Below are positions 1-52,196 of a stretch of DNA of 52,196 nucleotides, one piece after another. The notes beneath the pieces were generated by a model. That model was not told the origin of the DNA. It saw nothing but the letters and a program-made list of their open reading frames with translations, and did not search any database. Origin of the DNA: Candidatus Woesearchaeota archaeon (lineage in GTDB: Archaea; Nanobdellota; Nanobdellia; Woesearchaeales; GW2011-AR9); the NCBI GenBank assembly GCA_016185625.1, contig JACPND010000023.1, positions 1 to 52,196 of the forward strand, given 5' to 3'. The stretch's first letter is position 1, and every line of letters starts with the position of its first letter. The position numbers and the translations under genes are program-made.

Positions 1-2
1 AC

Positions 3-613
3 AATAAACTTCTGCTTGCTCGAGAGGATATTGATCTGCTAATCGATGATTACTTCGTTGAAATCTTTCTCTTTGATAGCTGGTATTGTAAAAGTTCAGT
101 CATTCAAAAAGTGAATGAACGAGGAAAAATATTTGTTTCTCATCTGAGAGCGGATAGTTCCGTTGAGCTGGAAGGGAAACATATTCCTCTCAACGAACTC
201 ATTCAGAAGGTACCCCACAAACAATTCCAACTTGTAAAAATAAGAGGAAAATATTATTGGATTTACGAAATAACTCTCAACTTTAAAAGATATGGGTCGC
301 TGAGAGTTATTGTATCCAAAGAAGGCGTGCATGATAAACCAATTTTCTGACGACAAATACGGAAAAATTTACGAGGAAATTTATTGTAAAGTTATACCTC
401 AAAAGATTTTCGATTGAATTATTCTTTAAAGATGCAAAACAATTTCTTAATTTTGAAACGTTTATGTGTAGAAGCGCACAAAAATGGGAAACACACTTGC
501 TATTAACCAGTGTTTTGCATTGGGCTATCCAGAAAAAGAATAGCATTAGCAAAACTGCGAGAAAAATACAGGAAAATATCTCAAAAGGTCTGCTTGTCAA
601 ACATAAGATTTAA
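3..613 (+). pseudogene. Decayed DDE transposase (IS4-like), 5' end outside the window
   Basis: The frame open from base 3 to 350 reads like the middle of an IS4/IS1634-type DDE transposase: DDYFVEIFLFDSWYC holds the second catalytic Asp region and is followed by a basic beta-strand segment. A stop at 348-350 interrupts it. After frame changes the C-terminal part resumes near 405 with IELFFKDAKQ, the region of the catalytic Glu, and runs to a stop at 611-613. The element is therefore inactive by a stop plus frameshifts, and truncated by the window edge. The family call rests on motif recognition only; no terminal inverted repeat is visible. Confidence 0.72.
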
Positions 614-864
614 GGAAATACACAGGTCAGTTGAGCTCCGTTCTGCGCCAATTGGCCGCCGGCTCCCTGACAACAATTCATTATTTCTCTGGGCTTCTGG
701 CAGAAATCCTGGCCTTTACGATCGCACTTTTCCTGAACGCAGTTGTTATAGCCGTCCTGGCCTTTGTTTTTTATTGCCAATATCGAGAAAAAAATCATCA
801 AGGCAATCAGGCCGTATAATACGACGAGAAGAATCTGCTGTAATCGTGTACGTTCTTCGGCCAT
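610..864 (-). CDS. Small Cys-rich single-pass membrane protein, unknown function
   Basis: 84 residues. One hydrophobic segment (about residues 10-32) is followed by a soluble tail with six Cys (two CxxxxC-like spacings and a CC pair), suggesting an N-in, C-out protein with disulfides or bound metal. A TATA-like stretch (TTTATAAATA, about 885-895 read on the minus strand) lies about 27 nt before the ATG, which supports a leaderless start. The 3' end overlaps the transposase remnant by 4 nt. I recognise no family. Confidence 0.55.
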   Translation of the reverse strand: MAEERTRLQQILLVVLYGLIALMIFFSILAIKNKGQDGYNNCVQEKCDRKGQDFCQKPREIMNCCQGAGGQLAQNGAQLTCVFP

Positions 865-907
865 ACGCTACCCAGAAGCAGGTTTTTTATAAATATTCTG
901 CTTTTTA

Positions 908-1174
908 GTGGCTGTGGGACAGTAAAAACACATTTAGCCATTTATTGTGGAAAGACAGTCTTTTTCCCTAGCTTTCCACATATTCAGTAATGACCAAAAA
1001 GAAGATAAACTTTTCTGTCTTCTTTCATTCAGGAAGTTACCGATGAAGACTACCTTGTCCGTCGTAAAAGCCCCCCCTCCTCTTCAAAACAGGGAGGCTA
1101 AGAAAAATAGACTACAAAAACAGACTTCGGATGCTTATTTTAGAAAGAATACAACTTTACTGCCCCACAGCCCA
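908..1174. other. Gene-free 440-bp region with a closed inverted repeat; candidate structured RNA
   Basis: The 905-1348 interval has no convincing gene: the 127-codon plus-strand frame at 947 has an implausible composition. CTGTGGGACAGTAAA near 912-926 pairs, with one mismatch, with TTTACTGCCCCACAG near 1154-1169. Inside are a 9-bp hairpin (TGTGGAAAG/CTTTCCACA, about 946-980), an AAAGAAGA/TCTTCTTT pair and a CCTCC/GGAGG hairpin. Farther right is a short ATATTCA/TGAATAT hairpin near 1195. The nesting suggests an RNA of about 265 nt. I could not match it to RNase P or SRP RNA. Confidence 0.35.
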
Positions 1175-1348
1175 CCAAACCGAAAACTTAATAAATATTC
1201 ACTAACTGAATATTCAACAGGTGAATACAGCTATGTATTCTTGACGGTTTTCCATTCTGTTCCTGTAAAAAGGCGTAGCAGGTTTGACAACAATTTGGCC
1301 AGGCCCCTCTTTTTCACTTCAGAAAGCTAAACAATTACGCGGATGATA

Positions 1349-1936
1349 TTACCCCTGTTTTCCTATCTCTTCTTTCACTTTCTTAACAATCTCTTCCTCT
1401 TTCACTATTTTCCGTTCGTCTCTCGCGTACGAATGTAACAGCCGCTTTATCTGGCCGTAGATATAGGCCGTGTCGCCGGTCAAGGTTCTGGGGAATCCTG
1501 CCTCAAAGGGAAACCGATAGATGAATTTGTTGATCATGCCTTTCATGAAATAGACCAACGGTTTTAAGGTCCAGCGGGATTCATAATCCGTCAACACCCA
1601 GGCGTCAAAGACAATCTCGATGTCGCCACGGTCAAATTTTTGTTTGTGCCCTTGATGCTCTTCCACCACTTCGGTGACTTTGTCCAACAGGATTTTTATC
1701 TTAATCATCAGCACGCCATAATTGCTGACTTCTTTAAACGGACGCAGCTCAATAAACGTGCGCTTGCCTTCCGGCGTGACCAGCTCATCGGTTCTCTTCT
1801 CCCGCTTCGTATATCCCCGCTCTTTCAGCGCCTGATTAATAACCTGGAATAACTGGCCAGCTTTGAAAATGCCTTTGTATTCCAGAGCCCGTCCGTCGAT
1901 GATCAAGTTCTTTTCGTAATAGGTTTCGATCTCCAT
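1349..1936 (-). CDS. Conserved hypothetical protein, paralogue of its upstream neighbour
   Basis: 195 residues, soluble, rich in charged residues. It aligns through most of its length with the upstream 170-residue protein: both start with a short strand ending in D(G/H) and share the pattern G.F.A..L...I, then TPEG/TAEG, E..P.K..S.Y, a VEHQG/VEHEG-like segment, IVFDA(W/Y)V..D..S.W and a basic C-terminal part. This copy adds about 25 charged residues at its C-terminus. The ATG lies 1 nt after the neighbour's stop, so the two are co-transcribed. They are probably products of a tandem duplication. Function unknown. Confidence 0.7.
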   Translation of the reverse strand: MEIETYYEKNLIIDGRALEYKGIFKAGQLFQVINQALKERGYTKREKRTDELVTPEGKRTFIELRPFKEVSNYGVLMIKIKILLDKVTEVVEEHQGHKQKFDRGDIEIVFDAWVLTDYESRWTLKPLVYFMKGMINKFIYRFPFEAGFPRTLTGDTAYIYGQIKRLLHSYARDERKIVKEEEIVKKVKEEIGKQG

Positions 1937-1937
1937 G

Positions 1938-2450
1938 TCAGGCCTGATAGGTGTATTTGAAAACGTTAAGGTAGGTTTTTATTTTGTCATATAATTGTTC
2001 TACGTCACTTTTGATGAAGCGCTCAGCTTTCTGATAGTGCTCGCGGAAGAAATATTTATCTCCTACCACGCTGAGGAACCACCAGAAAGGCTTGTCCTGC
2101 CATTTACTTTTCCGGTCGCTGATGACATAAGCATCAAAGATGATATGGATGACGCCATGGTTTAATCGTAATTTTTGCCCTTCATGCTCGACGTCTACTT
2201 CCTTGACATCGCTCATCGTCAGCTTGATTTTGGCCTGGATTTTATAATAATCAGAGATGTTTTTCCATGGTTCGAGAACGATGCGGATCTGGCGGCCTTC
2301 TGCAGTGACCTGTTCTTCGTTCAGTTTTTCATACCAATCCCATCCCCTTTCGTAGAAGAAGGAAGAAATCAGGTTGTACAGTTCAGCGGCATTGAAGAGC
2401 CCTTCGTAGCTGAATTTCACATGGTCAATGACAAGTGTTCGTTCGGGCAT
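1938..2450 (-). CDS. Conserved hypothetical protein, first of a paralogous pair
   Basis: 170 residues, soluble, alpha/beta in appearance, no catalytic motif recognised. It is paralogous to the gene directly downstream. The start is well defined: a perfect GGAGGTGA Shine-Dalgarno lies 9 nt before the ATG, inside the last codons of the upstream 31-residue microprotein. This suggests translation is coupled to, or at least in the same transcript as, that microprotein. Confidence 0.7.
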   Translation of the reverse strand: MPERTLVIDHVKFSYEGLFNAAELYNLISSFFYERGWDWYEKLNEEQVTAEGRQIRIVLEPWKNISDYYKIQAKIKLTMSDVKEVDVEHEGQKLRLNHGVIHIIFDAYVISDRKSKWQDKPFWWFLSVVGDKYFFREHYQKAERFIKSDVEQLYDKIKTYLNVFKYTYQA

Positions 2451-2455
2451 GATTA

Positions 2456-2551
2456 CTACTCACCTCCTTTAAATCTATGCTTTCCAAAGAAGAGCCAATA
2501 GAGAGCGAGATTGGCAATGACGATGAGGAGTACGGGGAGGAGGAGGCTCAT
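2456..2551 (-). CDS. 31-residue hydrophobic microprotein leading the operon
   Basis: The reading frame MSLLLPVLLIVIANLALYWL... encodes one transmembrane helix (about residues 2-22) followed by a basic tail ending in KGGE. The longer upstream frame lacks a better start, whereas this ATG lies about 28 nt after a strong TATA box (2574-2584), as expected for a leaderless message. Its last three codons and stop form the Shine-Dalgarno of the next gene. It may be a small membrane protein or a leader peptide. Confidence 0.55.
   Translation of the reverse strand: MSLLLPVLLIVIANLALYWLFFGKHRFKGGE
2460..2467 (-). promoter_or_regulatory. Shine-Dalgarno GGAGGTGA inside the microprotein's 3' end
   Basis: A full-length SD complement 9 nt upstream of the ATG at 2450. 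It overlaps the GGA GGT GAG TAG codons that end the upstream microprotein. Confidence 0.75.
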
Positions 2552-2573
2552 GGAGGAGATAAGAAGAATAGTA

Positions 2574-2584
2574 CTTATAAATAT
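2574..2584 (-). promoter_or_regulatory. TATA box for the microprotein/paralogue operon
   Basis: ATATTTATAAG on the minus strand, centred about 28 nt before the ATG at 2551. It supports that ATG over the longer frame beginning at 2677. Confidence 0.6.
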
Positions 2585-2664
2585 TCTGCTCAACAACCCA
2601 CCTACTCTACCACCAAAAACTTTAATAACCGAGCCGCTTCTTACCTCGCAAAAGGGGGCACGGT

Positions 2665-3297
2665 ATGGTAACCTCATTATTCAGGAAGATTTTTAAGCGA
2701 TTTAGTCCGTTCAGTAACCGCAGTGCGTTTAAGCTCGGCCTCTACGGCCCGCCGAACGGCGGAAAGTCCACCTTAGCCAATAAAATCTGCGTGGACTGGC
2801 TCGGCCAGGAGATGTCCACTGTTTCTCACATTGCCCACGAAACCAGGGAAATTGTGATTAAGGAACAAGTCAGCATCAAGAACAAAAAAGGAAAAGAATT
2901 GACCTTCTCTCTGGTAGACACCCCGGGGATTGCTACCAGGATCGATTACGAGGATTTTCTTAAAAAAGGCCTGAATAAGACCGAAGCCAAGAAGCGGGCC
3001 AAAGAAGCCACCAAAGGAGTTATTGATGCGATTAAATGGCTGGATACGATGGATTCAGTCGTGGTTGTCCTGGATGCGACCAAAGATCCGTATTCGCAGG
3101 TCAATATCACGATCATCGGCAATCTTCAGGCCAGGAATATACCTGTGCTTATTGCCGCAAATAAAGTTGACCTGAAGAAATCCAATATTGATGTCATTAA
3201 AGCTGCCTTCCCGCAGTATGAAGTGATGGGCATCTCCGCCAAATACGGTACGAACGTCGAGCAATTTTACGAACAGCTGTTCAAACTGCTAAAGTAA
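2665..3297 (+). CDS. Era-like (TrmE-Era superfamily) GTPase
   Basis: 210 residues. All GTPase boxes are visible: G1 GPPNGGKST (28-36), G3 DTPG (85-88), G4 NKVD (166-169) and G5 SAK (191-193). There is no KH or other C-terminal domain, so this is a bare G domain, as in archaeal Era-like proteins. It heads a compact row with the DUF2073 and zinc-ribbon genes on the same strand, an association I recall as conserved among archaea. A role in ribosome assembly or translation is plausible by analogy but not shown here. Confidence 0.85.
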   Translation: MVTSLFRKIFKRFSPFSNRSAFKLGLYGPPNGGKSTLANKICVDWLGQEMSTVSHIAHETREIVIKEQVSIKNKKGKELTFSLVDTPGIATRIDYEDFLKKGLNKTEAKKRAKEATKGVIDAIKWLDTMDSVVVVLDATKDPYSQVNITIIGNLQARNIPVLIAANKVDLKKSNIDVIKAAFPQYEVMGISAKYGTNVEQFYEQLFKLLK

Positions 3298-3358
3298 TAT
3301 AACCATTAAAGAACAATATTTAAAAAGCCAGCGAGAATCCTTATTAAAAAGAGGAACC

Positions 3359-3751
3359 ATGGTCACTTTTCAATTTGTCCCGTACCACGAAATCGAGAAA
3401 TTGACGTCTGCAAAACGTATTAATAAGCTGCTGAACATCGTCAAGGAAGATAAAATCGTGGTGATGGAGGGGCGTTTGACCAAGGAAGAAGAAGCGGATC
3501 TTATTGAAATCACCATGGAAGAGATTACCCCCAAGTTTAAAGGCATTGAATTGAGCATCATTTATCCTGAACGCAGCCGGTTGGATTCTATGCAGCGGAT
3601 GCGGGGATTGTTTGCCAATTTATTGTTAGGAAACCGGCAGGGACTGACGATTATCGGCCCTGCGTCTATCGTGAAACGCATCCAGAAAGATCCCGACAAG
3701 ATTGAACTTTTTACCAAGGAGAACGGTAGAAGGCGTAAAAACAAACAATAG
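3359..3751 (+). CDS. DUF2073 family protein
   Basis: 130 residues. It has the length and pattern of the archaeal DUF2073 (COG3365) family: an N-terminal basic alpha/beta part, then IELSIIYPE, then a glycine-rich G.LTIIGPA.IVK.I..DP stretch and a basic tail. A TATA-like CAATATTTAAAAAG (about 3313-3326) precedes the ATG. It lies between the GTPase and a zinc-ribbon protein, and the three probably act together. Biochemical function unknown. Confidence 0.8.
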   Translation: MVTFQFVPYHEIEKLTSAKRINKLLNIVKEDKIVVMEGRLTKEEEADLIEITMEEITPKFKGIELSIIYPERSRLDSMQRMRGLFANLLLGNRQGLTIIGPASIVKRIQKDPDKIELFTKENGRRRKNKQ

Positions 3752-3771
3752 GAGCGACGCTTCGGAACCCT

Positions 3772-4164
3772 ATGCCCCACCAATGCGTACGATGCAACCA
3801 TCTCTATGCAGATGGAGCACATGAAATACTGAAAGGCTGCAGCTGCGGCGCTAAATTGTTTTTTTATATCAAGAAGCAGCATGTTGACACCGGAAGAGAA
3901 TTGATCAGCAACCTTTCTGAGGATGACAAGCGCCAGATCGAGCAGGATGTGATGGAGATTCTGCACGTCAAGAACGAGGATGAGGATCAGCCGGTGATTT
4001 TAGATTTAGAATCAATCCGGGTGCTGGAACCGGGGAGATATGAGTTGGATCTGGTACACTTATTCAAGAAAGATCCGTTAATCATCAAATTGGACGAAGG
4101 GAAGTATTTTATTGATTTACCGCAGGTGTTTAAGAAAGCGAGTGAGGAAAAAGGAGCATTGTAG
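3772..4164 (+). CDS. Archaeal Zn-ribbon protein (COG3364-like)
   Basis: 130 residues. The N-terminal zinc site is C5-x2-C8 with C23-x-C25 (MPHQCVRC and GCSCG), followed by a charged linker and a C-terminal beta-rich domain with repeated I.V/L.PG.Y.LDL-like segments. It starts 20 nt after the DUF2073 stop and is the third gene of the GTPase/DUF2073/Zn-ribbon row. Likely a nucleic-acid or protein adaptor; no catalytic motif. Confidence 0.75.
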   Translation: MPHQCVRCNHLYADGAHEILKGCSCGAKLFFYIKKQHVDTGRELISNLSEDDKRQIEQDVMEILHVKNEDEDQPVILDLESIRVLEPGRYELDLVHLFKKDPLIIKLDEGKYFIDLPQVFKKASEEKGAL

Positions 4165-4207
4165 ATTTTTGATTGTATTTTATCAATACTCACTGCTGCC
4201 GCCTCTT

Positions 4208-4351
4208 TTATTTCACTTCTCTAATGAAAGCGCGTACTGTCGTTGCTTCTACAATACCGCCTTCTCCTAATCTCGTGGGAACTTCTTTAAGGTACACCAG
4301 GTACTTTCTGCCCATCATCTGTACTTCTTGTTGAGACTGGAAGGCTGGCAT
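4208..4351 (-). CDS. 47-residue protein, unrecognised
   Basis: A small frame starting MPAFQSQQEV and ending AFIREVK. Its composition is protein-like, with a conserved-looking EVPTRLGEGGIVEA core. Support comes from position: GGTATATAAATG (4371-4382 on this strand) is a good TATA box centred about 25 nt before the ATG, fitting a leaderless gene. It fills the otherwise empty 4165-4426 gap. No family recognised. Confidence 0.5.
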   Translation of the reverse strand: MPAFQSQQEVQMMGRKYLVYLKEVPTRLGEGGIVEATTVRAFIREVK

Positions 4352-4370
4352 GGGTGAAAACAGCCTGCAA

Positions 4371-4382
4371 ACATTTATATAC
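4371..4382 (-). promoter_or_regulatory. TATA box, possibly bidirectional
   Basis: CATTTATATACC on the plus strand. On the minus strand it is correctly spaced (about 25 nt) for the 47-residue gene. On the plus strand it would place transcription near 4402, giving the Lrp-like gene a leader of about 25 nt that contains a 6-codon frame (MMRPKW, 4413-4433) overlapping its ATG. Confidence 0.45.
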
Positions 4383-4426
4383 CTGTTGCTTGAAAAAGGT
4401 TAAAATATTAAGATGATGCGACCTAA

Positions 4427-5359
4427 ATGGTAACTTTTTCACCAAAATTAGATAGGATAAGTGAAAATATTATTTATCTCCTCTCAGTGGATTCGAGACA
4501 ATCAGTTTCTACTCTCGCCAACGAATTGAAGGTAAACAGAAAGATTGTTGAAAACAGAGTGAACAAGCTGTTCAATGAAGACTACATAAAACATCTGGCT
4601 GTTACTAATGAAAGTAATCGCCTTCGCTTTACTGTTCTGGTCAAATTGAATAAAGTTGATGAAACCACTATTCATAATGTTAAGAAGCTCAAAGGGTTGT
4701 TGAAATTAAAGGAAACGTTAGGGCTCTATGATCTGTCCATCCTATTCAGCGTGTATTCTCAGACAGACATGGAAGAAGCCATTTCTAAACTGAGCAATAT
4801 ATTACACAACAAGATCATTACTTTTGACGTTCTTTCGCACCATTTTGAAGATACGTTGGGGTACAAATCATTCTGCCATGATGGGGGCTATTTACAAAAA
4901 CACCAGCTCCTTAGTCCTAAATCCTGCGTTTTATCCAACGATGAAAGTGTCGTGCTAAAAGTGGTCAAGAAAAAACCCAGTATTTCGTACGTTGATTTAG
5001 CTAAAGAAACAGGAATGAGTTATCTAAAGTTAAAAGAGATTAACCAGAAATGGATTCAGTATGGGCTGGTTCGTTTTTCAGTCGATCCTGATTATGAAAA
5101 GTTGGGATTGCAGTTCCATAATATCCTTGTAAAGATTAAAATGGGGAAGAAGCAGGAGTTTGATGCCTATCTTCAGAAACATCCACGTATTCACTGGGTG
5201 AAACATTCAAATGGCAGATGGGATTATGTATTATCAGTTACTGCGAGAAATATTAATGAATTCATTGATATTACCAAGCAAATCCGGACTGAAAATAACG
5301 ATCTGATTCTGGATGAGACTTCTTTGATTTCAAAAGTACAGGAAGCGAGGCGATATTAA
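4427..5359 (+). CDS. Tandem Lrp/AsnC-like transcriptional regulator
   Basis: 310 residues arranged as two Lrp-like units: an N-terminal winged HTH (about 10-55; SVSTLANELKVNRKIVENRV) with an effector-like domain to about 150, then a second HTH (about 175-215; SYVDLAKETGMSYLKLKEIN) with another ligand-domain-like half. The same architecture occurs in the regulator at 42933. It ends 1 nt before the MTA/SAH nucleosidase start, so the two are one operon. It may sense an amino acid or methionine-cycle metabolite; that is inference. Confidence 0.7.
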   Translation: MVTFSPKLDRISENIIYLLSVDSRQSVSTLANELKVNRKIVENRVNKLFNEDYIKHLAVTNESNRLRFTVLVKLNKVDETTIHNVKKLKGLLKLKETLGLYDLSILFSVYSQTDMEEAISKLSNILHNKIITFDVLSHHFEDTLGYKSFCHDGGYLQKHQLLSPKSCVLSNDESVVLKVVKKKPSISYVDLAKETGMSYLKLKEINQKWIQYGLVRFSVDPDYEKLGLQFHNILVKIKMGKKQEFDAYLQKHPRIHWVKHSNGRWDYVLSVTARNINEFIDITKQIRTENNDLILDETSLISKVQEARRY

Positions 5360-5360
5360 C

Positions 5361-6053
5361 ATGAAAATTGGCATTATTGGCGCAATGGACGATGAGATTA
5401 AAATGTATGTAAAGCATCTTACCAAGGTTATAGAAATAAAGTACAAGACGCTTACTTTTTATTCCGGGAGGTTACAGGGAAAGGATGTTGTGGTTGTTAA
5501 GTCTGGTGTAGGGAAAGTATTTGCAGCCATGATCTGCCAGTATTTGATTAATAGATTTAAAATTGAAATGGTACTGTTTACAGGAGTGGGCGGTTCGCTC
5601 AATAAAGATTTGGAGATTGGTGATGTGGTGGTAAGCGAAGATTCGGTACATCACGACTTTGATGCGATGGCGTTAGGATTCCCGCGGGGGAATATTTCGT
5701 ATACTCATTATCGATTCTTTAAAGCGGAGAAAAAATTGATGGAGTTGGCGCTGAAAGCAAAACTGGATAAAAATAAAATTATTTCCGGCAGAATTTTGAC
5801 TGGAGATCAATTTTTAACGCATAAAGAAAAGCAGGAGCAGGCATATTTAACCGAAGAATTGAAAGGCGATTGCGTAGAGATGGAGGGAGCAGCAGTAGCG
5901 CAAGTATGCGTCATCAACGAAATTCCCCATTTGATTGTCCGCACAGTCTCTGATAAGGCTGATGGCACTGCGGTAGAGGATTACAATAAATTCTTCCCCA
6001 TCGTAGCGCATAATTCGTTTAAGATTGTAGAGTTCGTGGTGGGGAAGTTATAG
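5361..6053 (+). CDS. mtnN: 5'-methylthioadenosine/S-adenosylhomocysteine nucleosidase
   Basis: 230 residues, the usual length for MTA/SAH nucleosidase. It shows the family start KIGIIGAMDDEI (catalytic Glu region), VKSGVGKVFAA, a TGVGGSL phosphate-loop-like strand, CVEMEGAAVAQV (ribose-binding Met-Glu) and RTVSDKAD (catalytic Asp). The enzyme releases adenine from MTA or SAH. With apt at 24496 it would feed adenine into AMP. It is coupled to the Lrp-like gene before it. Confidence 0.88.
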   Translation: MKIGIIGAMDDEIKMYVKHLTKVIEIKYKTLTFYSGRLQGKDVVVVKSGVGKVFAAMICQYLINRFKIEMVLFTGVGGSLNKDLEIGDVVVSEDSVHHDFDAMALGFPRGNISYTHYRFFKAEKKLMELALKAKLDKNKIISGRILTGDQFLTHKEKQEQAYLTEELKGDCVEMEGAAVAQVCVINEIPHLIVRTVSDKADGTAVEDYNKFFPIVAHNSFKIVEFVVGKL

Positions 6054-6097
6054 GGCCGAGATTTTTCCTAAAATCCAGGCGTTAAATAATCACTTCA

Positions 6098-6610
6098 TTA
6101 CAGTTTACTGCGCTGCGCCTTATCCGAGATAATCGCACTATGTCCCGTAGAATCCTCAATGATGATTTTTAACGGCTCTCGGCCCACTAACGCCTTGTTT
6201 ATTTTTTTGATGAGATTCCGGCCTTTCTTTTTGGCGGCTTCGTCTTCTTCCGCTTCTGTTGCGGATTCAATCTGCTTCTTGACACGTTCGAGCAAACCCT
6301 CCACATTGGTCACATAGCCATTGGCTGCCGGGCCAGACTCGATGGTGATGACGTGCGGAATTTTGACCGTGGCGTCGCCGGATTTGATAATCTTGATGTT
6401 CAGATCTTCTTCTGAGGACACTTCCAAAGTGTAGCGGCAGGGCTCTTTCTTTTCCGCTGGTTCTACATCCGACTTGTGATAGCCGCAGGCCTCGCACTCC
6501 ATAGAAAGGATGTATAAACGCCCAAAATAAGGTATTTCAGCTTCTTCCTCGCGGAGAGTGAGCTTCTTCTCATTACAGATGGGACAGGTTTCGCCTTTTA
6601 TTTCTGCCAT
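6098..6610 (-). CDS. ZPR1-type zinc finger protein
   Basis: 170 residues, the archaeal single-module ZPR1 length. The zinc site is C9-P-I-C12 and C39-x2-C42, followed by the ZPR1 beta domain with GYHKSDVEP, TLEVSSEEDLNIKIIKS, IPHVITIESGP and VTNVEGLL. In eukaryotes ZPR1 assists eEF1A folding, and the archaeal form may do likewise. The C-terminal tail (DSTGHSAIISDKA) fits the family. Confidence 0.88.
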   Translation of the reverse strand: MAEIKGETCPICNEKKLTLREEEAEIPYFGRLYILSMECEACGYHKSDVEPAEKKEPCRYTLEVSSEEDLNIKIIKSGDATVKIPHVITIESGPAANGYVTNVEGLLERVKKQIESATEAEEDEAAKKKGRNLIKKINKALVGREPLKIIIEDSTGHSAIISDKAQRSKL

Positions 6611-6632
6611 AGAGGATGAAGAGAAAGGCAGT

Positions 6633-7196
6633 TTAAAAAGATTTTGGAAGGGGAGTGGATAGTTGGCCCATAGCCGGCTTCTCCAATTTATAGATAGGAA
6701 AAGTTGTCCCCCATTCAGTGCGGCAGTGAAAAAGAGAATATCGTTCCGTCTCTTCTACAAGGAGTAAGTTTTGCTTCGACTGCAGCAGGTCATAGCGGGA
6801 TTGGTAGCTCTGTGTATTTGCAAATTTCATCACGAGAGGCGTTACTCTGAAATCCATCGTCTCGGCCAGACCGCGAAAACTAAATGCGCCGCATAACGTG
6901 TTCAGTGCACGATTCATTTCTACGTCGTCTGTCATCAGCATGCCAACGAAGGTTATTGCCGCACCAGCGTAGCAGGTTCCAAAGGTGATGGCCTTCCGAA
7001 TGGGATTCTTGACAGCGTACCAATCAAACAGGTTCAGCGTATTTTCCAGAGCGAAGAGAAAAGGAAAAAGAGTGTTATACTGCATTCCCACAGAGATAAA
7101 TTCCAAAGAGGATGCCGCCTTGGTAAAACCGGCAACGAAGGGCGGCTGCCGCTGCAGAAATTTTACAAGTTCTTCTAAGCTTCTCGATGGATTCAT
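6633..7196 (-). CDS. Hypothetical protein with hydrophobic centre
   Basis: 187 residues from the ATG at 7196. The frame is open to 7229, but a TATA-like ATTATAAAAC at about 7219-7228 is spaced for a leaderless start at 7196, so I prefer the shorter form. The middle (about 60-110 and 120-140) is hydrophobic and Gly/Ala-rich (AITFGTCYAGAAITFVGMLM), so it may be membrane-associated. No family recognised. It stands alone between ZPR1 and the tRNA-Gly gene. Confidence 0.5.
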   Translation of the reverse strand: MNPSRSLEELVKFLQRQPPFVAGFTKAASSLEFISVGMQYNTLFPFLFALENTLNLFDWYAVKNPIRKAITFGTCYAGAAITFVGMLMTDDVEMNRALNTLCGAFSFRGLAETMDFRVTPLVMKFANTQSYQSRYDLLQSKQNLLLVEETERYSLFHCRTEWGTTFPIYKLEKPAMGQLSTPLPKSF

Positions 7197-7242
7197 CCTC
7201 TCCGGAAAGGGGGGTTGTTTTATAATCATTTCTTCAAAAACT

Positions 7243-7250
7243 TTTATAAA
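7243..7250 (+). promoter_or_regulatory. TATA box of the tRNA-Gly gene
   Basis: TTTATAAA, centred about 28 nt before the first tRNA base at 7275. Confidence 0.55.
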
Positions 7251-7274
7251 CCAACTTCAAATCAGCCTTCCTGT

Positions 7275-7421
7275 GCACCGGTGGTCTAATGGCAGGACTA
7301 CAGCCTTCCAAGCCTTCGAGGCTGATCCGAGAAGGATCCAGCGGCGAAGTCGCCGAGAGCTGTCTATCCGGGTTCGAAGGCCTGTTACGAATGTAATAAA
7401 TCGAAAGTCCCGGCCGGTGCA
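7275..7421 (+). tRNA. tRNA-Gly(TCC) with an anticodon-loop intron and a T-loop intron
   Basis: Acceptor GCACCGG (7275-7281) pairs with CCGGTGC (7414-7420), discriminator A7421. The D arm is GTCT/GGAC. Anticodon stem ACAGC (7300-7304) pairs with GCTGT (7359-7363), loop CTTCCA with anticodon TCC. A 47-nt insertion (about 7311-7357) lies at position 37/38 and folds as three consecutive hairpins; I could not draw a strict bulge-helix-bulge there, so its ends are uncertain by a few nt. T stem CCGGG/CCCGG encloses TTCGAA, a 29-nt intron (7379-7407) and T. That intron has a good BHB: TTCG/CGAA helix with AA^G and AG^T bulges. Mature length about 71 nt. Confidence 0.85.
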
Positions 7422-7429
7422 TTCTCTAA

Positions 7430-7738
7430 TTATATTTGTTTTATCACCTGCAGCGCCGTCAATATTCTCCCGTAACGTGTCTTCCCATAAACGCTCGCCT
7501 GCATCAGCCTCTGTCTCAATGATTCTTCTCCCAACACCACTTTCATCTCTAACGCCTGCTCCAAGACCGACTTCTCAATGTATGGCTTTTGTTTGACGGC
7601 TTTCTGACGCTCCAGAAATTGAAAGCCTCGCTCACGGAAATAACCTTCGTAAAATCTAACTTCCCGTAGCGAGCCTTCATTGTTGTCAAACTCAAAATGA
7701 TATACTGAAGGGCATAAATAATCAAACCTATCGCGCAT
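7430..7738 (-). CDS. Hypothetical protein, 102 residues
   Basis: Soluble, basic, mostly helical by composition in its second half. A TATA box (ATTTATACTT, about 7758-7767) sits about 25 nt before the ATG, consistent with a leaderless message. It converges with the tRNA-Gly gene, ending 9 nt beyond its 3' end. No family recognised. Confidence 0.55.
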   Translation of the reverse strand: MRDRFDYLCPSVYHFEFDNNEGSLREVRFYEGYFRERGFQFLERQKAVKQKPYIEKSVLEQALEMKVVLGEESLRQRLMQASVYGKTRYGRILTALQVIKQI

Positions 7739-7860
7739 CGCCTACGGGGAAAACCAAAAGTATAAATACATCGTGCTCATTGATTAATCACTTCTTAGTA
7801 AAAACTAACCAAACATTTATAAATGAACAGCCTTTTTGAATGGCAGCAAAAAGGTGGCTT

Positions 7861-8466
7861 ATGGATCCGTTTGAGCTGAAAAAAGAGCAACTGAAATTAG
7901 CGCCCAAGGTGGAGCTGCGCGATGGTTTTACTACCATCAGGACTATCGGAGGAGCCGAAGTGATGCAGGCGGGGAATTCTCTCCTGTGCGCCGTGGTAGT
8001 CTGCGAATTCCCTTCGATGAAACTTCTGGAATACAAAAGATATCTTCTTTCAGATCCCCTGCCCTATCGTCCGGGATTTGAAGCCTATCGGGAAATGCCC
8101 GCCATCATTGAAGCATATAATCAACTAGAGCAGGAGCCGGATGTCTTGCTGGTGAAAGGAGCAGGTGTGAATCATCCTCAGCGATTCGGGATAGCCTCGC
8201 ATTTAGGACTGGTATTGAATCATCCGACGATTGGTGTGGACGACAAATGTTTGTGGGGAAAAGTGGAGAAAGGAAAGATAATCTTAGAGAGTGAGATCGT
8301 CGGCTTTGAAATCACCACGCGGGAATTTTCCAACCCGATATATGCCGCGCCGGGGCATCTGATTTCTTTAGGATCGGCATTGAATATTATTTTGCAGTCG
8401 GTGCAGCCGCCGCACAAGATGCCGGAGCCGCTGCATCTGGCGAGGAAGATGGCACGAAAGAGGTGA
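7861..8466 (+). CDS. nfi: Endonuclease V homologue with altered acidic residues
   Basis: 201 residues from the ATG at 7861 (frame open from 7840). The TATA box at 7815-7823 would start transcription near 7845, and GGTGG precedes the 7861 ATG, so I chose that one. The EndoV fold is clear: PYRPGFEAYREMPAI with Glu78, VNHPQRFGIASHLG, PTIGV and APGHLISL with His166. However, the first catalytic Asp (usually GVD) is Glu33 (GGAE), and the Asp of the DG.G motif is Lys99 (VKGAG). Family members nick DNA or RNA 3' of deoxyinosine; these changes could reduce or redirect catalysis. Confidence 0.8.
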   Translation: MDPFELKKEQLKLAPKVELRDGFTTIRTIGGAEVMQAGNSLLCAVVVCEFPSMKLLEYKRYLLSDPLPYRPGFEAYREMPAIIEAYNQLEQEPDVLLVKGAGVNHPQRFGIASHLGLVLNHPTIGVDDKCLWGKVEKGKIILESEIVGFEITTREFSNPIYAAPGHLISLGSALNIILQSVQPPHKMPEPLHLARKMARKR

Positions 8467-8532
8467 AAGAGGAAGAGTTGATTGGAAGTGCATCCCAGCA
8501 CCAACGATATTTCGTTTAAACCATCGCTTTTT

Positions 8533-9066
8533 CTACGACTTTTCTCTTTTCCAGTCCACAAATGAGTCTTTCTTCCTGTTGATGAAGAAGAGAATAGCCA
8601 AGAAAGTCACTACTAGTACCCCAAAGCCTAATTTGCTGTTTGTGTCAAAATAAATCATCGTTGCGCTGAACGTAGCAATAGTGCTGCCTAGGAACAGACC
8701 CATCATGACGCTATCCTGCAGCTTGGGCACAAATAAGGCCATCAGCAAGACAGCCAGATTGAACAGCACAATAAAAAGATACTTTGGCCCTTCATAGGCT
8801 CGTTTTTCTTCCTCCCAGATACGCTGTTTCTCCTGCTGCTGCTCCTGGCACTGAGCACGTTTTACGTCAATCGCCTGCTGCTGCACATCCGTCAATGTAT
8901 CTGACGTGGCAGGAGAGGAATACTTATTATAACAATCATCGTAAGGACCCTGATAATACGAATTTATCCCCGTGTATTTCGGGAAAAACACATTCGATCC
9001 CAGAAAGACCATGGGCACATATATCAATGCAATAATAAACACATAGAACAGTTTGGTCCAGTTCAT
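8533..9066 (-). CDS. Membrane protein with a coiled extracytoplasmic loop, unknown
   Basis: 177 residues. A first TM helix (about 5-24) is followed by a polar, Gln/Glu-rich helical segment (about 35-90) and three further TM helices (about 95-112, 118-138, 146-163), ending in a basic tail. TATA at about 9088-9097 is centred 27 nt before the ATG, so probably leaderless. No family recognised. It follows leuS on the same strand but has its own promoter. Confidence 0.6.
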   Translation of the reverse strand: MNWTKLFYVFIIALIYVPMVFLGSNVFFPKYTGINSYYQGPYDDCYNKYSSPATSDTLTDVQQQAIDVKRAQCQEQQQEKQRIWEEEKRAYEGPKYLFIVLFNLAVLLMALFVPKLQDSVMMGLFLGSTIATFSATMIYFDTNSKLGFGVLVVTFLAILFFINRKKDSFVDWKREKS

Positions 9067-9098
9067 AACGTATGAGAATTACTGCTAGTTTATAATTC

Positions 9099-11912
9099 TT
9101 ACTCTACCAAAATCCCTACTTTCCCCGGAATGGCCGATCTAGCTTTAGGATGAGTCGAATCCTCTGCCAGCACCATCTCTATCTTACACTGAAACTCATC
9201 TTCCATGAAGGTCTTGGCGTCTTCCATCACTTTTCTCTCTGCGTCCTGGCTGGTGACTAACGCCGGAATCCGGGAAGGATCTTTAACGATATTCGCCACG
9301 ATGGTACTGATTTCTTTGCCTTTGAGTTTCAGGGTTTCCTGTTCCAGCACTTTTTTCATGATTTCGCCGATGTTACGCGTGACATTTAATTCTTTGTGCA
9401 ATACCAGAAATAATTCGTACAGCCAGCTTTCAGCTACAAATAAGGTGAATTTTTGCGGCTTTTCAATTTTCGCCAATTTTAATACGGTACGCATGCCGTC
9501 CATGGTTGTTTGAATAAAATGCTCAGCCTGTTCTTCTTTAAGGTTGATCTGCGTCTCCTGGTGATGCGGCCAGGAAGAGATAGAAACAAGACCTTTTTCA
9601 GGATTTAACTCTTCACTCAAATGCGGCGTAATGGGATTCATGAGCTTGACCCAATCAGAAAGCACCTGTTGTACGGTCGTTTTGTTTGATCCGCCTCTCC
9701 GCACATACCAGCGGAAATCATCGTAGATGGCAAAATAGGCCAACGATACCAATTCCCGGAGGTCATATTCGCGCATAGCATTATTGATTCTCTTGACATT
9801 TTGATGGAATCGCGAGACCAGCCAATCATCAATGGGCTGATGCTTTCCGGTAAGCTTATTCAGCTGCTCCGCCAACAGATAAATTCGTTCCAGGCTGCTC
9901 TTGCAATTGAAGACGAGCTCTTCATTCCAGACAATATCAACGTGGGGAGAGCCGCTCTGTGCGTAATACAGGCGCATCGCATCAACACCATATTTCTCAA
10001 TGGCCTTCGGGATCGGTTCAGCTCCCCCTTTGCTTTTGGAAATTTTGGCCCCTTTACCAGTCACCCACCAATTGACGAAGATGCCGCGAGGCCATTTCTC
10101 TTCCGGAAGAATGGCGATGTGATTCATGATGAAGACCGGAAAATGGACCGTCTGATGTTCCTTCCCGCCTAAATTAAGGTCGAGAGGATAAAAATATTCA
10201 AATTCCTGGCTGATCTCTTTCCACTCGGGCTTGCCGGCTCCTTTTCTGAGGAAGACGTAATCAAAGAATTCTTCGCTAAGATCATCGGCTTTTAATTTTC
10301 CGGCATTAACAAATTTTGAGACGATGTAATACACAGGATAAAGCGTAGAATCACTGATGGGCTCAATGATCCATTTTTCGTCAAATGGAAATTTGCTGCC
10401 AAGCCAATTACCGAGGCGGGCGCAGGCGCGATCGGTAAACCATTCGATAATCGCGGGAAGATTCTGATAGTATTCATGAGGGAAGATGCGCATTTCTTTA
10501 GCCTGCTCTTTACTGCGCTCGGTGAGTTCCGGATCAGAATATTTAATGAACCATTGATCATCGATGCGCTGGATAATCACTTTATGTCCCAAGCGGCAGA
10601 TGACTTCTTCGCTGAGATCGTGAAATACATCGGCTTTTTTGGCCTGAAGTAATTCTGCTTTGATGAGTTCCTTCGCTTCTTCAACCCGCTTGTTGGCGAA
10701 CTGGCCGGCGGCTTCACGCATCACGCCCGTGTGATAGCCGGCTTTGTAGATCTCTTTGGTGGCTTCTTCTAAGCGAGGATCATCGAGAGAGGCGATGTTC
10801 AACTTTTCTACGATTTCCTTTGCGGGAAAATCACCATATCCTTTAGTCTGAATGATGGGGATGAGCTTGATCTCTCTTATTTCAGGACTATTCAATCCAT
10901 ACCGTTCGCATTCCTGCTCGTCTGACTGCAATAATTTCAGCGCAAGATAATCGTACGGCGCATCGCTGGGAACGCTGGTCACGATGCCCGTTCCGACATC
11001 CGGAGTGCAGAAACTGCTGGGCAGGATGTTGATTCCCTTATTGATTCCCGGCGCAAGTGCCTTTTTTCCAAGATAGGATTTAATGTCGACATCCTCTTTC
11101 AAGATAACGTCATCTTTTTGATAGGGCAGCTTTTCTGCCGCCGGCTTGCTGAGGATCCAGTTTTCCCCGTTGACTTCCACGCGAACATATTTTGCTTCAG
11201 GATTGACCCAGAGATTAGTCTGGCCGAAAATAGTTTCCGGACGAAGCGTTGCGGCAACCAGATAATCGTCGCCGATTTTGAATTTCAGAACTGTATATTC
11301 CTGTTTTTCGGCATTCCCCCCTTTGGAAATGTCTGTTTCTGATGGATCGACAGCGACTGGCCCGCAGACAGGGCACGCGGTGGCAAAGTATGGTTTCTGG
11401 ACTAACAGGTCTTTCTGCATCAGTTTTTTGAATTGCCATTGGATGAATCTTTCGTAATCCGGGAAGGTTGTACAGGTAAAACGATCCCAATCACAAAGGA
11501 AACCGAATTTCTTCCAGTAGTCCTCGACATAGATATTGTTGAAGTATTCGATGACCTTTTGCGGATCGGCAAGTTCTTTTATTTTAGTTTCAGGACAGCC
11601 GTTGTTCTGGAGATACTCAATCCAGTCCGGATCGCGCTGTTTTACTTTATTGGCAAAAGCTAAAGCCTGATTCCCGGACGCGTGCGTCCCTACGGGAAAT
11701 AATACCTCTTTGCCATTCAGGCGTTCGTAACGGCAGATGGCGTCGGTGTAGGAAAATCCGCGCATATGGCCGACATGCAGGAAGCCGGAAATGCCGGGAT
11801 AGGCGAAGATCATGAAGAATTTCTCCTTGCCCTTTTTGACCGACGCTTGGCCCAGTTCTGCCTTCTGCCAGGCGTTCTGCCATTTGGTCTGGATTTTAAG
11901 CCAATCGAACAT
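9099..11912 (-). CDS. leuS: Leucyl-tRNA synthetase, archaeal/eukaryotic type
   Basis: 937 residues, the normal size. The HIGH signature is HVGH (46-49), and the KMSKS signature is KISKSKGG near residue 620. The large CP1 editing insertion lies between them (TLRPETIFGQTNLWVNPEA), and the C-terminal part carries the anticodon-binding helical bundle and an archaeal-type tail. TTTAAAAAC about 25 nt before the ATG supports this start. It charges tRNA-Leu in the cytoplasm. Confidence 0.96.
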   Translation of the reverse strand: MFDWLKIQTKWQNAWQKAELGQASVKKGKEKFFMIFAYPGISGFLHVGHMRGFSYTDAICRYERLNGKEVLFPVGTHASGNQALAFANKVKQRDPDWIEYLQNNGCPETKIKELADPQKVIEYFNNIYVEDYWKKFGFLCDWDRFTCTTFPDYERFIQWQFKKLMQKDLLVQKPYFATACPVCGPVAVDPSETDISKGGNAEKQEYTVLKFKIGDDYLVAATLRPETIFGQTNLWVNPEAKYVRVEVNGENWILSKPAAEKLPYQKDDVILKEDVDIKSYLGKKALAPGINKGINILPSSFCTPDVGTGIVTSVPSDAPYDYLALKLLQSDEQECERYGLNSPEIREIKLIPIIQTKGYGDFPAKEIVEKLNIASLDDPRLEEATKEIYKAGYHTGVMREAAGQFANKRVEEAKELIKAELLQAKKADVFHDLSEEVICRLGHKVIIQRIDDQWFIKYSDPELTERSKEQAKEMRIFPHEYYQNLPAIIEWFTDRACARLGNWLGSKFPFDEKWIIEPISDSTLYPVYYIVSKFVNAGKLKADDLSEEFFDYVFLRKGAGKPEWKEISQEFEYFYPLDLNLGGKEHQTVHFPVFIMNHIAILPEEKWPRGIFVNWWVTGKGAKISKSKGGAEPIPKAIEKYGVDAMRLYYAQSGSPHVDIVWNEELVFNCKSSLERIYLLAEQLNKLTGKHQPIDDWLVSRFHQNVKRINNAMREYDLRELVSLAYFAIYDDFRWYVRRGGSNKTTVQQVLSDWVKLMNPITPHLSEELNPEKGLVSISSWPHHQETQINLKEEQAEHFIQTTMDGMRTVLKLAKIEKPQKFTLFVAESWLYELFLVLHKELNVTRNIGEIMKKVLEQETLKLKGKEISTIVANIVKDPSRIPALVTSQDAERKVMEDAKTFMEDEFQCKIEMVLAEDSTHPKARSAIPGKVGILVE

Positions 11913-12052
11913 TCTCCGGAGAATGGGAAGGGTGTTTTTAAAGGTTATTGCATCTAATTTGTTTTTACTTTAAGGATTAGTATTTGAAAGATTACGGTAT
12001 GAATTGAAAACCGAATTATTTATATAACCATCTCTCCTTCTTCCTAATAAAA

Positions 12053-13399
12053 ATGATCAGAAAAGAATGGTTGATATTGATTACTTTATTCTTTTTATTA
12101 GTAGGATGTTCTAAAGTTGTTGTCTGTAACGAACCTTATGTCATAATGGGCACGGGTTGCTGCTTGGATCAGAATGGCAACAATATATGTGATAAGGATG
12201 AAAGCAACACTAGCGAAGAACAGAAAAGTGCAGCAAAAAAAGAGACATCAACAACAGATAGTCAAGAACAGAAAAATATAGTAAAAAATGAGATACTGGA
12301 TTACACAAGTTACAACCTTAATGAACTGAAAGGCGACCTTAACTCCATTCTCGGAAGTGAATATAGTTGGGAGGAAGATAGTAGCGATCTAGGATTTTAC
12401 AATTCAAATCATCTAAAATTGTATGCCATACAAGAACCTGACGAGGGCATTATCAGTTCTCAAGAATTTTATGAACGGTTCTCAGCCAAAAAATGGACTG
12501 GCTATTTACATTTTCTCAACCAAAAAAATATGGGACTGTTACAGCCAGAGTTAGATAAAAAAAGTTTTAGCTCAGAAGAAAAATATAGGGAATATATCAT
12601 TTATAGGATTACTGTTGAACAAACGATCCGTGAAAAAGTAATTGACGTTGGAAATGGAAAAGTAATGGAATACCAATTACTTAACTGGAAGTTTGATAAT
12701 AATGGATACTTTGAAGGGGTATGGGAAAATACCCTTCTCATTTACAAAATCTATTGTTCTCCTGATAAAATTATCTATATACGTCCAGGAGGGGATATGC
12801 TGGGGATGAGTATGTCTGAAGCAAAGAGATCAGAAGTATACAACAATTGGGAGAGTACAGTTCTGTTTGTAAGAAAAAAAATGTTAAATCTATCCAATAG
12901 AATTCTCCAAGAATGTCCTGTTGATAAAGATTTTTTTAGCAATTTTCCTGAGAACGAGTTTAAGAGTTCTAAAACTTTCTATTATTATAAGCCTGTTGCT
13001 CTAGAACAATTTTGGAAGTTGTCTACTGACGTATCCGCCAAAGTTGGACCAGCAAAGAACTATGATGGGAATGTTATAGAAAGCAAGTATACCCTAGAGC
13101 AGATTGATATAATTTTTAATAATAATGATGCCTTTGATATTCAAGACAATTTATTTTTAGATATTAAAACCATTGCAGATAGTAAAGAAGAAGAGGATTT
13201 TGTATCCGAGAAAAAGATGGGTTACTTTCTAAAAGTAAATGAACCTCTTCCTGTAAGTATTGATCACTCTTTAGCAAAGCCACAGTTTTCTGATAACCTC
13301 TCTATTCATGTTTCATTATATGTCCAAGAGAAAGGTAAGGCACCTATAAGACCAACAGATTATGTTCTTTTTACTAACAATACTCTTGTTAAAAAATAG
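12053..13399 (+). CDS. Secreted lipoprotein with a Ca-binding-like loop
   Basis: 448 residues. A signal peptide with lipobox LLVGC (Cys19) indicates a lipid-anchored extracellular protein. Residues 39-50 (DQNGNNICDKDE) resemble a calcium-binding D.N.N..C loop as seen in dockerin or thrombospondin-3 repeats. A Ser/Thr/Lys/Glu-rich linker follows, then a large globular domain I do not recognise. TATA TTTATATAAC (12019-12028) is spaced for leaderless translation. The A/T-rich codon use differs from leuS and nreA. Confidence 0.68.
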   Translation: MIRKEWLILITLFFLLVGCSKVVVCNEPYVIMGTGCCLDQNGNNICDKDESNTSEEQKSAAKKETSTTDSQEQKNIVKNEILDYTSYNLNELKGDLNSILGSEYSWEEDSSDLGFYNSNHLKLYAIQEPDEGIISSQEFYERFSAKKWTGYLHFLNQKNMGLLQPELDKKSFSSEEKYREYIIYRITVEQTIREKVIDVGNGKVMEYQLLNWKFDNNGYFEGVWENTLLIYKIYCSPDKIIYIRPGGDMLGMSMSEAKRSEVYNNWESTVLFVRKKMLNLSNRILQECPVDKDFFSNFPENEFKSSKTFYYYKPVALEQFWKLSTDVSAKVGPAKNYDGNVIESKYTLEQIDIIFNNNDAFDIQDNLFLDIKTIADSKEEEDFVSEKKMGYFLKVNEPLPVSIDHSLAKPQFSDNLSIHVSLYVQEKGKAPIRPTDYVLFTNNTLVKK

Positions 13400-13514
13400 T
13401 CCATTCCAAAACATGTAGTTGAACACTTTAGGCTGCGGTTGTAATAGAATCGTTGGTGTCATTTTCTATTTTTTATCACATTAAATTTAAAAGAAAGCGG
13501 TATTATTATACGCC

Positions 13515-13784
13515 ATGCCTAAATATAAAATCATCTACGACCGCAAAAACTGCATCGGGGTCGGCTCCTGCGCCCTGCTGGCAGCAAAATTCTGGAAGAT
13601 GAATCCCGCCGATGACAAGGCGGATTTAGTGGACGGGAAGCAAAATGAGAAACAAAAGAAGGATGAAGTCTTTGAACTGGAGATTGATGAAAAAGATCTT
13701 CATCAGAATAAAGAGGCAGCCAGAAATTGTCCGGTGAACGTCATTAAGATTTTTGATGAGAAAGGGAAAGAGGTGACTTTATAA
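13515..13784 (+). CDS. Single-cluster ferredoxin, likely [3Fe-4S]
   Basis: 89 residues with the mono-cluster ferredoxin pattern C13-IGVGS-C19 ... N-C72-P. The usual second ligand (position 16 of a C-x2-C-x2-C motif) is Val, so only three Cys remain; this favours a [3Fe-4S] cluster or a non-Cys ligand. A 30-residue charged insertion separates the two halves. TTAAATTTAAAAG at about 13480 may be the promoter. An electron carrier; its partner is not evident in the window. Confidence 0.8.
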   Translation: MPKYKIIYDRKNCIGVGSCALLAAKFWKMNPADDKADLVDGKQNEKQKKDEVFELEIDEKDLHQNKEAARNCPVNVIKIFDEKGKEVTL

Positions 13785-13789
13785 TGGCC

Positions 13790-13962
13790 TTACATTCGTA
13801 CTGCGGAATTGTTTTCTCTAAGCTTCCTTTGCTCTTCTTCCCACTGTCTTCTTTTTTCTAAATAAACATAAAACTCTTCTCCAGATTCTGTAATTCTTAA
13901 TTCCGTTTTAGAGGTATAGCCAAAGTGGAGAACGCCTGAAATATATTTGTCTTGCTTTAATT
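13790..13962 (-). pseudogene. Fragment of a small charged protein gene
   Basis: The minus-strand frame reads a plausible C-terminal piece (GVLHFGYTSKTELRITESGE, then EEFYVYLEKRRQWEEEQRK) with no start codon; a TAA lies just upstream. An ATG in another frame (MEVKIKARQ) starts immediately before, so one frameshift would join them. It could be the end of a winged-helix-like gene. This is the only content I see between the ferredoxin and trm5. Confidence 0.35.
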
Positions 13963-14013
13963 TTTACTTCCATAAGATATTATGGAAATTGCTGATTTCA
14001 CTTACGCCGTTGG

Positions 14014-15069
14014 ATGTCACCTTTTCCAGATAGTTTTATAAAATTAAAACTCTTTCTTCCGGACATGTTAGCTGCCGAGACCGAATTGAAGAATGCCGAG
14101 AAAGTAAAGCAATACCTCTTCAACCATCATCTGCTCCATCCAGACTATCTGCTGGTCAAAGAGTTCGATCGGCTGTATTTTCCGCTGGCAAAGAAAGTCC
14201 ACGTGCCAAACGCCAAAGTCGTGAATACGAAATTCCCTTTTCCGGAAAAACAAAAGCCAGCGACAGTAGAAGAATTGCTGAAAGGAAAACTAACCTCCCT
14301 GGAGCTGGCCATAATCCCAAAATCACAGGAAGTCGTGGGCAAAATTCTGATTCTGGAAATCCCGGAACAGCTCCAGAAGAAAGAGCGTGCCATCGCCGAA
14401 GCGTATCTGAAGGCCAACAAACAGATAGAGACTGTTGTCAAGAAAGACGAAGCCCACAGCGGCGAATTCCGCACCAGAAAAGTAAAAGTCTTGGCGGGAA
14501 AAAATACCAAAGAGACCATCCATCATGAAAATGGCATCGACCTGAAAGTGCATTTAGAAGATACTTATTTCACTTCCCGGCTCGCCAGCGAGCGCTTGCG
14601 AATCGCCAAAAAAGTCAAAAAAGGCGAACGCGTACTAGTGATGTTCGCGGGTGTCGGGCCGTATGCTTTAGTCATCGGCAAAAATGCCCAGCCAAAAGTG
14701 ATCTATGCTGTGGAAATCAACCCCCGAGCCCATCGTTACCTCGTGGATAACGTAGCGTTAAATCATCTGAACAAAAAAATAAGCGTATTTCTGGGCGATG
14801 TCCGTACAGTGGTTCCGAAACTTTCCGGTAAATTTGACCGCATCGTCATGCCTTTGCCCAGAACCGGAGAGCAATTTCTAGACCTCGCGCTCAAAAAATC
14901 CAGAAAATGGGCCAGAATCCATCTCTATGCCTTTCTTGCAGAAGAAGATATCAAAAAAGAAGCAAGAAAAATAAAAGAAAAGTACAAAAATGTTCGTGTT
15001 CTGCGAGCCGTCACCTGCGGACAATTCTCACCCAGAGTACGCCGAGTTTGCTTTGACTTGGCACGTTAA
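14014..15069 (+). CDS. trm5: tRNA (guanine37-N1)-methyltransferase Trm5
   Basis: 351 residues. The N-terminal D1-like part precedes a class I SAM methyltransferase core: motif [18 protein letters not shown] (from about residue 208), an acidic motif [10 protein letters not shown] and the Trm5 signature MPLPR near 278, followed by LHLYAF-like and VRRVCFDL ends. It forms m1G37 next to the anticodon, preventing frameshifting. It converges on and overlaps the cold-shock gene by 4 nt. The related TYW2 family is a less likely alternative. Confidence 0.88.
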
Positions 15070-15284
15070 TTGCTTGAACCGCTATCACTAGCGCCTAACA
15101 CCTGCACGTTAACTGCCTTGGGACCGCGATCGCCTTCTTGCGCATCAAACGAGACCTTGTCGCCTTCTTTCAGGAAGACGCCTTGAGGCAGTGCACTAAA
15201 ATGCACAAAGTAGTCTTTTCCATCTTCTCCGCTGACGAAGCCGAAGCCTTTCATGCGGTTGAAGAACTTTACTGTTCCTTCCAT
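15066..15284 (-). CDS. Cold-shock domain protein
   Basis: 72 residues from the ATG at 15284, chosen because GGAGGA lies 7 nt upstream; an in-frame ATG at 15305 lacks this. The RNP1 motif KGFGFV and RNP2 motif YFVHFSAL of the single OB-fold CSD are clear. A TATA-like TATTTATAAATA lies about 75 nt upstream, giving a leader of about 50 nt. This family is bacterial in origin and occurs in only some archaea; it binds single-stranded RNA or DNA. Confidence 0.92.
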
Positions 15285-15380
15285 TTTGTTTCCTCCTAAC
15301 TCCAAGAAAGAGGGGTACTCTTTACTTAGGTTACTGTAAAGCTTAAAAAGGGTCTCTATTTATAAATATTTAGGAAAAAG

Positions 15381-15598
15381 GGCACTATCCAAAACACAAA
15401 GTGAAGAAACTATACTTCACTGGTGCACAGATGAGGTCGTTGCCTCATCTCGTGAGTGAGTGATGGCAGGCCGTCTGACCAACCAAAAACCAGATCCCTT
15501 TTAGGAGGTCTGAATGGTTTTTGGACATTAACTAGGGCATATTGTCCTTTTGATCAGACACTTACTGGCCAAGCCTCACCTACAAAACGGATAGTGCC
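15381..15598. ncRNA. Candidate structured RNA of about 218 nt, closed by a 10-bp stem
   Basis: GGCACTATCC (15381-15390) pairs perfectly with GGATAGTGCC (15589-15598). Inside, reading left to right: hairpin AGTGAAG/CTTCACT (loop AAACTATA), GGTGCACA, hairpin GATGAGG/CCTCATC (loop TCGTTG), GTCTGA/TCAGAC enclosing CCAAAAACCA/TGGTTTTTGG (itself holding CAGATC/GGTCTG), and GGACA/TGTCC. The two-hairpin/GGTGCACA part recurs at 32442-32492. It lies between csp and nreA. I could not assign it to RNase P, SRP or another known RNA; a DNA repeat element is possible. Confidence 0.5.
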
Positions 15599-15635
15599 TA
15601 CAAAAATCTTTAAGAGAAAGTATTCCTCCTACACC

Positions 15636-16829
15636 ATGCCCCTCCAGCGCATTGCATATAAAGACCTCGAACAATTCCCTCATCTTCAGATAAAACAAAA
15701 CTTCAAGCAAGAATTTGCCGGTTCAGCTCCCGCTCCGTTTATCGGGCGATTCGGCTATCCTCAGGTCAACATCGGCATCCTTAGTCCGCAAATCTCCGGA
15801 GACACGTCATTTTACGATTCGCCCAAGGGATGGAGCCGAGCCAAATTGCCGATTGATTCCATCGCCAGTCTACGATACGGCCTGGTAAATTCCCGCACCA
15901 CATGGAAGGTCAAACAAATCACTAATAATCAATTTCTGGAAATCTGCCAGGAAGTAGCCATGGCCGCAAAACCCGCAGAAGTGGAAGTGAAACTAAAAGA
16001 GCAGCCGAAATTAGAGCTTAAGCCAGATAGAGAAATCATTCCTTTTGGCCCGCAGAGCGAACTGCAGAAAGCCAGACTCACCAGCAACCCACGAGTTGAT
16101 ACACGAGTTGAGCGGGTGGTAGTGGATACCGATTTAAAAGCCAGCAATGGACTTCTCGACCTTTACCGCAAAGGATTTGAGGAGAATACGCTGACCAAAC
16201 TTCTCTCCGTTGGAACGCTGGGATTGAAGCAGAACCGCAAGTTAGTGCCGACCAGATGGTCAATCACGGCTGTCGATGATACCCTAGGCAAGCAATTGAT
16301 CCAGGAAATCAAAGATCTTCCTGTTGGCGAGTATCGCTGTTACTTTGGCGGAGCCTGGGGTAATTATTATCTTCTGCTCTTTTTTCCCGAAATCTGGAGT
16401 TTTGAATTATTTGAAACCTACATCGAGTACCAAGTCAATCCCTGGAGCAAGGCCGGAATGTTTTACAGTACAGACTACGAGGATTATAATGGGAGAAAAA
16501 AGTATGCAGAAGAATGTGCCGGCGGCTATTATGCCTGCCGTTTGCCGATTTTGGAAAAAATGAAAGAATTAAAGCGGCAGCAGAGTTGTCTCGCCTTGCG
16601 TTTCATTACGCCAGACTATAAAATTCCACTAGGCGTCTGGATCTGTCGGGAAGCGACAAGGGAGTCTATGAACAGCCAGCCGATTCAATTTGCATCAGAA
16701 GAGTTGATGCTGCGGTATGCTCGGGAATTGATACGGCGAAAATTCTCGTTTGATGCTGATTTGTTATTAAAAGAAAGTCGATTGCTAAAAAACAAAAAAC
16801 AGCAGAAGAAGTTAACCCAGTTCGCCTAA
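15636..16829 (+). CDS. nreA: Nre-family DNA repair protein
   Basis: 397 residues from the ATG at 15636. CTTTAAGAG is centred 25 nt upstream, and the 60 codons before it overlap the structured-RNA region. Nre hallmarks are PAPFIGRFGYPQVNIGILSP near the N-terminus, the long middle domain with ITAVDDTLGK and a C-terminal PCNA-interacting-like QKKLTQF. Most Nre proteins start with a Cys zinc finger that is not visible here, so this form seems to lack it. Archaeal NreA works with PCNA in repair of alkylation or crosslink-type damage. Confidence 0.82.
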   Translation: MPLQRIAYKDLEQFPHLQIKQNFKQEFAGSAPAPFIGRFGYPQVNIGILSPQISGDTSFYDSPKGWSRAKLPIDSIASLRYGLVNSRTTWKVKQITNNQFLEICQEVAMAAKPAEVEVKLKEQPKLELKPDREIIPFGPQSELQKARLTSNPRVDTRVERVVVDTDLKASNGLLDLYRKGFEENTLTKLLSVGTLGLKQNRKLVPTRWSITAVDDTLGKQLIQEIKDLPVGEYRCYFGGAWGNYYLLLFFPEIWSFELFETYIEYQVNPWSKAGMFYSTDYEDYNGRKKYAEECAGGYYACRLPILEKMKELKRQQSCLALRFITPDYKIPLGVWICREATRESMNSQPIQFASEELMLRYARELIRRKFSFDADLLLKESRLLKNKKQQKKLTQFA

Positions 16830-16889
16830 AAATCCTTCTCCTTCCGGAAAAGAAACCAAGAATTCTTTCCTCTCCACGTTTTTACTCTT

Positions 16890-17255
16890 TCAAGTGATAC
16901 GTACCACTCCAGTAACCTGAAACATTCTTAAGCATATTTCTTGCATCTCCAGCAGTGGATTCTTTTTCTTGAGACGGCCTATTTCTCTTTTCAGCGTCTC
17001 ATTTTCATTTTGTAACTGTTCAACCTCTTTTTGTGTTTCGTTCATTGTTCTATGAGAACCACTCTTCCTTATTTCTCTGACTTTTCCCTAGTTTTTAGTC
17101 ACTACATTTAATGCCACCAAAATTTTCTTTTGCTCTGGTTCAAGCGGAACATGAATACTCTACTGCAAATTAGAGGAGGAATCTCTTAATGTTACTTTAT
17201 ATCCATACTTCAATGGATCTAACGCCTCAATTGCCGAAATATTCAACTTTTTAGT
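16890..17255 (-). pseudogene. Decayed small gene with two in-frame amber codons; 3' part may still be a 51-residue coiled-coil protein
   Basis: One minus-strand frame stays protein-like from 17255 to the TGA at 16890-16892, broken only by TAG at 17160-17162 and TAG at 17088-17090. The pieces read KLNISAIEALDPLKYGYK..., then IHVPLEPEQKKILVALN, then after an ATG at 17045 MNETQKEVEQLQNENETLKR. The last piece is a 51-residue heptad-rich coiled coil that could be expressed alone. TAG is an ordinary stop elsewhere in the window, so decay is more likely than readthrough. The rest of 16830-17372 is empty. Confidence 0.45.
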
Positions 17256-17372
17256 TTATAATTGAGTAAAGAAAGTATCGCATACGCCAGATAACATATA
17301 GCTAATGTATCAAATATTCAAAAATAATTCACAATTACTATAGTGACCAAAAATCAATCAAAATTTAGGCAA

Positions 17373-17729
17373 TTAGTGTAGGACAGGCTGCTGTTCTGCG
17401 GCTTTCCGCTTCCGTATGTAGGCAGGGATCGCCGGATTTGGTGGCTGGAGAACAACACACGGGACTTCCATATACCCGGCAACGGCATACGCTGAAACCA
17501 CTTCTGCATTTTCTAGAATGCGATAGGTATCTTCATTATCTTTAAACACCAAGGCCTGAAAACCGGTTTTTCCATTATAAAGCAACACGGCCAAATTAAA
17601 AACATGATCATATACCTTAGCTACTTTACTTTCCAACGAATGAGCTCGCGGAGCCAGGTCATGGAACTCATCAGGCGTAATATAATCCTCAGGATCTATT
17701 TTCTCGAGTGGAATAAGCTGTAAACTCAC
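17373..17729 (-). CDS. Hypothetical protein, ParB/sulfiredoxin-like look
   Basis: 118 residues. The stretch FQALVFKDNEDTYRILENAE...AYAVAGYMEVPCVVL resembles the ParB/Srx fold pattern (strand, helix, then EVPC.VL), but the catalytic-type GxxR/H motif is missing, so the assignment is weak. Its ATG overlaps the spt5 stop (ATGA), so it is the third gene of secE-spt5. In many archaea rpl11 occupies this position; here it does not. Confidence 0.55.
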   Translation of the reverse strand: MSLQLIPLEKIDPEDYITPDEFHDLAPRAHSLESKVAKVYDHVFNLAVLLYNGKTGFQALVFKDNEDTYRILENAEVVSAYAVAGYMEVPCVVLQPPNPAIPAYIRKRKAAEQQPVLH

Positions 17730-18184
17730 TTTTCTTCCTCTTCGCCTTCCCGACGGATGACCTTCACCGCATCCATCTTGACGGTAATCGGAATAGGAAC
17801 AGCTGCTTCTAATAATTCTACCACAATCTCTTCTTTGGGCTTGTTGATGCGGATAACCTTGGCATTCTCCCTCTTGAATGGCCCGGAAATAATCTCTACA
17901 ATATCATTCTTGTGAATATTCATCTCTACTTTCACTTGCTCTAACATATGCTCGATTTCCTGATAGGGTATCTCTGCCCGCAGCAATCCTCGGGCATACG
18001 GCACGCCCTGAATCACCGCTTCTGCCGCTTCTTTTGAAGTTGCTTCTATGAAAATATAGCCACGCATCCCATGTGCTCGCACGACCGCTCCTATCTCAGC
18101 ACCCTGTTTCTCAAGCTTGGAAATAAGATAGTCAACGACCTGATCTTCCCTGTTTGCTGCCGTTCGTATGCCAAATAATGCCAT
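17726..18184 (-). CDS. spt5: Transcription elongation factor Spt5
   Basis: 152 residues, the archaeal NusG/Spt5 length. The NGN domain (about 1-85) shows AANREDQVVDYL, GYIFIEA and PYARGLL; the KOW domain (about 90-130) shows VEIISGPFKRENAKVIRI. It binds the RNA polymerase clamp and supports processive elongation. It begins 1 nt after the secE stop, the classical archaeal secE-spt5 operon. Confidence 0.95.
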   Translation of the reverse strand: MALFGIRTAANREDQVVDYLISKLEKQGAEIGAVVRAHGMRGYIFIEATSKEAAEAVIQGVPYARGLLRAEIPYQEIEHMLEQVKVEMNIHKNDIVEIISGPFKRENAKVIRINKPKEEIVVELLEAAVPIPITVKMDAVKVIRREGEEEEK

Positions 18185-18185
18185 G

Positions 18186-18383
18186 TTAAAATAACAACTG
18201 TTTTAATAGGAAAATGATGAAACCTAGAGCACCCAGCACCGCAATCCCCAAACCTGTCACTTTCACTAAGCTTTTATACTCCTGCTGGTCGGGCTTCTTG
18301 GTGATACGCAGAACCCGCATCGTCTCCTTACAGAAACGCATCAGTTTGTTGGGTTGCTGGACTTCCGGCTGCTCCTCTTCCAT
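18186..18383 (-). CDS. secE: SecE/Sec61-gamma subunit
   Basis: 65 residues. An amphipathic N-terminal region with RVLRITKKPDQQEY is followed by one TM helix (about 45-63), typical for archaeal SecE of the SecYE translocon. TATA CTTTATAAATG (18402-18412) lies 25 nt before the ATG, so the message is leaderless. First gene of the spt5 operon. Confidence 0.92.
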   Translation of the reverse strand: MEEEQPEVQQPNKLMRFCKETMRVLRITKKPDQQEYKSLVKVTGLGIAVLGALGFIIFLLKQLLF

Positions 18384-18427
18384 CTGGTTGAAAACAAGAA
18401 ATTCATTTATAAAGGTTTTGGTGAAAA

Positions 18428-18585
18428 GTACTTATTTAGCTGGATTATATTCTGCAGTAGCTATGTTACCTTTTAGTAGTGCTCGGAAAAACCTTAAAAT
18501 AGAGACGAAGTGTCACTGCGTTCTCTAGTTACTTACACTTCGTTCCAGCAACAGATAGTGGTGCTTCACTTCAGGACACTGAAGT
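18428..18585. other. Gene-free region with GTACTTATTTAGC box and two hairpins
   Basis: GTACTTATTTAGC (18428-18440) recurs at 27858-27870, in both cases just outside the promoter of a minus-strand housekeeping gene (secE, tfb). Downstream are a 9-bp stem ACGAAGTGT (18505-18513)/ACACTTCGT (18535-18543) and a 7-bp hairpin ACTTCAG/CTGAAGT (18568-18585). No protein-like frame is present between 18384 and 18696. Confidence 0.35.
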
Positions 18586-18696
18586 ATTACAATTCTTCAA
18601 ACATTTTCATAATTTAAGGAATAGTAGTGGGCGGCAGTTATAAAATCTACCGAAAATCCCCAAATCTTTATAAATCAGGAAACTTCTTTTTTCTTT

Positions 18697-19803
18697 ATGG
18701 CCTTAACCATCCAGCAAAAACTGCATCTGAAAAAGTTAATTAAAGAATTAAAGAGCTATAAGGCTCCCCACACAGAATTCGTCTCGGTCTATGTTCCCGC
18801 AGGATATGATTTGATTAAAATCATCCAGCATCTGGCAGAAGAGCAGGGGACGGCTTCGAACATCAAATCAACGGGCACGAGAAAGAATGTGCAGTCCGCG
18901 CTGGAGCGCATGATTCAGCATCTGCGCTTGTTCAAGAAAACACCGGAGAATGGATTAGTGGTCTTTTCCGGAAATGTGGCCGCGCTGGAAGGCAGAGACG
19001 ACGTGCGCGTCTGGAGTTTTGAGCCGCCGTCGCCGTTGAATATCCGCATTTACCGCTGCGACAAGAATTTTGTGACGGATATTCTGGAAGATATGCTGCT
19101 GGAACATCGCGTGTATGGCCTGGTGGTACTCGACCGGAGAGATGCCATCCTGGCTTTGCTGAAAGGAAAGTCGCTGCAAGTCTTGCAGAAAACACACTCT
19201 GAAGTGCCGGGAAAGTTTAAGACGGGAGGTCAGAGTGCAGCTCGTTTCGCCCGCATCCGTGAAGGTGCGTACAGAGATCATTTCAAGAAAATCGCTGACT
19301 ATATGAAAGAACAATTTTTGCCATTGGGAAATAATCTGAAAGGCATCATTGTCGGCGGTCCGGGAACGACGGTGAATGATTTTGTGAGCAACGAATACCT
19401 GACAGGAGAGTTGCAGCGGAAGATCATCGGCACGAAAGATCTATCCTATACTGAGGAATTCGGATTGCAGGAGCTGTTAGACAAATGCGGCGATCTGCTG
19501 GCGGAAGAAGAGATTGCGCAGGAAAAAAAAGCGATGGAGATGCTCTTCACCAAACTGCGTGACAGCCCGGGGAAAGTTGCCTATGGAGAGAAAGAGACGC
19601 TGCGGGCTTTAGAGATGAATGCTGTTGATGTCCTCTATTTATCGGAGAATTTGCCGGAGGATCAGATTTTTGAATTGGAAGAGCGTGCGCAGAAAGGCGG
19701 AGCGGCAATAAAAATCATCTCCACTGAGACGCGTGAAGGTGTGCAGCTGCGGGATTTAGGCGGGATTGCGGCGATATTGAGGTATGAATTGGCGGAAGGG
19801 TAA
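18697..19803 (+). CDS. prf1: Peptide chain release factor aRF1
   Basis: 368 residues. NIKS (55-58) is the stop-codon-reading motif, GGQ (about 177-179) the peptidyl-tRNA hydrolysis motif, followed by the central and C-terminal eRF1 domains. TATA CTTTATAAATC (about 18664-18674) precedes the ATG. The last 14 codons are duplicated 0.8 kb downstream (see the repeats), and this copy ends in ...AEG before TAA, whereas the downstream copy ends ...AET before TGA. Confidence 0.96.
   Translation: MALTIQQKLHLKKLIKELKSYKAPHTEFVSVYVPAGYDLIKIIQHLAEEQGTASNIKSTGTRKNVQSALERMIQHLRLFKKTPENGLVVFSGNVAALEGRDDVRVWSFEPPSPLNIRIYRCDKNFVTDILEDMLLEHRVYGLVVLDRRDAILALLKGKSLQVLQKTHSEVPGKFKTGGQSAARFARIREGAYRDHFKKIADYMKEQFLPLGNNLKGIIVGGPGTTVNDFVSNEYLTGELQRKIIGTKDLSYTEEFGLQELLDKCGDLLAEEEIAQEKKAMEMLFTKLRDSPGKVAYGEKETLRALEMNAVDVLYLSENLPEDQIFELEERAQKGGAAIKIISTETREGVQLRDLGGIAAILRYELAEG
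19756..19797 (+). repeat. 42-bp direct repeat, copy 1 (inside prf1)
   Basis: Perfectly identical to 20568-20609. It encodes LGGIAAILRYELAE at the C-terminus of aRF1. Confidence 0.95.
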
Positions 19804-19826
19804 GGTAAAGTCAGGCATAAAAAGAG

Positions 19827-20147
19827 GTGTTTAGAATCAATTCCTTTGAGCAGAACATTCGGCAGAAACTTAAGAATTATAACTCGGAAGAGAAAATATT
19901 TCTCAAGAAAAATTATGTTTATGAAATTTTCATTAAGCATGGAATTCAGGAATTTGAGGTTGACTATCTCTTCGACGCCAAAAGAATATTGAAAATTTAC
20001 CCGGACGTGGCTTTTTCTGACCGGATAGATGCAGAAATAAATGCTGGCAAGGACCGCCGACTTAAAATTATCTTCATGTTTGATCCGTTTTTACAAGGCC
20101 AGAAACATCTCGGAAAAGTTGGGATTGTTACCGTTTTTAAGCTGTAG
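19827..20147 (+). CDS. Small basic protein, weakly BrnT/DUF4258-like
   Basis: 106 residues from a GTG. The stretch IKHGIQEFEVDYLFDAKR and the following R/K-rich strand (DRRLKIIFMFDP) recall BrnT/DUF4258 toxins (HGI..EVE..F), but I cannot see the full motif set. Together with the convergent DUF2283-like gene it fills the 770-bp segment between the 42-bp direct repeats. Toxin-antitoxin partners of these families usually run in the same direction, so that reading is tentative. Confidence 0.45.
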   Translation: MFRINSFEQNIRQKLKNYNSEEKIFLKKNYVYEIFIKHGIQEFEVDYLFDAKRILKIYPDVAFSDRIDAEINAGKDRRLKIIFMFDPFLQGQKHLGKVGIVTVFKL

Positions 20148-20499
20148 AGCAGGCGAAACTTTCACTGAAGGCGGCCGATCCCAGGTCCACTCCGGCATGG
20201 GACCATACCAACGGGCTTTCCATTTCTTGATATTGGAGTGTGACAGTTATAACAATCATTTTCTGAGAGGGATTATAACGTATTTCGACGTTGCAGCCTT
20301 GAATGTCCTGCAGGGCTTCCAAAGGTATTTTAAAATTGTGATGTACGCCCATCAATTCGATGCCAATAATCTCTTTTTCCTTATTGAAGCTTAAGATAGC
20401 CAGCCCCAAATCCAAGTTTGATTCTATCTGTTCTCCAGACTTATAGATCACTAAGTGGTCGATTCCTTCATCGTAATGGATGTATTCTGTATGGCTCAT
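20137..20499 (-). CDS. DUF2283-like protein
   Basis: 120 residues from the ATG at 20499; TATA CTTTAAATAATC is centred about 29 nt upstream, which rejects the longer frame from 20541. The DUF2283 pattern is visible: HYDEGIDHLVIYKSGEQIES, then LGLAILSFNKEKEIIGIELM. The C-terminal 40 residues are extra. It overlaps the 3' end of the convergent gene by 11 nt. DUF2283 proteins often accompany DUF4258-type toxins. Confidence 0.6.
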   Translation of the reverse strand: MSHTEYIHYDEGIDHLVIYKSGEQIESNLDLGLAILSFNKEKEIIGIELMGVHHNFKIPLEALQDIQGCNVEIRYNPSQKMIVITVTLQYQEMESPLVWSHAGVDLGSAAFSESFACSTA

Positions 20500-20567
20500 A
20501 GCTACTGTTTTGCGGCAAAGATTATTTAAAGGTATCGCCAAATTTAGTGTCTGGGCTGATTCTCATC

Positions 20568-20609
20568 TTAGGCGGGATTGCGGCGATATTGAGGTATGAA
20601 TTGGCGGAA
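20568..20609 (+). repeat. 42-bp direct repeat, copy 2 (prf1 3'-end copy)
   Basis: Perfect copy of 19756-19797, followed by ACATGA, in which the stop TGA of the prf1 frame overlaps the ATG of the next gene at 20612. This looks like the ancestral prf1/metallopeptidase junction. Confidence 0.95.
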
Positions 20610-20611
20610 AC

Positions 20612-21274
20612 ATGAACTTAATCCACGATTCCTTTGCACGCTTATTTCCAGAAAAAGATTTTCCCTACCAACCAGAACTCGAATACAACCGCCGCCTATC
20701 CGATTTCAATGCCAATATTCGTCTGTACAATAACATCCTCAAAGTCAGCCTGAATCTGCAATGGAAAGACATCGACGATGAGATTAAAATCGGTTTGATC
20801 CAATCCCTCCTGCTGAAGATTCTTAAGAAGAAAGGACATACCCGAAATATCGTTCTCTACAACAACTTCCTGCGCAATATTCCTGCCCTCACACTGAAAA
20901 CAAAAAATGATCCTCTCTTGGAAGCATCGTTTGCGCGGGTAAACCAACAATTTTTTCAAAGCCAATTACAGCAGCCAAATCTCAAATGGGGAACAGCGTC
21001 ATTCCGGAAACTAGCTAGCTATAATTTTCATAACGACACTATTGCCGTGTCTACTTTATTTAATGATGCCAAACCCCAAATTCTGGATTTTATCATGTAC
21101 CATGAAATGCTGCACAAATTTCATAAATTTAAGCATAGCAATGGTCGAAGCGCATTTCATACTCGTGAGTTTAGAGAAGCAGAACATTCCTATCCTGGTC
21201 ACGAGAAGATAGAAAAAGAGATTACTGCCATTATTCGTATGAAGAAATTGCGCCGATCATGGTGGAGAAGGTGA
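20612..21274 (+). CDS. SprT-like zinc metallopeptidase
   Basis: 220 residues. The zinc motif HEMLH (164-168) is followed by a downstream His-containing HSNGRSAFHTREFREAE, the SprT-like arrangement. The N-terminal half is helical. SprT-like proteins of the Spartan group degrade DNA-protein crosslinks, but small archaeal members are uncharacterised. The ATG overlaps the stop of the prf1 remnant, so it was probably once coupled to prf1. Confidence 0.78.
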   Translation: MNLIHDSFARLFPEKDFPYQPELEYNRRLSDFNANIRLYNNILKVSLNLQWKDIDDEIKIGLIQSLLLKILKKKGHTRNIVLYNNFLRNIPALTLKTKNDPLLEASFARVNQQFFQSQLQQPNLKWGTASFRKLASYNFHNDTIAVSTLFNDAKPQILDFIMYHEMLHKFHKFKHSNGRSAFHTREFREAEHSYPGHEKIEKEITAIIRMKKLRRSWWRR

Positions 21275-21339
21275 GGAGAAGAAATAGATGATGATTTTCT
21301 TAGCATAAGTTTTATATTCTAGTGTTGTGAAAATCGATT

Positions 21340-21936
21340 ATGAATAAAATTACGTTACTTATTCACCCCTTCTTTTATACCAGATGGTTTGTATGCATGC
21401 AGTTCAATAATGAAGCCTGCTATCACGGAAAAACTCTTAGGGCTGATCTTGCCAGTGAAATTGCATCAGACTTTCCGTTAGAACCAAAAAAAATATTGGA
21501 TAAATATAAACAGGGAGTGCTATGGTCAAGAGATGGCTTCCTCATTACATATAAAGCAAGAGGCTTTTCGCCTGCACTGGACTTTGAAAGGCAACTATTT
21601 GATTATATCGAAGAAACAGTGCCCTCTCACCACGTTCATCATTATATTGCGCCAAGTGATTTCAGAGAGGAGGATACCGATGAAGATGGGAGAAAAGTCA
21701 CCGATTTTTTAGTGCAAAAATATGGTTATGAAGCCATGAGAGAGATAGAATTGTATGCTTTTGGGGAAGACTTGGCGGGATGCGTTGCTGCTAATGCGCA
21801 CAGAGTGCAATTGCGTTATCAAATCACCAAAAAACCGATTCTCCTTGCCAATTTTTCCAGCCACAGTCCAGATTTCACTTTGGACGAGAGAATAACCCAA
21901 GTTAGGCGCCTTTACCCAGAAATAGATATTAGATGA
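21340..21936 (+). CDS. Hypothetical protein, 198 residues
   Basis: Starts MNKITLLIHPFFY and ends with a regular helix (TLDERITQVRRLYPEIDIR). Soluble alpha/beta composition; acidic patch FREEDTDEDGRKV near residue 110. A TATA-like TTTTATATTC lies about 30 nt before the ATG. I do not recognise a family, though the look of a Rossmann-like enzyme with an early His is noted. The 3' side is separated from the histone gene by a new promoter. Confidence 0.6.
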   Translation: MNKITLLIHPFFYTRWFVCMQFNNEACYHGKTLRADLASEIASDFPLEPKKILDKYKQGVLWSRDGFLITYKARGFSPALDFERQLFDYIEETVPSHHVHHYIAPSDFREEDTDEDGRKVTDFLVQKYGYEAMREIELYAFGEDLAGCVAANAHRVQLRYQITKKPILLANFSSHSPDFTLDERITQVRRLYPEIDIR

Positions 21937-22006
21937 AATTGAAAAACCTTTCTATTTTCTTAATTTTAACGCAATGTTTAAAAATAACCCCTAATTTTAA
22001 AGCGGA

Positions 22007-22219
22007 ATGAAAAAGAGGGTGCTGTCGCTGAATGCCATGGATAAGCTGATGCGGCAAGCCGGCGCTCCCAGAGTCTCCGATGAAGCCACCGAAGCCTTGG
22101 CGGAATTGCTGGAGAAGAACGGCTTGGAAATCTCCCGGGAAGCAGTGAAATACGCAGAACATGCCGGCCGAAAGACCGTGACGGCAAAAGATGTACGCTT
22201 AGCAGGTGGTGTGCCATGA
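22007..22219 (+). CDS. Archaeal histone
   Basis: 70 residues, a single histone fold: helix 1 NAMDKLMRQAGAPRVSDEA, long helix 2 (EALAELLEKNGLEISREAVKYAEHAG), then RKTVTAKDVRLAG with the typical loop-2 K-T-V-T-A-D pattern. TGTTTAAAAATA about 30 nt upstream is a likely TATA box. It overlaps the aIF5A start by 4 nt (ATGA), so the two are co-translated. Confidence 0.93.
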   Translation: MKKRVLSLNAMDKLMRQAGAPRVSDEATEALAELLEKNGLEISREAVKYAEHAGRKTVTAKDVRLAGGVP

Positions 22220-22614
22220 CTGATTACGAACGAAAATTAACGGATATCGGCTCTTTGAAAAAAGGAGATACGATCATTATTGATGGTGCGCCGTGCAAGA
22301 TCATGGACACCGCGACGTCACGGCCGGGAAAACACGGGCATGCCAAAGTGAACTTGACTGCGGTAGGCATATTAGATGGCAAGAAACGGAATGTCGTCAT
22401 GCCCGGTCACGAGAAAGTGGAAGTGCCTATCATCGAGAAGAAGTCCGCTCAGGTATTATCTGTCGTTGGAAAAACCGCCAATGTGATGGACACGGAAACC
22501 TATGAAACTTTTGAGATGGAGATTCCGGAAGAATTAGAAGGGCAGGTACGGGAAGGAGTAGAAGTATTATACTGGAGCGTCATGGGCGCTAAAGTGATGA
22601 AACAAGTCAAGTGA
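22216..22614 (+). CDS. eif5a: Translation factor aIF5A
   Basis: 132 residues, two-domain SH3-like plus OB fold. The hypusine loop is SRPGKHGHAK with Lys39 as the modified residue. The factor helps the ribosome through difficult peptide bonds such as polyproline. It lies in a histone-aIF5A-L40e string. Confidence 0.96.
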   Translation: MTDYERKLTDIGSLKKGDTIIIDGAPCKIMDTATSRPGKHGHAKVNLTAVGILDGKKRNVVMPGHEKVEVPIIEKKSAQVLSVVGKTANVMDTETYETFEMEIPEELEGQVREGVEVLYWSVMGAKVMKQVK

Positions 22615-22623
22615 TGAAGCCAC

Positions 22624-22785
22624 ATGGTCAAATTCGAAGAAGCAATGATGCGCAAGTTCCGGGACATTTTTGTCTGCCGCCGCTGCAAGTCCAAGCTGCG
22701 CGCACCCAGCCTGAAAGTAAGCCAAGGCAAGATCGTCTGCCGGAAATGTGGATTCACCAGGCTGCGGCCGAAACGAAAGAAATAA
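22624..22785 (+). CDS. rpl40e: Ribosomal protein L40e
   Basis: 53 residues, the short archaeal L40e: VKFEEAMMRKFRDIFVCRRC followed by KSKLRAPSLKV, then CRKCG and a basic RLRPKRKK tail. Four Cys (C18, C21, C39, C42) form the zinc site. It starts 9 nt after aIF5A. Confidence 0.93.
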   Translation: MVKFEEAMMRKFRDIFVCRRCKSKLRAPSLKVSQGKIVCRKCGFTRLRPKRKK

Positions 22786-22810
22786 ATAGTCCCTGAGAAG
22801 TTCTGAACGT

Positions 22811-23998
22811 ATGGCGATGGATGTTATTGATATTTTACTCAGGTATAAGTTCATCCTCCTGTTTTATCTGGCTATTGTCATCTTCCTGCTCTGGAAGCGC
22901 AAGAAGATTGATGTTCAGGGCAAAATCATCCTCTTGTACCGCACCAGATGGGGATTAGCTTGGATGGACCGCGTCTCCCAGAAATGGCGGGAATGGATTG
23001 TTCTGCTGGGCTATATTGGTGTGGGAGCCGGCTACGTCGGTCTTCTGCTGATTTCAGGCGTACTGCTCAAGAATTTATATGATTTATTGACCAAACCAGA
23101 GACGGTCTCCGGTGTTTCACTGGTGCTCCCCGGAATAAATGTCCCGGGGATGGGTGTGCTGCCTTTTTGGTACTGGATTGTCGCCTTGTTTTTCATTGCC
23201 ATAGTACACGAATTTGCTCATGGTGTTGTCGCCAGAGCGCATAACATCGAAGTCAGGAACACCGGATTCGTCTTTCTCGGCCCGATCATCGGCGCCTTTG
23301 TCGAGCCGAATGAGAAGAAATTGACCGGAGAGAAAGACATTGTCCAATATGCCGTCTTAGCTGCTGGCGCTTTTTCTAATATTTTGTTAGCCATACTGGC
23401 CGTGCTGCTGCTCAACATTGTCTTCATGCCCATTCAGCAGACGATGGTAGAGCCGGCCGGATTTTCCTTCGCTTCCTATTACAGCGATTCGCTTCCCTTT
23501 GCCCAAGCTGGAATTCCTGTAGGAACGTCTATCACCGGCATCAATAGCCTTCCTACGGCTAATTTTGAAACCTTCGCCGACCAACTGCAATGCCTGAAGC
23601 CGGGGCAGTCTGTCGAAGTTGAAACGAAAGAAAGGAAATATTCCCTTTTATTAGCGGCCAGTCCCGATCAGCCAGGCAAGCCCTTCCTCGGCATAAAAGA
23701 AATCAAAAACGAATTTGAACTGAAAGAGAAATATAAATCCGGCGGCTGGAAGACGATCTATTATCTTCTGGACTGGTGGAATGGCTTCCTGCGCTGGCTT
23801 TTTTTGCTCAGTTTTGGCATTGGCTTGTTTAATCTGCTTCCCCTGCCGGTTGTTGATGGCGGACGGATGATGCAGGTGACGCTGCACAAGATGAAAGGGA
23901 AAGAAGTGGGAGAAAAACGATATCGCCAGATCAGTCTGTTCTTTTTACTGTTGCTGTTGCTGAATTTATTTTTTCCGCTGTTGAGTAAGTTGTTTTAA
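22811..23998 (+). CDS. Site-2 protease-type membrane metallopeptidase (M50) with PDZ
   Basis: 395 residues with several TM helices. The zinc motif is HEFAH (133-137), and the distal Asp motif lies in LPLPVVDGGRM (about 343-353). Between them a PDZ-like domain (GTSITGINSLPTANFETFAD to FLGIKE) faces the outside. Such proteases cut TM segments of regulators or signal peptides. It is in the direction of the L40e genes, 25 nt downstream, and may share their transcript. Confidence 0.9.
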   Translation: MAMDVIDILLRYKFILLFYLAIVIFLLWKRKKIDVQGKIILLYRTRWGLAWMDRVSQKWREWIVLLGYIGVGAGYVGLLLISGVLLKNLYDLLTKPETVSGVSLVLPGINVPGMGVLPFWYWIVALFFIAIVHEFAHGVVARAHNIEVRNTGFVFLGPIIGAFVEPNEKKLTGEKDIVQYAVLAAGAFSNILLAILAVLLLNIVFMPIQQTMVEPAGFSFASYYSDSLPFAQAGIPVGTSITGINSLPTANFETFADQLQCLKPGQSVEVETKERKYSLLLAASPDQPGKPFLGIKEIKNEFELKEKYKSGGWKTIYYLLDWWNGFLRWLFLLSFGIGLFNLLPLPVVDGGRMMQVTLHKMKGKEVGEKRYRQISLFFLLLLLLNLFFPLLSKLF

Positions 23999-24470
23999 AC
24001 TTCAAATGGGTACTGTTCCAGATATTCCTTGAACAGAAATTGACCAATAGCCTTCACTTTTCCACGGCGGGTATTTTCCAGTACGGCAATGTATAGACTT
24101 TTACGTTATTTAGTGTATTGATTTAGCAAAGGGATATATTAGAAATGCGTTATTATTTTACACCATTCAACACATTTCTCTATACTCCGTTCTTTTCTTT
24201 GCTGGAAGATCCTGACTCGTGGGAAGATGTCGATGGTGTTCTTCCAGGTATCTCCATGCCTCCAGCAGATTAGAAGCCATAAACAATTCTTTTTTGGAAT
24301 GGCGCTGTGGAACGGTATCCTGAAAGAGAAAATCGTAGGTGTCTTTGTACGTCAAGGTAGATCCTTCGATGGCATTGCTGCTGGAGATGAAACTCCCAAC
24401 GGCAGCAGAGTTGCGGGGTATTAAACCCAGACGGGAATAAAGTGTCAGAAAATCCTTCCAAAGTTTTATA
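23995..24470 (-). pseudogene. Fic-domain protein remnant, catalytic core deleted
   Basis: The minus strand reads a Fic N-terminal region in one frame (LTLYSRLGLIPRNSAAVGSF, then SSSNAIEGSTLTYKDTYDFL, then NLLEAWRYLEEHH), stopping at 24167. After a gap the C-terminal piece resumes (LYIAVLENTRRGKVKAIGQF, FLFKEYLEQYPFEV) to a stop at 23995-23997 that overlaps the protease stop. The catalytic HPFxxGNGR core is missing between them and no start codon remains; its 5' part overlaps the apt promoter. An inactive relic of an AMP-transferase or toxin-type gene. Confidence 0.68.
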
Positions 24471-24495
24471 TATCTACATCTTTCCCAAGGATTCC

Positions 24496-25026
24496 ATGAA
24501 TGACTTTGACATTAAATCCGCCATCCGCACCGTCCCGCACTGGCCGAAACCAGGCATCATGTTCCGGGACATCACGACGCTGATAGAAAATCCCCGCGCC
24601 TTCCGCTATTGTATTGACCGGTTCAAAGAAAAGTATCAGCCTACAGGAATCACGAAGATTGCCGGCATCGAATCCCGCGGCTTTGTGTTTGGTGCGGCCT
24701 TAGCCTTGGAATTAGGATTACCCTTTGTCTTGATACGAAAGAAAGGGAAATTGCCCGCCGCAGTATTTGCTCAGGAATATGCGCTGGAATACGGCGTGGA
24801 TAAGATTGAAGTGCATCAGAATTCGATTACATCCGGAGATAGAGTGTTGATTGTTGATGATTTATTGGCGACCGGAGGCACGGCAATGGCGGCCTGTCAA
24901 TTAGTGGAAAAGTGCGGCGGCACCATCGTGGGATCGGCGTTTGTAATCAATCTTCCTGAATTGAAAGGAGTTGAGAAATTACGTAAATATAATCCTTTTT
25001 ATTTAGTCGAATTTGCCGGGGAATGA
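24496..25026 (+). CDS. apt: Adenine phosphoribosyltransferase
   Basis: 176 residues from the ATG at 24496; TATA TTTATATATC (24464-24473) is 28 nt upstream, so the frame from 24442 is too long. APRT signatures: HWPKPGIMFRDITTL, AGIESRGFVFGAALA, RKKGKLP and the PRPP loop VLIVDDLLATGGTA (about 116-129). It converts adenine plus PRPP to AMP. The PfkB kinase follows 33 nt later. Confidence 0.95.
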   Translation: MNDFDIKSAIRTVPHWPKPGIMFRDITTLIENPRAFRYCIDRFKEKYQPTGITKIAGIESRGFVFGAALALELGLPFVLIRKKGKLPAAVFAQEYALEYGVDKIEVHQNSITSGDRVLIVDDLLATGGTAMAACQLVEKCGGTIVGSAFVINLPELKGVEKLRKYNPFYLVEFAGE

Positions 25027-25059
25027 CGAAGGCAAAGGAATAATGAACGCGGAGAGATA

Positions 25060-26037
25060 ATGAAATCATTTGATGTCATCGGCTTAGGAAATGCCATCGT
25101 CGACCTTCTGGTGGAAGTGGACGATCACGCACTTCTGGGATTGGATCTGCGGAAAGGAGAAATGCATCTGGTTGATGTGAAGAAAGCGCAAATGCTGCTG
25201 CATCACGTAAAAGAATTGAAGATAGAAGTTGTACCGGGCGGTTCTTCTGCAAATACCGTCAAAGGCGTGGCTTTTTTGGGAGGAAAATCTATTTTGGTGG
25301 GAAAAGTAGGAAAAGACCGTCATGGAGAGATATATGTTAAGGAGATGGGAAAGTGCGGCGTTCATTCACGGATTGGAACGCATGATTCTTTGACTGGACA
25401 TGCGTTGACGTTCATTACACCAGATGCGCAGCGAACTTTCTGTGTGCATTTAGGCGCGGCTATTTCTTTGCAGAAAGAAGATGTGCTGGAAGAGGATATT
25501 GCGAAGAGTAAAGTGTTGCATCTGGAAGGCTATCAATTGGAAGGTCCGACGCGCGAGACCATTCTCCATGCGATGGAACTGGCGAAGAAACATGGTACGT
25601 TGGTGTCTGTGGATTTAGCCGATCCGGGATTGATCCGGCGGAATAAAGAATGGTTAAAGCTGTTGTTGAAGAAAGCAGATATTGTCTTTGTGAATGAGCA
25701 GGAAGCAAAAGAATTCACGGGATTTGAGGAAGAGAAAGCGGTTATGGAATTAGGGAAGCAGGCACGGATGGCGGTGGTGAAATTAGGTGAACGCGGATCA
25801 CTGATTTGGTCTGATGGGAAAGTTGTTACAGTTCCGGCTTTTCCCGCCAAGGCTCTCGATACCACTGGAGCAGGCGATAGTTACGCCGCTGGCTTCCTGT
25901 ATGGATTTTGTCAGGGATGGGATGTTATGAACGCGGGAAAATTAGGGTCGCTGTTGGCAGCACGTGTCGTGGAACGGAAAGGAGTGCGGTTTGACGGGCT
26001 GGACGCGGAAAGGATGAAGAAGGAGGCTTTGTCGTAG
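25060..26037 (+). CDS. PfkB-family kinase, probably adenosine kinase
   Basis: 325 residues. Ribokinase-fold motifs are complete: GLGNAIVDLLVEVD at the start, GGSSANTVKGVAFLGG, VNEQEAKEFTG and the anion hole/catalytic DTTGAGD (about 267-273). The early GNAIVD..V.V and the context next to apt favour adenosine kinase over sugar kinase, but substrate specificity cannot be read with certainty. Likely co-transcribed with apt. Confidence 0.82.
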   Translation: MKSFDVIGLGNAIVDLLVEVDDHALLGLDLRKGEMHLVDVKKAQMLLHHVKELKIEVVPGGSSANTVKGVAFLGGKSILVGKVGKDRHGEIYVKEMGKCGVHSRIGTHDSLTGHALTFITPDAQRTFCVHLGAAISLQKEDVLEEDIAKSKVLHLEGYQLEGPTRETILHAMELAKKHGTLVSVDLADPGLIRRNKEWLKLLLKKADIVFVNEQEAKEFTGFEEEKAVMELGKQARMAVVKLGERGSLIWSDGKVVTVPAFPAKALDTTGAGDSYAAGFLYGFCQGWDVMNAGKLGSLLAARVVERKGVRFDGLDAERMKKEALS

Positions 26038-26066
26038 TTAAAATAAAAAGAAGAAAGAAAAAGTGA

Positions 26067-26825
26067 TTAATCTACAACTTCACATTTAAAAGTAGAAGCA
26101 TTACAATTAGCATCACAAGAATTTGGGCTCAATCGAGTGGGGATGGTGATGTCTGCATTCGTATCATAACCAACGCTTTGTGTAATGTTTTTATCGTCCA
26201 CAAGCAGATTCATATCCGCATAGCTATCCGATTTAACCGCTTCATTATTACTATCTATAACTGACCAACATTCGGAGTCGTTACGATCAAGTTCTATGTT
26301 TTTCTCTCCATGAGGATTGACATTTACATTATATTTTCCAATTAATAAATTAGAGAGAGAATAAGTTCCATCAAAATCCACAGTGTCTATCCCCTCGTAT
26401 TGACAGAGGGGGCTTGATTCACAGGCATCTTTAAGTTTATTATTGTCTCCTAAATATTCATATTTTACACTTAATCCAAAATTATTATATCGTCCTATAC
26501 ATCTAAATGTTCCCGATGTTTTCCTATACGAACAACGTATTTTCTTACCTTGTTTAATGGCTGAATAAGGAATGACGCCCCCAGTTGAAATCTCAAGATA
26601 AGCCTCGCCTCGTACACTTCCAAGTTGATCTGCAGATATTGAAATGCTCTGGCTTTGTTCCTGCTCACAAGAAGCTGAGACAAAACTTCCGCCGAAACCA
26701 AAAGTTCCTATTAAACCATAAATAGCAACTTTACCAATAACGCATCTTCTAATCTTTTCTAAGCACTTAATAACATTAAGATTTTTAACTTTTTCTTCTA
26801 AGCTCATTTTTTCCCTCGGTCTCAT
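26067..26825 (-). CDS. Secreted or lipid-anchored Cys-rich protein
   Basis: 252 residues from the first ATG (26825; the frame opens with GTG at 26843). After a basic, charged N-terminus a hydrophobic stretch (about 36-50: VIGKVAIYGLIGTFGFGG) ends in FVSASC, which may be a lipobox. The rest is beta-rich with about 12 Cys (CxYRK..FRC, CESSPLC, CDANCNAS), probably disulfide-bonded outside the cell. It starts 18-36 nt after tfb without a clear promoter, so may be read through from tfb. Confidence 0.55.
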   Translation of the reverse strand: MRPREKMSLEEKVKNLNVIKCLEKIRRCVIGKVAIYGLIGTFGFGGSFVSASCEQEQSQSISISADQLGSVRGEAYLEISTGGVIPYSAIKQGKKIRCSYRKTSGTFRCIGRYNNFGLSVKYEYLGDNNKLKDACESSPLCQYEGIDTVDFDGTYSLSNLLIGKYNVNVNPHGEKNIELDRNDSECWSVIDSNNEAVKSDSYADMNLLVDDKNITQSVGYDTNADITIPTRLSPNSCDANCNASTFKCEVVD

Positions 26826-26861
26826 TTTATTTATTGACACCACACTCTCCCAGAAAACATC

Positions 26862-27791
26862 TTACTTCTTCTTGCTCTTCTCCACACTCTTCCCTAACTT
26901 TAATCTCTTGATCAATTCTTTGTACCTATTTCTGATTGTCACTTCCGTCACGCCCGCGACATCGGCTACTTCCCGCTGCGTCCTTTTCTCTCCATGCAAT
27001 AAGCTGGCTACATACAAGGCCGCGGCAGCAATGCCCGTCGGCCCTCTTCCGGAGGTCAATTCGATGTCCCGCGCCATCTCTAAAATTTCCACAGACTTGC
27101 TTTGTGATTCGGGCGTCAATTTCAATGCCGAGGCAAAGCGGGGAATGTAATCTGCAGGATTGCTGGGGCGGATGCTGATGCCCAGTTCTCTGGTCACGAA
27201 GCGATAGGTTCGCCCGATCTCTTTCTTTTCAATACCAGAGGCTTCACCCATCTCATCCAACGTACGGGGAACGTCGAATTTACGGCAGGCGGCATATAAT
27301 GCGCCGGCAACGACCGATTCCATGCTTCGACCGCGGACCAGGCCTTTTTGCACCGCTGAACGATAAATACGGGCGGCTTCTTCTTCCACTGACTTGGGTA
27401 ATTTGAGGAAGGAACTGACACGCTTTAATTCGGCTAAAGCGACCTTCAGGTTGCGTTCAATCGCGGTACTGATACGGATGTTCCATTTGCGCAGGCGGAA
27501 GAATTTATCTTTGGCGCGGTCAGAACCGAGCTTGTAGAAGTCAGCTGTTGTTCCTACTTCCGTTCCTAGGCCCTGATCGAACTGGGTTTGGCTGCTGGGA
27601 GCGCCGGTTCTTCGTCCGCTCTTTTCGCCGCCTTCGTCCTCAAAATCACGCCATTCCTGTGAGAAATCGACCATCCTGTCCTCGATGACCAGGCCGCAGT
27701 CCCGGCAGATCGTTTCACCTTTCTCGACGTCACGAAAGATGTTTTTGCTGGCACATTCCGGACATTCCTTGAGTTGTTTGCGCAGCTGCAT
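26862..27791 (-). CDS. tfb: Transcription initiation factor TFB
   Basis: 309 residues. N-terminal zinc ribbon C10-x2-C13 / C29-x2-C32, B-finger region with EWRDF and GAPSS, then two cyclin folds (about 105-195 and 200-295) ending in the recognition HTH TQREVADVAGVTEVTIRNRY. It bridges TBP-DNA and RNA polymerase. TATA TATTTATAAAGC lies about 48 nt before the ATG, so this message has a short leader. Confidence 0.96.
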   Translation of the reverse strand: MQLRKQLKECPECASKNIFRDVEKGETICRDCGLVIEDRMVDFSQEWRDFEDEGGEKSGRRTGAPSSQTQFDQGLGTEVGTTADFYKLGSDRAKDKFFRLRKWNIRISTAIERNLKVALAELKRVSSFLKLPKSVEEEAARIYRSAVQKGLVRGRSMESVVAGALYAACRKFDVPRTLDEMGEASGIEKKEIGRTYRFVTRELGISIRPSNPADYIPRFASALKLTPESQSKSVEILEMARDIELTSGRGPTGIAAAALYVASLLHGEKRTQREVADVAGVTEVTIRNRYKELIKRLKLGKSVEKSKKK

Positions 27792-27857
27792 AAGAACCTC
27801 TGGGCGTTAAGTTTAAATAGGGGGAAGGGAGTCTATTTATAAAGCTTTTGGTTGTTT

Positions 27858-27870
27858 GTACTTATTTAGC
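27858..27870 (+). repeat. GTACTTATTTAGC box, second copy
   Basis: Same 13-mer as 18428-18440, followed in both places by a loosely similar stretch (GGA..TAT.TTCT.CAGTA). It lies just upstream of the tfb promoter. Related GTATTTGTTTAGC boxes occur at 34445, 38225 and 41299. Confidence 0.4.
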
Positions 27871-27987
27871 GGAAGTATGTTCTCCAGTATATAGCTCTCG
27901 GCTTATCGACGACAAAAATGTTAGCTTTCCTTTCTCCAGCAACCTCCGTGTCTGAAAGGGAATTTTCAACATTTTGTCAATTTAGCG

Positions 27988-28453
27988 ATGATAAAGCCCA
28001 CCAACTATAGAGGACTTACCAAGGTTTATCTCTTTGATCTGGATGACACCTTAATTGACACCAGGATTTATCAGAAAATCTATCCGAGAGTTATAAGGTT
28101 CATTAAGAAGATTCGGGCAATCTTTGCCGGGAACTTTGTCTGCTGGACGAATATTACCTAATTTTGGAGCAGGAAATAAAAGTTACGCCTTCTTTGCACA
28201 ATAATGTTGAAAAAGTGTTGAAAAGAATAGCTGGGAAAAATACATTAATTTTATATTCTTCCAAGACGATGCTGGATGTTGGAAGAACAACATTGTCTTC
28301 TGGAAGAAATCGATTCAACAATATCATCTAATTCCTAAGCTGTGCGTCGTCATTGGTGATAATCCCATAGAAGATGGCCAAATTCCCAGAAAAGCAGGAT
28401 TTAAGACAGTTCTTGTTTCTGGACCGAAAGATCTTTTGACAATAGCGTTATAG
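27988..28453 (+). pseudogene. HAD-superfamily hydrolase, frameshifted
   Basis: ATG at 27988 opens a frame with HAD motif I (VYLFDLDDTLIDT) that stops after 57 codons. The next frame continues EYYLILEQEIKVTPSLHNNV and KNTLILYSSKT (motif II region). A third frame supplies motif IV, CVVIGDNPIEDGQIPRKAGF, to a TAG at 28451-28453. At least two frame changes make it inactive. Its end overlaps the convergent RNase H-like gene by about 50 nt. Confidence 0.75.
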
Positions 28454-29171
28454 TCTTATTCTTCATGTCCTTATAACACCATTCCATCACCGCCTTCAGA
28501 TTCTCAATATCCTCGCGGTTGTACTCCAGCAGCAATTCCAAGTATTCCCTATCACCAGAAGCATGAAACGCTTTCCATAAGTCCACTGGATTGCCCACCA
28601 AATGCGCAGGACGTTTCAAATTCAACACTTTCTCCACTTCTTTCAATCCCCCAACTAATCCCAGCTTGACGCACAACGGCTTGAGATCGATATGCGGAAT
28701 GCCGATCTCCATTCCGAACTGCTTCTTCAATTTTGGCAGATCAAACGACGCTCCATTAAACGTTACCAGTATTTTGTATTTGCGTAATTCCGCTTCCAGT
28801 AGATTTTTCTCCAGATTCACACCGAATACAAACTGCTGCGTGCTAAAATAATCCGAAATGCCCACAACGGTAATCCTTCCTGATGAATCAGTCTCCACAT
28901 CCAAAAAGCAACAGCGTTCATTAAAATATTCATACAATCGCCACATCTCTTTCGCCGGTAACTGGCTTACAAAATACGCCGAGTCCTCTTCCTGCAGTTT
29001 CTTCAAGGCATCCCACAATTGCCGGTCGTAATGCCATTTCTTTTCTCTGGAAATGCCTTTTACTTGTTTTGCGCGCAGGAAATCCGACCATTCCCTGATG
29101 CCTTGCTGCCAGATACTCTGCTCTTTTTTCCGGCTGACTTTTTCCAGAATGACGAAAGATTTTTTGATCAT
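28401..29171 (-). CDS. YprB-like RNase H-fold (DEDD) 3'-5' exonuclease
   Basis: 256 residues. After a helical N-terminal region the exonuclease fold begins: ExoI CFLDVETD (Asp91, Glu93), ExoII TFNGASFDLPKL, and ExoIII YNREDIENL near residue 220. It matches the single-domain YprB/predicted-exonuclease group (Pfam RNase_H_2). TATA GATTTATAATCC (29191-29202) is 25 nt before the ATG and overlaps the 3' end of the oxidoreductase gene. Confidence 0.8.
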   Translation of the reverse strand: MIKKSFVILEKVSRKKEQSIWQQGIREWSDFLRAKQVKGISREKKWHYDRQLWDALKKLQEEDSAYFVSQLPAKEMWRLYEYFNERCCFLDVETDSSGRITVVGISDYFSTQQFVFGVNLEKNLLEAELRKYKILVTFNGASFDLPKLKKQFGMEIGIPHIDLKPLCVKLGLVGGLKEVEKVLNLKRPAHLVGNPVDLWKAFHASGDREYLELLLEYNREDIENLKAVMEWCYKDMKNKTITLLSKDLSVQKQELS

Positions 29172-29193
29172 ATCAGTAATGTACTCTTCTGGA

Positions 29194-30312
29194 TTATAAA
29201 TCCTTTTCGATCATCCGGCGCAAATATTTCCCGATGGCTAACGAGGCAGTTAATCCAGGGGAATCAATCCCGACACAATGGTACGCATCAGGGTATTCTT
29301 TGTCCGGTTCAATAACAAAATCTCCCCGGGATAATTTCGGCTGAATGCCAGCTTGATCGGGATGCAGATCTTCTTCTTTAAGATGAGGAAAAAATCCAGT
29401 TATTTCTTGTAAAAATTCTCGGGGGGAGTGGGTAATTTCATAATCTTCTTTATCTTTTGGATGGGTATCATATAACGGAGTTACGGTAATTCGGCCATCT
29501 AGCTTCCAGGTCGTATGCACTCCGGTGGTATGCCCTTTTGAACCGTCGGGAAGAGTGTAGGTGAGGGGGGCAGAGTACAGGTGCCTTCCGGTCTGGAGTT
29601 CTTCACGGTTGGGGTGGAAGTACATGGATTCGCCTTTGATGGGCTGAATTTTCCAGTTATTTTCAGGATTAATCATTTGAGCAACTTTATCTGCATACAC
29701 GCCAGCTGCATTGACTAAAATATCCACGAGAATGGGTTCCTGCATCTCTCCATTAACTTTGGTGGTTACGGCAAATTGTTCATTCCTTCTCTTAATGGCG
29801 GTAACTTCTGTTCCGCACACCAGATGAACTCCTTTTCTTTCTGCAATAATCTTCAATGTGTGCAAATAGGCGGCAGAGTCAAGAACGCCAGAAGTCGGCA
29901 CATGCAACGCGGCGAGGCAACGCACATTTGGTTCCATCCGTTTTACTTCATCAGCATCAATCAGGCGAACGTCGAAAACTCCATTTTGCCGGGCACGTTC
30001 TTCAAGGAAGTCGAGGGCAGGAAGCTCGTCTGTTTTTGCGGCCACGATTAATTTTCCGCAGAGAGAGTAAGGAACACTGCGGGATTTGCAAAATTCCGAA
30101 AGGAAGGCATTTCCGGCAATGCACTGTATCGCTTTCTGTGATCCTGGCTTATAATAAATTCCTGAATGGATCACTTCAGAACTTCTGCTGGAGCCGTGTT
30201 CGCCAAGACGTTTTTCTTTTTCTACAACATAAAGTTCATCAACAAGATCGGCTATTTCCGTAGCCACTGCTAATCCCACTGCTCCTCCTCCGACGATGAT
30301 AGCGCGTCTCAT
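29194..30312 (-). CDS. FAD-dependent oxidoreductase of the LhgO/DAO family
   Basis: 372 residues from the ATG at 30312. The N-terminal dinucleotide motif IIVGGGAVGLA is followed by a flavin-site GSSRSSEVIHSGIYY, a mid-domain VNAAGVYADKVAQM and a C-terminal GIDSPGLTASLAIG. This pattern is that of L-2-hydroxyglutarate oxidase-like enzymes, which oxidise 2-hydroxyacids; glycerol-3-phosphate dehydrogenase-like activity is an alternative. The start overlaps the upstream ChaN-like gene, so they are coupled. Confidence 0.8.
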   Translation of the reverse strand: MRRAIIVGGGAVGLAVATEIADLVDELYVVEKEKRLGEHGSSRSSEVIHSGIYYKPGSQKAIQCIAGNAFLSEFCKSRSVPYSLCGKLIVAAKTDELPALDFLEERARQNGVFDVRLIDADEVKRMEPNVRCLAALHVPTSGVLDSAAYLHTLKIIAERKGVHLVCGTEVTAIKRRNEQFAVTTKVNGEMQEPILVDILVNAAGVYADKVAQMINPENNWKIQPIKGESMYFHPNREELQTGRHLYSAPLTYTLPDGSKGHTTGVHTTWKLDGRITVTPLYDTHPKDKEDYEITHSPREFLQEITGFFPHLKEEDLHPDQAGIQPKLSRGDFVIEPDKEYPDAYHCVGIDSPGLTASLAIGKYLRRMIEKDL

Positions 30313-31292
30313 GATGGGCATGATGAATTCATATACATTTGTAACGCCTCTTCCCTTTCCCTTACGCTGTAAGCGATATTTTCAATAGCTTTCGGCGAGA
30401 CTTTTTGAGCACGTCCCTTAACCTCAATCGCACGTCGAACGATACTATGCAGCATCCGGTCATGGACTTTCTGCAAGCCGGCGCTTGACTTCTGATCCTC
30501 CTTCCATTCTGTGGCATTGGCCCATACCAGAGCTTTTAAGAGTGGTGGAACTGTGTTAAGGCTATACGTTCGCTCAGCGATGCGGACGGCGGGATGCTGG
30601 GCCTGCCCTTCCCGCAGCAGCTGCCAGAAGGCGCTTTCTATACCCTGAAAAACGACAACATCACTCACCTTCCTCTTCTGCTGAACGAACGACGGCAAGT
30701 GCGCGCGTGCCAGATGGAAGTCTCCCGCAATTACAAAAAGCTGGTTATGATCATTCAAAAAGTGATCGAGACAGAACGCGTATCGCTTATCGCGCTGCCG
30801 GAAACGCCCTTTGACATCCAGGCCATAGACCGGCATCTTTTCCTTTTGGGCGTAATCAAGGATGGCAATGACTCCCCGCCAGGATGATTTTCCATAGCCG
30901 TTTCCATGGCGTGTGCGTTCACGCAACTGCTGGCGATCGATCTTTCCGCAAAGATAATCATTGATCGGTTTTTGCTCCTGCACAAAAAAATCTTCCATGG
31001 CCATGGCGGCAGGGGCATCTTTTACCTTATTGATAATGTTGATCAACTCCAGCTTGCTCTGCCGTAAGGAATGGAAGTCGCCCAAATACACGATCTCACT
31101 CTGTTTGGCTGTGGTGATGATTTCATCCAGGGAAGTTAAACTGCAAGGGCTGCGCACTTCCTGACGAAATTCCCGTTCATATTGTCGGAAGCCAGAGGTT
31201 ATTTCATCTTCTCCTTTAAAGAAAACGCTTCTGCCCCAAATCTCGCGGTAGGCCCGGCGATATTCCTGATAAACGCGGTCCCGGAAGCTCAT
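30309..31292 (-). CDS. ChaN/Tiki-superfamily protein
   Basis: 327 residues, no signal peptide, so intracellular. ChaN-like (haem-binding uptake, DUF399) features: IVYLGDFHSLRQSK, AMEDFFVQEQKPINDYL and FVIAGDFHLARAHLP, giving paired D-F-H motifs. Bacterial ChaN is a haem-binding lipoprotein and the superfamily includes metalloproteases, so the role here is open. It lies between rqcH and the oxidoreductase with overlapping start and stop codons (4 nt each). Confidence 0.72.
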   Translation of the reverse strand: MSFRDRVYQEYRRAYREIWGRSVFFKGEDEITSGFRQYEREFRQEVRSPCSLTSLDEIITTAKQSEIVYLGDFHSLRQSKLELINIINKVKDAPAAMAMEDFFVQEQKPINDYLCGKIDRQQLRERTRHGNGYGKSSWRGVIAILDYAQKEKMPVYGLDVKGRFRQRDKRYAFCLDHFLNDHNQLFVIAGDFHLARAHLPSFVQQKRKVSDVVVFQGIESAFWQLLREGQAQHPAVRIAERTYSLNTVPPLLKALVWANATEWKEDQKSSAGLQKVHDRMLHSIVRRAIEVKGRAQKVSPKAIENIAYSVREREEALQMYMNSSCPS

Positions 31293-32356
31293 AGGTCCAG
31301 AGTGATCTTTTTATGGGCCAGATCGATATTTTTAAGCTTTTTTATTTCTTTCAATTCTTGAGCTATCTCATCCCATTTTTTGGTTTTCCGCCATTCCTGC
31401 ACGGTCTCCAGCAATTTCTGCAGCGAAGCATAATGCTCGTAGATTTTTCCCGCTTTTTTGGTGTTTTCTTCAATCTCCTGCTCCTGATGCCGGCTGGCCT
31501 GCAGCTGCTGCTCCAGCATGTGATGCAGTGATTTTATTTTTTTGTCGTAGGGTGAGACCTTAATCCTGGCATAAAATCCATCCACGGCTTCGCTCAACGT
31601 GGCGGTCGTCCGGAGCGGCGGTGTGCTCAGCGGAATGGGACTTATGCTTTCTGCGTAAACGTAGCCAGGCGGTGATTTCAATTGCTCACGAAGCTTCTTT
31701 AGCTCCATAAAGATCTTTTTCGCCCCTTTTATCTCTGCAGGCAGCATATTTTTATCCAGATCTGCTCTGCGCAGGAGCTCTTCGGCAAACGTGCCGCCCA
31801 AGCCCAGATCGGTCGCCAACATCGTCGCGATGTTCTTCTTGTCGCTTTTCCTGATCAGAGCCGTTAATTCTTTTACTGTAATGGTTTTCCAGTTCACAGA
31901 TTTCGGGAACACATATTTTTCTTTTATTTTTACGGAACGGTCTTTCCAGACTTGTTCCTGCAGCGCACCCAGAATAGTCCACTGTTCATCGGCAAGAATA
32001 ATGTTGCCTTTCGAGAATAATTCGATGATAAGGTTATATTTTTGCTCTTTCTGCAGTTCCAGGACCACGATACGTTCTGAATCTTTCTGGTAAATGGCTT
32101 TGACGGTGGCATTATCCAGATATTTACGCAAGAGCAGGCAGAATCCAGATTGCCGCTCTACTGTCTCTTTTTTGGCGGTCAGGCAGAGAAATTTCCCAGG
32201 TAAAATCCGTAGGAGCTGCTTTCCTTTCCCCGCCACGTGGAACTGCAGCAGCAATTCTTCCTGATGGTACACCTGCGGCAGTTTTCCCTGTACGAGGAAC
32301 TGCAGTTCCTGCACAATGGTGGCGATATCCACTGAGGAAAGCGCTTTGAGGGCCAT
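31289..32356 (-). CDS. rqcH: RqcH/NFACT protein lacking the NFACT-R domain
   Basis: 355 residues. The N-terminal NFACT-N domain is recognisable: MALKALSSVDIATIVQEL, RKYLDNATV, and the helix-hairpin-helix-like LGLGGTFAEELLRRA; it ends in a coiled coil (about 270-340). Typical archaeal Rqc2 homologues exceed 600 residues and end with NFACT-R (DUF814). Here the frame stops after the coiled coil and the next gene starts at once, so it is a truncated or split form. Rqc2 proteins bind stalled 50S subunits with peptidyl-tRNA. Confidence 0.78.
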   Translation of the reverse strand: MALKALSSVDIATIVQELQFLVQGKLPQVYHQEELLLQFHVAGKGKQLLRILPGKFLCLTAKKETVERQSGFCLLLRKYLDNATVKAIYQKDSERIVVLELQKEQKYNLIIELFSKGNIILADEQWTILGALQEQVWKDRSVKIKEKYVFPKSVNWKTITVKELTALIRKSDKKNIATMLATDLGLGGTFAEELLRRADLDKNMLPAEIKGAKKIFMELKKLREQLKSPPGYVYAESISPIPLSTPPLRTTATLSEAVDGFYARIKVSPYDKKIKSLHHMLEQQLQASRHQEQEIEENTKKAGKIYEHYASLQKLLETVQEWRKTKKWDEIAQELKEIKKLKNIDLAHKKITLDL

Positions 32357-32441
32357 GAGTAAGGTGATGATAGTCTGTTTTTAAAGATTCTGCAAAAATG
32401 ACCCTGTCCAAGAGGGGAGTGATAGCAGCGCCAAGAGACAA

Positions 32442-32580
32442 AATGTGGTCGTTGCCACATTGGTGCACAAACGAAATATAGTCTCTTCGTTTCGTGTGTC
32501 ACTGAAGCAGAGCCATAGTACGGGTTCAGACAACGTTGATTTCCTATTATCTTCTCCTAACCTTATCTATAGTCAGTGAC
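32442..32580. ncRNA. Candidate structured RNA, second copy of the GGTGCACA two-hairpin motif
   Basis: Hairpin AATGTGG/CCACATT (32442-32461, loop TCGTTG), then GGTGCACA, then hairpin AAACGAA/TTCGTTT (32469-32492, loop ATATAGTCTC), then CGTGTGTCACTGA. The GTCACTGA (32498-32505) pairs with TCAGTGAC (32573-32580). It shares the layout hairpin-TGGTGCACA-hairpin-TCGTG with 15400-15455, although the stem sequences differ. It lies upstream of rqcH in a gap without genes (32357-32728). Confidence 0.45.
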
Positions 32581-32610
32581 CTAAATTTTTATACAAATGT
32601 CACTTACTAT

Positions 32611-32699
32611 AGAAGGGTTTGAATAACCTATCTTAATAGTTCAAACCCTTCTAAGTAGGACTTTGAATATCGATGAATGGGATGGTTATTCAAAGTCCT
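32611..32699. repeat. Two adjacent perfect 13-bp hairpins
   Basis: AGAAGGGTTTGAA (32611-32623) pairs with TTCAAACCCTTCT (32640-32652); 4 nt later AGGACTTTGAATA (32657-32669) pairs with TATTCAAAGTCCT (32687-32699). Loops are 16 and 17 nt. The TTCAAACCCTTCTA half recurs alone at about 34807-34820. No gene overlaps. They could be a structured RNA, a terminator pair or mobile-element palindromes. Confidence 0.5.
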
Positions 32700-32728
32700 C
32701 TATATTCGAAGGACACCACTGATAGTTT

Positions 32729-32995
32729 TTAATACACCATCACTTTGGGCACGTTGTCTTTCTTGATTTCTTCCTTTTTATTGACGAGATTTAAAAAACT
32801 GCCCAAGTCCGGTGGCGCGTCCGGAACACTTTTTTCCGCTGCCGAACTATCGAACATGCTCATGAGATTACTGGTATCGACCGGCGCCGCAGCACTGAGC
32901 GTTTCCCCCTTCTGCTGTAGAATATCGGTGAGTATATGAAGTATTTTACAGATATCGTCAACCGTGTCCGTTTGGGTGTCGATGGTTATTTTCAT
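32729..32995 (-). CDS. Small hypothetical protein, 88 residues
   Basis: Starts MKITIDTQTDTVDDICKILH. I chose the ATG at 32995 because the preceding 42 codons (to 33121) run through a dispersed repeat and because GAGG directly precedes this ATG; a TATA-like GAATATAAAG lies about 30 nt upstream. One N-terminal strand-helix unit is followed by a Ser/Ala/Pro-rich disordered tail with DSSAAEKSVPDAPPD and a short amphipathic end. Function unknown. Confidence 0.55.
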   Translation of the reverse strand: MKITIDTQTDTVDDICKILHILTDILQQKGETLSAAAPVDTSNLMSMFDSSAAEKSVPDAPPDLGSFLNLVNKKEEIKKDNVPKVMVY

Positions 32996-33236
32996 CCTCT
33001 TTTTGATGGTATAATGCGGGTTTACTTTATATTCCTTACGTCTCTCGGGTGCGATCGACCGAAGCGAAGCGTAGGGAGAAATGCAATGTCTGCGAAGGAG
33101 TCTTTTTACGCTCTGGCTCATTGCCAGACGTAGTTTTGAAGAGAAAATTTGTGATAAGGTAACTGCAAAGTAGACTAAAATTTATGAGAATAGGAGGGGC
33201 ACAGTTCACTTTCTGAGTGATTTCTTCATTTTCTTA

Positions 33237-33340
33237 GAAAAATAACAACAATAATGGCGGCTCGACGGTCACTTTGTGACCTACTCGGCATCCCGTAGGG
33301 ACATCCCCTGCCTCGCCGAGCGCCATTGTTGTTATTTTTC
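33237..33340. repeat. Long inverted repeat around a GC-rich core
   Basis: The 5' arm (33237-33264) and 3' arm (33317-33340) match over 24 positions: GAAAAATAACAACAAT...TGGCG against CGCCATTGTTGTTATTTTTC, interrupted by a short bulge on the 5' side. The core holds GGTCAC/GTGACC and TCGGC/GCCGA hairpins. The 33122-33425 gap has no other structure except CGTTAGCT/AGCTAGAACG and a possible shifted C-terminus of the next gene. Confidence 0.55.
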
Positions 33341-33425
33341 GTTAGCTAAAGCTAGAACGAAACCCTTGATTTATTCTCCCGCTTCCTTGGCGATGCGTGC
33401 CATTTCGACGATTTCACCTCTCTGT

Positions 33426-34382
33426 TCATAGCCCAGCAGTACCATCTTTCGGCATTCTCGATACTTCCGCCAAATTCAAATACACTAAAGCTTGAAGCCG
33501 TTCCTCAAAGGAGATGTAGCCTGCTCCCTGCAGCAGCTGCAGCTTCCGGTCATAAATCTGAAATGAGTCCTGCACCAGTTGAAACAATTCCGGCTGCGTG
33601 ACTGTCTGAGCAACAAAGGTAGCTACATCTTCCTGAAAATCCTTTCCGCCGTACGGAAGAACGTAGCCAAAGCGCGCTCCCTGCGTTCCATCTTGGTAAC
33701 TTCGCACGTCAATAAAACCTCTCTTTTGCTTAGTAATTATTTTGTCGTACTGTCCGGCAGCACTGTTCCACACTACAAACCAGCCAGCGAAAAAGTATTC
33801 CGACTTCTCCCTGTGCCAGAGGTCAAAGTGAACCAATTCATGTAGAAGCACAGCATCGATAAAACTTGACCCTAAACGTATTTCTTTTTCTCCTTTCATG
33901 GCCAGACCTGCGTAATCCACTGCTTTTTTATCTTCGTCCGATAAGAAGACCAAATACTGAATGCCCAACTCTTTAAAATGCTGCACAAAGGCTCGCTGCC
34001 GATGACGGCCAAAAAACGTAATCAGTTTTTCCAGATCAATAGGAGTCGGTTCACCAATGATACGAATTCCCAGATCACACTCCATATCCTTGTCCGGATT
34101 AAACCATTCATCATTCATTTTATATGACCGCACTTTCTCTGCCAAAAAATCAGTAGTGCTGATCTGTTCATCTCTTTCCGGCTCCCGCTCCAGACTAGCG
34201 ATGCTGATATTCTGCTCTGTTATCGTATCGGGACTGTTCTTCTCAGAGATGACTGGTGCAGGACTGCCATAGACGCCGCGCGGCAATTCAGGATAGTGTC
34301 CATATTTCCCTTCTTCACCTGAAGAACAGGACATCATCGCGGCGAGCATTCCAGCTAGTGCAGAAATCTTTCGGGGTGGCAT
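33426..34382 (-). CDS. Lipoprotein zinc metallopeptidase-like protein
   Basis: 318 residues. Signal peptide with MMSC (Cys19) suggests a lipid anchor. The zinc-binding HELVH (181-185) is followed by DLWHREKSEYFFAGW, and a later acidic helix EDVATFVAQ supplies a plausible third ligand (Glu), as in gluzincins. TATA TTTAAATAC is about 27 nt before the ATG. The end may be shifted: the +1 frame after residue 310 continues MVLLGYEQRGEIVEMARIAK to a TAA near 33371. Confidence 0.65.
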   Translation of the reverse strand: MPPRKISALAGMLAAMMSCSSGEEGKYGHYPELPRGVYGSPAPVISEKNSPDTITEQNISIASLEREPERDEQISTTDFLAEKVRSYKMNDEWFNPDKDMECDLGIRIIGEPTPIDLEKLITFFGRHRQRAFVQHFKELGIQYLVFLSDEDKKAVDYAGLAMKGEKEIRLGSSFIDAVLLHELVHFDLWHREKSEYFFAGWFVVWNSAAGQYDKIITKQKRGFIDVRSYQDGTQGARFGYVLPYGGKDFQEDVATFVAQTVTQPELFQLVQDSFQIYDRKLQLLQGAGYISFEERLQALVYLNLAEVSRMPKDGTAGL

Positions 34383-34444
34383 TTCAGGAAGGAAAGGAGA
34401 ATAAGTATTTAAAGATTTACGGAAAAGGTTTAAATAAAAATAGC

Positions 34445-34574
34445 GTATTTGTTTAGCATCATAAGGTCGAAATCCATTTGATTCCTAAATCGAGTGCATT
34501 GCTGGTGGATGCCCCCTCCGGGAAGCAGCACCTGTGATTTTACATAAAGGCTTTCGAAGATGCTAGACAAATAC
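34445..34574 (+). ncRNA. Structured element family G, copy 1
   Basis: GTATTTGTTTAGCATC at the 5' end pairs with GATGCTAGACAAATAC at the 3' end (34559-34574). Next, CGAAATCC pairs with GGCTTTCG across an asymmetric internal loop (ATAAGGT against AA). The apex carries GCTG/CAGC and CCC-CTCC-GGG. The inverted copy at 38225-38357 keeps the loop sequences and shows compensatory changes in the stems. It lies between the divergent lipoprotein and histone-fold genes and abuts the latter's promoter. Confidence 0.6.
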
Positions 34575-34595
34575 AAAATAGAATAAACTGAATCC

Positions 34596-34766
34596 ATGGT
34601 CACGGCACGCACCCAGATCAAAGAAATCCTGAAAGAAGCCGGCATGCCGAATATGTCTGGCGATTTCATGGACAAACTTGATGAAAAAGTCAAGCAGACC
34701 GTTCTGGAGGCCGTAAAGCGAGCCAAAGAGAACGGACGCAGGACGATCATGGGAAGGGATTTGTAG
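34596..34766 (+). CDS. Histone-fold protein of the DUF1931 type
   Basis: 56 residues: MVTARTQIKEILKEAGMPNM followed by SGDFMDKLDEKVKQTVLEAV and RAKENGRRTIMGRDL. The helix-loop-long helix pattern and the R-T-I-M-G-R-D-L ending match small DUF1931-like histone-fold proteins that can dimerise and bind DNA. It is too short to be noticed by standard length cutoffs. The start follows the 3' stem of structured element G by 21 nt. Confidence 0.7.
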   Translation: MVTARTQIKEILKEAGMPNMSGDFMDKLDEKVKQTVLEAVKRAKENGRRTIMGRDL

Positions 34767-34851
34767 AACGTGTCTGCAGAAAAATTTATTGTTCTTGGAG
34801 AAGACGGCATCATAATTCAAACCCTTCTATAAATTACAGATGATTATTGGC

Positions 34852-34907
34852 CGCTTTCTTCCTTCGGGCAATAGCACAGAGCAACGAAAGATGTTCGCAA
34901 GAAAGCG
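34852..34907. other. Hairpin-rich region upstream of tRNA-Arg
   Basis: CGCTTTCTT (34852-34860) pairs with AAGAAAGCG (34899-34907), flanked by GGCCGC and GAGCGGCGGC that could extend the stem. TCTATAAATT at 34826-34835 might be its promoter. No gene is visible between 34767 and 34994. A small RNA is possible; box motifs are not clear. Confidence 0.3.
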
Positions 34908-34994
34908 ACTTGGCGAGCGGCGGCAGAACTTTTCAACGGCACCTTACAACCAAAGAATTAATATATTAGCTGGCAAATTAAGCCCGTATTCATT

Positions 34995-35097
34995 GGGCCC
35001 GTAGCATAACCTGGATAGTGCGATCGGCTTCGGTTTTCATAGAAGCGACCGGTTGATGAGGGTTCAAAAGCAATACCTGAAAGTCCCTCCGGGCTCA
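34995..35097 (+). tRNA. tRNA-Arg(TCG) with a 14-nt anticodon intron and a 15-nt T-loop intron
   Basis: Acceptor GGGCCCG (34995-35001) pairs with CGGGCTC (35090-35096), discriminator A35097. D stem GCAT/GTGC; anticodon stem ATCGG/CCGGT; anticodon TCG (35030-35032). Intron 1 is 35034-35047 at 37/38, with a strict BHB: CTTC/GAAG helix, bulges GG^T and CG^A. T stem GAGGG/CCCTC encloses TTCAAA, intron 2 (35069-35083) and T; its BHB is TTCA/TGAA with AA^A and AG^T. Mature length 74 nt. The T-loop intron has the same position (59/60) and 3' junction as in tRNA-Gly at 7275. Confidence 0.92.
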
Positions 35098-35120
35098 TAT
35101 TTTAAAAAAGGTGATCTAGC

Positions 35121-35621
35121 ATGACCAAAACCCTGATCAATCAGACCGTAGCTATTTTGATGGATGGCAATAATATCGAGCGCAGCATACATGAGCAAAG
35201 CCGCTCCACCAATACCATGGTCAATTTTGATACCTTAATCCCTAAGCTCCTCAACGGCCGTGGTCTGAATCGCCTGATTTATTTCCGCGAAGGCAAACAA
35301 ATCTCGTACAAATTGGCAGAACGCCTCCACGAAAACTATTATGGCTCGGTTGTTGCCTGCCATAAATCGGCGGACATTCCGCTTTCCATCAAAGCAACTC
35401 AATTATCGCCCAAAGTGGATACCATCATCATCATGTCCGGCGATTCTGATTATGTGGATTTAGTCACGCATCTTAAGAGCGAGGGTGTGCGTGTGGAGAT
35501 TGCGGCGGTGCAGGAAACCACGGCCAAAATCCTGATCGAAGAAGCGGATTATTTCCATCCGATTACCAAAGACGACTGGTTTGAATACACGCCGTCCAAG
35601 AGAAAGTATGAGCATTCGTAG
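35121..35621 (+). CDS. NYN-domain protein (LabA/PIN-like)
   Basis: 166 residues. NYN signatures are AILMDGNNIE (Asp15), an internal acidic site, and IIMSGDSDYVDLV followed by GVRVEIAAV and EEADYFHPI. These PIN-like proteins are thought to be RNases acting in RNA processing. A GGTGATC Shine-Dalgarno precedes the ATG. The gene starts 24 nt after the tRNA-Arg end and may be co-transcribed with it. Confidence 0.88.
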   Translation: MTKTLINQTVAILMDGNNIERSIHEQSRSTNTMVNFDTLIPKLLNGRGLNRLIYFREGKQISYKLAERLHENYYGSVVACHKSADIPLSIKATQLSPKVDTIIIMSGDSDYVDLVTHLKSEGVRVEIAAVQETTAKILIEEADYFHPITKDDWFEYTPSKRKYEHS

Positions 35622-35658
35622 AAGAGGTGGTAACTTTTTGTAAAGAAGTCAACGTGCT

Positions 35659-35916
35659 TCAATTATCGCTTCCAGGATAAAGCTTCCCCCTGAGCAATTC
35701 CCGATATGCTTCTGGTACCTTCAACCAAAATTCCTTTGGAATGTCCCTAAGATCCTTAGCAGCAGCAAACCAACATTGTAAGCCCCAAAGATAATCCCCA
35801 GAATCACTCAAGATGAGGGGATTAGCTATATCCATTTCTTCATTCTTATCTTTCTCATCTTCTAATAATTTTTGAACAAGACCTTGATGATTAAAGTCGA
35901 GCACTCTCTTGCTCAA
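35659..35916 (-). CDS. Hypothetical protein, possibly lacking its native start
   Basis: 85 residues from a TTG. The frame stays open and protein-like upstream (LFLEIYPVPDDFSVPTDLSK) without ATG or GTG until a TAG near 35991, running antisense to the next gene's start, so the 5' end is probably lost. The body is acidic/aromatic (GLQCWFAAAKDLRDIPKEFW). No family recognised. Confidence 0.4.
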   Translation of the reverse strand: MSKRVLDFNHQGLVQKLLEDEKDKNEEMDIANPLILSDSGDYLWGLQCWFAAAKDLRDIPKEFWLKVPEAYRELLRGKLYPGSDN

Positions 35917-35978
35917 ATCTGTGGGTACAGAAAAATCGTCAGGGACTGGGTAAATCTCTAAAAAGAGGCGGATGAAAA

Positions 35979-36227
35979 ATGGCGGATGAAAATAAAACTA
36001 ATAAAAATATTGGAAAAACAATATTAACTGAAATTGGGTATGCAGAGGAATTTCAAGAATTTATTCTTTTGAATAATGACGTGTTAATCAATGACGATTT
36101 AAAAAGTCAAATAATGAATGAAGAAAAGGGGGAACTTTTGCAGGTGGTTAAGGAAATTGGCTCAACTCCAATTGTAATCAAATCAGTAGACAAATATGAT
36201 GAAGAATTCCTGCTTAAGAATTTTTAA
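35979..36227 (+). CDS. Small acidic hypothetical protein
   Basis: 82 residues, starts MADENKTNKNIGKTILTEIG. GAGGCGGATG upstream may act as an SD. The stop is immediately followed by the ATG at 36228 with no spacer, so the two genes are coupled. Acidic and A/T-rich like an antitoxin or small partner protein, but no DNA-binding motif is visible. Confidence 0.5.
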   Translation: MADENKTNKNIGKTILTEIGYAEEFQEFILLNNDVLINDDLKSQIMNEEKGELLQVVKEIGSTPIVIKSVDKYDEEFLLKNF

Positions 36228-36700
36228 ATGCCATCCTTTAAGTTTCGTTATCGTTTACTTGTCGATGAGCATTTTGTAAATTGGTTGATAAAAAAGATAA
36301 GCGTGCCTTTTTAAAGCTTACTCACATTAAATCTTCTTCCATCGATTGTAAAGGTGAACATAATATTATTGTAGAAGAAGATGCTGTAAAAATTATTAAA
36401 TCTAACATTATTAAAGAAAGCACTCTTAGGGCAGCATTTAAAGGAAGAACGATACCCGGTGCAATAACAACTGTTTTAAGTGATAAATATGATCAAATAA
36501 TATTATTTTCAATGGTTCTAGCAACCGATAGACCTTATTTTACTTATTTATTGACTACGAAAGAACATCTATCTAAATACTTAGCTTCAACCCATGTACA
36601 AGGAGTAAAAAGTATTTCTGTAAAAGCAGAGGAGGAAGCATTAAAAATTATCGAAATCTTATGGGATGATTTCTGTTTTGAAAGAAGTATAAAAAGATAG
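36228..36700 (+). pseudogene. Frameshifted hypothetical gene coupled to the one before
   Basis: ATG at 36228 reads MPSFKFRYRLLVDEHFVNWL and then goes off frame to a TAA near 36314. The frame entered between 36269 and 36310 (near a run of six A) continues DKKDKRAFLKLTHIKSSS for 139 codons to 36700. One +1/-1 change restores a protein of about 155 residues. A TTG start at 36281 for the second part alone is possible. Function unknown; the coupling to the small acidic protein suggests a two-gene module. Confidence 0.5.
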
Positions 36701-36822
36701 TAGAACATAGCAATTTGTTTTATTTTTTTAAATATAATTTACAATCTGTTATATCCAGCAGACTTTACAACCTAGAGATTTTCCCTCATAACATTTAAAT
36801 AACTGCCCTTTTTCTACATTCT

Positions 36823-38172
36823 ATGGTCTTGGATAAACTCAGCGAGTCGTTGAAAAGCACTTTAGATAAAATCACCAAAGCCATCTTTGTCGATGACAAA
36901 CTTATTGCCGAATTAGCCAAAGACATCCAGCGTGCGCTTCTTCAGTCCGATGTCAATGTACAACAGGTCTTAAATCTCAGCAACCAGATCAAGGAACGGG
37001 CGAAAGAGCCGACGCCTCCCGGATTAACCAAGCGCGAACAGCTGATCAAGATTGTCTATGAAGAATTGACCCACTTTCTTGGCAAAGAACCAAAAGAAAT
37101 CAGGATTACCGCCAAGCCAACCCAAATCATGCTCGTCGGCTTATTTGGCTCAGGAAAGACGACGCAAGCAGGCAAACTGGCGAAGTTCTACAAAAAGCGC
37201 GGGTATAAAGTAGCGGTGATGCAGACGGACACCTGGCGGCCTGCTGCGTATGACCAACTGGAACAGCTCGCTAAACAAGTGGGTGTCGATTTTTTCGGTA
37301 TCAAGAAAGAAAAAGATCCCCTTACTATCTATCTCGCCTATGAACCAAAACTGAAAGACTATGATGTGGTCATTCTCGATACTGCGGGACGAGACGCGCT
37401 GTCAGAAGATTTAATCAAAGAACTCAATCAAATCACTGCCGCTGCCAAACCAGAAGAACGCTTGTTAGTCATTTCCGCGGACATCGGGCAAGCAGCGCAA
37501 AAGCAAGCCCAGGCTTTCCATGATGCCTGTCAGGTAACGGGTGTCATCGTCACCAAACTGGAAGGCACCGCCAAAGGCGGAGGCGCACTTTCGGCGTGTG
37601 CTGTCACCGGATCGCCGATTGCGTTTATCGGAGTCGGGGAGAAAATTGATGATCTGGAATCCTTCCATCCGCAGCGCTTTGTCGGGCGTTTATTGGGCAT
37701 GGGCGACCTCGAATCATTACTAGAAAAAGCCCGTGAAGTGGTGACTGAAGAGAAAGCCAAGGATATGGAGCAGAAATTTCTCAAAGGCGATTTCAGTTTA
37801 ATCGATCTTTACGAACAGATGAGCTCCATGAAGAAGATGGGCTCGTTTCAGAAAATCATGGAAATGATTCCGGGCATGAGTTCACTCAAAATGCCGAAAG
37901 AGATGCTCGACGTACAGGAGGGGAAATTAGAAAGGTGGAAATATGCGATGAACTCCATGACCAAAGCAGAACTGGAAGATCCCGACATCATTTCCGCAGA
38001 ACGCATCGATCGCATTGCCGCCGGTTCCGGTGTGTCCATCGGCGAAGTACGGGAGTTATTAAAACAATACCGCCAGAGCAAGAAATTGATGAAAATGTTT
38101 AAGAATGAGAAAGATATTGCCAACGTCATGAAAAAGATGGGTGGGAAGTTGCCAAAAGGAATGGGAATATAA
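36823..38172 (+). CDS. srp54: Signal recognition particle GTPase SRP54
   Basis: 449 residues. N domain (about 1-90), G domain with GLFGSGKTTQAGKLA (about 104-118), DTAGRD, and TKLEGTAKGGG, then the Met-rich M domain with the SGS-like signature (AAGSGVSIGEVRELLKQYRQ) near the C-terminus. It binds signal sequences and SRP RNA. CATTTAAATAAC lies about 28 nt before the ATG. Confidence 0.97.
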   Translation: MVLDKLSESLKSTLDKITKAIFVDDKLIAELAKDIQRALLQSDVNVQQVLNLSNQIKERAKEPTPPGLTKREQLIKIVYEELTHFLGKEPKEIRITAKPTQIMLVGLFGSGKTTQAGKLAKFYKKRGYKVAVMQTDTWRPAAYDQLEQLAKQVGVDFFGIKKEKDPLTIYLAYEPKLKDYDVVILDTAGRDALSEDLIKELNQITAAAKPEERLLVISADIGQAAQKQAQAFHDACQVTGVIVTKLEGTAKGGGALSACAVTGSPIAFIGVGEKIDDLESFHPQRFVGRLLGMGDLESLLEKAREVVTEEKAKDMEQKFLKGDFSLIDLYEQMSSMKKMGSFQKIMEMIPGMSSLKMPKEMLDVQEGKLERWKYAMNSMTKAELEDPDIISAERIDRIAAGSGVSIGEVRELLKQYRQSKKLMKMFKNEKDIANVMKKMGGKLPKGMGI

Positions 38173-38224
38173 ATGGGTTGGAAACATGAAAAATTTAACC
38201 TATCAGATGATTGATAGAAAAAAG

Positions 38225-38357
38225 GTATTTGTTTAGCATCTTCAAAATCCTTGTCTATAAATATCGCTGGAGCCGCATCCCCGGATGGGGCAAGTCCCCC
38301 TGCGGCTCTCGCAGTTGATAGGGATGGGATTTTGACCTTACGATGCTAAACAAATAC
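38225..38357 (-). ncRNA. Structured element family G, copy 2 (inverted)
   Basis: Read on the minus strand: GTATTTGTTTAGCATC, loop GTAAGGT, CAAAATCC ... GGATTTTG, AA, GATGCTAAACAAATAC. Compared with copy 1 (34445) the inner pair G-C has become A-T on both sides, and a G-U in the outer stem has become A-T. The apex is a longer GAGCCGCA/TGCGGCTC stem with CCCC-ATCC-GGGG. It lies 3' of srp54. Confidence 0.6.
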
Positions 38358-38358
38358 G

Positions 38359-38602
38359 AAAAAAGTTAGAGACTTTTTGCGCGCGGCTAGCGAGCATACA
38401 GGAAGGAATTTCTGTCTTAGATCCGGAATTGAAATCCATTATTTTGGAGAGTAAAAAAAGTATCGGAGAGGCCACAATGTTCCTAAATGAGAAAAATGTG
38501 AACGCTATCAATGTTCGTCTTAAAGACTGGTCAGACAGTGCTGGAAAGGTACAGGCAATGTCACTGAAGATTATCGCTCACCTTCAACATGCCCTGAAGT
38601 AA
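38359..38602 (+). pseudogene. Remnant of a small helical protein gene
   Basis: One frame reads KKVRDFLRAASEHT; after a shift a second frame reads IQEGISVLDPELKSIILESK and SIGEATMFLNEKNVNAINVR to a TAA at 38600-38602. No start codon precedes the first part. The sequence is helical and charged, not recognised. It is followed closely by the convergent zinc-ribbon gene. Confidence 0.45.
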
Positions 38603-38604
38603 TG

Positions 38605-38727
38605 TTACTCCGGCACTTCCTTCCGGAAGCCGCAGTTCTTGCAGTACCAGACTTCAAAAATTCCGTCTGAAAACCGATGCTGGCCAATGTGGAGCGGCTT
38701 CTTGCATTCGGGGCAGTTGGTGATCAT
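38605..38727 (-). CDS. 40-residue zinc-ribbon protein
   Basis: MITNCPECKKPLHIGQHRFS then FEVWYCKNCGFRKEVPE: Cys5/Cys8 and Cys31/Cys34 form a rubredoxin-like zinc knuckle pair. The ATG at 38727 sits 28 nt from the TATA box at 38748-38760, so the longer frame (to 38796) is not used. Small archaeal zinc ribbons are often transcription- or translation-associated; no specific role can be read. Confidence 0.68.
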   Translation of the reverse strand: MITNCPECKKPLHIGQHRFSDGIFEVWYCKNCGFRKEVPE

Positions 38728-38747
38728 GGTTACAAAAATAAAACGGA

Positions 38748-38760
38748 TATATTTATAACT
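38748..38760. promoter_or_regulatory. Bidirectional TATA box
   Basis: ATATTTATAACT is centred 28 nt from the minus-strand ATG at 38727 and 27 nt from the plus-strand ATG at 38781. One near-palindromic TATA can serve both leaderless genes. Confidence 0.55.
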
Positions 38761-38780
38761 TCCGTTCCTTAACAAATCGT

Positions 38781-39704
38781 ATGCGTACAGCACCACTCAC
38801 TGATAAAGATCTCGTTCGTATAGGTGGAGCCAACATAGTCGAATACATTCTCGACGGCGTTAAACACCTCGAAACGGATATTGCTGCCAACAAGCTTGAT
38901 CTTACCACGCCGGCTTTTACTCCGGATCAAAAAATAAGAATCAACAATCTTCTTAAGCTCCTTCATCTGTTGGCAACTCAATATCCCTACGACCCGCAAA
39001 CGGGCAGGCTAATCTTCGAAGCAAAAACACTCCTTGATTTTGTGCACCGGATTCAAGCTGAAATAATTGATCCTAGAATTATCGCCGGAAAAGAATCCCG
39101 CCGAACAATAAATACCCTGTTAGGCCTAATCGTAAAACACTTAGATCAGTGGCGGACAGCGCTCCTGCTTAAAATAGTATTACCCCCGGGAAACAAACAT
39201 ACCCCTATCTGTTATCATCCTGAATTCTACGCTACGTATAAATTCAAGCCCTCTTTTCTGCCAGACGATTATCGCTCCAATTTCTTCTTTGAAGCGATGG
39301 TAAAAGAATTCTGTCCTTTCACCACGTTGATAGGATTTCATCCTTTCTCTAATCTTCAATCCGAATTCCAAGAAAAAAGATCACTTGCCGAACTAACTGC
39401 TGTCAATATCAACGTCGAGTTGCGTAATCAGATGGCTATTGAATACGCTGACAATCTCCGTGCCTTCAGGGTTCACGGCCCTGGAGAAAATAAAAAATAT
39501 CCAGGTTCTTATATTATGGTCAAAGGCGGGCATCATCGCATGCGTACTCTCTTTATCAAATACCTGAAGGGGGAAGTAGATGGCAATCTTAAAGTGCTGA
39601 TTCAATTAGTGAATCCAGACAGTTTTCCGCTCTCGAAAGGAGATCTTTTTTCTTTTATCAGCCAAGAAATTGCGAAACGGCATGAATTCCGGAAACGAGT
39701 TTAA
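38781..39704 (+). CDS. Hypothetical protein with ParB/Srx-like C-terminal motif
   Basis: 307 residues, starts MRTAPLTDKDLVRIGGANIV. The N-terminal 150 residues are helical. In the C-terminal third, GGHHRMRTLFIKYLKG (from about 249) followed by LKVLIQLV resembles the ParB/sulfiredoxin-like GHHR motif that precedes a strand. If correct this could be a nucleotide-dependent DNA-binding or nuclease fold, but the usual N-terminal strand motif is not obvious. It converges with the HEAT gene with a 4-nt overlap. Confidence 0.5.
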   Translation: MRTAPLTDKDLVRIGGANIVEYILDGVKHLETDIAANKLDLTTPAFTPDQKIRINNLLKLLHLLATQYPYDPQTGRLIFEAKTLLDFVHRIQAEIIDPRIIAGKESRRTINTLLGLIVKHLDQWRTALLLKIVLPPGNKHTPICYHPEFYATYKFKPSFLPDDYRSNFFFEAMVKEFCPFTTLIGFHPFSNLQSEFQEKRSLAELTAVNINVELRNQMAIEYADNLRAFRVHGPGENKKYPGSYIMVKGGHHRMRTLFIKYLKGEVDGNLKVLIQLVNPDSFPLSKGDLFSFISQEIAKRHEFRKRV

Positions 39705-40561
39705 ATGTCATCTTTGCCCAGCGGAAACAAGGACAAAAACTCTGGGTCGTTAAAGCCTGCGGGAGGAAATATTTCATCAAAACTTTCTTTATCACATCCA
39801 ACATCGCTTTGTTCTAAGAACTCTTTCACCCAGGCAAACGAGCTCGCTGCCGGGTAATAGCTATTGGATCGATTGTTGACGTACACGACGCTCCAGAGGA
39901 TTCCTGTTCGTTCAAACTTTAATTCTCCTGCTGCGAGAACATCCTGGCCCTGGGCAACCTGAACGTGCTCATTGAGTGTTCCACCTATATACAAGAGCCC
40001 TTCCATATCTACAATATACGTTTGGGGGCGTTCAAAATCAAAACCAGCCTGGTTTTCTTGCAGCTGCTGTTCATGCCGAGCAAGTTCATCAGCCAAAACT
40101 AAGATTCGTCCCTTGGCGGATTGTGCTCTTTTGCATCCTTCGTCTGATCCATTATACCTATAGTGAAAATCAAAGTTGTCTTTACACTCTGCTAAGGCAT
40201 TGTGAGCGATGTCTTGATACGGTTTGTTTGGATCCGTAACATAGGCTTGTAGAAATTCTTCTGCCCGGGGATCTCCAGTGTTGTAGAGATATTGTAGGAC
40301 TCGCTGCTGAATAACTGGATTTGTTGTTTGCTGAAACAAATTAAGAAGGGGGAAAAGTGCACGGCTGTCACCAGTGCCGGCTAGCGTTAGGACTGTGTAC
40401 TCCGCAAGGTCTTTGTGCTTCAGCGTTTCCAGAAGCAAAGGATATACGCGCCGGTCGTCTGTCTGACCTAGCTGGTTTACAAGATGAATTCTTTCCTGCA
40501 GGCTACTATCAGGATCGTTTAATCCATTTCCACAGTAGTGAATCAGTTCGCTGATATCCAT
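39701..40561 (-). CDS. HEAT-repeat protein
   Basis: 286 residues. The N-terminal half carries HEAT-like repeats (DDRRVYPLLLETLKHKDLAE, GDSRALFPLLNLFQQTTNP, GDPRAEEFLQAYVTDPNKP). The C-terminal half is a beta-rich domain (ILWSVVYVNNRSNSYYPAAS) with no known match. Probably a protein-interaction scaffold. Starts at the first ATG after a weak TATA (ATTTATAAATTATA). Confidence 0.65.
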   Translation of the reverse strand: MDISELIHYCGNGLNDPDSSLQERIHLVNQLGQTDDRRVYPLLLETLKHKDLAEYTVLTLAGTGDSRALFPLLNLFQQTTNPVIQQRVLQYLYNTGDPRAEEFLQAYVTDPNKPYQDIAHNALAECKDNFDFHYRYNGSDEGCKRAQSAKGRILVLADELARHEQQLQENQAGFDFERPQTYIVDMEGLLYIGGTLNEHVQVAQGQDVLAAGELKFERTGILWSVVYVNNRSNSYYPAASSFAWVKEFLEQSDVGCDKESFDEIFPPAGFNDPEFLSLFPLGKDDI

Positions 40562-40613
40562 GGGACACTTTTAACCCTTGTTATTTATAAATTATACTAC
40601 TAAATAGTAAAAA

Positions 40614-41210
40614 TTATATTTCCACAATCACCCCTTTCTTCCCTACATTAATCACTCTGGTCCTGCCAATTCGGTCCTCAATCCCATGTGTCTCATGGAT
40701 ATGCCCGCAGATGTGCACGTCTGGCTGGAATTGTTCAATCGCTTTCCGAACGCCTTTGTTGCCCGGAAACACTCCTAATCCCAGAATGCTCTCACTCGGC
40801 TGGATATGGGTGACCATCACTTTCTTTTTCACGTTCCTCAGGCTGTCATGGGCTTTTTGTAATGTATTGAACATATCTTCATGAGAAATCTGATGCAATC
40901 CCACATCAGCATAGCCGCAGCCGAAAATGCCCACATCACCTTTATGCAGCACGTAGCCATGCAAATTCTTGGCGCCGTAGCGATCGACAAGAAAGCCGAT
41001 TTCGGCCATGCCTTCGTGGTTGCCGGGAAGGACTGCTACTTCCAGCCCTTTTTCCATGAACGGACCGACGAGGCCTTCCACGCTATTGGTATGTCCGGCG
41101 AGATCACCAGCGAGAATAACTAAATCCACCTTTTCGGCCGCTCCTTTTTCTGCCATCTTCTGCATCAAATGGCGGTCTTCGTGGATGTCGCTTAAGGCGA
41201 GTATTTTCAT
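40614..41210 (-). CDS. Metallophosphoesterase
   Basis: 198 residues with all five calcineurin-like motifs: DIH (8-10), GDLAGH (about 35), GNHE (about 63), THIQP and GHIH near residue 170. Small archaeal members of this YfcE/MJ0936-like group cleave phosphodiesters, often cyclic nucleotides. CTTATAAAAGC upstream is a likely TATA box. Confidence 0.88.
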   Translation of the reverse strand: MKILALSDIHEDRHLMQKMAEKGAAEKVDLVILAGDLAGHTNSVEGLVGPFMEKGLEVAVLPGNHEGMAEIGFLVDRYGAKNLHGYVLHKGDVGIFGCGYADVGLHQISHEDMFNTLQKAHDSLRNVKKKVMVTHIQPSESILGLGVFPGNKGVRKAIEQFQPDVHICGHIHETHGIEDRIGRTRVINVGKKGVIVEI

Positions 41211-41286
41211 GGGCTTATAAAAGCGTGCTTACTTTAAAAACTTTTCTCATTATTATTTAAAAGTAGTGAAAATAGAAATATTTATA

Positions 41287-41347
41287 GATAGAACCACCGT
41301 ATTTGTTTAGCTTTTGGAAGTGTATGTAATTGACTGATAGTTCTATC
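41287..41347. repeat. Inverted repeat enclosing a GTATTTGTTTAGC box
   Basis: GATAGAAC (41287-41294) pairs with GTTCTATC (41340-41347). The loop contains GTATTTGTTTAGC (41299-41311), the box that starts the family G elements at 34445 and 38225. An overlapping ACTGATA/TATCAGT pair extends to about 41384. No gene occupies 41211-41482. Confidence 0.35.
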
Positions 41348-41482
41348 CTATTCAAAATTATAATAAACAGAGGGTATCAGTCAGACCACTACACACCCAA
41401 AAATGTTTGGTTTATTATGTTATTACTCATAAAGGACACACAAATAGAAAGCTTTATAAACTGGTGCTACTTTAAGCTTCGT

Positions 41483-42410
41483 ATGAACTTTAAAAAATTA
41501 CTGGCAGCAGGTTTGATTGGGGCATTGGTTGCAGGGGTAGCTGGATGTAAAAAGGAAACTCCTGCTCTTGAGGCTGTGGTTGAACAGACTGCCCCATTTG
41601 AAAGAACAATCAACGGACATTCCTATAAGTTTGAAGGGAATAAAGTTACAGAAATGACTTCTGATGAGGATAATCAAGCAACGTATGGTATCATTTCCGA
41701 TGCTCATGGCGAAGCAGGAAAAGCAAGAAGGATTACGATATGGACGAACAGATTCTAGGGCGGATAAGTCTGAAATAAAAGACGTACTTGAAGCCGTTGC
41801 ACAAATGGGATTACCAATTTTTGTTATTCCTGGTAACCATGAACAAAAACCTGATTATACCACAGCACTTGCAGAAGTAACAGCTAAATATGATAATGTT
41901 ATTGATATGGTAAAGTTCAGAGTTTTTAATGGTGATGATGTTGATTTTGTGAGCTTACCTGGATACCAAGCGTTTAAGATTCCTGGAAGACAGTTTATTC
42001 CCGATAATGGGTATTGGGCAAAACCAGAATTAATTCAATCAACAGGTAAACTACGAAATGGTTTAGATGATGCTGTTGTTTTAATTGCTCATGGCTGTGG
42101 TAAAACCGCAAGTCCTGGTCCAGCAACCATTTATGGTGGCAGGGATGTCGGTGACGGGAATACTACTAAAATGATGAGAGAAAACAACATTCCGTTTGCA
42201 GTTTGCGGACATATCCATGAAGCTGGAGGATTAGCAGCAACTTATGATGGAAAATTGGTAAAGCAAGGCGAATGGGCGAAGCAATTTAGTGCTAATTTTG
42301 GTGGTCTTGAAGATTGGAAGCATCTTGATGGAAAAACGTATAGTGGAATGGCTGGTATTTTATCAGTTAAAGGAGATGAAGCAAAATTTGAGATGTTATA
42401 CACACAGTAA
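41483..42410 (+). pseudogene. Lipoprotein metallophosphoesterase, frameshifted with a deletion
   Basis: ATG at 41483 (TATA CTTTATAAAC 27 nt upstream) starts a lipoprotein signal MNFKKLLAAGLIGALVAGVA with lipobox Cys22, then motif I ISDAHGE; this frame stops at 41756-41758. The next frame continues DKSEIKDVLEAVAQMGLP, motif III GNHEQ, motif IV HGCGKT and motif V CGHIHE to 42410. The GD motif II that should lie between them is missing, so a frameshift plus a deletion of roughly 25 codons has inactivated the gene. Confidence 0.68.
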
Positions 42411-42635
42411 GTCTCTCGTTCGTTAACGCCCGCCCCCCCAATAAATCTCTGGAAAATTTTGTTTAGTCTACGTTAGGTGATGTTTGTAATTTCATTCTTG
42501 TTTTCTTCTCTCGACTAAACGAAGACACAAGAAGGCCGTAGCCTTCTGTGCAGAAGGGAAAACTATCCCTTCTTGCAGCGCCGTCAAAGAAGTACAGTTC
42601 ACTTTTAGCGATAAAAGCAACTCAAAAATTGAAAC

Positions 42636-42797
42636 TAACGTCGCAACTTTACGAAGTTTTCTGGAGCGCCGGTTTCCCTCGTGGAGCAAAAATTTTGAGG
42701 CAACCCACAAAATTTTTGCGGAACAGAGCTGGAAACCAAGCGGAAGAAAATTTGGGAAATGTCCCGGGCGGAGGGACTTTCCGTAAAGTTGCTGTTA
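42636..42797. repeat. Palindrome A1 (left of the island)
   Basis: TAACGTC then arm GCAACTTTACG (42643-42653), AAGT, inner pairs GGTTTCC/GGAAACC and AAAAATTTTG/CAAAATTTTT, the shared CCTCGTGGAG and GGAACAGAGCT segments, then arm CGTAAAGTTGC (42782-42792), T, GTTAGGC. All pairs are perfect. One of four palindromes with the same layout. Confidence 0.75.
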
Positions 42798-42847
42798 GGC
42801 GTCCCGACGACTGAAAGGAGGAGAGCGCAGCGGGGTGCGAAGCAAGT

Positions 42848-42923
42848 TTTTTCGTGGCTGGGAATGTAGTTCTTGCTGTAGTTTTGTGAATTAAAATGTG
42901 TTTTTTAGAAAAATCGTGGCGCA
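42848..42923. repeat. Left inverted repeat of the island
   Basis: Blocks in order: TTTTTTCGTGGC, GCTGGGAATGTAG, TTCTTGC, TTTTGTGAATTAAA, TTTTTTAG, AAATCGTGGCGC. The same blocks occur in reverse complement at 50859-51022, directly after the last gene. Part (CGTGGCT...TGTAGTTTT.G) also matches the start of the B elements at 51266 and 51724. Confidence 0.7.
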
Positions 42924-42932
42924 AATAAAGTT

Positions 42933-43874
42933 TTAATTTAAGTAGGATCCAAGTTTATGGACTTGAATCACATTCAATATTTTAAAATCATAAATGTTTT
43001 GGAATGCAGTTTTATACTCATCTACAAATTCTTTTAGTTCCGCCACTTCATTATATAAAATATCCACCAATAAATCATTTGTAACAGATCTAGATATTAG
43101 TATTACTCTGCCATCATTTTTCAGTTTTGCTGTTAGACTGTTTAATTCAGGGGAATGATTACAAGAAAAAAAGATTAGTGCCCAATGGAATCCAAATTTG
43201 CTAAAGTTGATTAAGAGTTTATATCCGAGAATTACTTTATTTTTCTCTAACCGTTTTATGTTGTATCTTACTCCTGTCGAGGAAGTTGCTAATTTTTTTG
43301 CTATCTCAATTGCTGGGTTTCTCGGATTCTTTGAAAGTTCATGTAAGATTTTTGTTTGAAGTGGGGATATTTTTGTTTCTTTTAAATTTTTGTTTTGAGA
43401 TATATAAAAATTAGCTCTCTCTTTTTTGTTGAAATCAAATGAAAAGATATTGTGTTCCACCATATTTATTATAGACGCCTCTTTTATAACATCACTCAGA
43501 ATTTCTTGTATTTCACTAACAATCTTGTTAAGTTCATACGGTGATTTGTAGAAAATTGAGAGTCCTAAGTCGTAATTTCCGAAAAAATCTGCAATCCATA
43601 TAACCGAACTTAATTTTTCTATTTCTCTGATTTTCTGATGTAGCAATTCTTTGTTAGTTTTATTGAACGAGAGAAAAAAAACAGCATTAGACAAGCCTAA
43701 TTTGAAGTAATCAACAACCAAATAATAAGAGAATAATTGATTCGTTTTGTAAAGATTGCCTATTCTTCGCGCAACACTTTGTTTAGAAAGGCGTATTGCT
43801 TTAGAGATATTAGAGAGAGATAATCTGCTATTCTTGTCCAATAATTCTATGATCTTCTTATCAAACTTGTCCAT
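42933..43874 (-). CDS. Tandem Lrp/AsnC-like regulator of the island
   Basis: 313 residues, two Lrp-like halves: HTH 1 (SRLSLSNISKAIRLSKQSVA, about 14-40) and HTH 2 (NPAIEIAKKLATSSTGVRYN near 190). Each is followed by an effector-like domain. Same architecture as the regulator at 4427. It is divergent from the seven-gene operon; its TATA (TGTATATAAAA, 43897-43906, 28 nt from the ATG) and the operon's TATA lie within 100 bp, so it is the obvious candidate regulator, possibly responding to an amino acid. Confidence 0.7.
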   Translation of the reverse strand: MDKFDKKIIELLDKNSRLSLSNISKAIRLSKQSVARRIGNLYKTNQLFSYYLVVDYFKLGLSNAVFFLSFNKTNKELLHQKIREIEKLSSVIWIADFFGNYDLGLSIFYKSPYELNKIVSEIQEILSDVIKEASIINMVEHNIFSFDFNKKERANFYISQNKNLKETKISPLQTKILHELSKNPRNPAIEIAKKLATSSTGVRYNIKRLEKNKVILGYKLLINFSKFGFHWALIFFSCNHSPELNSLTAKLKNDGRVILISRSVTNDLLVDILYNEVAELKEFVDEYKTAFQNIYDFKILNVIQVHKLGSYLN

Positions 43875-43937
43875 TATGGAACAAAAATAAGTATTTGTAT
43901 ATAAAATTATCTTTTAGTTCCGTATCTCTCTCAGACA

Positions 43938-43948
43938 TTTTATATTTT
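43938..43948 (+). promoter_or_regulatory. TATA box of the seven-gene operon
   Basis: TTTTATATTTT is centred 24-27 nt before the tandem ATG codons at 43967 and 43970, predicting a leaderless operon transcript. Confidence 0.55.
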
Positions 43949-43966
43949 AGATATGAATCCCTATAA

Positions 43967-45217
43967 ATGATGTTGGGGCCATACAAAGCAAATAATGATA
44001 GAACAATAAGTTACCAAGGAAATAAGATATTTGTGCCTATTGGGGATATTGTTAATGTTTCTTACCCTACGGATGAAGTTGAAGACCGAGTGCGACAATT
44101 TAATTCTGATCCAATGTGGGGCAGAATTGCAAGAATCAACCATCAGATAAATATGGGCACAAATAATTATTTTGACAGAATGGGAGCTCTTTTTACTGCT
44201 CTTCCATTAACTACAAGAATGATTTCTTCTCCTGGAGCAGTGTATGGCAAAGAAGCAATTGATTATACCTCTGATACCTGTCCAATCACATTGAAGTGGT
44301 TCAAGCAAAAGAAAAACGCTTTTCTCTCCGAATCTTCTCAAATATACCTAGAATTAGCATTGATGCAGGAAGGAGTGGATCATGCTTATTCCATTTATAA
44401 TTCATTTCGTAAAGAAGAAGCTGATGCGACACACTTGTCAGAATTCCATCATGTTGAATATGAAGGGAAGATTGATCAATCACAGAACAACGTAGTAGCT
44501 TTAGGTTTAGTAGGACGCATTCTTAGAGATTTGATTACTGATAATGAAGAAGATCTTGCATTTTTTCTCTCGGAAGAAAAGATAGGAAATCTTGGTGACC
44601 TTGCTGAGAATATCCAAAGAATTCCACAGATTACATTCAAAGAAGCATTAAACGCGTTATATGACGATACTAAAAAAGATAAATACAGAAAATTTACAAT
44701 GAATGAAAATTTTGGTTCATGGGAAGAAATAAGACTTACCGAGATTTATGGAAATATGGTTGCAGTAAGTCAATTCCCATTACTTGAAGTTCCATTTTAT
44801 CATGCAATGGTTGAAGGTGTGGTGGAAAAATGGACAGAACATAAAGTGGATATAATTAAAGGAGGAATACTTCATTGGAGTAACCCATTCCCCACACCAG
44901 CACAAGCTATAGAATATGATAGAGAGCGAAGTTCATTAGTCGCCGACAATACTGATTTTATCTGGCCTGGATACAGAGAGACAATCGGAAGTGGTCATAG
45001 AGTACGTTCCATCTCAGAACTTGAAGAGAAAGCACGAATCTTTAATCTTCCGCGAGAGGATTACCAACCCTACTTACAAAGCAGGGAACTACCTGGCTAT
45101 GTAGAAACATCTGGGTTTGGCTTAGGTTGGGAGAGGCTTCTTCAGGGCTTACTTGAAATGCCATTTATCTGGAGTGCAACTCAATTCCCAAGAGGGCATA
45201 CAACATTAAAACCATGA
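43967..45217 (+). CDS. Asp/Asn-tRNA synthetase-like class II enzyme without anticodon domain
   Basis: 416 residues. The class IIb catalytic core is clear: SESSQIYLELALMQEG (like LxQSPQLY), motif 2 FRKEEADATHLSEF (147-160), and motif 3 GFGLGWERLL (383-392) followed by an FPRG end. The N-terminal OB-fold anticodon-binding domain of AspRS/AsnRS is absent. This is also the layout of archaeal asparagine synthetase AS-AR, so it may make Asp-AMP or Asn-AMP and pass the residue to something other than tRNA. It is the first gene of the operon and overlaps the next by 4 nt. Confidence 0.75.
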   Translation: MMLGPYKANNDRTISYQGNKIFVPIGDIVNVSYPTDEVEDRVRQFNSDPMWGRIARINHQINMGTNNYFDRMGALFTALPLTTRMISSPGAVYGKEAIDYTSDTCPITLKWFKQKKNAFLSESSQIYLELALMQEGVDHAYSIYNSFRKEEADATHLSEFHHVEYEGKIDQSQNNVVALGLVGRILRDLITDNEEDLAFFLSEEKIGNLGDLAENIQRIPQITFKEALNALYDDTKKDKYRKFTMNENFGSWEEIRLTEIYGNMVAVSQFPLLEVPFYHAMVEGVVEKWTEHKVDIIKGGILHWSNPFPTPAQAIEYDRERSSLVADNTDFIWPGYRETIGSGHRVRSISELEEKARIFNLPREDYQPYLQSRELPGYVETSGFGLGWERLLQGLLEMPFIWSATQFPRGHTTLKP

Positions 45218-46122
45218 AAGAAACAACTGTTAACAAAGTAGGTAAAACACTAGATGATTTTCTTAGTTATAGGACTTATAATCCTGATTCAATGGTTACT
45301 ATTGTAAATATGCTTGATCCAGTTGCAACAAAACGATTCTCAGAAGAGTATCTTGGAAATAAGACCGGATTGATGCAAGTAAATGGTAGTGTTGTAGATG
45401 GAGTTTATTGTGCAGTATTTCCGAGTGAAGATGTATTCGATTATCTTGCTACTGAAAATATTGCTGATGCTGTTCTTTTTGTAAAACATGCTATGGAATG
45501 GGAAGAGTTAGGACATGGATTTGTTCCACTGAAAAATGAGCAGCTAGAACTTTTAAAAGATAGAAAAATTTCGCTTTATTCTGCTCATGCACCAATTGAT
45601 AATAACAAAACATTTGCACCAAGTGTATGCTTTGCAAGACAGTTAGGATATGACATAGTAGATGAATTGGCTGAAAAATGCAGAAATTATGGCTGGGTGC
45701 TTGAAGTTCCTCAGGGAACAACATATGACAAATTACATCAACGTCTTCTGAGAGCAACAGGTTTAAATGGCATTCAAAGATATTATCATCATGATCCTGT
45801 TAGGAGAATTGCAGTTACAGCAGGGGGTGGAGATTATATTCCTGCACTAGAACAATCACTTAGCAAAGGTTGCGATACTTATGTAACTGGAATACTGTTT
45901 TTTCGAGGTTCAGACTATGCAAGAGAGAACAATCCAATATTTGTAGAAAGATTAAAAAAAGGTGGACTTAATGGATTTGGTGCAAGTCATTATCTTTCTG
46001 AAGTAGAAGGTATCAAAACTTTAGCCGGTTTATTAAATAGTATTTTACCAGTTCCTGTGAGGTTCATTGAAGAACAGAATAAACGCAATAATCTTGAAGA
46101 GAATTGGGGGTTGGAATTATGA
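45214..46122 (+). CDS. NIF3-family protein
   Basis: 302 residues. NIF3 (DUF34) features: FVKHAMEWEELGHG, SLYSAHAPID with the metal-binding His/Asp, RRIAVTAGGGDY and CDTYVTG, and a C-terminal SHYLSEVEG with metal-binding His and Glu. These proteins carry a dinuclear metal centre and have been linked to nucleotide or cofactor hydrolysis, without a settled reaction. Start and stop overlap both neighbours in the operon. Confidence 0.78.
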   Translation: MKETTVNKVGKTLDDFLSYRTYNPDSMVTIVNMLDPVATKRFSEEYLGNKTGLMQVNGSVVDGVYCAVFPSEDVFDYLATENIADAVLFVKHAMEWEELGHGFVPLKNEQLELLKDRKISLYSAHAPIDNNKTFAPSVCFARQLGYDIVDELAEKCRNYGWVLEVPQGTTYDKLHQRLLRATGLNGIQRYYHHDPVRRIAVTAGGGDYIPALEQSLSKGCDTYVTGILFFRGSDYARENNPIFVERLKKGGLNGFGASHYLSEVEGIKTLAGLLNSILPVPVRFIEEQNKRNNLEENWGLEL

Positions 46123-46970
46123 CTACATCAAATCAAGAGGAAGTGCTTCAATACTTTAAAAGTAAAGCTTCCGGATATGATCTCGTAGAAGGGCAAGTTT
46201 ATTGGAGACTTTCAGATCAATTGCTGTGGCATCTCTTTGATGGAAACATCCTATCCCAGTTGAATGAAAGTTTTCATTTTTTAGACGCGGGGGGAGGAAC
46301 AGGGCGTTGGAGTGAGAAAGTTTTGCGAAGTTATGATAGTTCGACAGGGATAATCTATGATCTCTCTGCAGATATGCTTGAACAAGCAGAACGAAAAAGA
46401 CAGAACGGTCTGGAAAGTCGACTAGAGTTAAGACAAGGGAACATTGAAAGAATGAGTGATTTGGATGATGGAACATTTGATTTAACGTTCAGTTTTCACA
46501 ATGTTTTAGGATTTGTCAATTCACCACAAGAAGCAATAAAAGAAATGGCAAGAGTTACTAAAGAAGGTGGACATGTTGTTTCTGTCATTCCTAACCAATA
46601 TCATTGTATCTTCTTTAATTTAATGCTGGGCAGAGTAGAAGAAGCGGTATGTGCTGCAGAGAAAGGTAAAGGAAGATTTACTTTAGACATGCCCTATATG
46701 CACTTATTTACTCCATCAAATTTAAGAGAACTTTATCAAAAAGCTGGTTTAGACAACATTGGTATTTTTGGTTTCCCTGTAACTATCTACCCTGGAATGC
46801 AGGAAACACAGATAACTGGTTCTACTGAAAAAATAGAAAACCTACTAAAGAATAGTGACAATTACACAAACATTTATAAATTAGAAGAACAACTAAGTTC
46901 CAGAGGAGAGATTGCTGCCAGAGGCAATAATTTATTTGTAATTGGAACGAAGATGGAGGGACAAAAATGA
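46119..46970 (+). CDS. SAM-dependent methyltransferase, class I
   Basis: 283 residues from the ATG at 46119, which overlaps the NIF3 stop (ATGA). Motif I FLDAGGGTGRWSEKVL, an acidic motif II YDLSADML, FDLTFSFHNVLGFV (motif IV) and EMARVTKEGGHVVSVIPNQ mark a Methyltransf_11-type enzyme of the UbiE/small-molecule group. It probably tailors the product of the operon. It overlaps the first ProRS-like gene by 4 nt. Confidence 0.82.
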   Translation: MTTSNQEEVLQYFKSKASGYDLVEGQVYWRLSDQLLWHLFDGNILSQLNESFHFLDAGGGTGRWSEKVLRSYDSSTGIIYDLSADMLEQAERKRQNGLESRLELRQGNIERMSDLDDGTFDLTFSFHNVLGFVNSPQEAIKEMARVTKEGGHVVSVIPNQYHCIFFNLMLGRVEEAVCAAEKGKGRFTLDMPYMHLFTPSNLRELYQKAGLDNIGIFGFPVTIYPGMQETQITGSTEKIENLLKNSDNYTNIYKLEEQLSSRGEIAARGNNLFVIGTKMEGQK

Positions 46971-48193
46971 AATATTCACAAGCGTTTATTTTTACACAAA
47001 AGGAATCAGATAAAGATATTGAATCGGTAAGCCATGACTTGACTGTTCGTGCAGGACTAGCTTATCAGGTAGCCGCAGGGCATTATGATTTTCTTCCGCT
47101 AGGTACAAGAGTGCTGCGAAAAGTTGAAGGAATTATCCGAGAAGAGATGAATAAATCTGGCGCACAAGAGATTGTGATGCCAATCATGCAACCAGCAACA
47201 TTGTGGCAAGAAAGTCAGCGATGGAAAATTTATGGGGAAGAAATGTTTAAACTTAAGAGCAGGACAGAAAGAGAATTCTGTTTAGGTCCTACCCATGAAG
47301 AACTTATTGTTGATTTAGCAAGAGCACATGTTAAATCATACAAAGATTTACCATTTACTTTATATCAATTTGGGACGAAGTTTAGAGATGAGAAGCGACC
47401 TCGTGGTGGACTTCTGCGAGCCAAAGAGTTCGTTATGAAAGATGCATATAGTTTTGACATGACAGAAGAAGGCTTAAACGAAAGCTATGATAAAATGCGT
47501 GAAGCTTATTTGCAGATCCTAAGAAGAGTAGGTGTTACAGCAATTCCAACTGTTGCTCAAACAGGAGAGATAGGGGGCAGTTTTTCGGAGGAATTTATGG
47601 CACCATCCCCTGCAGGTGAGGATAAATTCGTTGTTGGTAAGGATGGAAAGGCAAGAAAACTTGAGGATATTGCAGAAGGAGTTGACGGAAGTGAGGTTCA
47701 AGTTGGTATTGAAATTTGTCATATATTCAAGTTGGGAACTCGATACTCAACGACAATGGGTCTAACTTACATGGATCAAAGTGGAAATCAACATCCTGTC
47801 ATAATGGGCTGTTATGGTATTGGAGTAAGTCGTATGCTCCCTACTGCTATTGAACAAAACCACGATGATAAAGGAATTGTTTGGCCGAGTCAGATTGCTC
47901 CATTTGACGCTGTTGTAATTCCAATTCGTTATGACAAGCAGGAGGTTAGAGAACCAACAGATAAAGTTTATTCAGGATTGTTAGAACGAGGCTTTGATGT
48001 TCTCTTAGATGATAGAGATCTCTCACCAGGTGCTAAATTTAAAGACCATGACTTGCTCGGAACACCATACAAATTGATAATTGGCGAGAGAGGACTTAAA
48101 AACAACACTATTGAACTTGAACATCGAAGAGATGGTACGAAAGAAATAATTAACTTAAGCAATATTGTTGAAGAATTCGCCAAAAGAAAATGA
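46967..48193 (+). CDS. Prolyl-tRNA synthetase-like protein, editing domain absent
   Basis: 408 residues resembling bacterial-type ProRS. Motif 1 region PLGTRVLRKVEGIIREEMNK, motif 2 FRDEKRPRGGLLRAKEF (139-155), motif 3 MGCYGIGVSRML, then a complete anticodon-binding (HGTP) domain. The INS editing domain of about 180 residues, normally between motifs 2 and 3, is missing, which explains the length (bacterial ProRS about 570). It could be a working ProRS, a drug-resistant second copy, or a prolyl-AMP donor for biosynthesis. Confidence 0.85.
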   Translation: MKYSQAFIFTQKESDKDIESVSHDLTVRAGLAYQVAAGHYDFLPLGTRVLRKVEGIIREEMNKSGAQEIVMPIMQPATLWQESQRWKIYGEEMFKLKSRTEREFCLGPTHEELIVDLARAHVKSYKDLPFTLYQFGTKFRDEKRPRGGLLRAKEFVMKDAYSFDMTEEGLNESYDKMREAYLQILRRVGVTAIPTVAQTGEIGGSFSEEFMAPSPAGEDKFVVGKDGKARKLEDIAEGVDGSEVQVGIEICHIFKLGTRYSTTMGLTYMDQSGNQHPVIMGCYGIGVSRMLPTAIEQNHDDKGIVWPSQIAPFDAVVIPIRYDKQEVREPTDKVYSGLLERGFDVLLDDRDLSPGAKFKDHDLLGTPYKLIIGERGLKNNTIELEHRRDGTKEIINLSNIVEEFAKRK

Positions 48194-49380
48194 GACTCTC
48201 TAAGCAGCTTTTTCAAGATAGGCTGGCCGTTCCTGATAATTGGAGAGATATAGATACTTACAAATTATTTGAAGAGTGTGGATTCGTTGAATTTCCCTAT
48301 TCTGGATTTCCCCTATTTTTACCAATCGGGAAAAGAGTAATGGAAAATATTTGCGGTATTATCAGAGAAGAAGCAGAGACTAGCGGATTTAATGAGGTTT
48401 ATCTTCCATTGGTTCAAAACCGCTCTTTTCTGGAATCTACAGGACGCGCTAATCTTTTTAAAAATGAGTTAATGGAACTGAAAGGTGGTTTAGAGAATTA
48501 TATTCTATCCCCAACAAATGAAGAAGTTTTCTTGGATTTAGCACAACGAGGATTATCTTCTTATCGACAGCTTCCCGTAAGAATTTATCAAATCGCAGAA
48601 AAATTCAGGAATATAAAAAAAGCAAAGGGGATATTACGAAGCAAACAATTTCTGATGTGCGATATGGTTTCTATGGATGAAACCGAGCAATCTTTACATG
48701 AATCAGCATTATTGTTTGAAAAATTAGTTGATTCTGTATTTTCTCGAATGAAATTATCCCCGTTAAGAGTTGAAAAAAATGATGGAAAATATGTAGATTA
48801 TCTCATACCATGTAATGAAGGGGAAACAAGCATCGCTTTTGATAGCAAAGGCAATACCCACTATGCAAGAGAAGGTGATAAAGATATTACTAAAGCATCA
48901 AGTGTTGCGATGTACTTTATTTTTGAGCAGATTAGAAGCCAAAATCCAACCTATCAATCTGACAGAGGAACCAGAGAAGAGATATATTTAGGAACATACG
49001 GGTTTGGGATACAACGATGTTTCCATGCGGCAGTTGAAATCTATAAAGATAATTTAGGGATAAATTTTCCAGATAGCATCAGACCATTTGATATTTCCAT
49101 AGTTGTCATGGATCCGGACGATGCTGAACAAATGGCAAGAAGTATAAATTATTATAATTCATTATCTGGTGATGGAAGAAAAGTGATGTTAGATGATAGG
49201 CATGGAAAAACCCTGAAAGAAAAAGCTGAATTTGCTGATTTTTATGGGGCTCCTGTAAAATTAGTAATTGGTAGAAAAGAGATAGAAACTGGTTCTGTTA
49301 CAATAAAGAAGCGAGGAGACAGGCAAGGAGAATTAATCAATTTTAATCAACAATTAGTGGAGGCACATATCAATGGATAA
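48190..49380 (+). CDS. Second, diverged ProRS-like protein
   Basis: 396 residues, co-linear with the preceding protein. Motif 2 reads EKFRNIKKAKGILRSKQF, motif 3 YGFGIQRCFHAAVE, and an HGTP-like C-terminal domain follows (DDRHGKTLKEKAEFADFYGA). Catalytic motifs have drifted (CYGIGVSRML has become TYGFGIQRCF), but the arginines of motifs 2 and 3 are kept. The pair may form a heterodimer with specialised subunits. It overlaps the HIT gene by 8 nt. Confidence 0.75.
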   Translation: MRLSKQLFQDRLAVPDNWRDIDTYKLFEECGFVEFPYSGFPLFLPIGKRVMENICGIIREEAETSGFNEVYLPLVQNRSFLESTGRANLFKNELMELKGGLENYILSPTNEEVFLDLAQRGLSSYRQLPVRIYQIAEKFRNIKKAKGILRSKQFLMCDMVSMDETEQSLHESALLFEKLVDSVFSRMKLSPLRVEKNDGKYVDYLIPCNEGETSIAFDSKGNTHYAREGDKDITKASSVAMYFIFEQIRSQNPTYQSDRGTREEIYLGTYGFGIQRCFHAAVEIYKDNLGINFPDSIRPFDISIVVMDPDDAEQMARSINYYNSLSGDGRKVMLDDRHGKTLKEKAEFADFYGAPVKLVIGRKEIETGSVTIKKRGDRQGELINFNQQLVEAHING

Positions 49381-49804
49381 TTGTCTTTTTTGTGGAATTG
49401 TAGAAGAGAGAATTCCTGCTTACAAGATTTATGAAGACGATAAGCATGTTGCAGTTCTTGATATTTATCCTGCTGTTCGTGGTCAATCACTAGTGCTGCC
49501 CAAAAAACATTTTGGAAGTTATGTTTTTGAAATGCAAGATGATGATTATATTGCACTGATGGTGGCTTCTAAAAAGGTAGCTAGATTAACTGACGAGAAA
49601 CTAAAATCTTTAAGAACATGTATGGTGATGGAAGGTATGGAAGTTGATCATGCTCATATTAAATTGTACCCTATTTATGAAGTTCTTACTAACATCGCTT
49701 CTGGAACAATTGATTTAAACAAATATTCTGGGTTTATAAGTACCAAACACGGAGAAAGGATGAGTGGTTCTGAGCTTGAGAAGATATTAGCAAGATTTAA
49801 ATAA
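49373..49804 (+). CDS. HIT-family hydrolase, HxHxK variant
   Basis: 143 residues. N-terminal CLFCGIVEERIPAYKIYED with Cys4/Cys7, LDIYPAVRGQSLVLPKKHFG, and the histidine triad HAHIKLYP with His93, His95 and Lys97 in place of the third His. The central nucleophilic His is kept. HIT enzymes cut nucleoside phosphoramidates and aminoacyl-AMP; HIT proteins can give immunity to microcin C-like compounds by cleaving the P-N bond. It lies just before the MccF-like peptidase. Confidence 0.85.
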   Translation: MDNCLFCGIVEERIPAYKIYEDDKHVAVLDIYPAVRGQSLVLPKKHFGSYVFEMQDDDYIALMVASKKVARLTDEKLKSLRTCMVMEGMEVDHAHIKLYPIYEVLTNIASGTIDLNKYSGFISTKHGERMSGSELEKILARFK

Positions 49805-49829
49805 AAGAATTAAACCTATCATATTCAAT

Positions 49830-50858
49830 ATGATTAAACCAAAAAAGCTCAAGAAAGGAGATACTATTGCTATTATATCCCCCTCTAGTGGATTAGCAAA
49901 ACTATTTCCTCATAGAATCGAACGTGCTAAGATAGCATTGGAGCGATTAGGATTTAAAGTAAAACTATTTCCCACAACTTCAAAATTTGAAAATGGAAAG
50001 GCTGGAATAATTACTGAGCGAGTAAAGGATATTCATGATGCATTCTCAGACAAAAGCGTTAAAGCAATTATGTGTGCAATTGGTGGTTTATCTGCTAATG
50101 AACTTCTGGAAAAATTGGATTATGGTTTAATCAAAAAGAATCCAAAAATATTTTGTGGTTATTCTGATATTACTATTTTACATTGTGCAATCCAAAAAAA
50201 ATCTAATTTTGTGACATTTTACGGGCCATGTGCGATGACCCAGTTTGGGGAATACCCAGAGCCACTGAAATATACAGTTGATTTCTTCCTAAAAGCAGTA
50301 GCAAATGATAAACCAGTTGGTATAATATCTTCTTCGGAAAAATGGACTGATGAAGTGTTAGATTGGGGGACTAAAGAGGACTTGAAAAGACCAAGAAAAC
50401 TTTCTCCCAATTTAGGGCACGTATGGTTAAAAGAAGGCAAAGCTGAAGGCAAAATTGTTGGTGGATGTTTGTATTCTCTTCTTCAGGTTAAAGGGACAGA
50501 ATACGATTTAGATTATGCTGATAAAATTCTTTTCATAGAAGTACCCGAAGGAGAAGATTTCACAAAAGGAACTCCATTATCTTATGTTGATTCACAGTTA
50601 ATGGATTTGAGAAATGCAGGAGTATTTGATAAGATTAAAGGACTGATTGTAGGGGTGTCTTTTGGTTATAAAGAAAATGAACCAGATCAATTTAAAGAAT
50701 TCATTAGGAACCATACGAAAGAATATAATTTTCCTGTTTTATTCAACGTAAATATAGGCCATGCTGACCCGATTATCACTATGCCACTTGGAGTTAAAGC
50801 AAATTTGGATTCTACTAGTAATTTATTTTCTATAGATGAATCTGGAACAGAATCATAA
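49830..50858 (+). CDS. MccF-type S66 serine carboxypeptidase
   Basis: 342 residues. The S66 triad is Ser112 (FCGYSDIT), Glu237 (LFIEVPEG) and His311 (NIGHADP), close to Ser118/Glu243/His311 of E. coli MccF. The insertion KWTDEVLDW ... SPNLGHVWL (about 171-200) belongs to the MccF clade rather than to LD-carboxypeptidases (LdcA). MccF cleaves the amide linking peptide or aspartate to the nucleotide of microcin C and so protects the producer. Last gene of the operon, 25 nt after the HIT gene; its TAA abuts the right inverted repeat. Confidence 0.85.
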   Translation: MIKPKKLKKGDTIAIISPSSGLAKLFPHRIERAKIALERLGFKVKLFPTTSKFENGKAGIITERVKDIHDAFSDKSVKAIMCAIGGLSANELLEKLDYGLIKKNPKIFCGYSDITILHCAIQKKSNFVTFYGPCAMTQFGEYPEPLKYTVDFFLKAVANDKPVGIISSSEKWTDEVLDWGTKEDLKRPRKLSPNLGHVWLKEGKAEGKIVGGCLYSLLQVKGTEYDLDYADKILFIEVPEGEDFTKGTPLSYVDSQLMDLRNAGVFDKIKGLIVGVSFGYKENEPDQFKEFIRNHTKEYNFPVLFNVNIGHADPIITMPLGVKANLDSTSNLFSIDESGTES

Positions 50859-51022
50859 GCGCCACGATTTTTTAGTTTAATTCACAAAATTTGGACGAAG
50901 TGCAACGGAGTCGCTAAACATATGTTAGATACAGTTTCAATTTTCTGAGTTGTTCGTTTCTAGTTTAGCGAAAGCAAGAACGTCTACATTCCCAGCGAGA
51001 GCACCAGAGTGCCACGAAAAAA
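50859..51022. repeat. Right inverted repeat of the island
   Basis: GCGCCACGATTTTTTAG (50859-50875), TTTAATTCACAAAA (50876-50889), GCAAGAA, CTACATTCCCAGC (50984-50996) and GCCACGAAAAAA (51011-51022) are the reverse complements of the left-repeat blocks. An extra 75-nt stretch (50890-50965) is present on this side only. Confidence 0.7.
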
Positions 51023-51029
51023 TTACGCC

Positions 51030-51214
51030 TAACGTAGCAACTATCCGAAGTTGCGAGGCTCCTCGAAAACCCCCTCGTGGAGTGGAGCGAAGCGGAACGG
51101 AACAGAGCTGGGGTTTTCAGAGCTGAGCCGAGCAATTTGGGTGGAGTGAGCCGAGCGACCGACTTTCCTTTTTGGGGAGAGAGCGAGGCGAACGCAACCG
51201 GATAGTTGCTGTTA
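51030..51214. repeat. Palindrome A2
   Basis: (GCC)TAACGTA, arm GCAACTATCCG (51037-51047), AAGT, inner GAAAACCCC/GGGGTTTTC, arm CGGATAGTTGC (51199-51209), T, GTTA. Shares CCTCGTGGAG and GGAACAGAGCT with A1. Followed by the conserved CGACCGAAGCGAAGCG-CAGGGAG segment (51222-51244), which also occurs with one mismatch at 33056-33078. Confidence 0.75.
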
Positions 51215-51265
51215 TATTCCCCGACCGAAGCGAAGCGCAGGGAGTGGTCGACCGAAGGGAGAAGT

Positions 51266-51483
51266 CGTGGCTTGTAGTTTTTGGTGTAAAATAGTGTTTC
51301 GTCGTCCGTTTTCAGCACTGGCGCTCGGCGAGGCGCAAATGCGACCGGAGGGAGCATGCGCCGAGTAGAGACAAGCTTTTCGACCAGCGAGTGCGAAGCA
51401 CCAGCGAGGAGAAAAGTTGGCCGTCGAGCCGCCAGTGTGTGCTGAAAATTTAACTAAAAATAAATCCCCAAAAACTACCCACG
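51266..51483. repeat. Palindromic spacer B1
   Basis: CGTGG...GTAGTTTTTGG (to 51284) pairs with CCAAAAACTAC.CCACG (51468-51483); inside, TTTTCAGCACTGGCG (51309-51323) pairs with CGCCAGTG-TGT-GCTGAAAA (51430-51448); the centre contains GC-rich hairpins and no gene. Direct repeat of B2, 458 bp away. Confidence 0.75.
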
Positions 51484-51491
51484 ATTGAATA

Positions 51492-51672
51492 TAACGTATG
51501 CAACTTTCCGAAGTCCCAAGGGTGCCCTCGAAAATTAGAGGCAGCCCACTAATTTTCAGAGCGGAGGTTAGGGTGGCACGAAGTGCTGGTGGGATTTGGG
51601 AGAGCGAGTTCTGTAGCCCGACATTCATTTTGGGGAGGGCGGAAGAACGAGCGAACCGGAAAGTTGCCGTTA
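51492..51672. repeat. Palindrome A3
   Basis: TAACGTAT, arm GCAACTTTCCG (51500-51510), AAGT, inner GAAAATTAG/CTAATTTTC, arm CGGAAAGTTGC (51657-51667), C, GTTA. Followed by the same conserved segment as A2. Confidence 0.75.
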
Positions 51673-51723
51673 TCTTCCCCGACCGGAGCGAAGCGCAGGG
51701 AGCGGTCGACCGAAGGGAGAAGT

Positions 51724-51942
51724 CGTGGATTGTAGTTTTTGGTGTAAAATAGTGTTCCGTAGTTCGTTTTTCAGCACTGGCGCTCGGCGAGGCGCAAATG
51801 CGACCGGAGGGAGCATGCGACGAGTAGAGACAAGCTTTTCGACTATCGAGCGCTGGGCGCTTTCGAGGAGAAAAGTTGGCCGTCGAGCCGCCAGTGTGTG
51901 CTGAAAATTCAACTAAAAATGGATCCCCAAAAACTACCCACG
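51724..51942. repeat. Palindromic spacer B2
   Basis: Close copy of B1: the same GTAGTTTTTGG/CCAAAAACTAC and TTTTCAGCAC/GTGCTGAAAA arms. The central hairpin between CTTTTCGA and GAGGAGAAAAG has a different sequence from B1 but still folds. Confidence 0.75.
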
Positions 51943-51950
51943 ATTGAAGA

Positions 51951-52054
51951 TAACGTATGGGGTTTTGAGAAGTCGCCGCCACTCATTTCGTTATCAAATC
52001 TGCGGCGATTTGGGTGAGCCCCGAGCTGAGGGGCGAACCTCAAAACCCCTGTTA
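51951..52054. repeat. Palindrome A4
   Basis: TAACGTAT, arm GGGGTTTTGAG (51959-51969), AAGT, inner TCGCCGC/GCGGCGA, arm CTCAAAACCCC (52039-52049), T, GTTA. The arm sequence is unrelated to A1-A3 yet still 11 bp and perfect. Nothing gene-like follows to the window end. Confidence 0.75.
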
Positions 52055-52196
52055 TACGAGGTCGACCGAAGGGAGAAGCGCAGCGCCCCCGAGCACCGCA
52101 GACCGCAGTCGAGGAGCGGAGGCGTATGACGCAGGAACCAGCATCGTAATCCTAGATTAACACTTATAGTTTTGTAGCAACAGGGGGTTTTCCTCA

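Follow-up and report, generated by a model that had tools for sequence, protein, structure and literature searches.

Agrocin 84 is a bacterial biocontrol antibiotic. On its plasmid, pAgK84, agnA and agnB2 are found together with the MccF-like agnC5 and a homologue of the type-2 methyltransferase gene discussed below; agnA has been described as a truncated asparaginyl-tRNA synthetase (AsnRS) without an anticodon domain (PMC4392301), and AgnB2 is the immunity leucyl-tRNA synthetase (LeuRS) of the system (PMC5059758). In microcin C-like systems, self-immunity is the work of MccF, MccG (an S51 peptidase), and the phosphoramidase MccH (PMC9239234). Phosmidosine, a prolinamide phosphoramidate nucleotide from Streptomyces, mimics prolyl-AMP and is listed among the likely inhibitors of prolyl-tRNA synthetase, or ProRS (PMC7689648, PMC7540745); no published phosmidosine gene cluster was found in the literature that we searched, nor any paper that connects DPANN archaea with agrocin-like clusters or with MccF systems.

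Here, we take up an archaeal operon of seven genes (43967-50858, plus strand) and its divergent regulator (Table 1), which lie in a window of 52,196 nucleotides, by which we mean the whole stretch of DNA that was analyzed. What does such an operon make, if it makes anything? Judged by its genes, the operon has its nearest known counterpart in agrocin 84 (and probably in phosmidosine) rather than in microcin C; that is, the locus reads as an archaeal variant of the agrocin-type system, of which we found no published report in these archaea.

Table 1. Features of the operon and its divergent regulator, in window coordinates
Feature	Position	Strand	Basis and remarks
Double AsnC/Lrp-type regulator, 313 aa	42933..43874	-	Pfam HTH_24 and HTH_AsnC-type, two stretches each
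Divergent promoter region, TATA-like boxes	43875..43966		Sequence
AsnL, class IIb AsnRS-like core lacking an anticodon domain	43967..45217	+	Pfam/NCBIfam, tree, alignment, AlphaFold
DUF34/NIF3 protein	45214..46122	+	Pfam/NCBIfam; sole copy in genome
Type-A SAM methyltransferase	46119..46970	+	Pfam/NCBIfam; listed from TTG 46104, ATG 46119 likelier as start, giving an ATGA overlap
ProA, family-II ProRS of bacterial type, motifs intact, no INS domain	46967..48193	+	NCBIfam, motif alignment
ProB, diverged ProRS paralogue	48190..49380	+	NCBIfam, alignment; family common to bacterial agn-type clusters
HIT-family protein, HxHxK replacing HxHxH	49373..49804	+	Pfam/NCBIfam, alignment
MccF-type S66 peptidase	49830..50858	+	Pfam/NCBIfam S66 N and C domains, alignment, tree

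The operon and its regulator are real: all eight reading frames lie where the original prediction had placed them, overlapping operon and divergent Lrp-like gene alike, and the protein families that it had named are confirmed by Pfam and NCBIfam. Neighboring genes share overlaps of 4-8 bp, a gap of 25 bp separates the HIT gene from the S66 gene, and archaeal-type TATA-like boxes precede each of the two divergent start codons by about 25 bp. The operon forms a low-GC island (36.1% vs. 43.8±1.2% in other 6.9-kb stretches of the window), and the locus was apparently acquired horizontally. A pasted-in mobile element is rejected, since no direct repeats were found flanking the operon (there is only a repeat of about 459 bp, in two copies, downstream), and phage or viral spread of AsnL is rejected as well, because no relative was found in viral contigs. 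The outlying GC content, together with the same association of genes in independent genomes, argues that these genes are joined by more than chance. A search of a defence-system library returned weak generic matches only.

The likeness to agrocin 84 is one of parts: an AgnA-type core, a SAM methyltransferase, a spare synthetase (the insensitive AgnB2 in the agn cluster), and an MccF-like peptidase (AgnC5 there) come together in both. The differences are that the archaeal operon has a ProRS where agn has a LeuRS, plus the extra ProB; that its methyltransferase is of another type; that AsnL and AgnA share only about 25% identity; and that the host is an archaeon. Among the eight proteins, Pfam and NCBIfam gave us no counterpart of the further agnC, agnD, and agnE tailoring genes. 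Similar gene sets occur on plasmids of Xenorhabdus bovienii, Peribacillus, Exiguobacterium, and Streptomyces sp. NBC_01707, each with an AsnA-like protein, a SAM methyltransferase, and a synthetase-related core; three of the four have an S66 gene (the Exiguobacterium set is without one), and three of the four have a full synthetase. These clusters, uncharacterized as yet, differ from the operon in being bacterial, in having AgnA-type enzymes, and in carrying transporters or oxidative tailoring genes; the Streptomyces plasmid combines its AgnA-type and methyltransferase genes with a ProRS-like gene and a molybdoenzyme. To phosmidosine the likeness is one of expected product kind alone. Microcin C shares with loci of the AsnL kind the MccF-type S66 peptidase, the MccG-type (S51) peptidase, and possibly the MccH-type (HIT) protein, but the common enzyme of the AsnL loci is a class II synthetase core, and the operon has no recognizable precursor peptide, its non-coding space, where an MccA-type heptapeptide reading frame could still fit, being limited to the 92-bp promoter gap and the 25-bp gap. 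An MccB (ThiF/E1-like) domain is absent from all eight proteins and no exporter gene lies within the operon, so the original prediction was right that this is not a standard microcin C cluster.

In our tree, AsnL and AgnA make up one clade apart from AsnRS and AspRS (support 100/99, the program having flagged long branches at the join), with AsnL as a sister family rather than AgnA itself, and in alignment both carry the N-terminal signature TT..SSP and a motif-2 loop of reduced length. The catalytic residues are conserved, as they are in ProB. The AsnL of the window has an extra loop at about residues 284-324 that is shorter or missing in relatives, and AlphaFold gives no confident structure for it (residues 291-320, pLDDT <50). 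AsnL-type proteins are a new, sporadic family, and AsnL is probably the common ligase of a family of clusters and does not point to an Asn/Asp warhead.

The remaining synthetase-like genes speak of proline. Housekeeping ProRS, AspRS, and AsnRS are encoded elsewhere in the genome, so the three synthetase-like genes of the operon are extras, as had been proposed, and a housekeeping role for them is rejected. The housekeeping ProRS is of family I and lies on another contig, whereas ProA is of family II (507 bits to proS_fam_II, cut-off 307); among the 371 genomes of the phylum, this bacterial type was found in only 3, two of the three times inside AsnL/AgnA clusters. (An Rfam search for tRNAs returned only 11 long ones, of which ARAGORN called none as Pro.) It had been noted that the first ProRS-like protein lacks the INS editing domain, and so it does, but not it alone: alignment shows the domain missing from both. 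An obligatory ProA-ProB heterodimer (the original prediction had proposed modeling the two proteins as a heterodimer) is disfavored by relatives that have ProB without ProA. The ProB family is present in the Xenorhabdus and Streptomyces plasmid clusters too. The two proteins probably have separate jobs, ProA in immunity and ProB in biosynthesis.

The S66 peptidase, the only one in the genome, is of the MccF type and not the LdcA type, as predicted. Its triad (S112/E237/H311) and Trp172 loop align with those of Escherichia coli MccF, E. coli LdcA being without the loop; its LdcA equivalog score is 98 against a cut-off of 378; and in the tree, E. coli LdcA clusters with other DPANN S66 proteins and not with this one. 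An LdcA-like identity is thus rejected on all three counts. The HIT protein has HxHxK in place of the canonical HxHxHxx, the middle histidine kept and the third replaced, and the same HxHxK is found in all six HIT proteins near AsnL genes; we propose it as a candidate phosphoramidase.

Does the gene set recur in other genomes? It does, and with this all three findings that would have told against the original prediction (sole copies of the synthetases, an LdcA-like S66, no co-occurrence elsewhere) have turned out otherwise. AsnL was found in 11 of the 371 genomes of the phylum, in haloarchaea, and in a few bacteria, and over the 371 genomes it co-occurs with S66 (Fisher p = 1.4e-7). At 30 AsnL loci, the partners are a SAM methyltransferase (22), a synthetase or synthetase-like gene of variable kind (21), and an MccF-type S66 (18). 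Six loci without S66 have an amidohydrolase or an MccG-like S51 peptidase instead, and across the 30 loci these replacements and S66 are mutually exclusive (p=0.0016). Nine of the 30 score no synthetase-like gene, some of them on cut contigs, and at L059 a PLP decarboxylase occupies that gene's place. The type-2 methyltransferase (257 bits to the agn one) is present in 17 of the 30 scored loci and never alongside type A, the type of the window, whose homologues are found at L045, L048, L052, L057, and L111. Distant homologues of the regulator stand divergent from AsnL at L043, L046, L066, and L069. At the DPANN locus L111, an AgnA-type enzyme has partners like those of the window (type-A methyltransferase, S66, and ProA), so that AsnL and AgnA look interchangeable; among the matches listed when more AgnA-type clusters were sought in the phylum, only G290 had one, the rest looking like AsnRS/AspRS by length. 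In Natrinema, an ABC transporter sits between AsnL and S66, and the LeuRS adjoining AsnL is the sole archaeal-type LeuRS over the cut-off there; its reading as a spare copy is therefore unsupported, and not every linked synthetase need be a spare.

Putting gene content and kinship together, we think it likely that the operon makes, and protects its host from, an agrocin 84-like nucleotide antibiotic that mimics an aminoacyl-adenylate. AsnL would attach a group derived from an amino acid to AMP by a bond stabler than that of an acyl-adenylate, perhaps the acyl-phosphoramidate of agrocin 84 and phosmidosine. The variable synthetase-like gene points to the amino acid, which in this operon would be proline; if ProB supplies or selects it, the product would block ProRS, and it is probably a prolyl-AMP mimic like phosmidosine. 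The original prediction of an aminoacyl/peptidyl-nucleotide, perhaps with Asn/Asp and Pro, thus keeps its proline, indicated by the ProRS-like genes, but not its Asn/Asp, as the AsnRS-like protein is no sign of such a warhead; no peptide part is indicated, and of the two terms aminoacyl-nucleotide fits better. The methyltransferase would tailor the product, and ProA, as an insensitive ProRS, would keep the producer's translation going, and toxin inside the cell would be cut by S66 at its acyl-N bond and by HIT at its P-N bond. The Lrp-like protein may regulate expression of the operon, and export could be by an unlinked transporter or via cell contact. NIF3 has no place yet in this model.

Might nothing be made at all? 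The second half of the original prediction was a resistance island, in which S66, HIT, and the methyltransferase detoxify the nucleotide antibiotics of neighbors and ProA bypasses them; S66, HIT, and an extra ProRS would indeed suffice for it, other DPANN genomes have standalone MccF-like S66 genes, and the missing exporter suits it. We consider it unlikely, as it leaves no job for AsnL and ProB with their conserved catalytic residues, and AsnL, whose sister family is biosynthetic, keeps recurrent methyltransferase partners, type 2 being homologous to agnA's own neighbor. Because of that kinship and the same kinds of partners, biosynthesis with self-protection, the first half of the prediction, fits better. 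It is quite improbable, too, that AsnL and ProB make a nucleotide conjugate that is no antibiotic (a signal or a modified cofactor) for S66 and HIT to recycle: the wide though sporadic distribution of AsnL, the Lrp-like regulator adjoining amino-acid-activating enzymes, and NIF3 in the operon would all agree with this, but an intact extra ProRS, MccF/MccG-type peptidases, and an agrocin-matching gene content spell toxin and immunity.

Synthetase cores without anticodon domains are also known to modify proteins, and AsnL and ProB could aminoacylate a protein or lipid in the manner of EpmA or LysX, with the methyltransferase completing the modification. EpmA is among the weak NCBIfam matches, but at 19 bits only, and S66, the extra ProRS, and the kinship with AgnA would go unexplained, which makes this very improbable. 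To a reading of AsnL as archaeal asparagine synthetase A, and of the other genes as ordinary duplicates, we give almost no credence; that enzyme has the same core without an anticodon domain and its models match AsnL weakly, but the best match reaches 78 bits where the cut-off is 389, and AsnL has a clade and a conserved neighborhood of its own.

If the operon does make such an antibiotic, it may belong to something larger. The genomes of DPANN archaea are tiny, and the literature searched assigns no antibiotic pathway of this kind to these organisms. Tentatively, and at somewhat less than even chances, we suggest an unrecognized, modular family of nucleotide antibiotics in minimal-genome DPANN and in haloarchaea, in which one conserved AsnRS-derived ligase is combined with interchangeable synthetase modules (Pro, Lys, Asp/Asn, Ala, Leu), each module standing for an adenylate mimic aimed at that synthetase in competitors or in the symbiont's own host. 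A simple code is suggested, by which the linked module may predict the amino acid as well as the drug target, and since Natrinema species that are in culture, such as N. gari and N. altunense, have a version that includes an ABC transporter, the idea is testable now. Such loci would be of general interest as a source of new natural synthetase inhibitors and their immunity enzymes, and a compact, recurrent antibiotic locus, if true, would change how we view the dealings of DPANN archaea with their hosts and their rivals.

Are the synthetase-like genes of the operon simply the organism's own copies of these enzymes? Other contigs of the same genome (1.16 Mb in 46 contigs, about 100% complete, the window being one entire 52-kb contig) already encode a ProRS of archaeal family I, an AsnRS and a non-discriminating AspRS, and the operon's synthetase-like genes are, as the original prediction required, extra copies. 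Its S66 (MccF-type peptidase) and NIF3 genes are each the sole member of their kind in the genome, and its HIT gene is one of five. The seven genes and their divergent Lrp-like regulator were found as first read, with TATA-like boxes about 25 bp from the start codon on both divergent sides. At 36.1%, the GC content of the operon lies below that of the other 6.9-kb stretches of the window (43.8±1.2%), and so the operon looks like acquired DNA. A tRNA search of the genome gave only 11 matches at threshold, all long (84-123 nt); either many tRNAs are intron-bearing or unusual in form, or ordinary ones were missed.

The central protein is AsnL, an AsnRS-like class IIb core without an anticodon domain, which reaches 121 bits against AsnRS (cut-off 414) and 78 bits against AsnA (cut-off 389) and so falls short of full membership in either family. 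Across 15 relatives the arginines of motifs 2 and 3 (R148 and R390) are invariant, a conservation that argues for a working adenylation site, and its AlphaFold model (mean pLDDT 79) has AsnRS as its structure matches. A tblastn search against plasmids led to AgnA, its agrocin 84 counterpart, described as a truncated AsnRS without an anticodon domain that has turned biosynthetic enzyme (PMC4392301). On pAgK84, agnA stands together with a SAM methyltransferase, the resistant LeuRS gene agnB2, whose product is an immunity enzyme by experiment (PMC5059758), and the MccF-like agnC5. Plasmids of Xenorhabdus, Peribacillus and Streptomyces follow the same gene logic, as does one of Exiguobacterium, although without S66. 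A tree places AsnL together with the AgnA-type enzymes in a single clade (100/99) separate from AsnRS and AspRS, and each is a clade of its own (100/99 and 99/96, respectively); the tree program warned of long branches, so the precise point where the two meet is not as certain as the signature shared in the alignment. A weak point of the likeness is the low identity between AsnL and AgnA. One DPANN locus, L111, joins an AgnA-type enzyme to the window's own kinds of partner (type-A methyltransferase, S66 and ProA), the same company with another ligase.

ProA, the first ProRS-like protein, is a family-II ProRS above cut-off (507 vs 307 bits) and shares 48% identity with the E. coli enzyme; its motifs are intact and the INS domain is absent. 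Of the 371 genomes sampled from the phylum, just 3 have a family-II ProRS (those of the window, L111 and L175), which at L175 is paired with a second ProRS-like gene, AsnL being absent; a family-I match lies elsewhere in all 12 AsnL or AgnA genomes tested, 11 above the curated cut-off. ProB, the second protein, is a diverged ProRS with motif 2 altered, and its predicted structure resembles R. palustris ProRS (TM 0.85). T-x-E residues in ProRS contact proline; T109, E111 and R140 are invariant in the ProB family. Six loci (L045, L047, L049, L056, L065 and L066) have ProB without ProA, a pattern consistent with a core role for ProB and an optional immunity role for ProA. The HIT protein has the motif HxHxK. 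In the S66 protein, the catalytic triad is present, as is the Trp loop missing from E. coli LdcA. Against an MccF-like structure it scores 205 bits, against MccF of E. coli about 150 and against LdcA-type structures at most 65, bearing out the MccF assignment. MccF is of the S66 family, as the structure matches agree, and MccH is a HIT protein. The known self-immunity hydrolases of microcin C-like systems include MccF, MccG (S51) and MccH, a phosphoramidase (PMC9239234).

AsnL is found in 11 of the 371 genomes, and the window's is the sole carrier from its own family. The GTDB-220 collection has it on 29 contigs, chiefly DPANN, with three from haloarchaea, one from a Marsarchaeota-labelled MAG and a few from bacteria, including Actinomadura; relatives bear the database labels Pacearchaeota, Woesearchaeota and Nanoarchaeota, so that the window most likely comes from a DPANN archaeon. 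That the gene set would recur was borne out: S66 is present in 65 of the 371 genomes, whereas 10 of the 11 AsnL carriers have it (Fisher p=1.4e-7), adjoining AsnL in nine of those with both, and the partners are repeated around 30 AsnL loci. Within 6 kb of AsnL, these loci hold a SAM methyltransferase (22), an aaRS or aaRS-like gene (21), S66 (18) or HIT (6), and at least one candidate immunity hydrolase in 25. Type-A and type-2 methyltransferases are mutually exclusive (p=0.009), as are S66 and the S51 peptidase or the amidohydrolase (p=0.0016). The aaRS partner varies (ProRS-like, LysRS-like, AspRS-like or AsnRS, AlaRS core, truncated LeuRS). Some of these genes may do housekeeping work, for instance the AsnRS genes at L055 and L058, which makes 21 the most that could be dedicated partners. 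Some loci have no aaRS partner, a weak point of the model; so are the HxHxK motif of the HIT protein and a NIF3 protein for which the model has no part. The operon also contains no exporter gene, a further weakness; in the Natrinema relatives, an ABC transporter sits between AsnL and S66.

Coordinates of the operon, its surroundings and comparable loci
Location	Positions	Feature	Remarks
Window	43967-50858	Seven-gene operon	Co-directional; genes overlapping or almost touching
Window	42933-43874	Double AsnC/Lrp-type regulator	Divergent from operon
Window	41330-42410	Lipoprotein-like start, metallophosphoesterase-like body	Start and body not in one frame, from a frameshift in the gene or an error of assembly
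Window	51170-51974	Repeat of about 459 bp, two diverged copies (86-90%)	53% GC; contig end, just downstream of operon
L175 (genome G205)	2017-4519	INS-less family-II ProRS and diverged ProRS-like gene	Neighbours: APH-like gene, NMT1-type ABC importer
L072 (Pantoea plasmids)	8368-9963	AgnA-type domain within protein annotated GNAT acetyltransferase	MFS transporter adjoining; perhaps the system in two-gene form
L049	9066-9752	S51 (PepE/MccG-like) peptidase	In the position held by S66 at other AsnL loci
L061, L063 (Natrinema, cultured haloarchaea)	about 9995-14042	AsnL, ABC ATPase, ABC-2 permease, S66, consecutive	Type-2 methyltransferase on far side of single archaeal-type LeuRS
L042	3334-4230	RlmN/Cfr-like radical SAM methyltransferase inside AsnL cluster	Perhaps adenine modification
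L041	14104-15107	S66 gene as two overlapping ORFs	Frameshift or sequencing error
L076 (Streptomyces sp. NBC_01707 plasmid)	9947-18089	AgnA-type enzyme, SAM methyltransferase, FAD and molybdopterin oxidase pair, ProRS-like protein, S66	

What, then, might such an operon make? Its product would be an aminoacyl-nucleotide inhibitor of an aaRS: AsnL would make the stable acyl-nucleotide link, ProB would supply proline (which enzyme makes which bond we infer), and the methyltransferase would tailor the product, while ProA would sustain translation in the producer, and S66 and HIT would break down stray toxin. A product of the proposed type exists in nature: phosmidosine is a prolinamide nucleotide that has been counted among likely inhibitors of ProRS (PMC7540745, PMC7689648). 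The Streptomyces locus L076 is a candidate phosmidosine gene cluster; an 8-oxo-adenine would suit the molybdoenzyme. A literature search, with most subscription journals and preprints outside its coverage, found no paper on DPANN clusters of such a kind. The original prediction of a peptidyl-nucleotide system was right in spirit; its likeness to microcin C gives way to agrocin 84 as the nearest system. The operon is an archaeal variant, closest to the agrocin 84 cluster, new in its archaeal form and of a kind already known.
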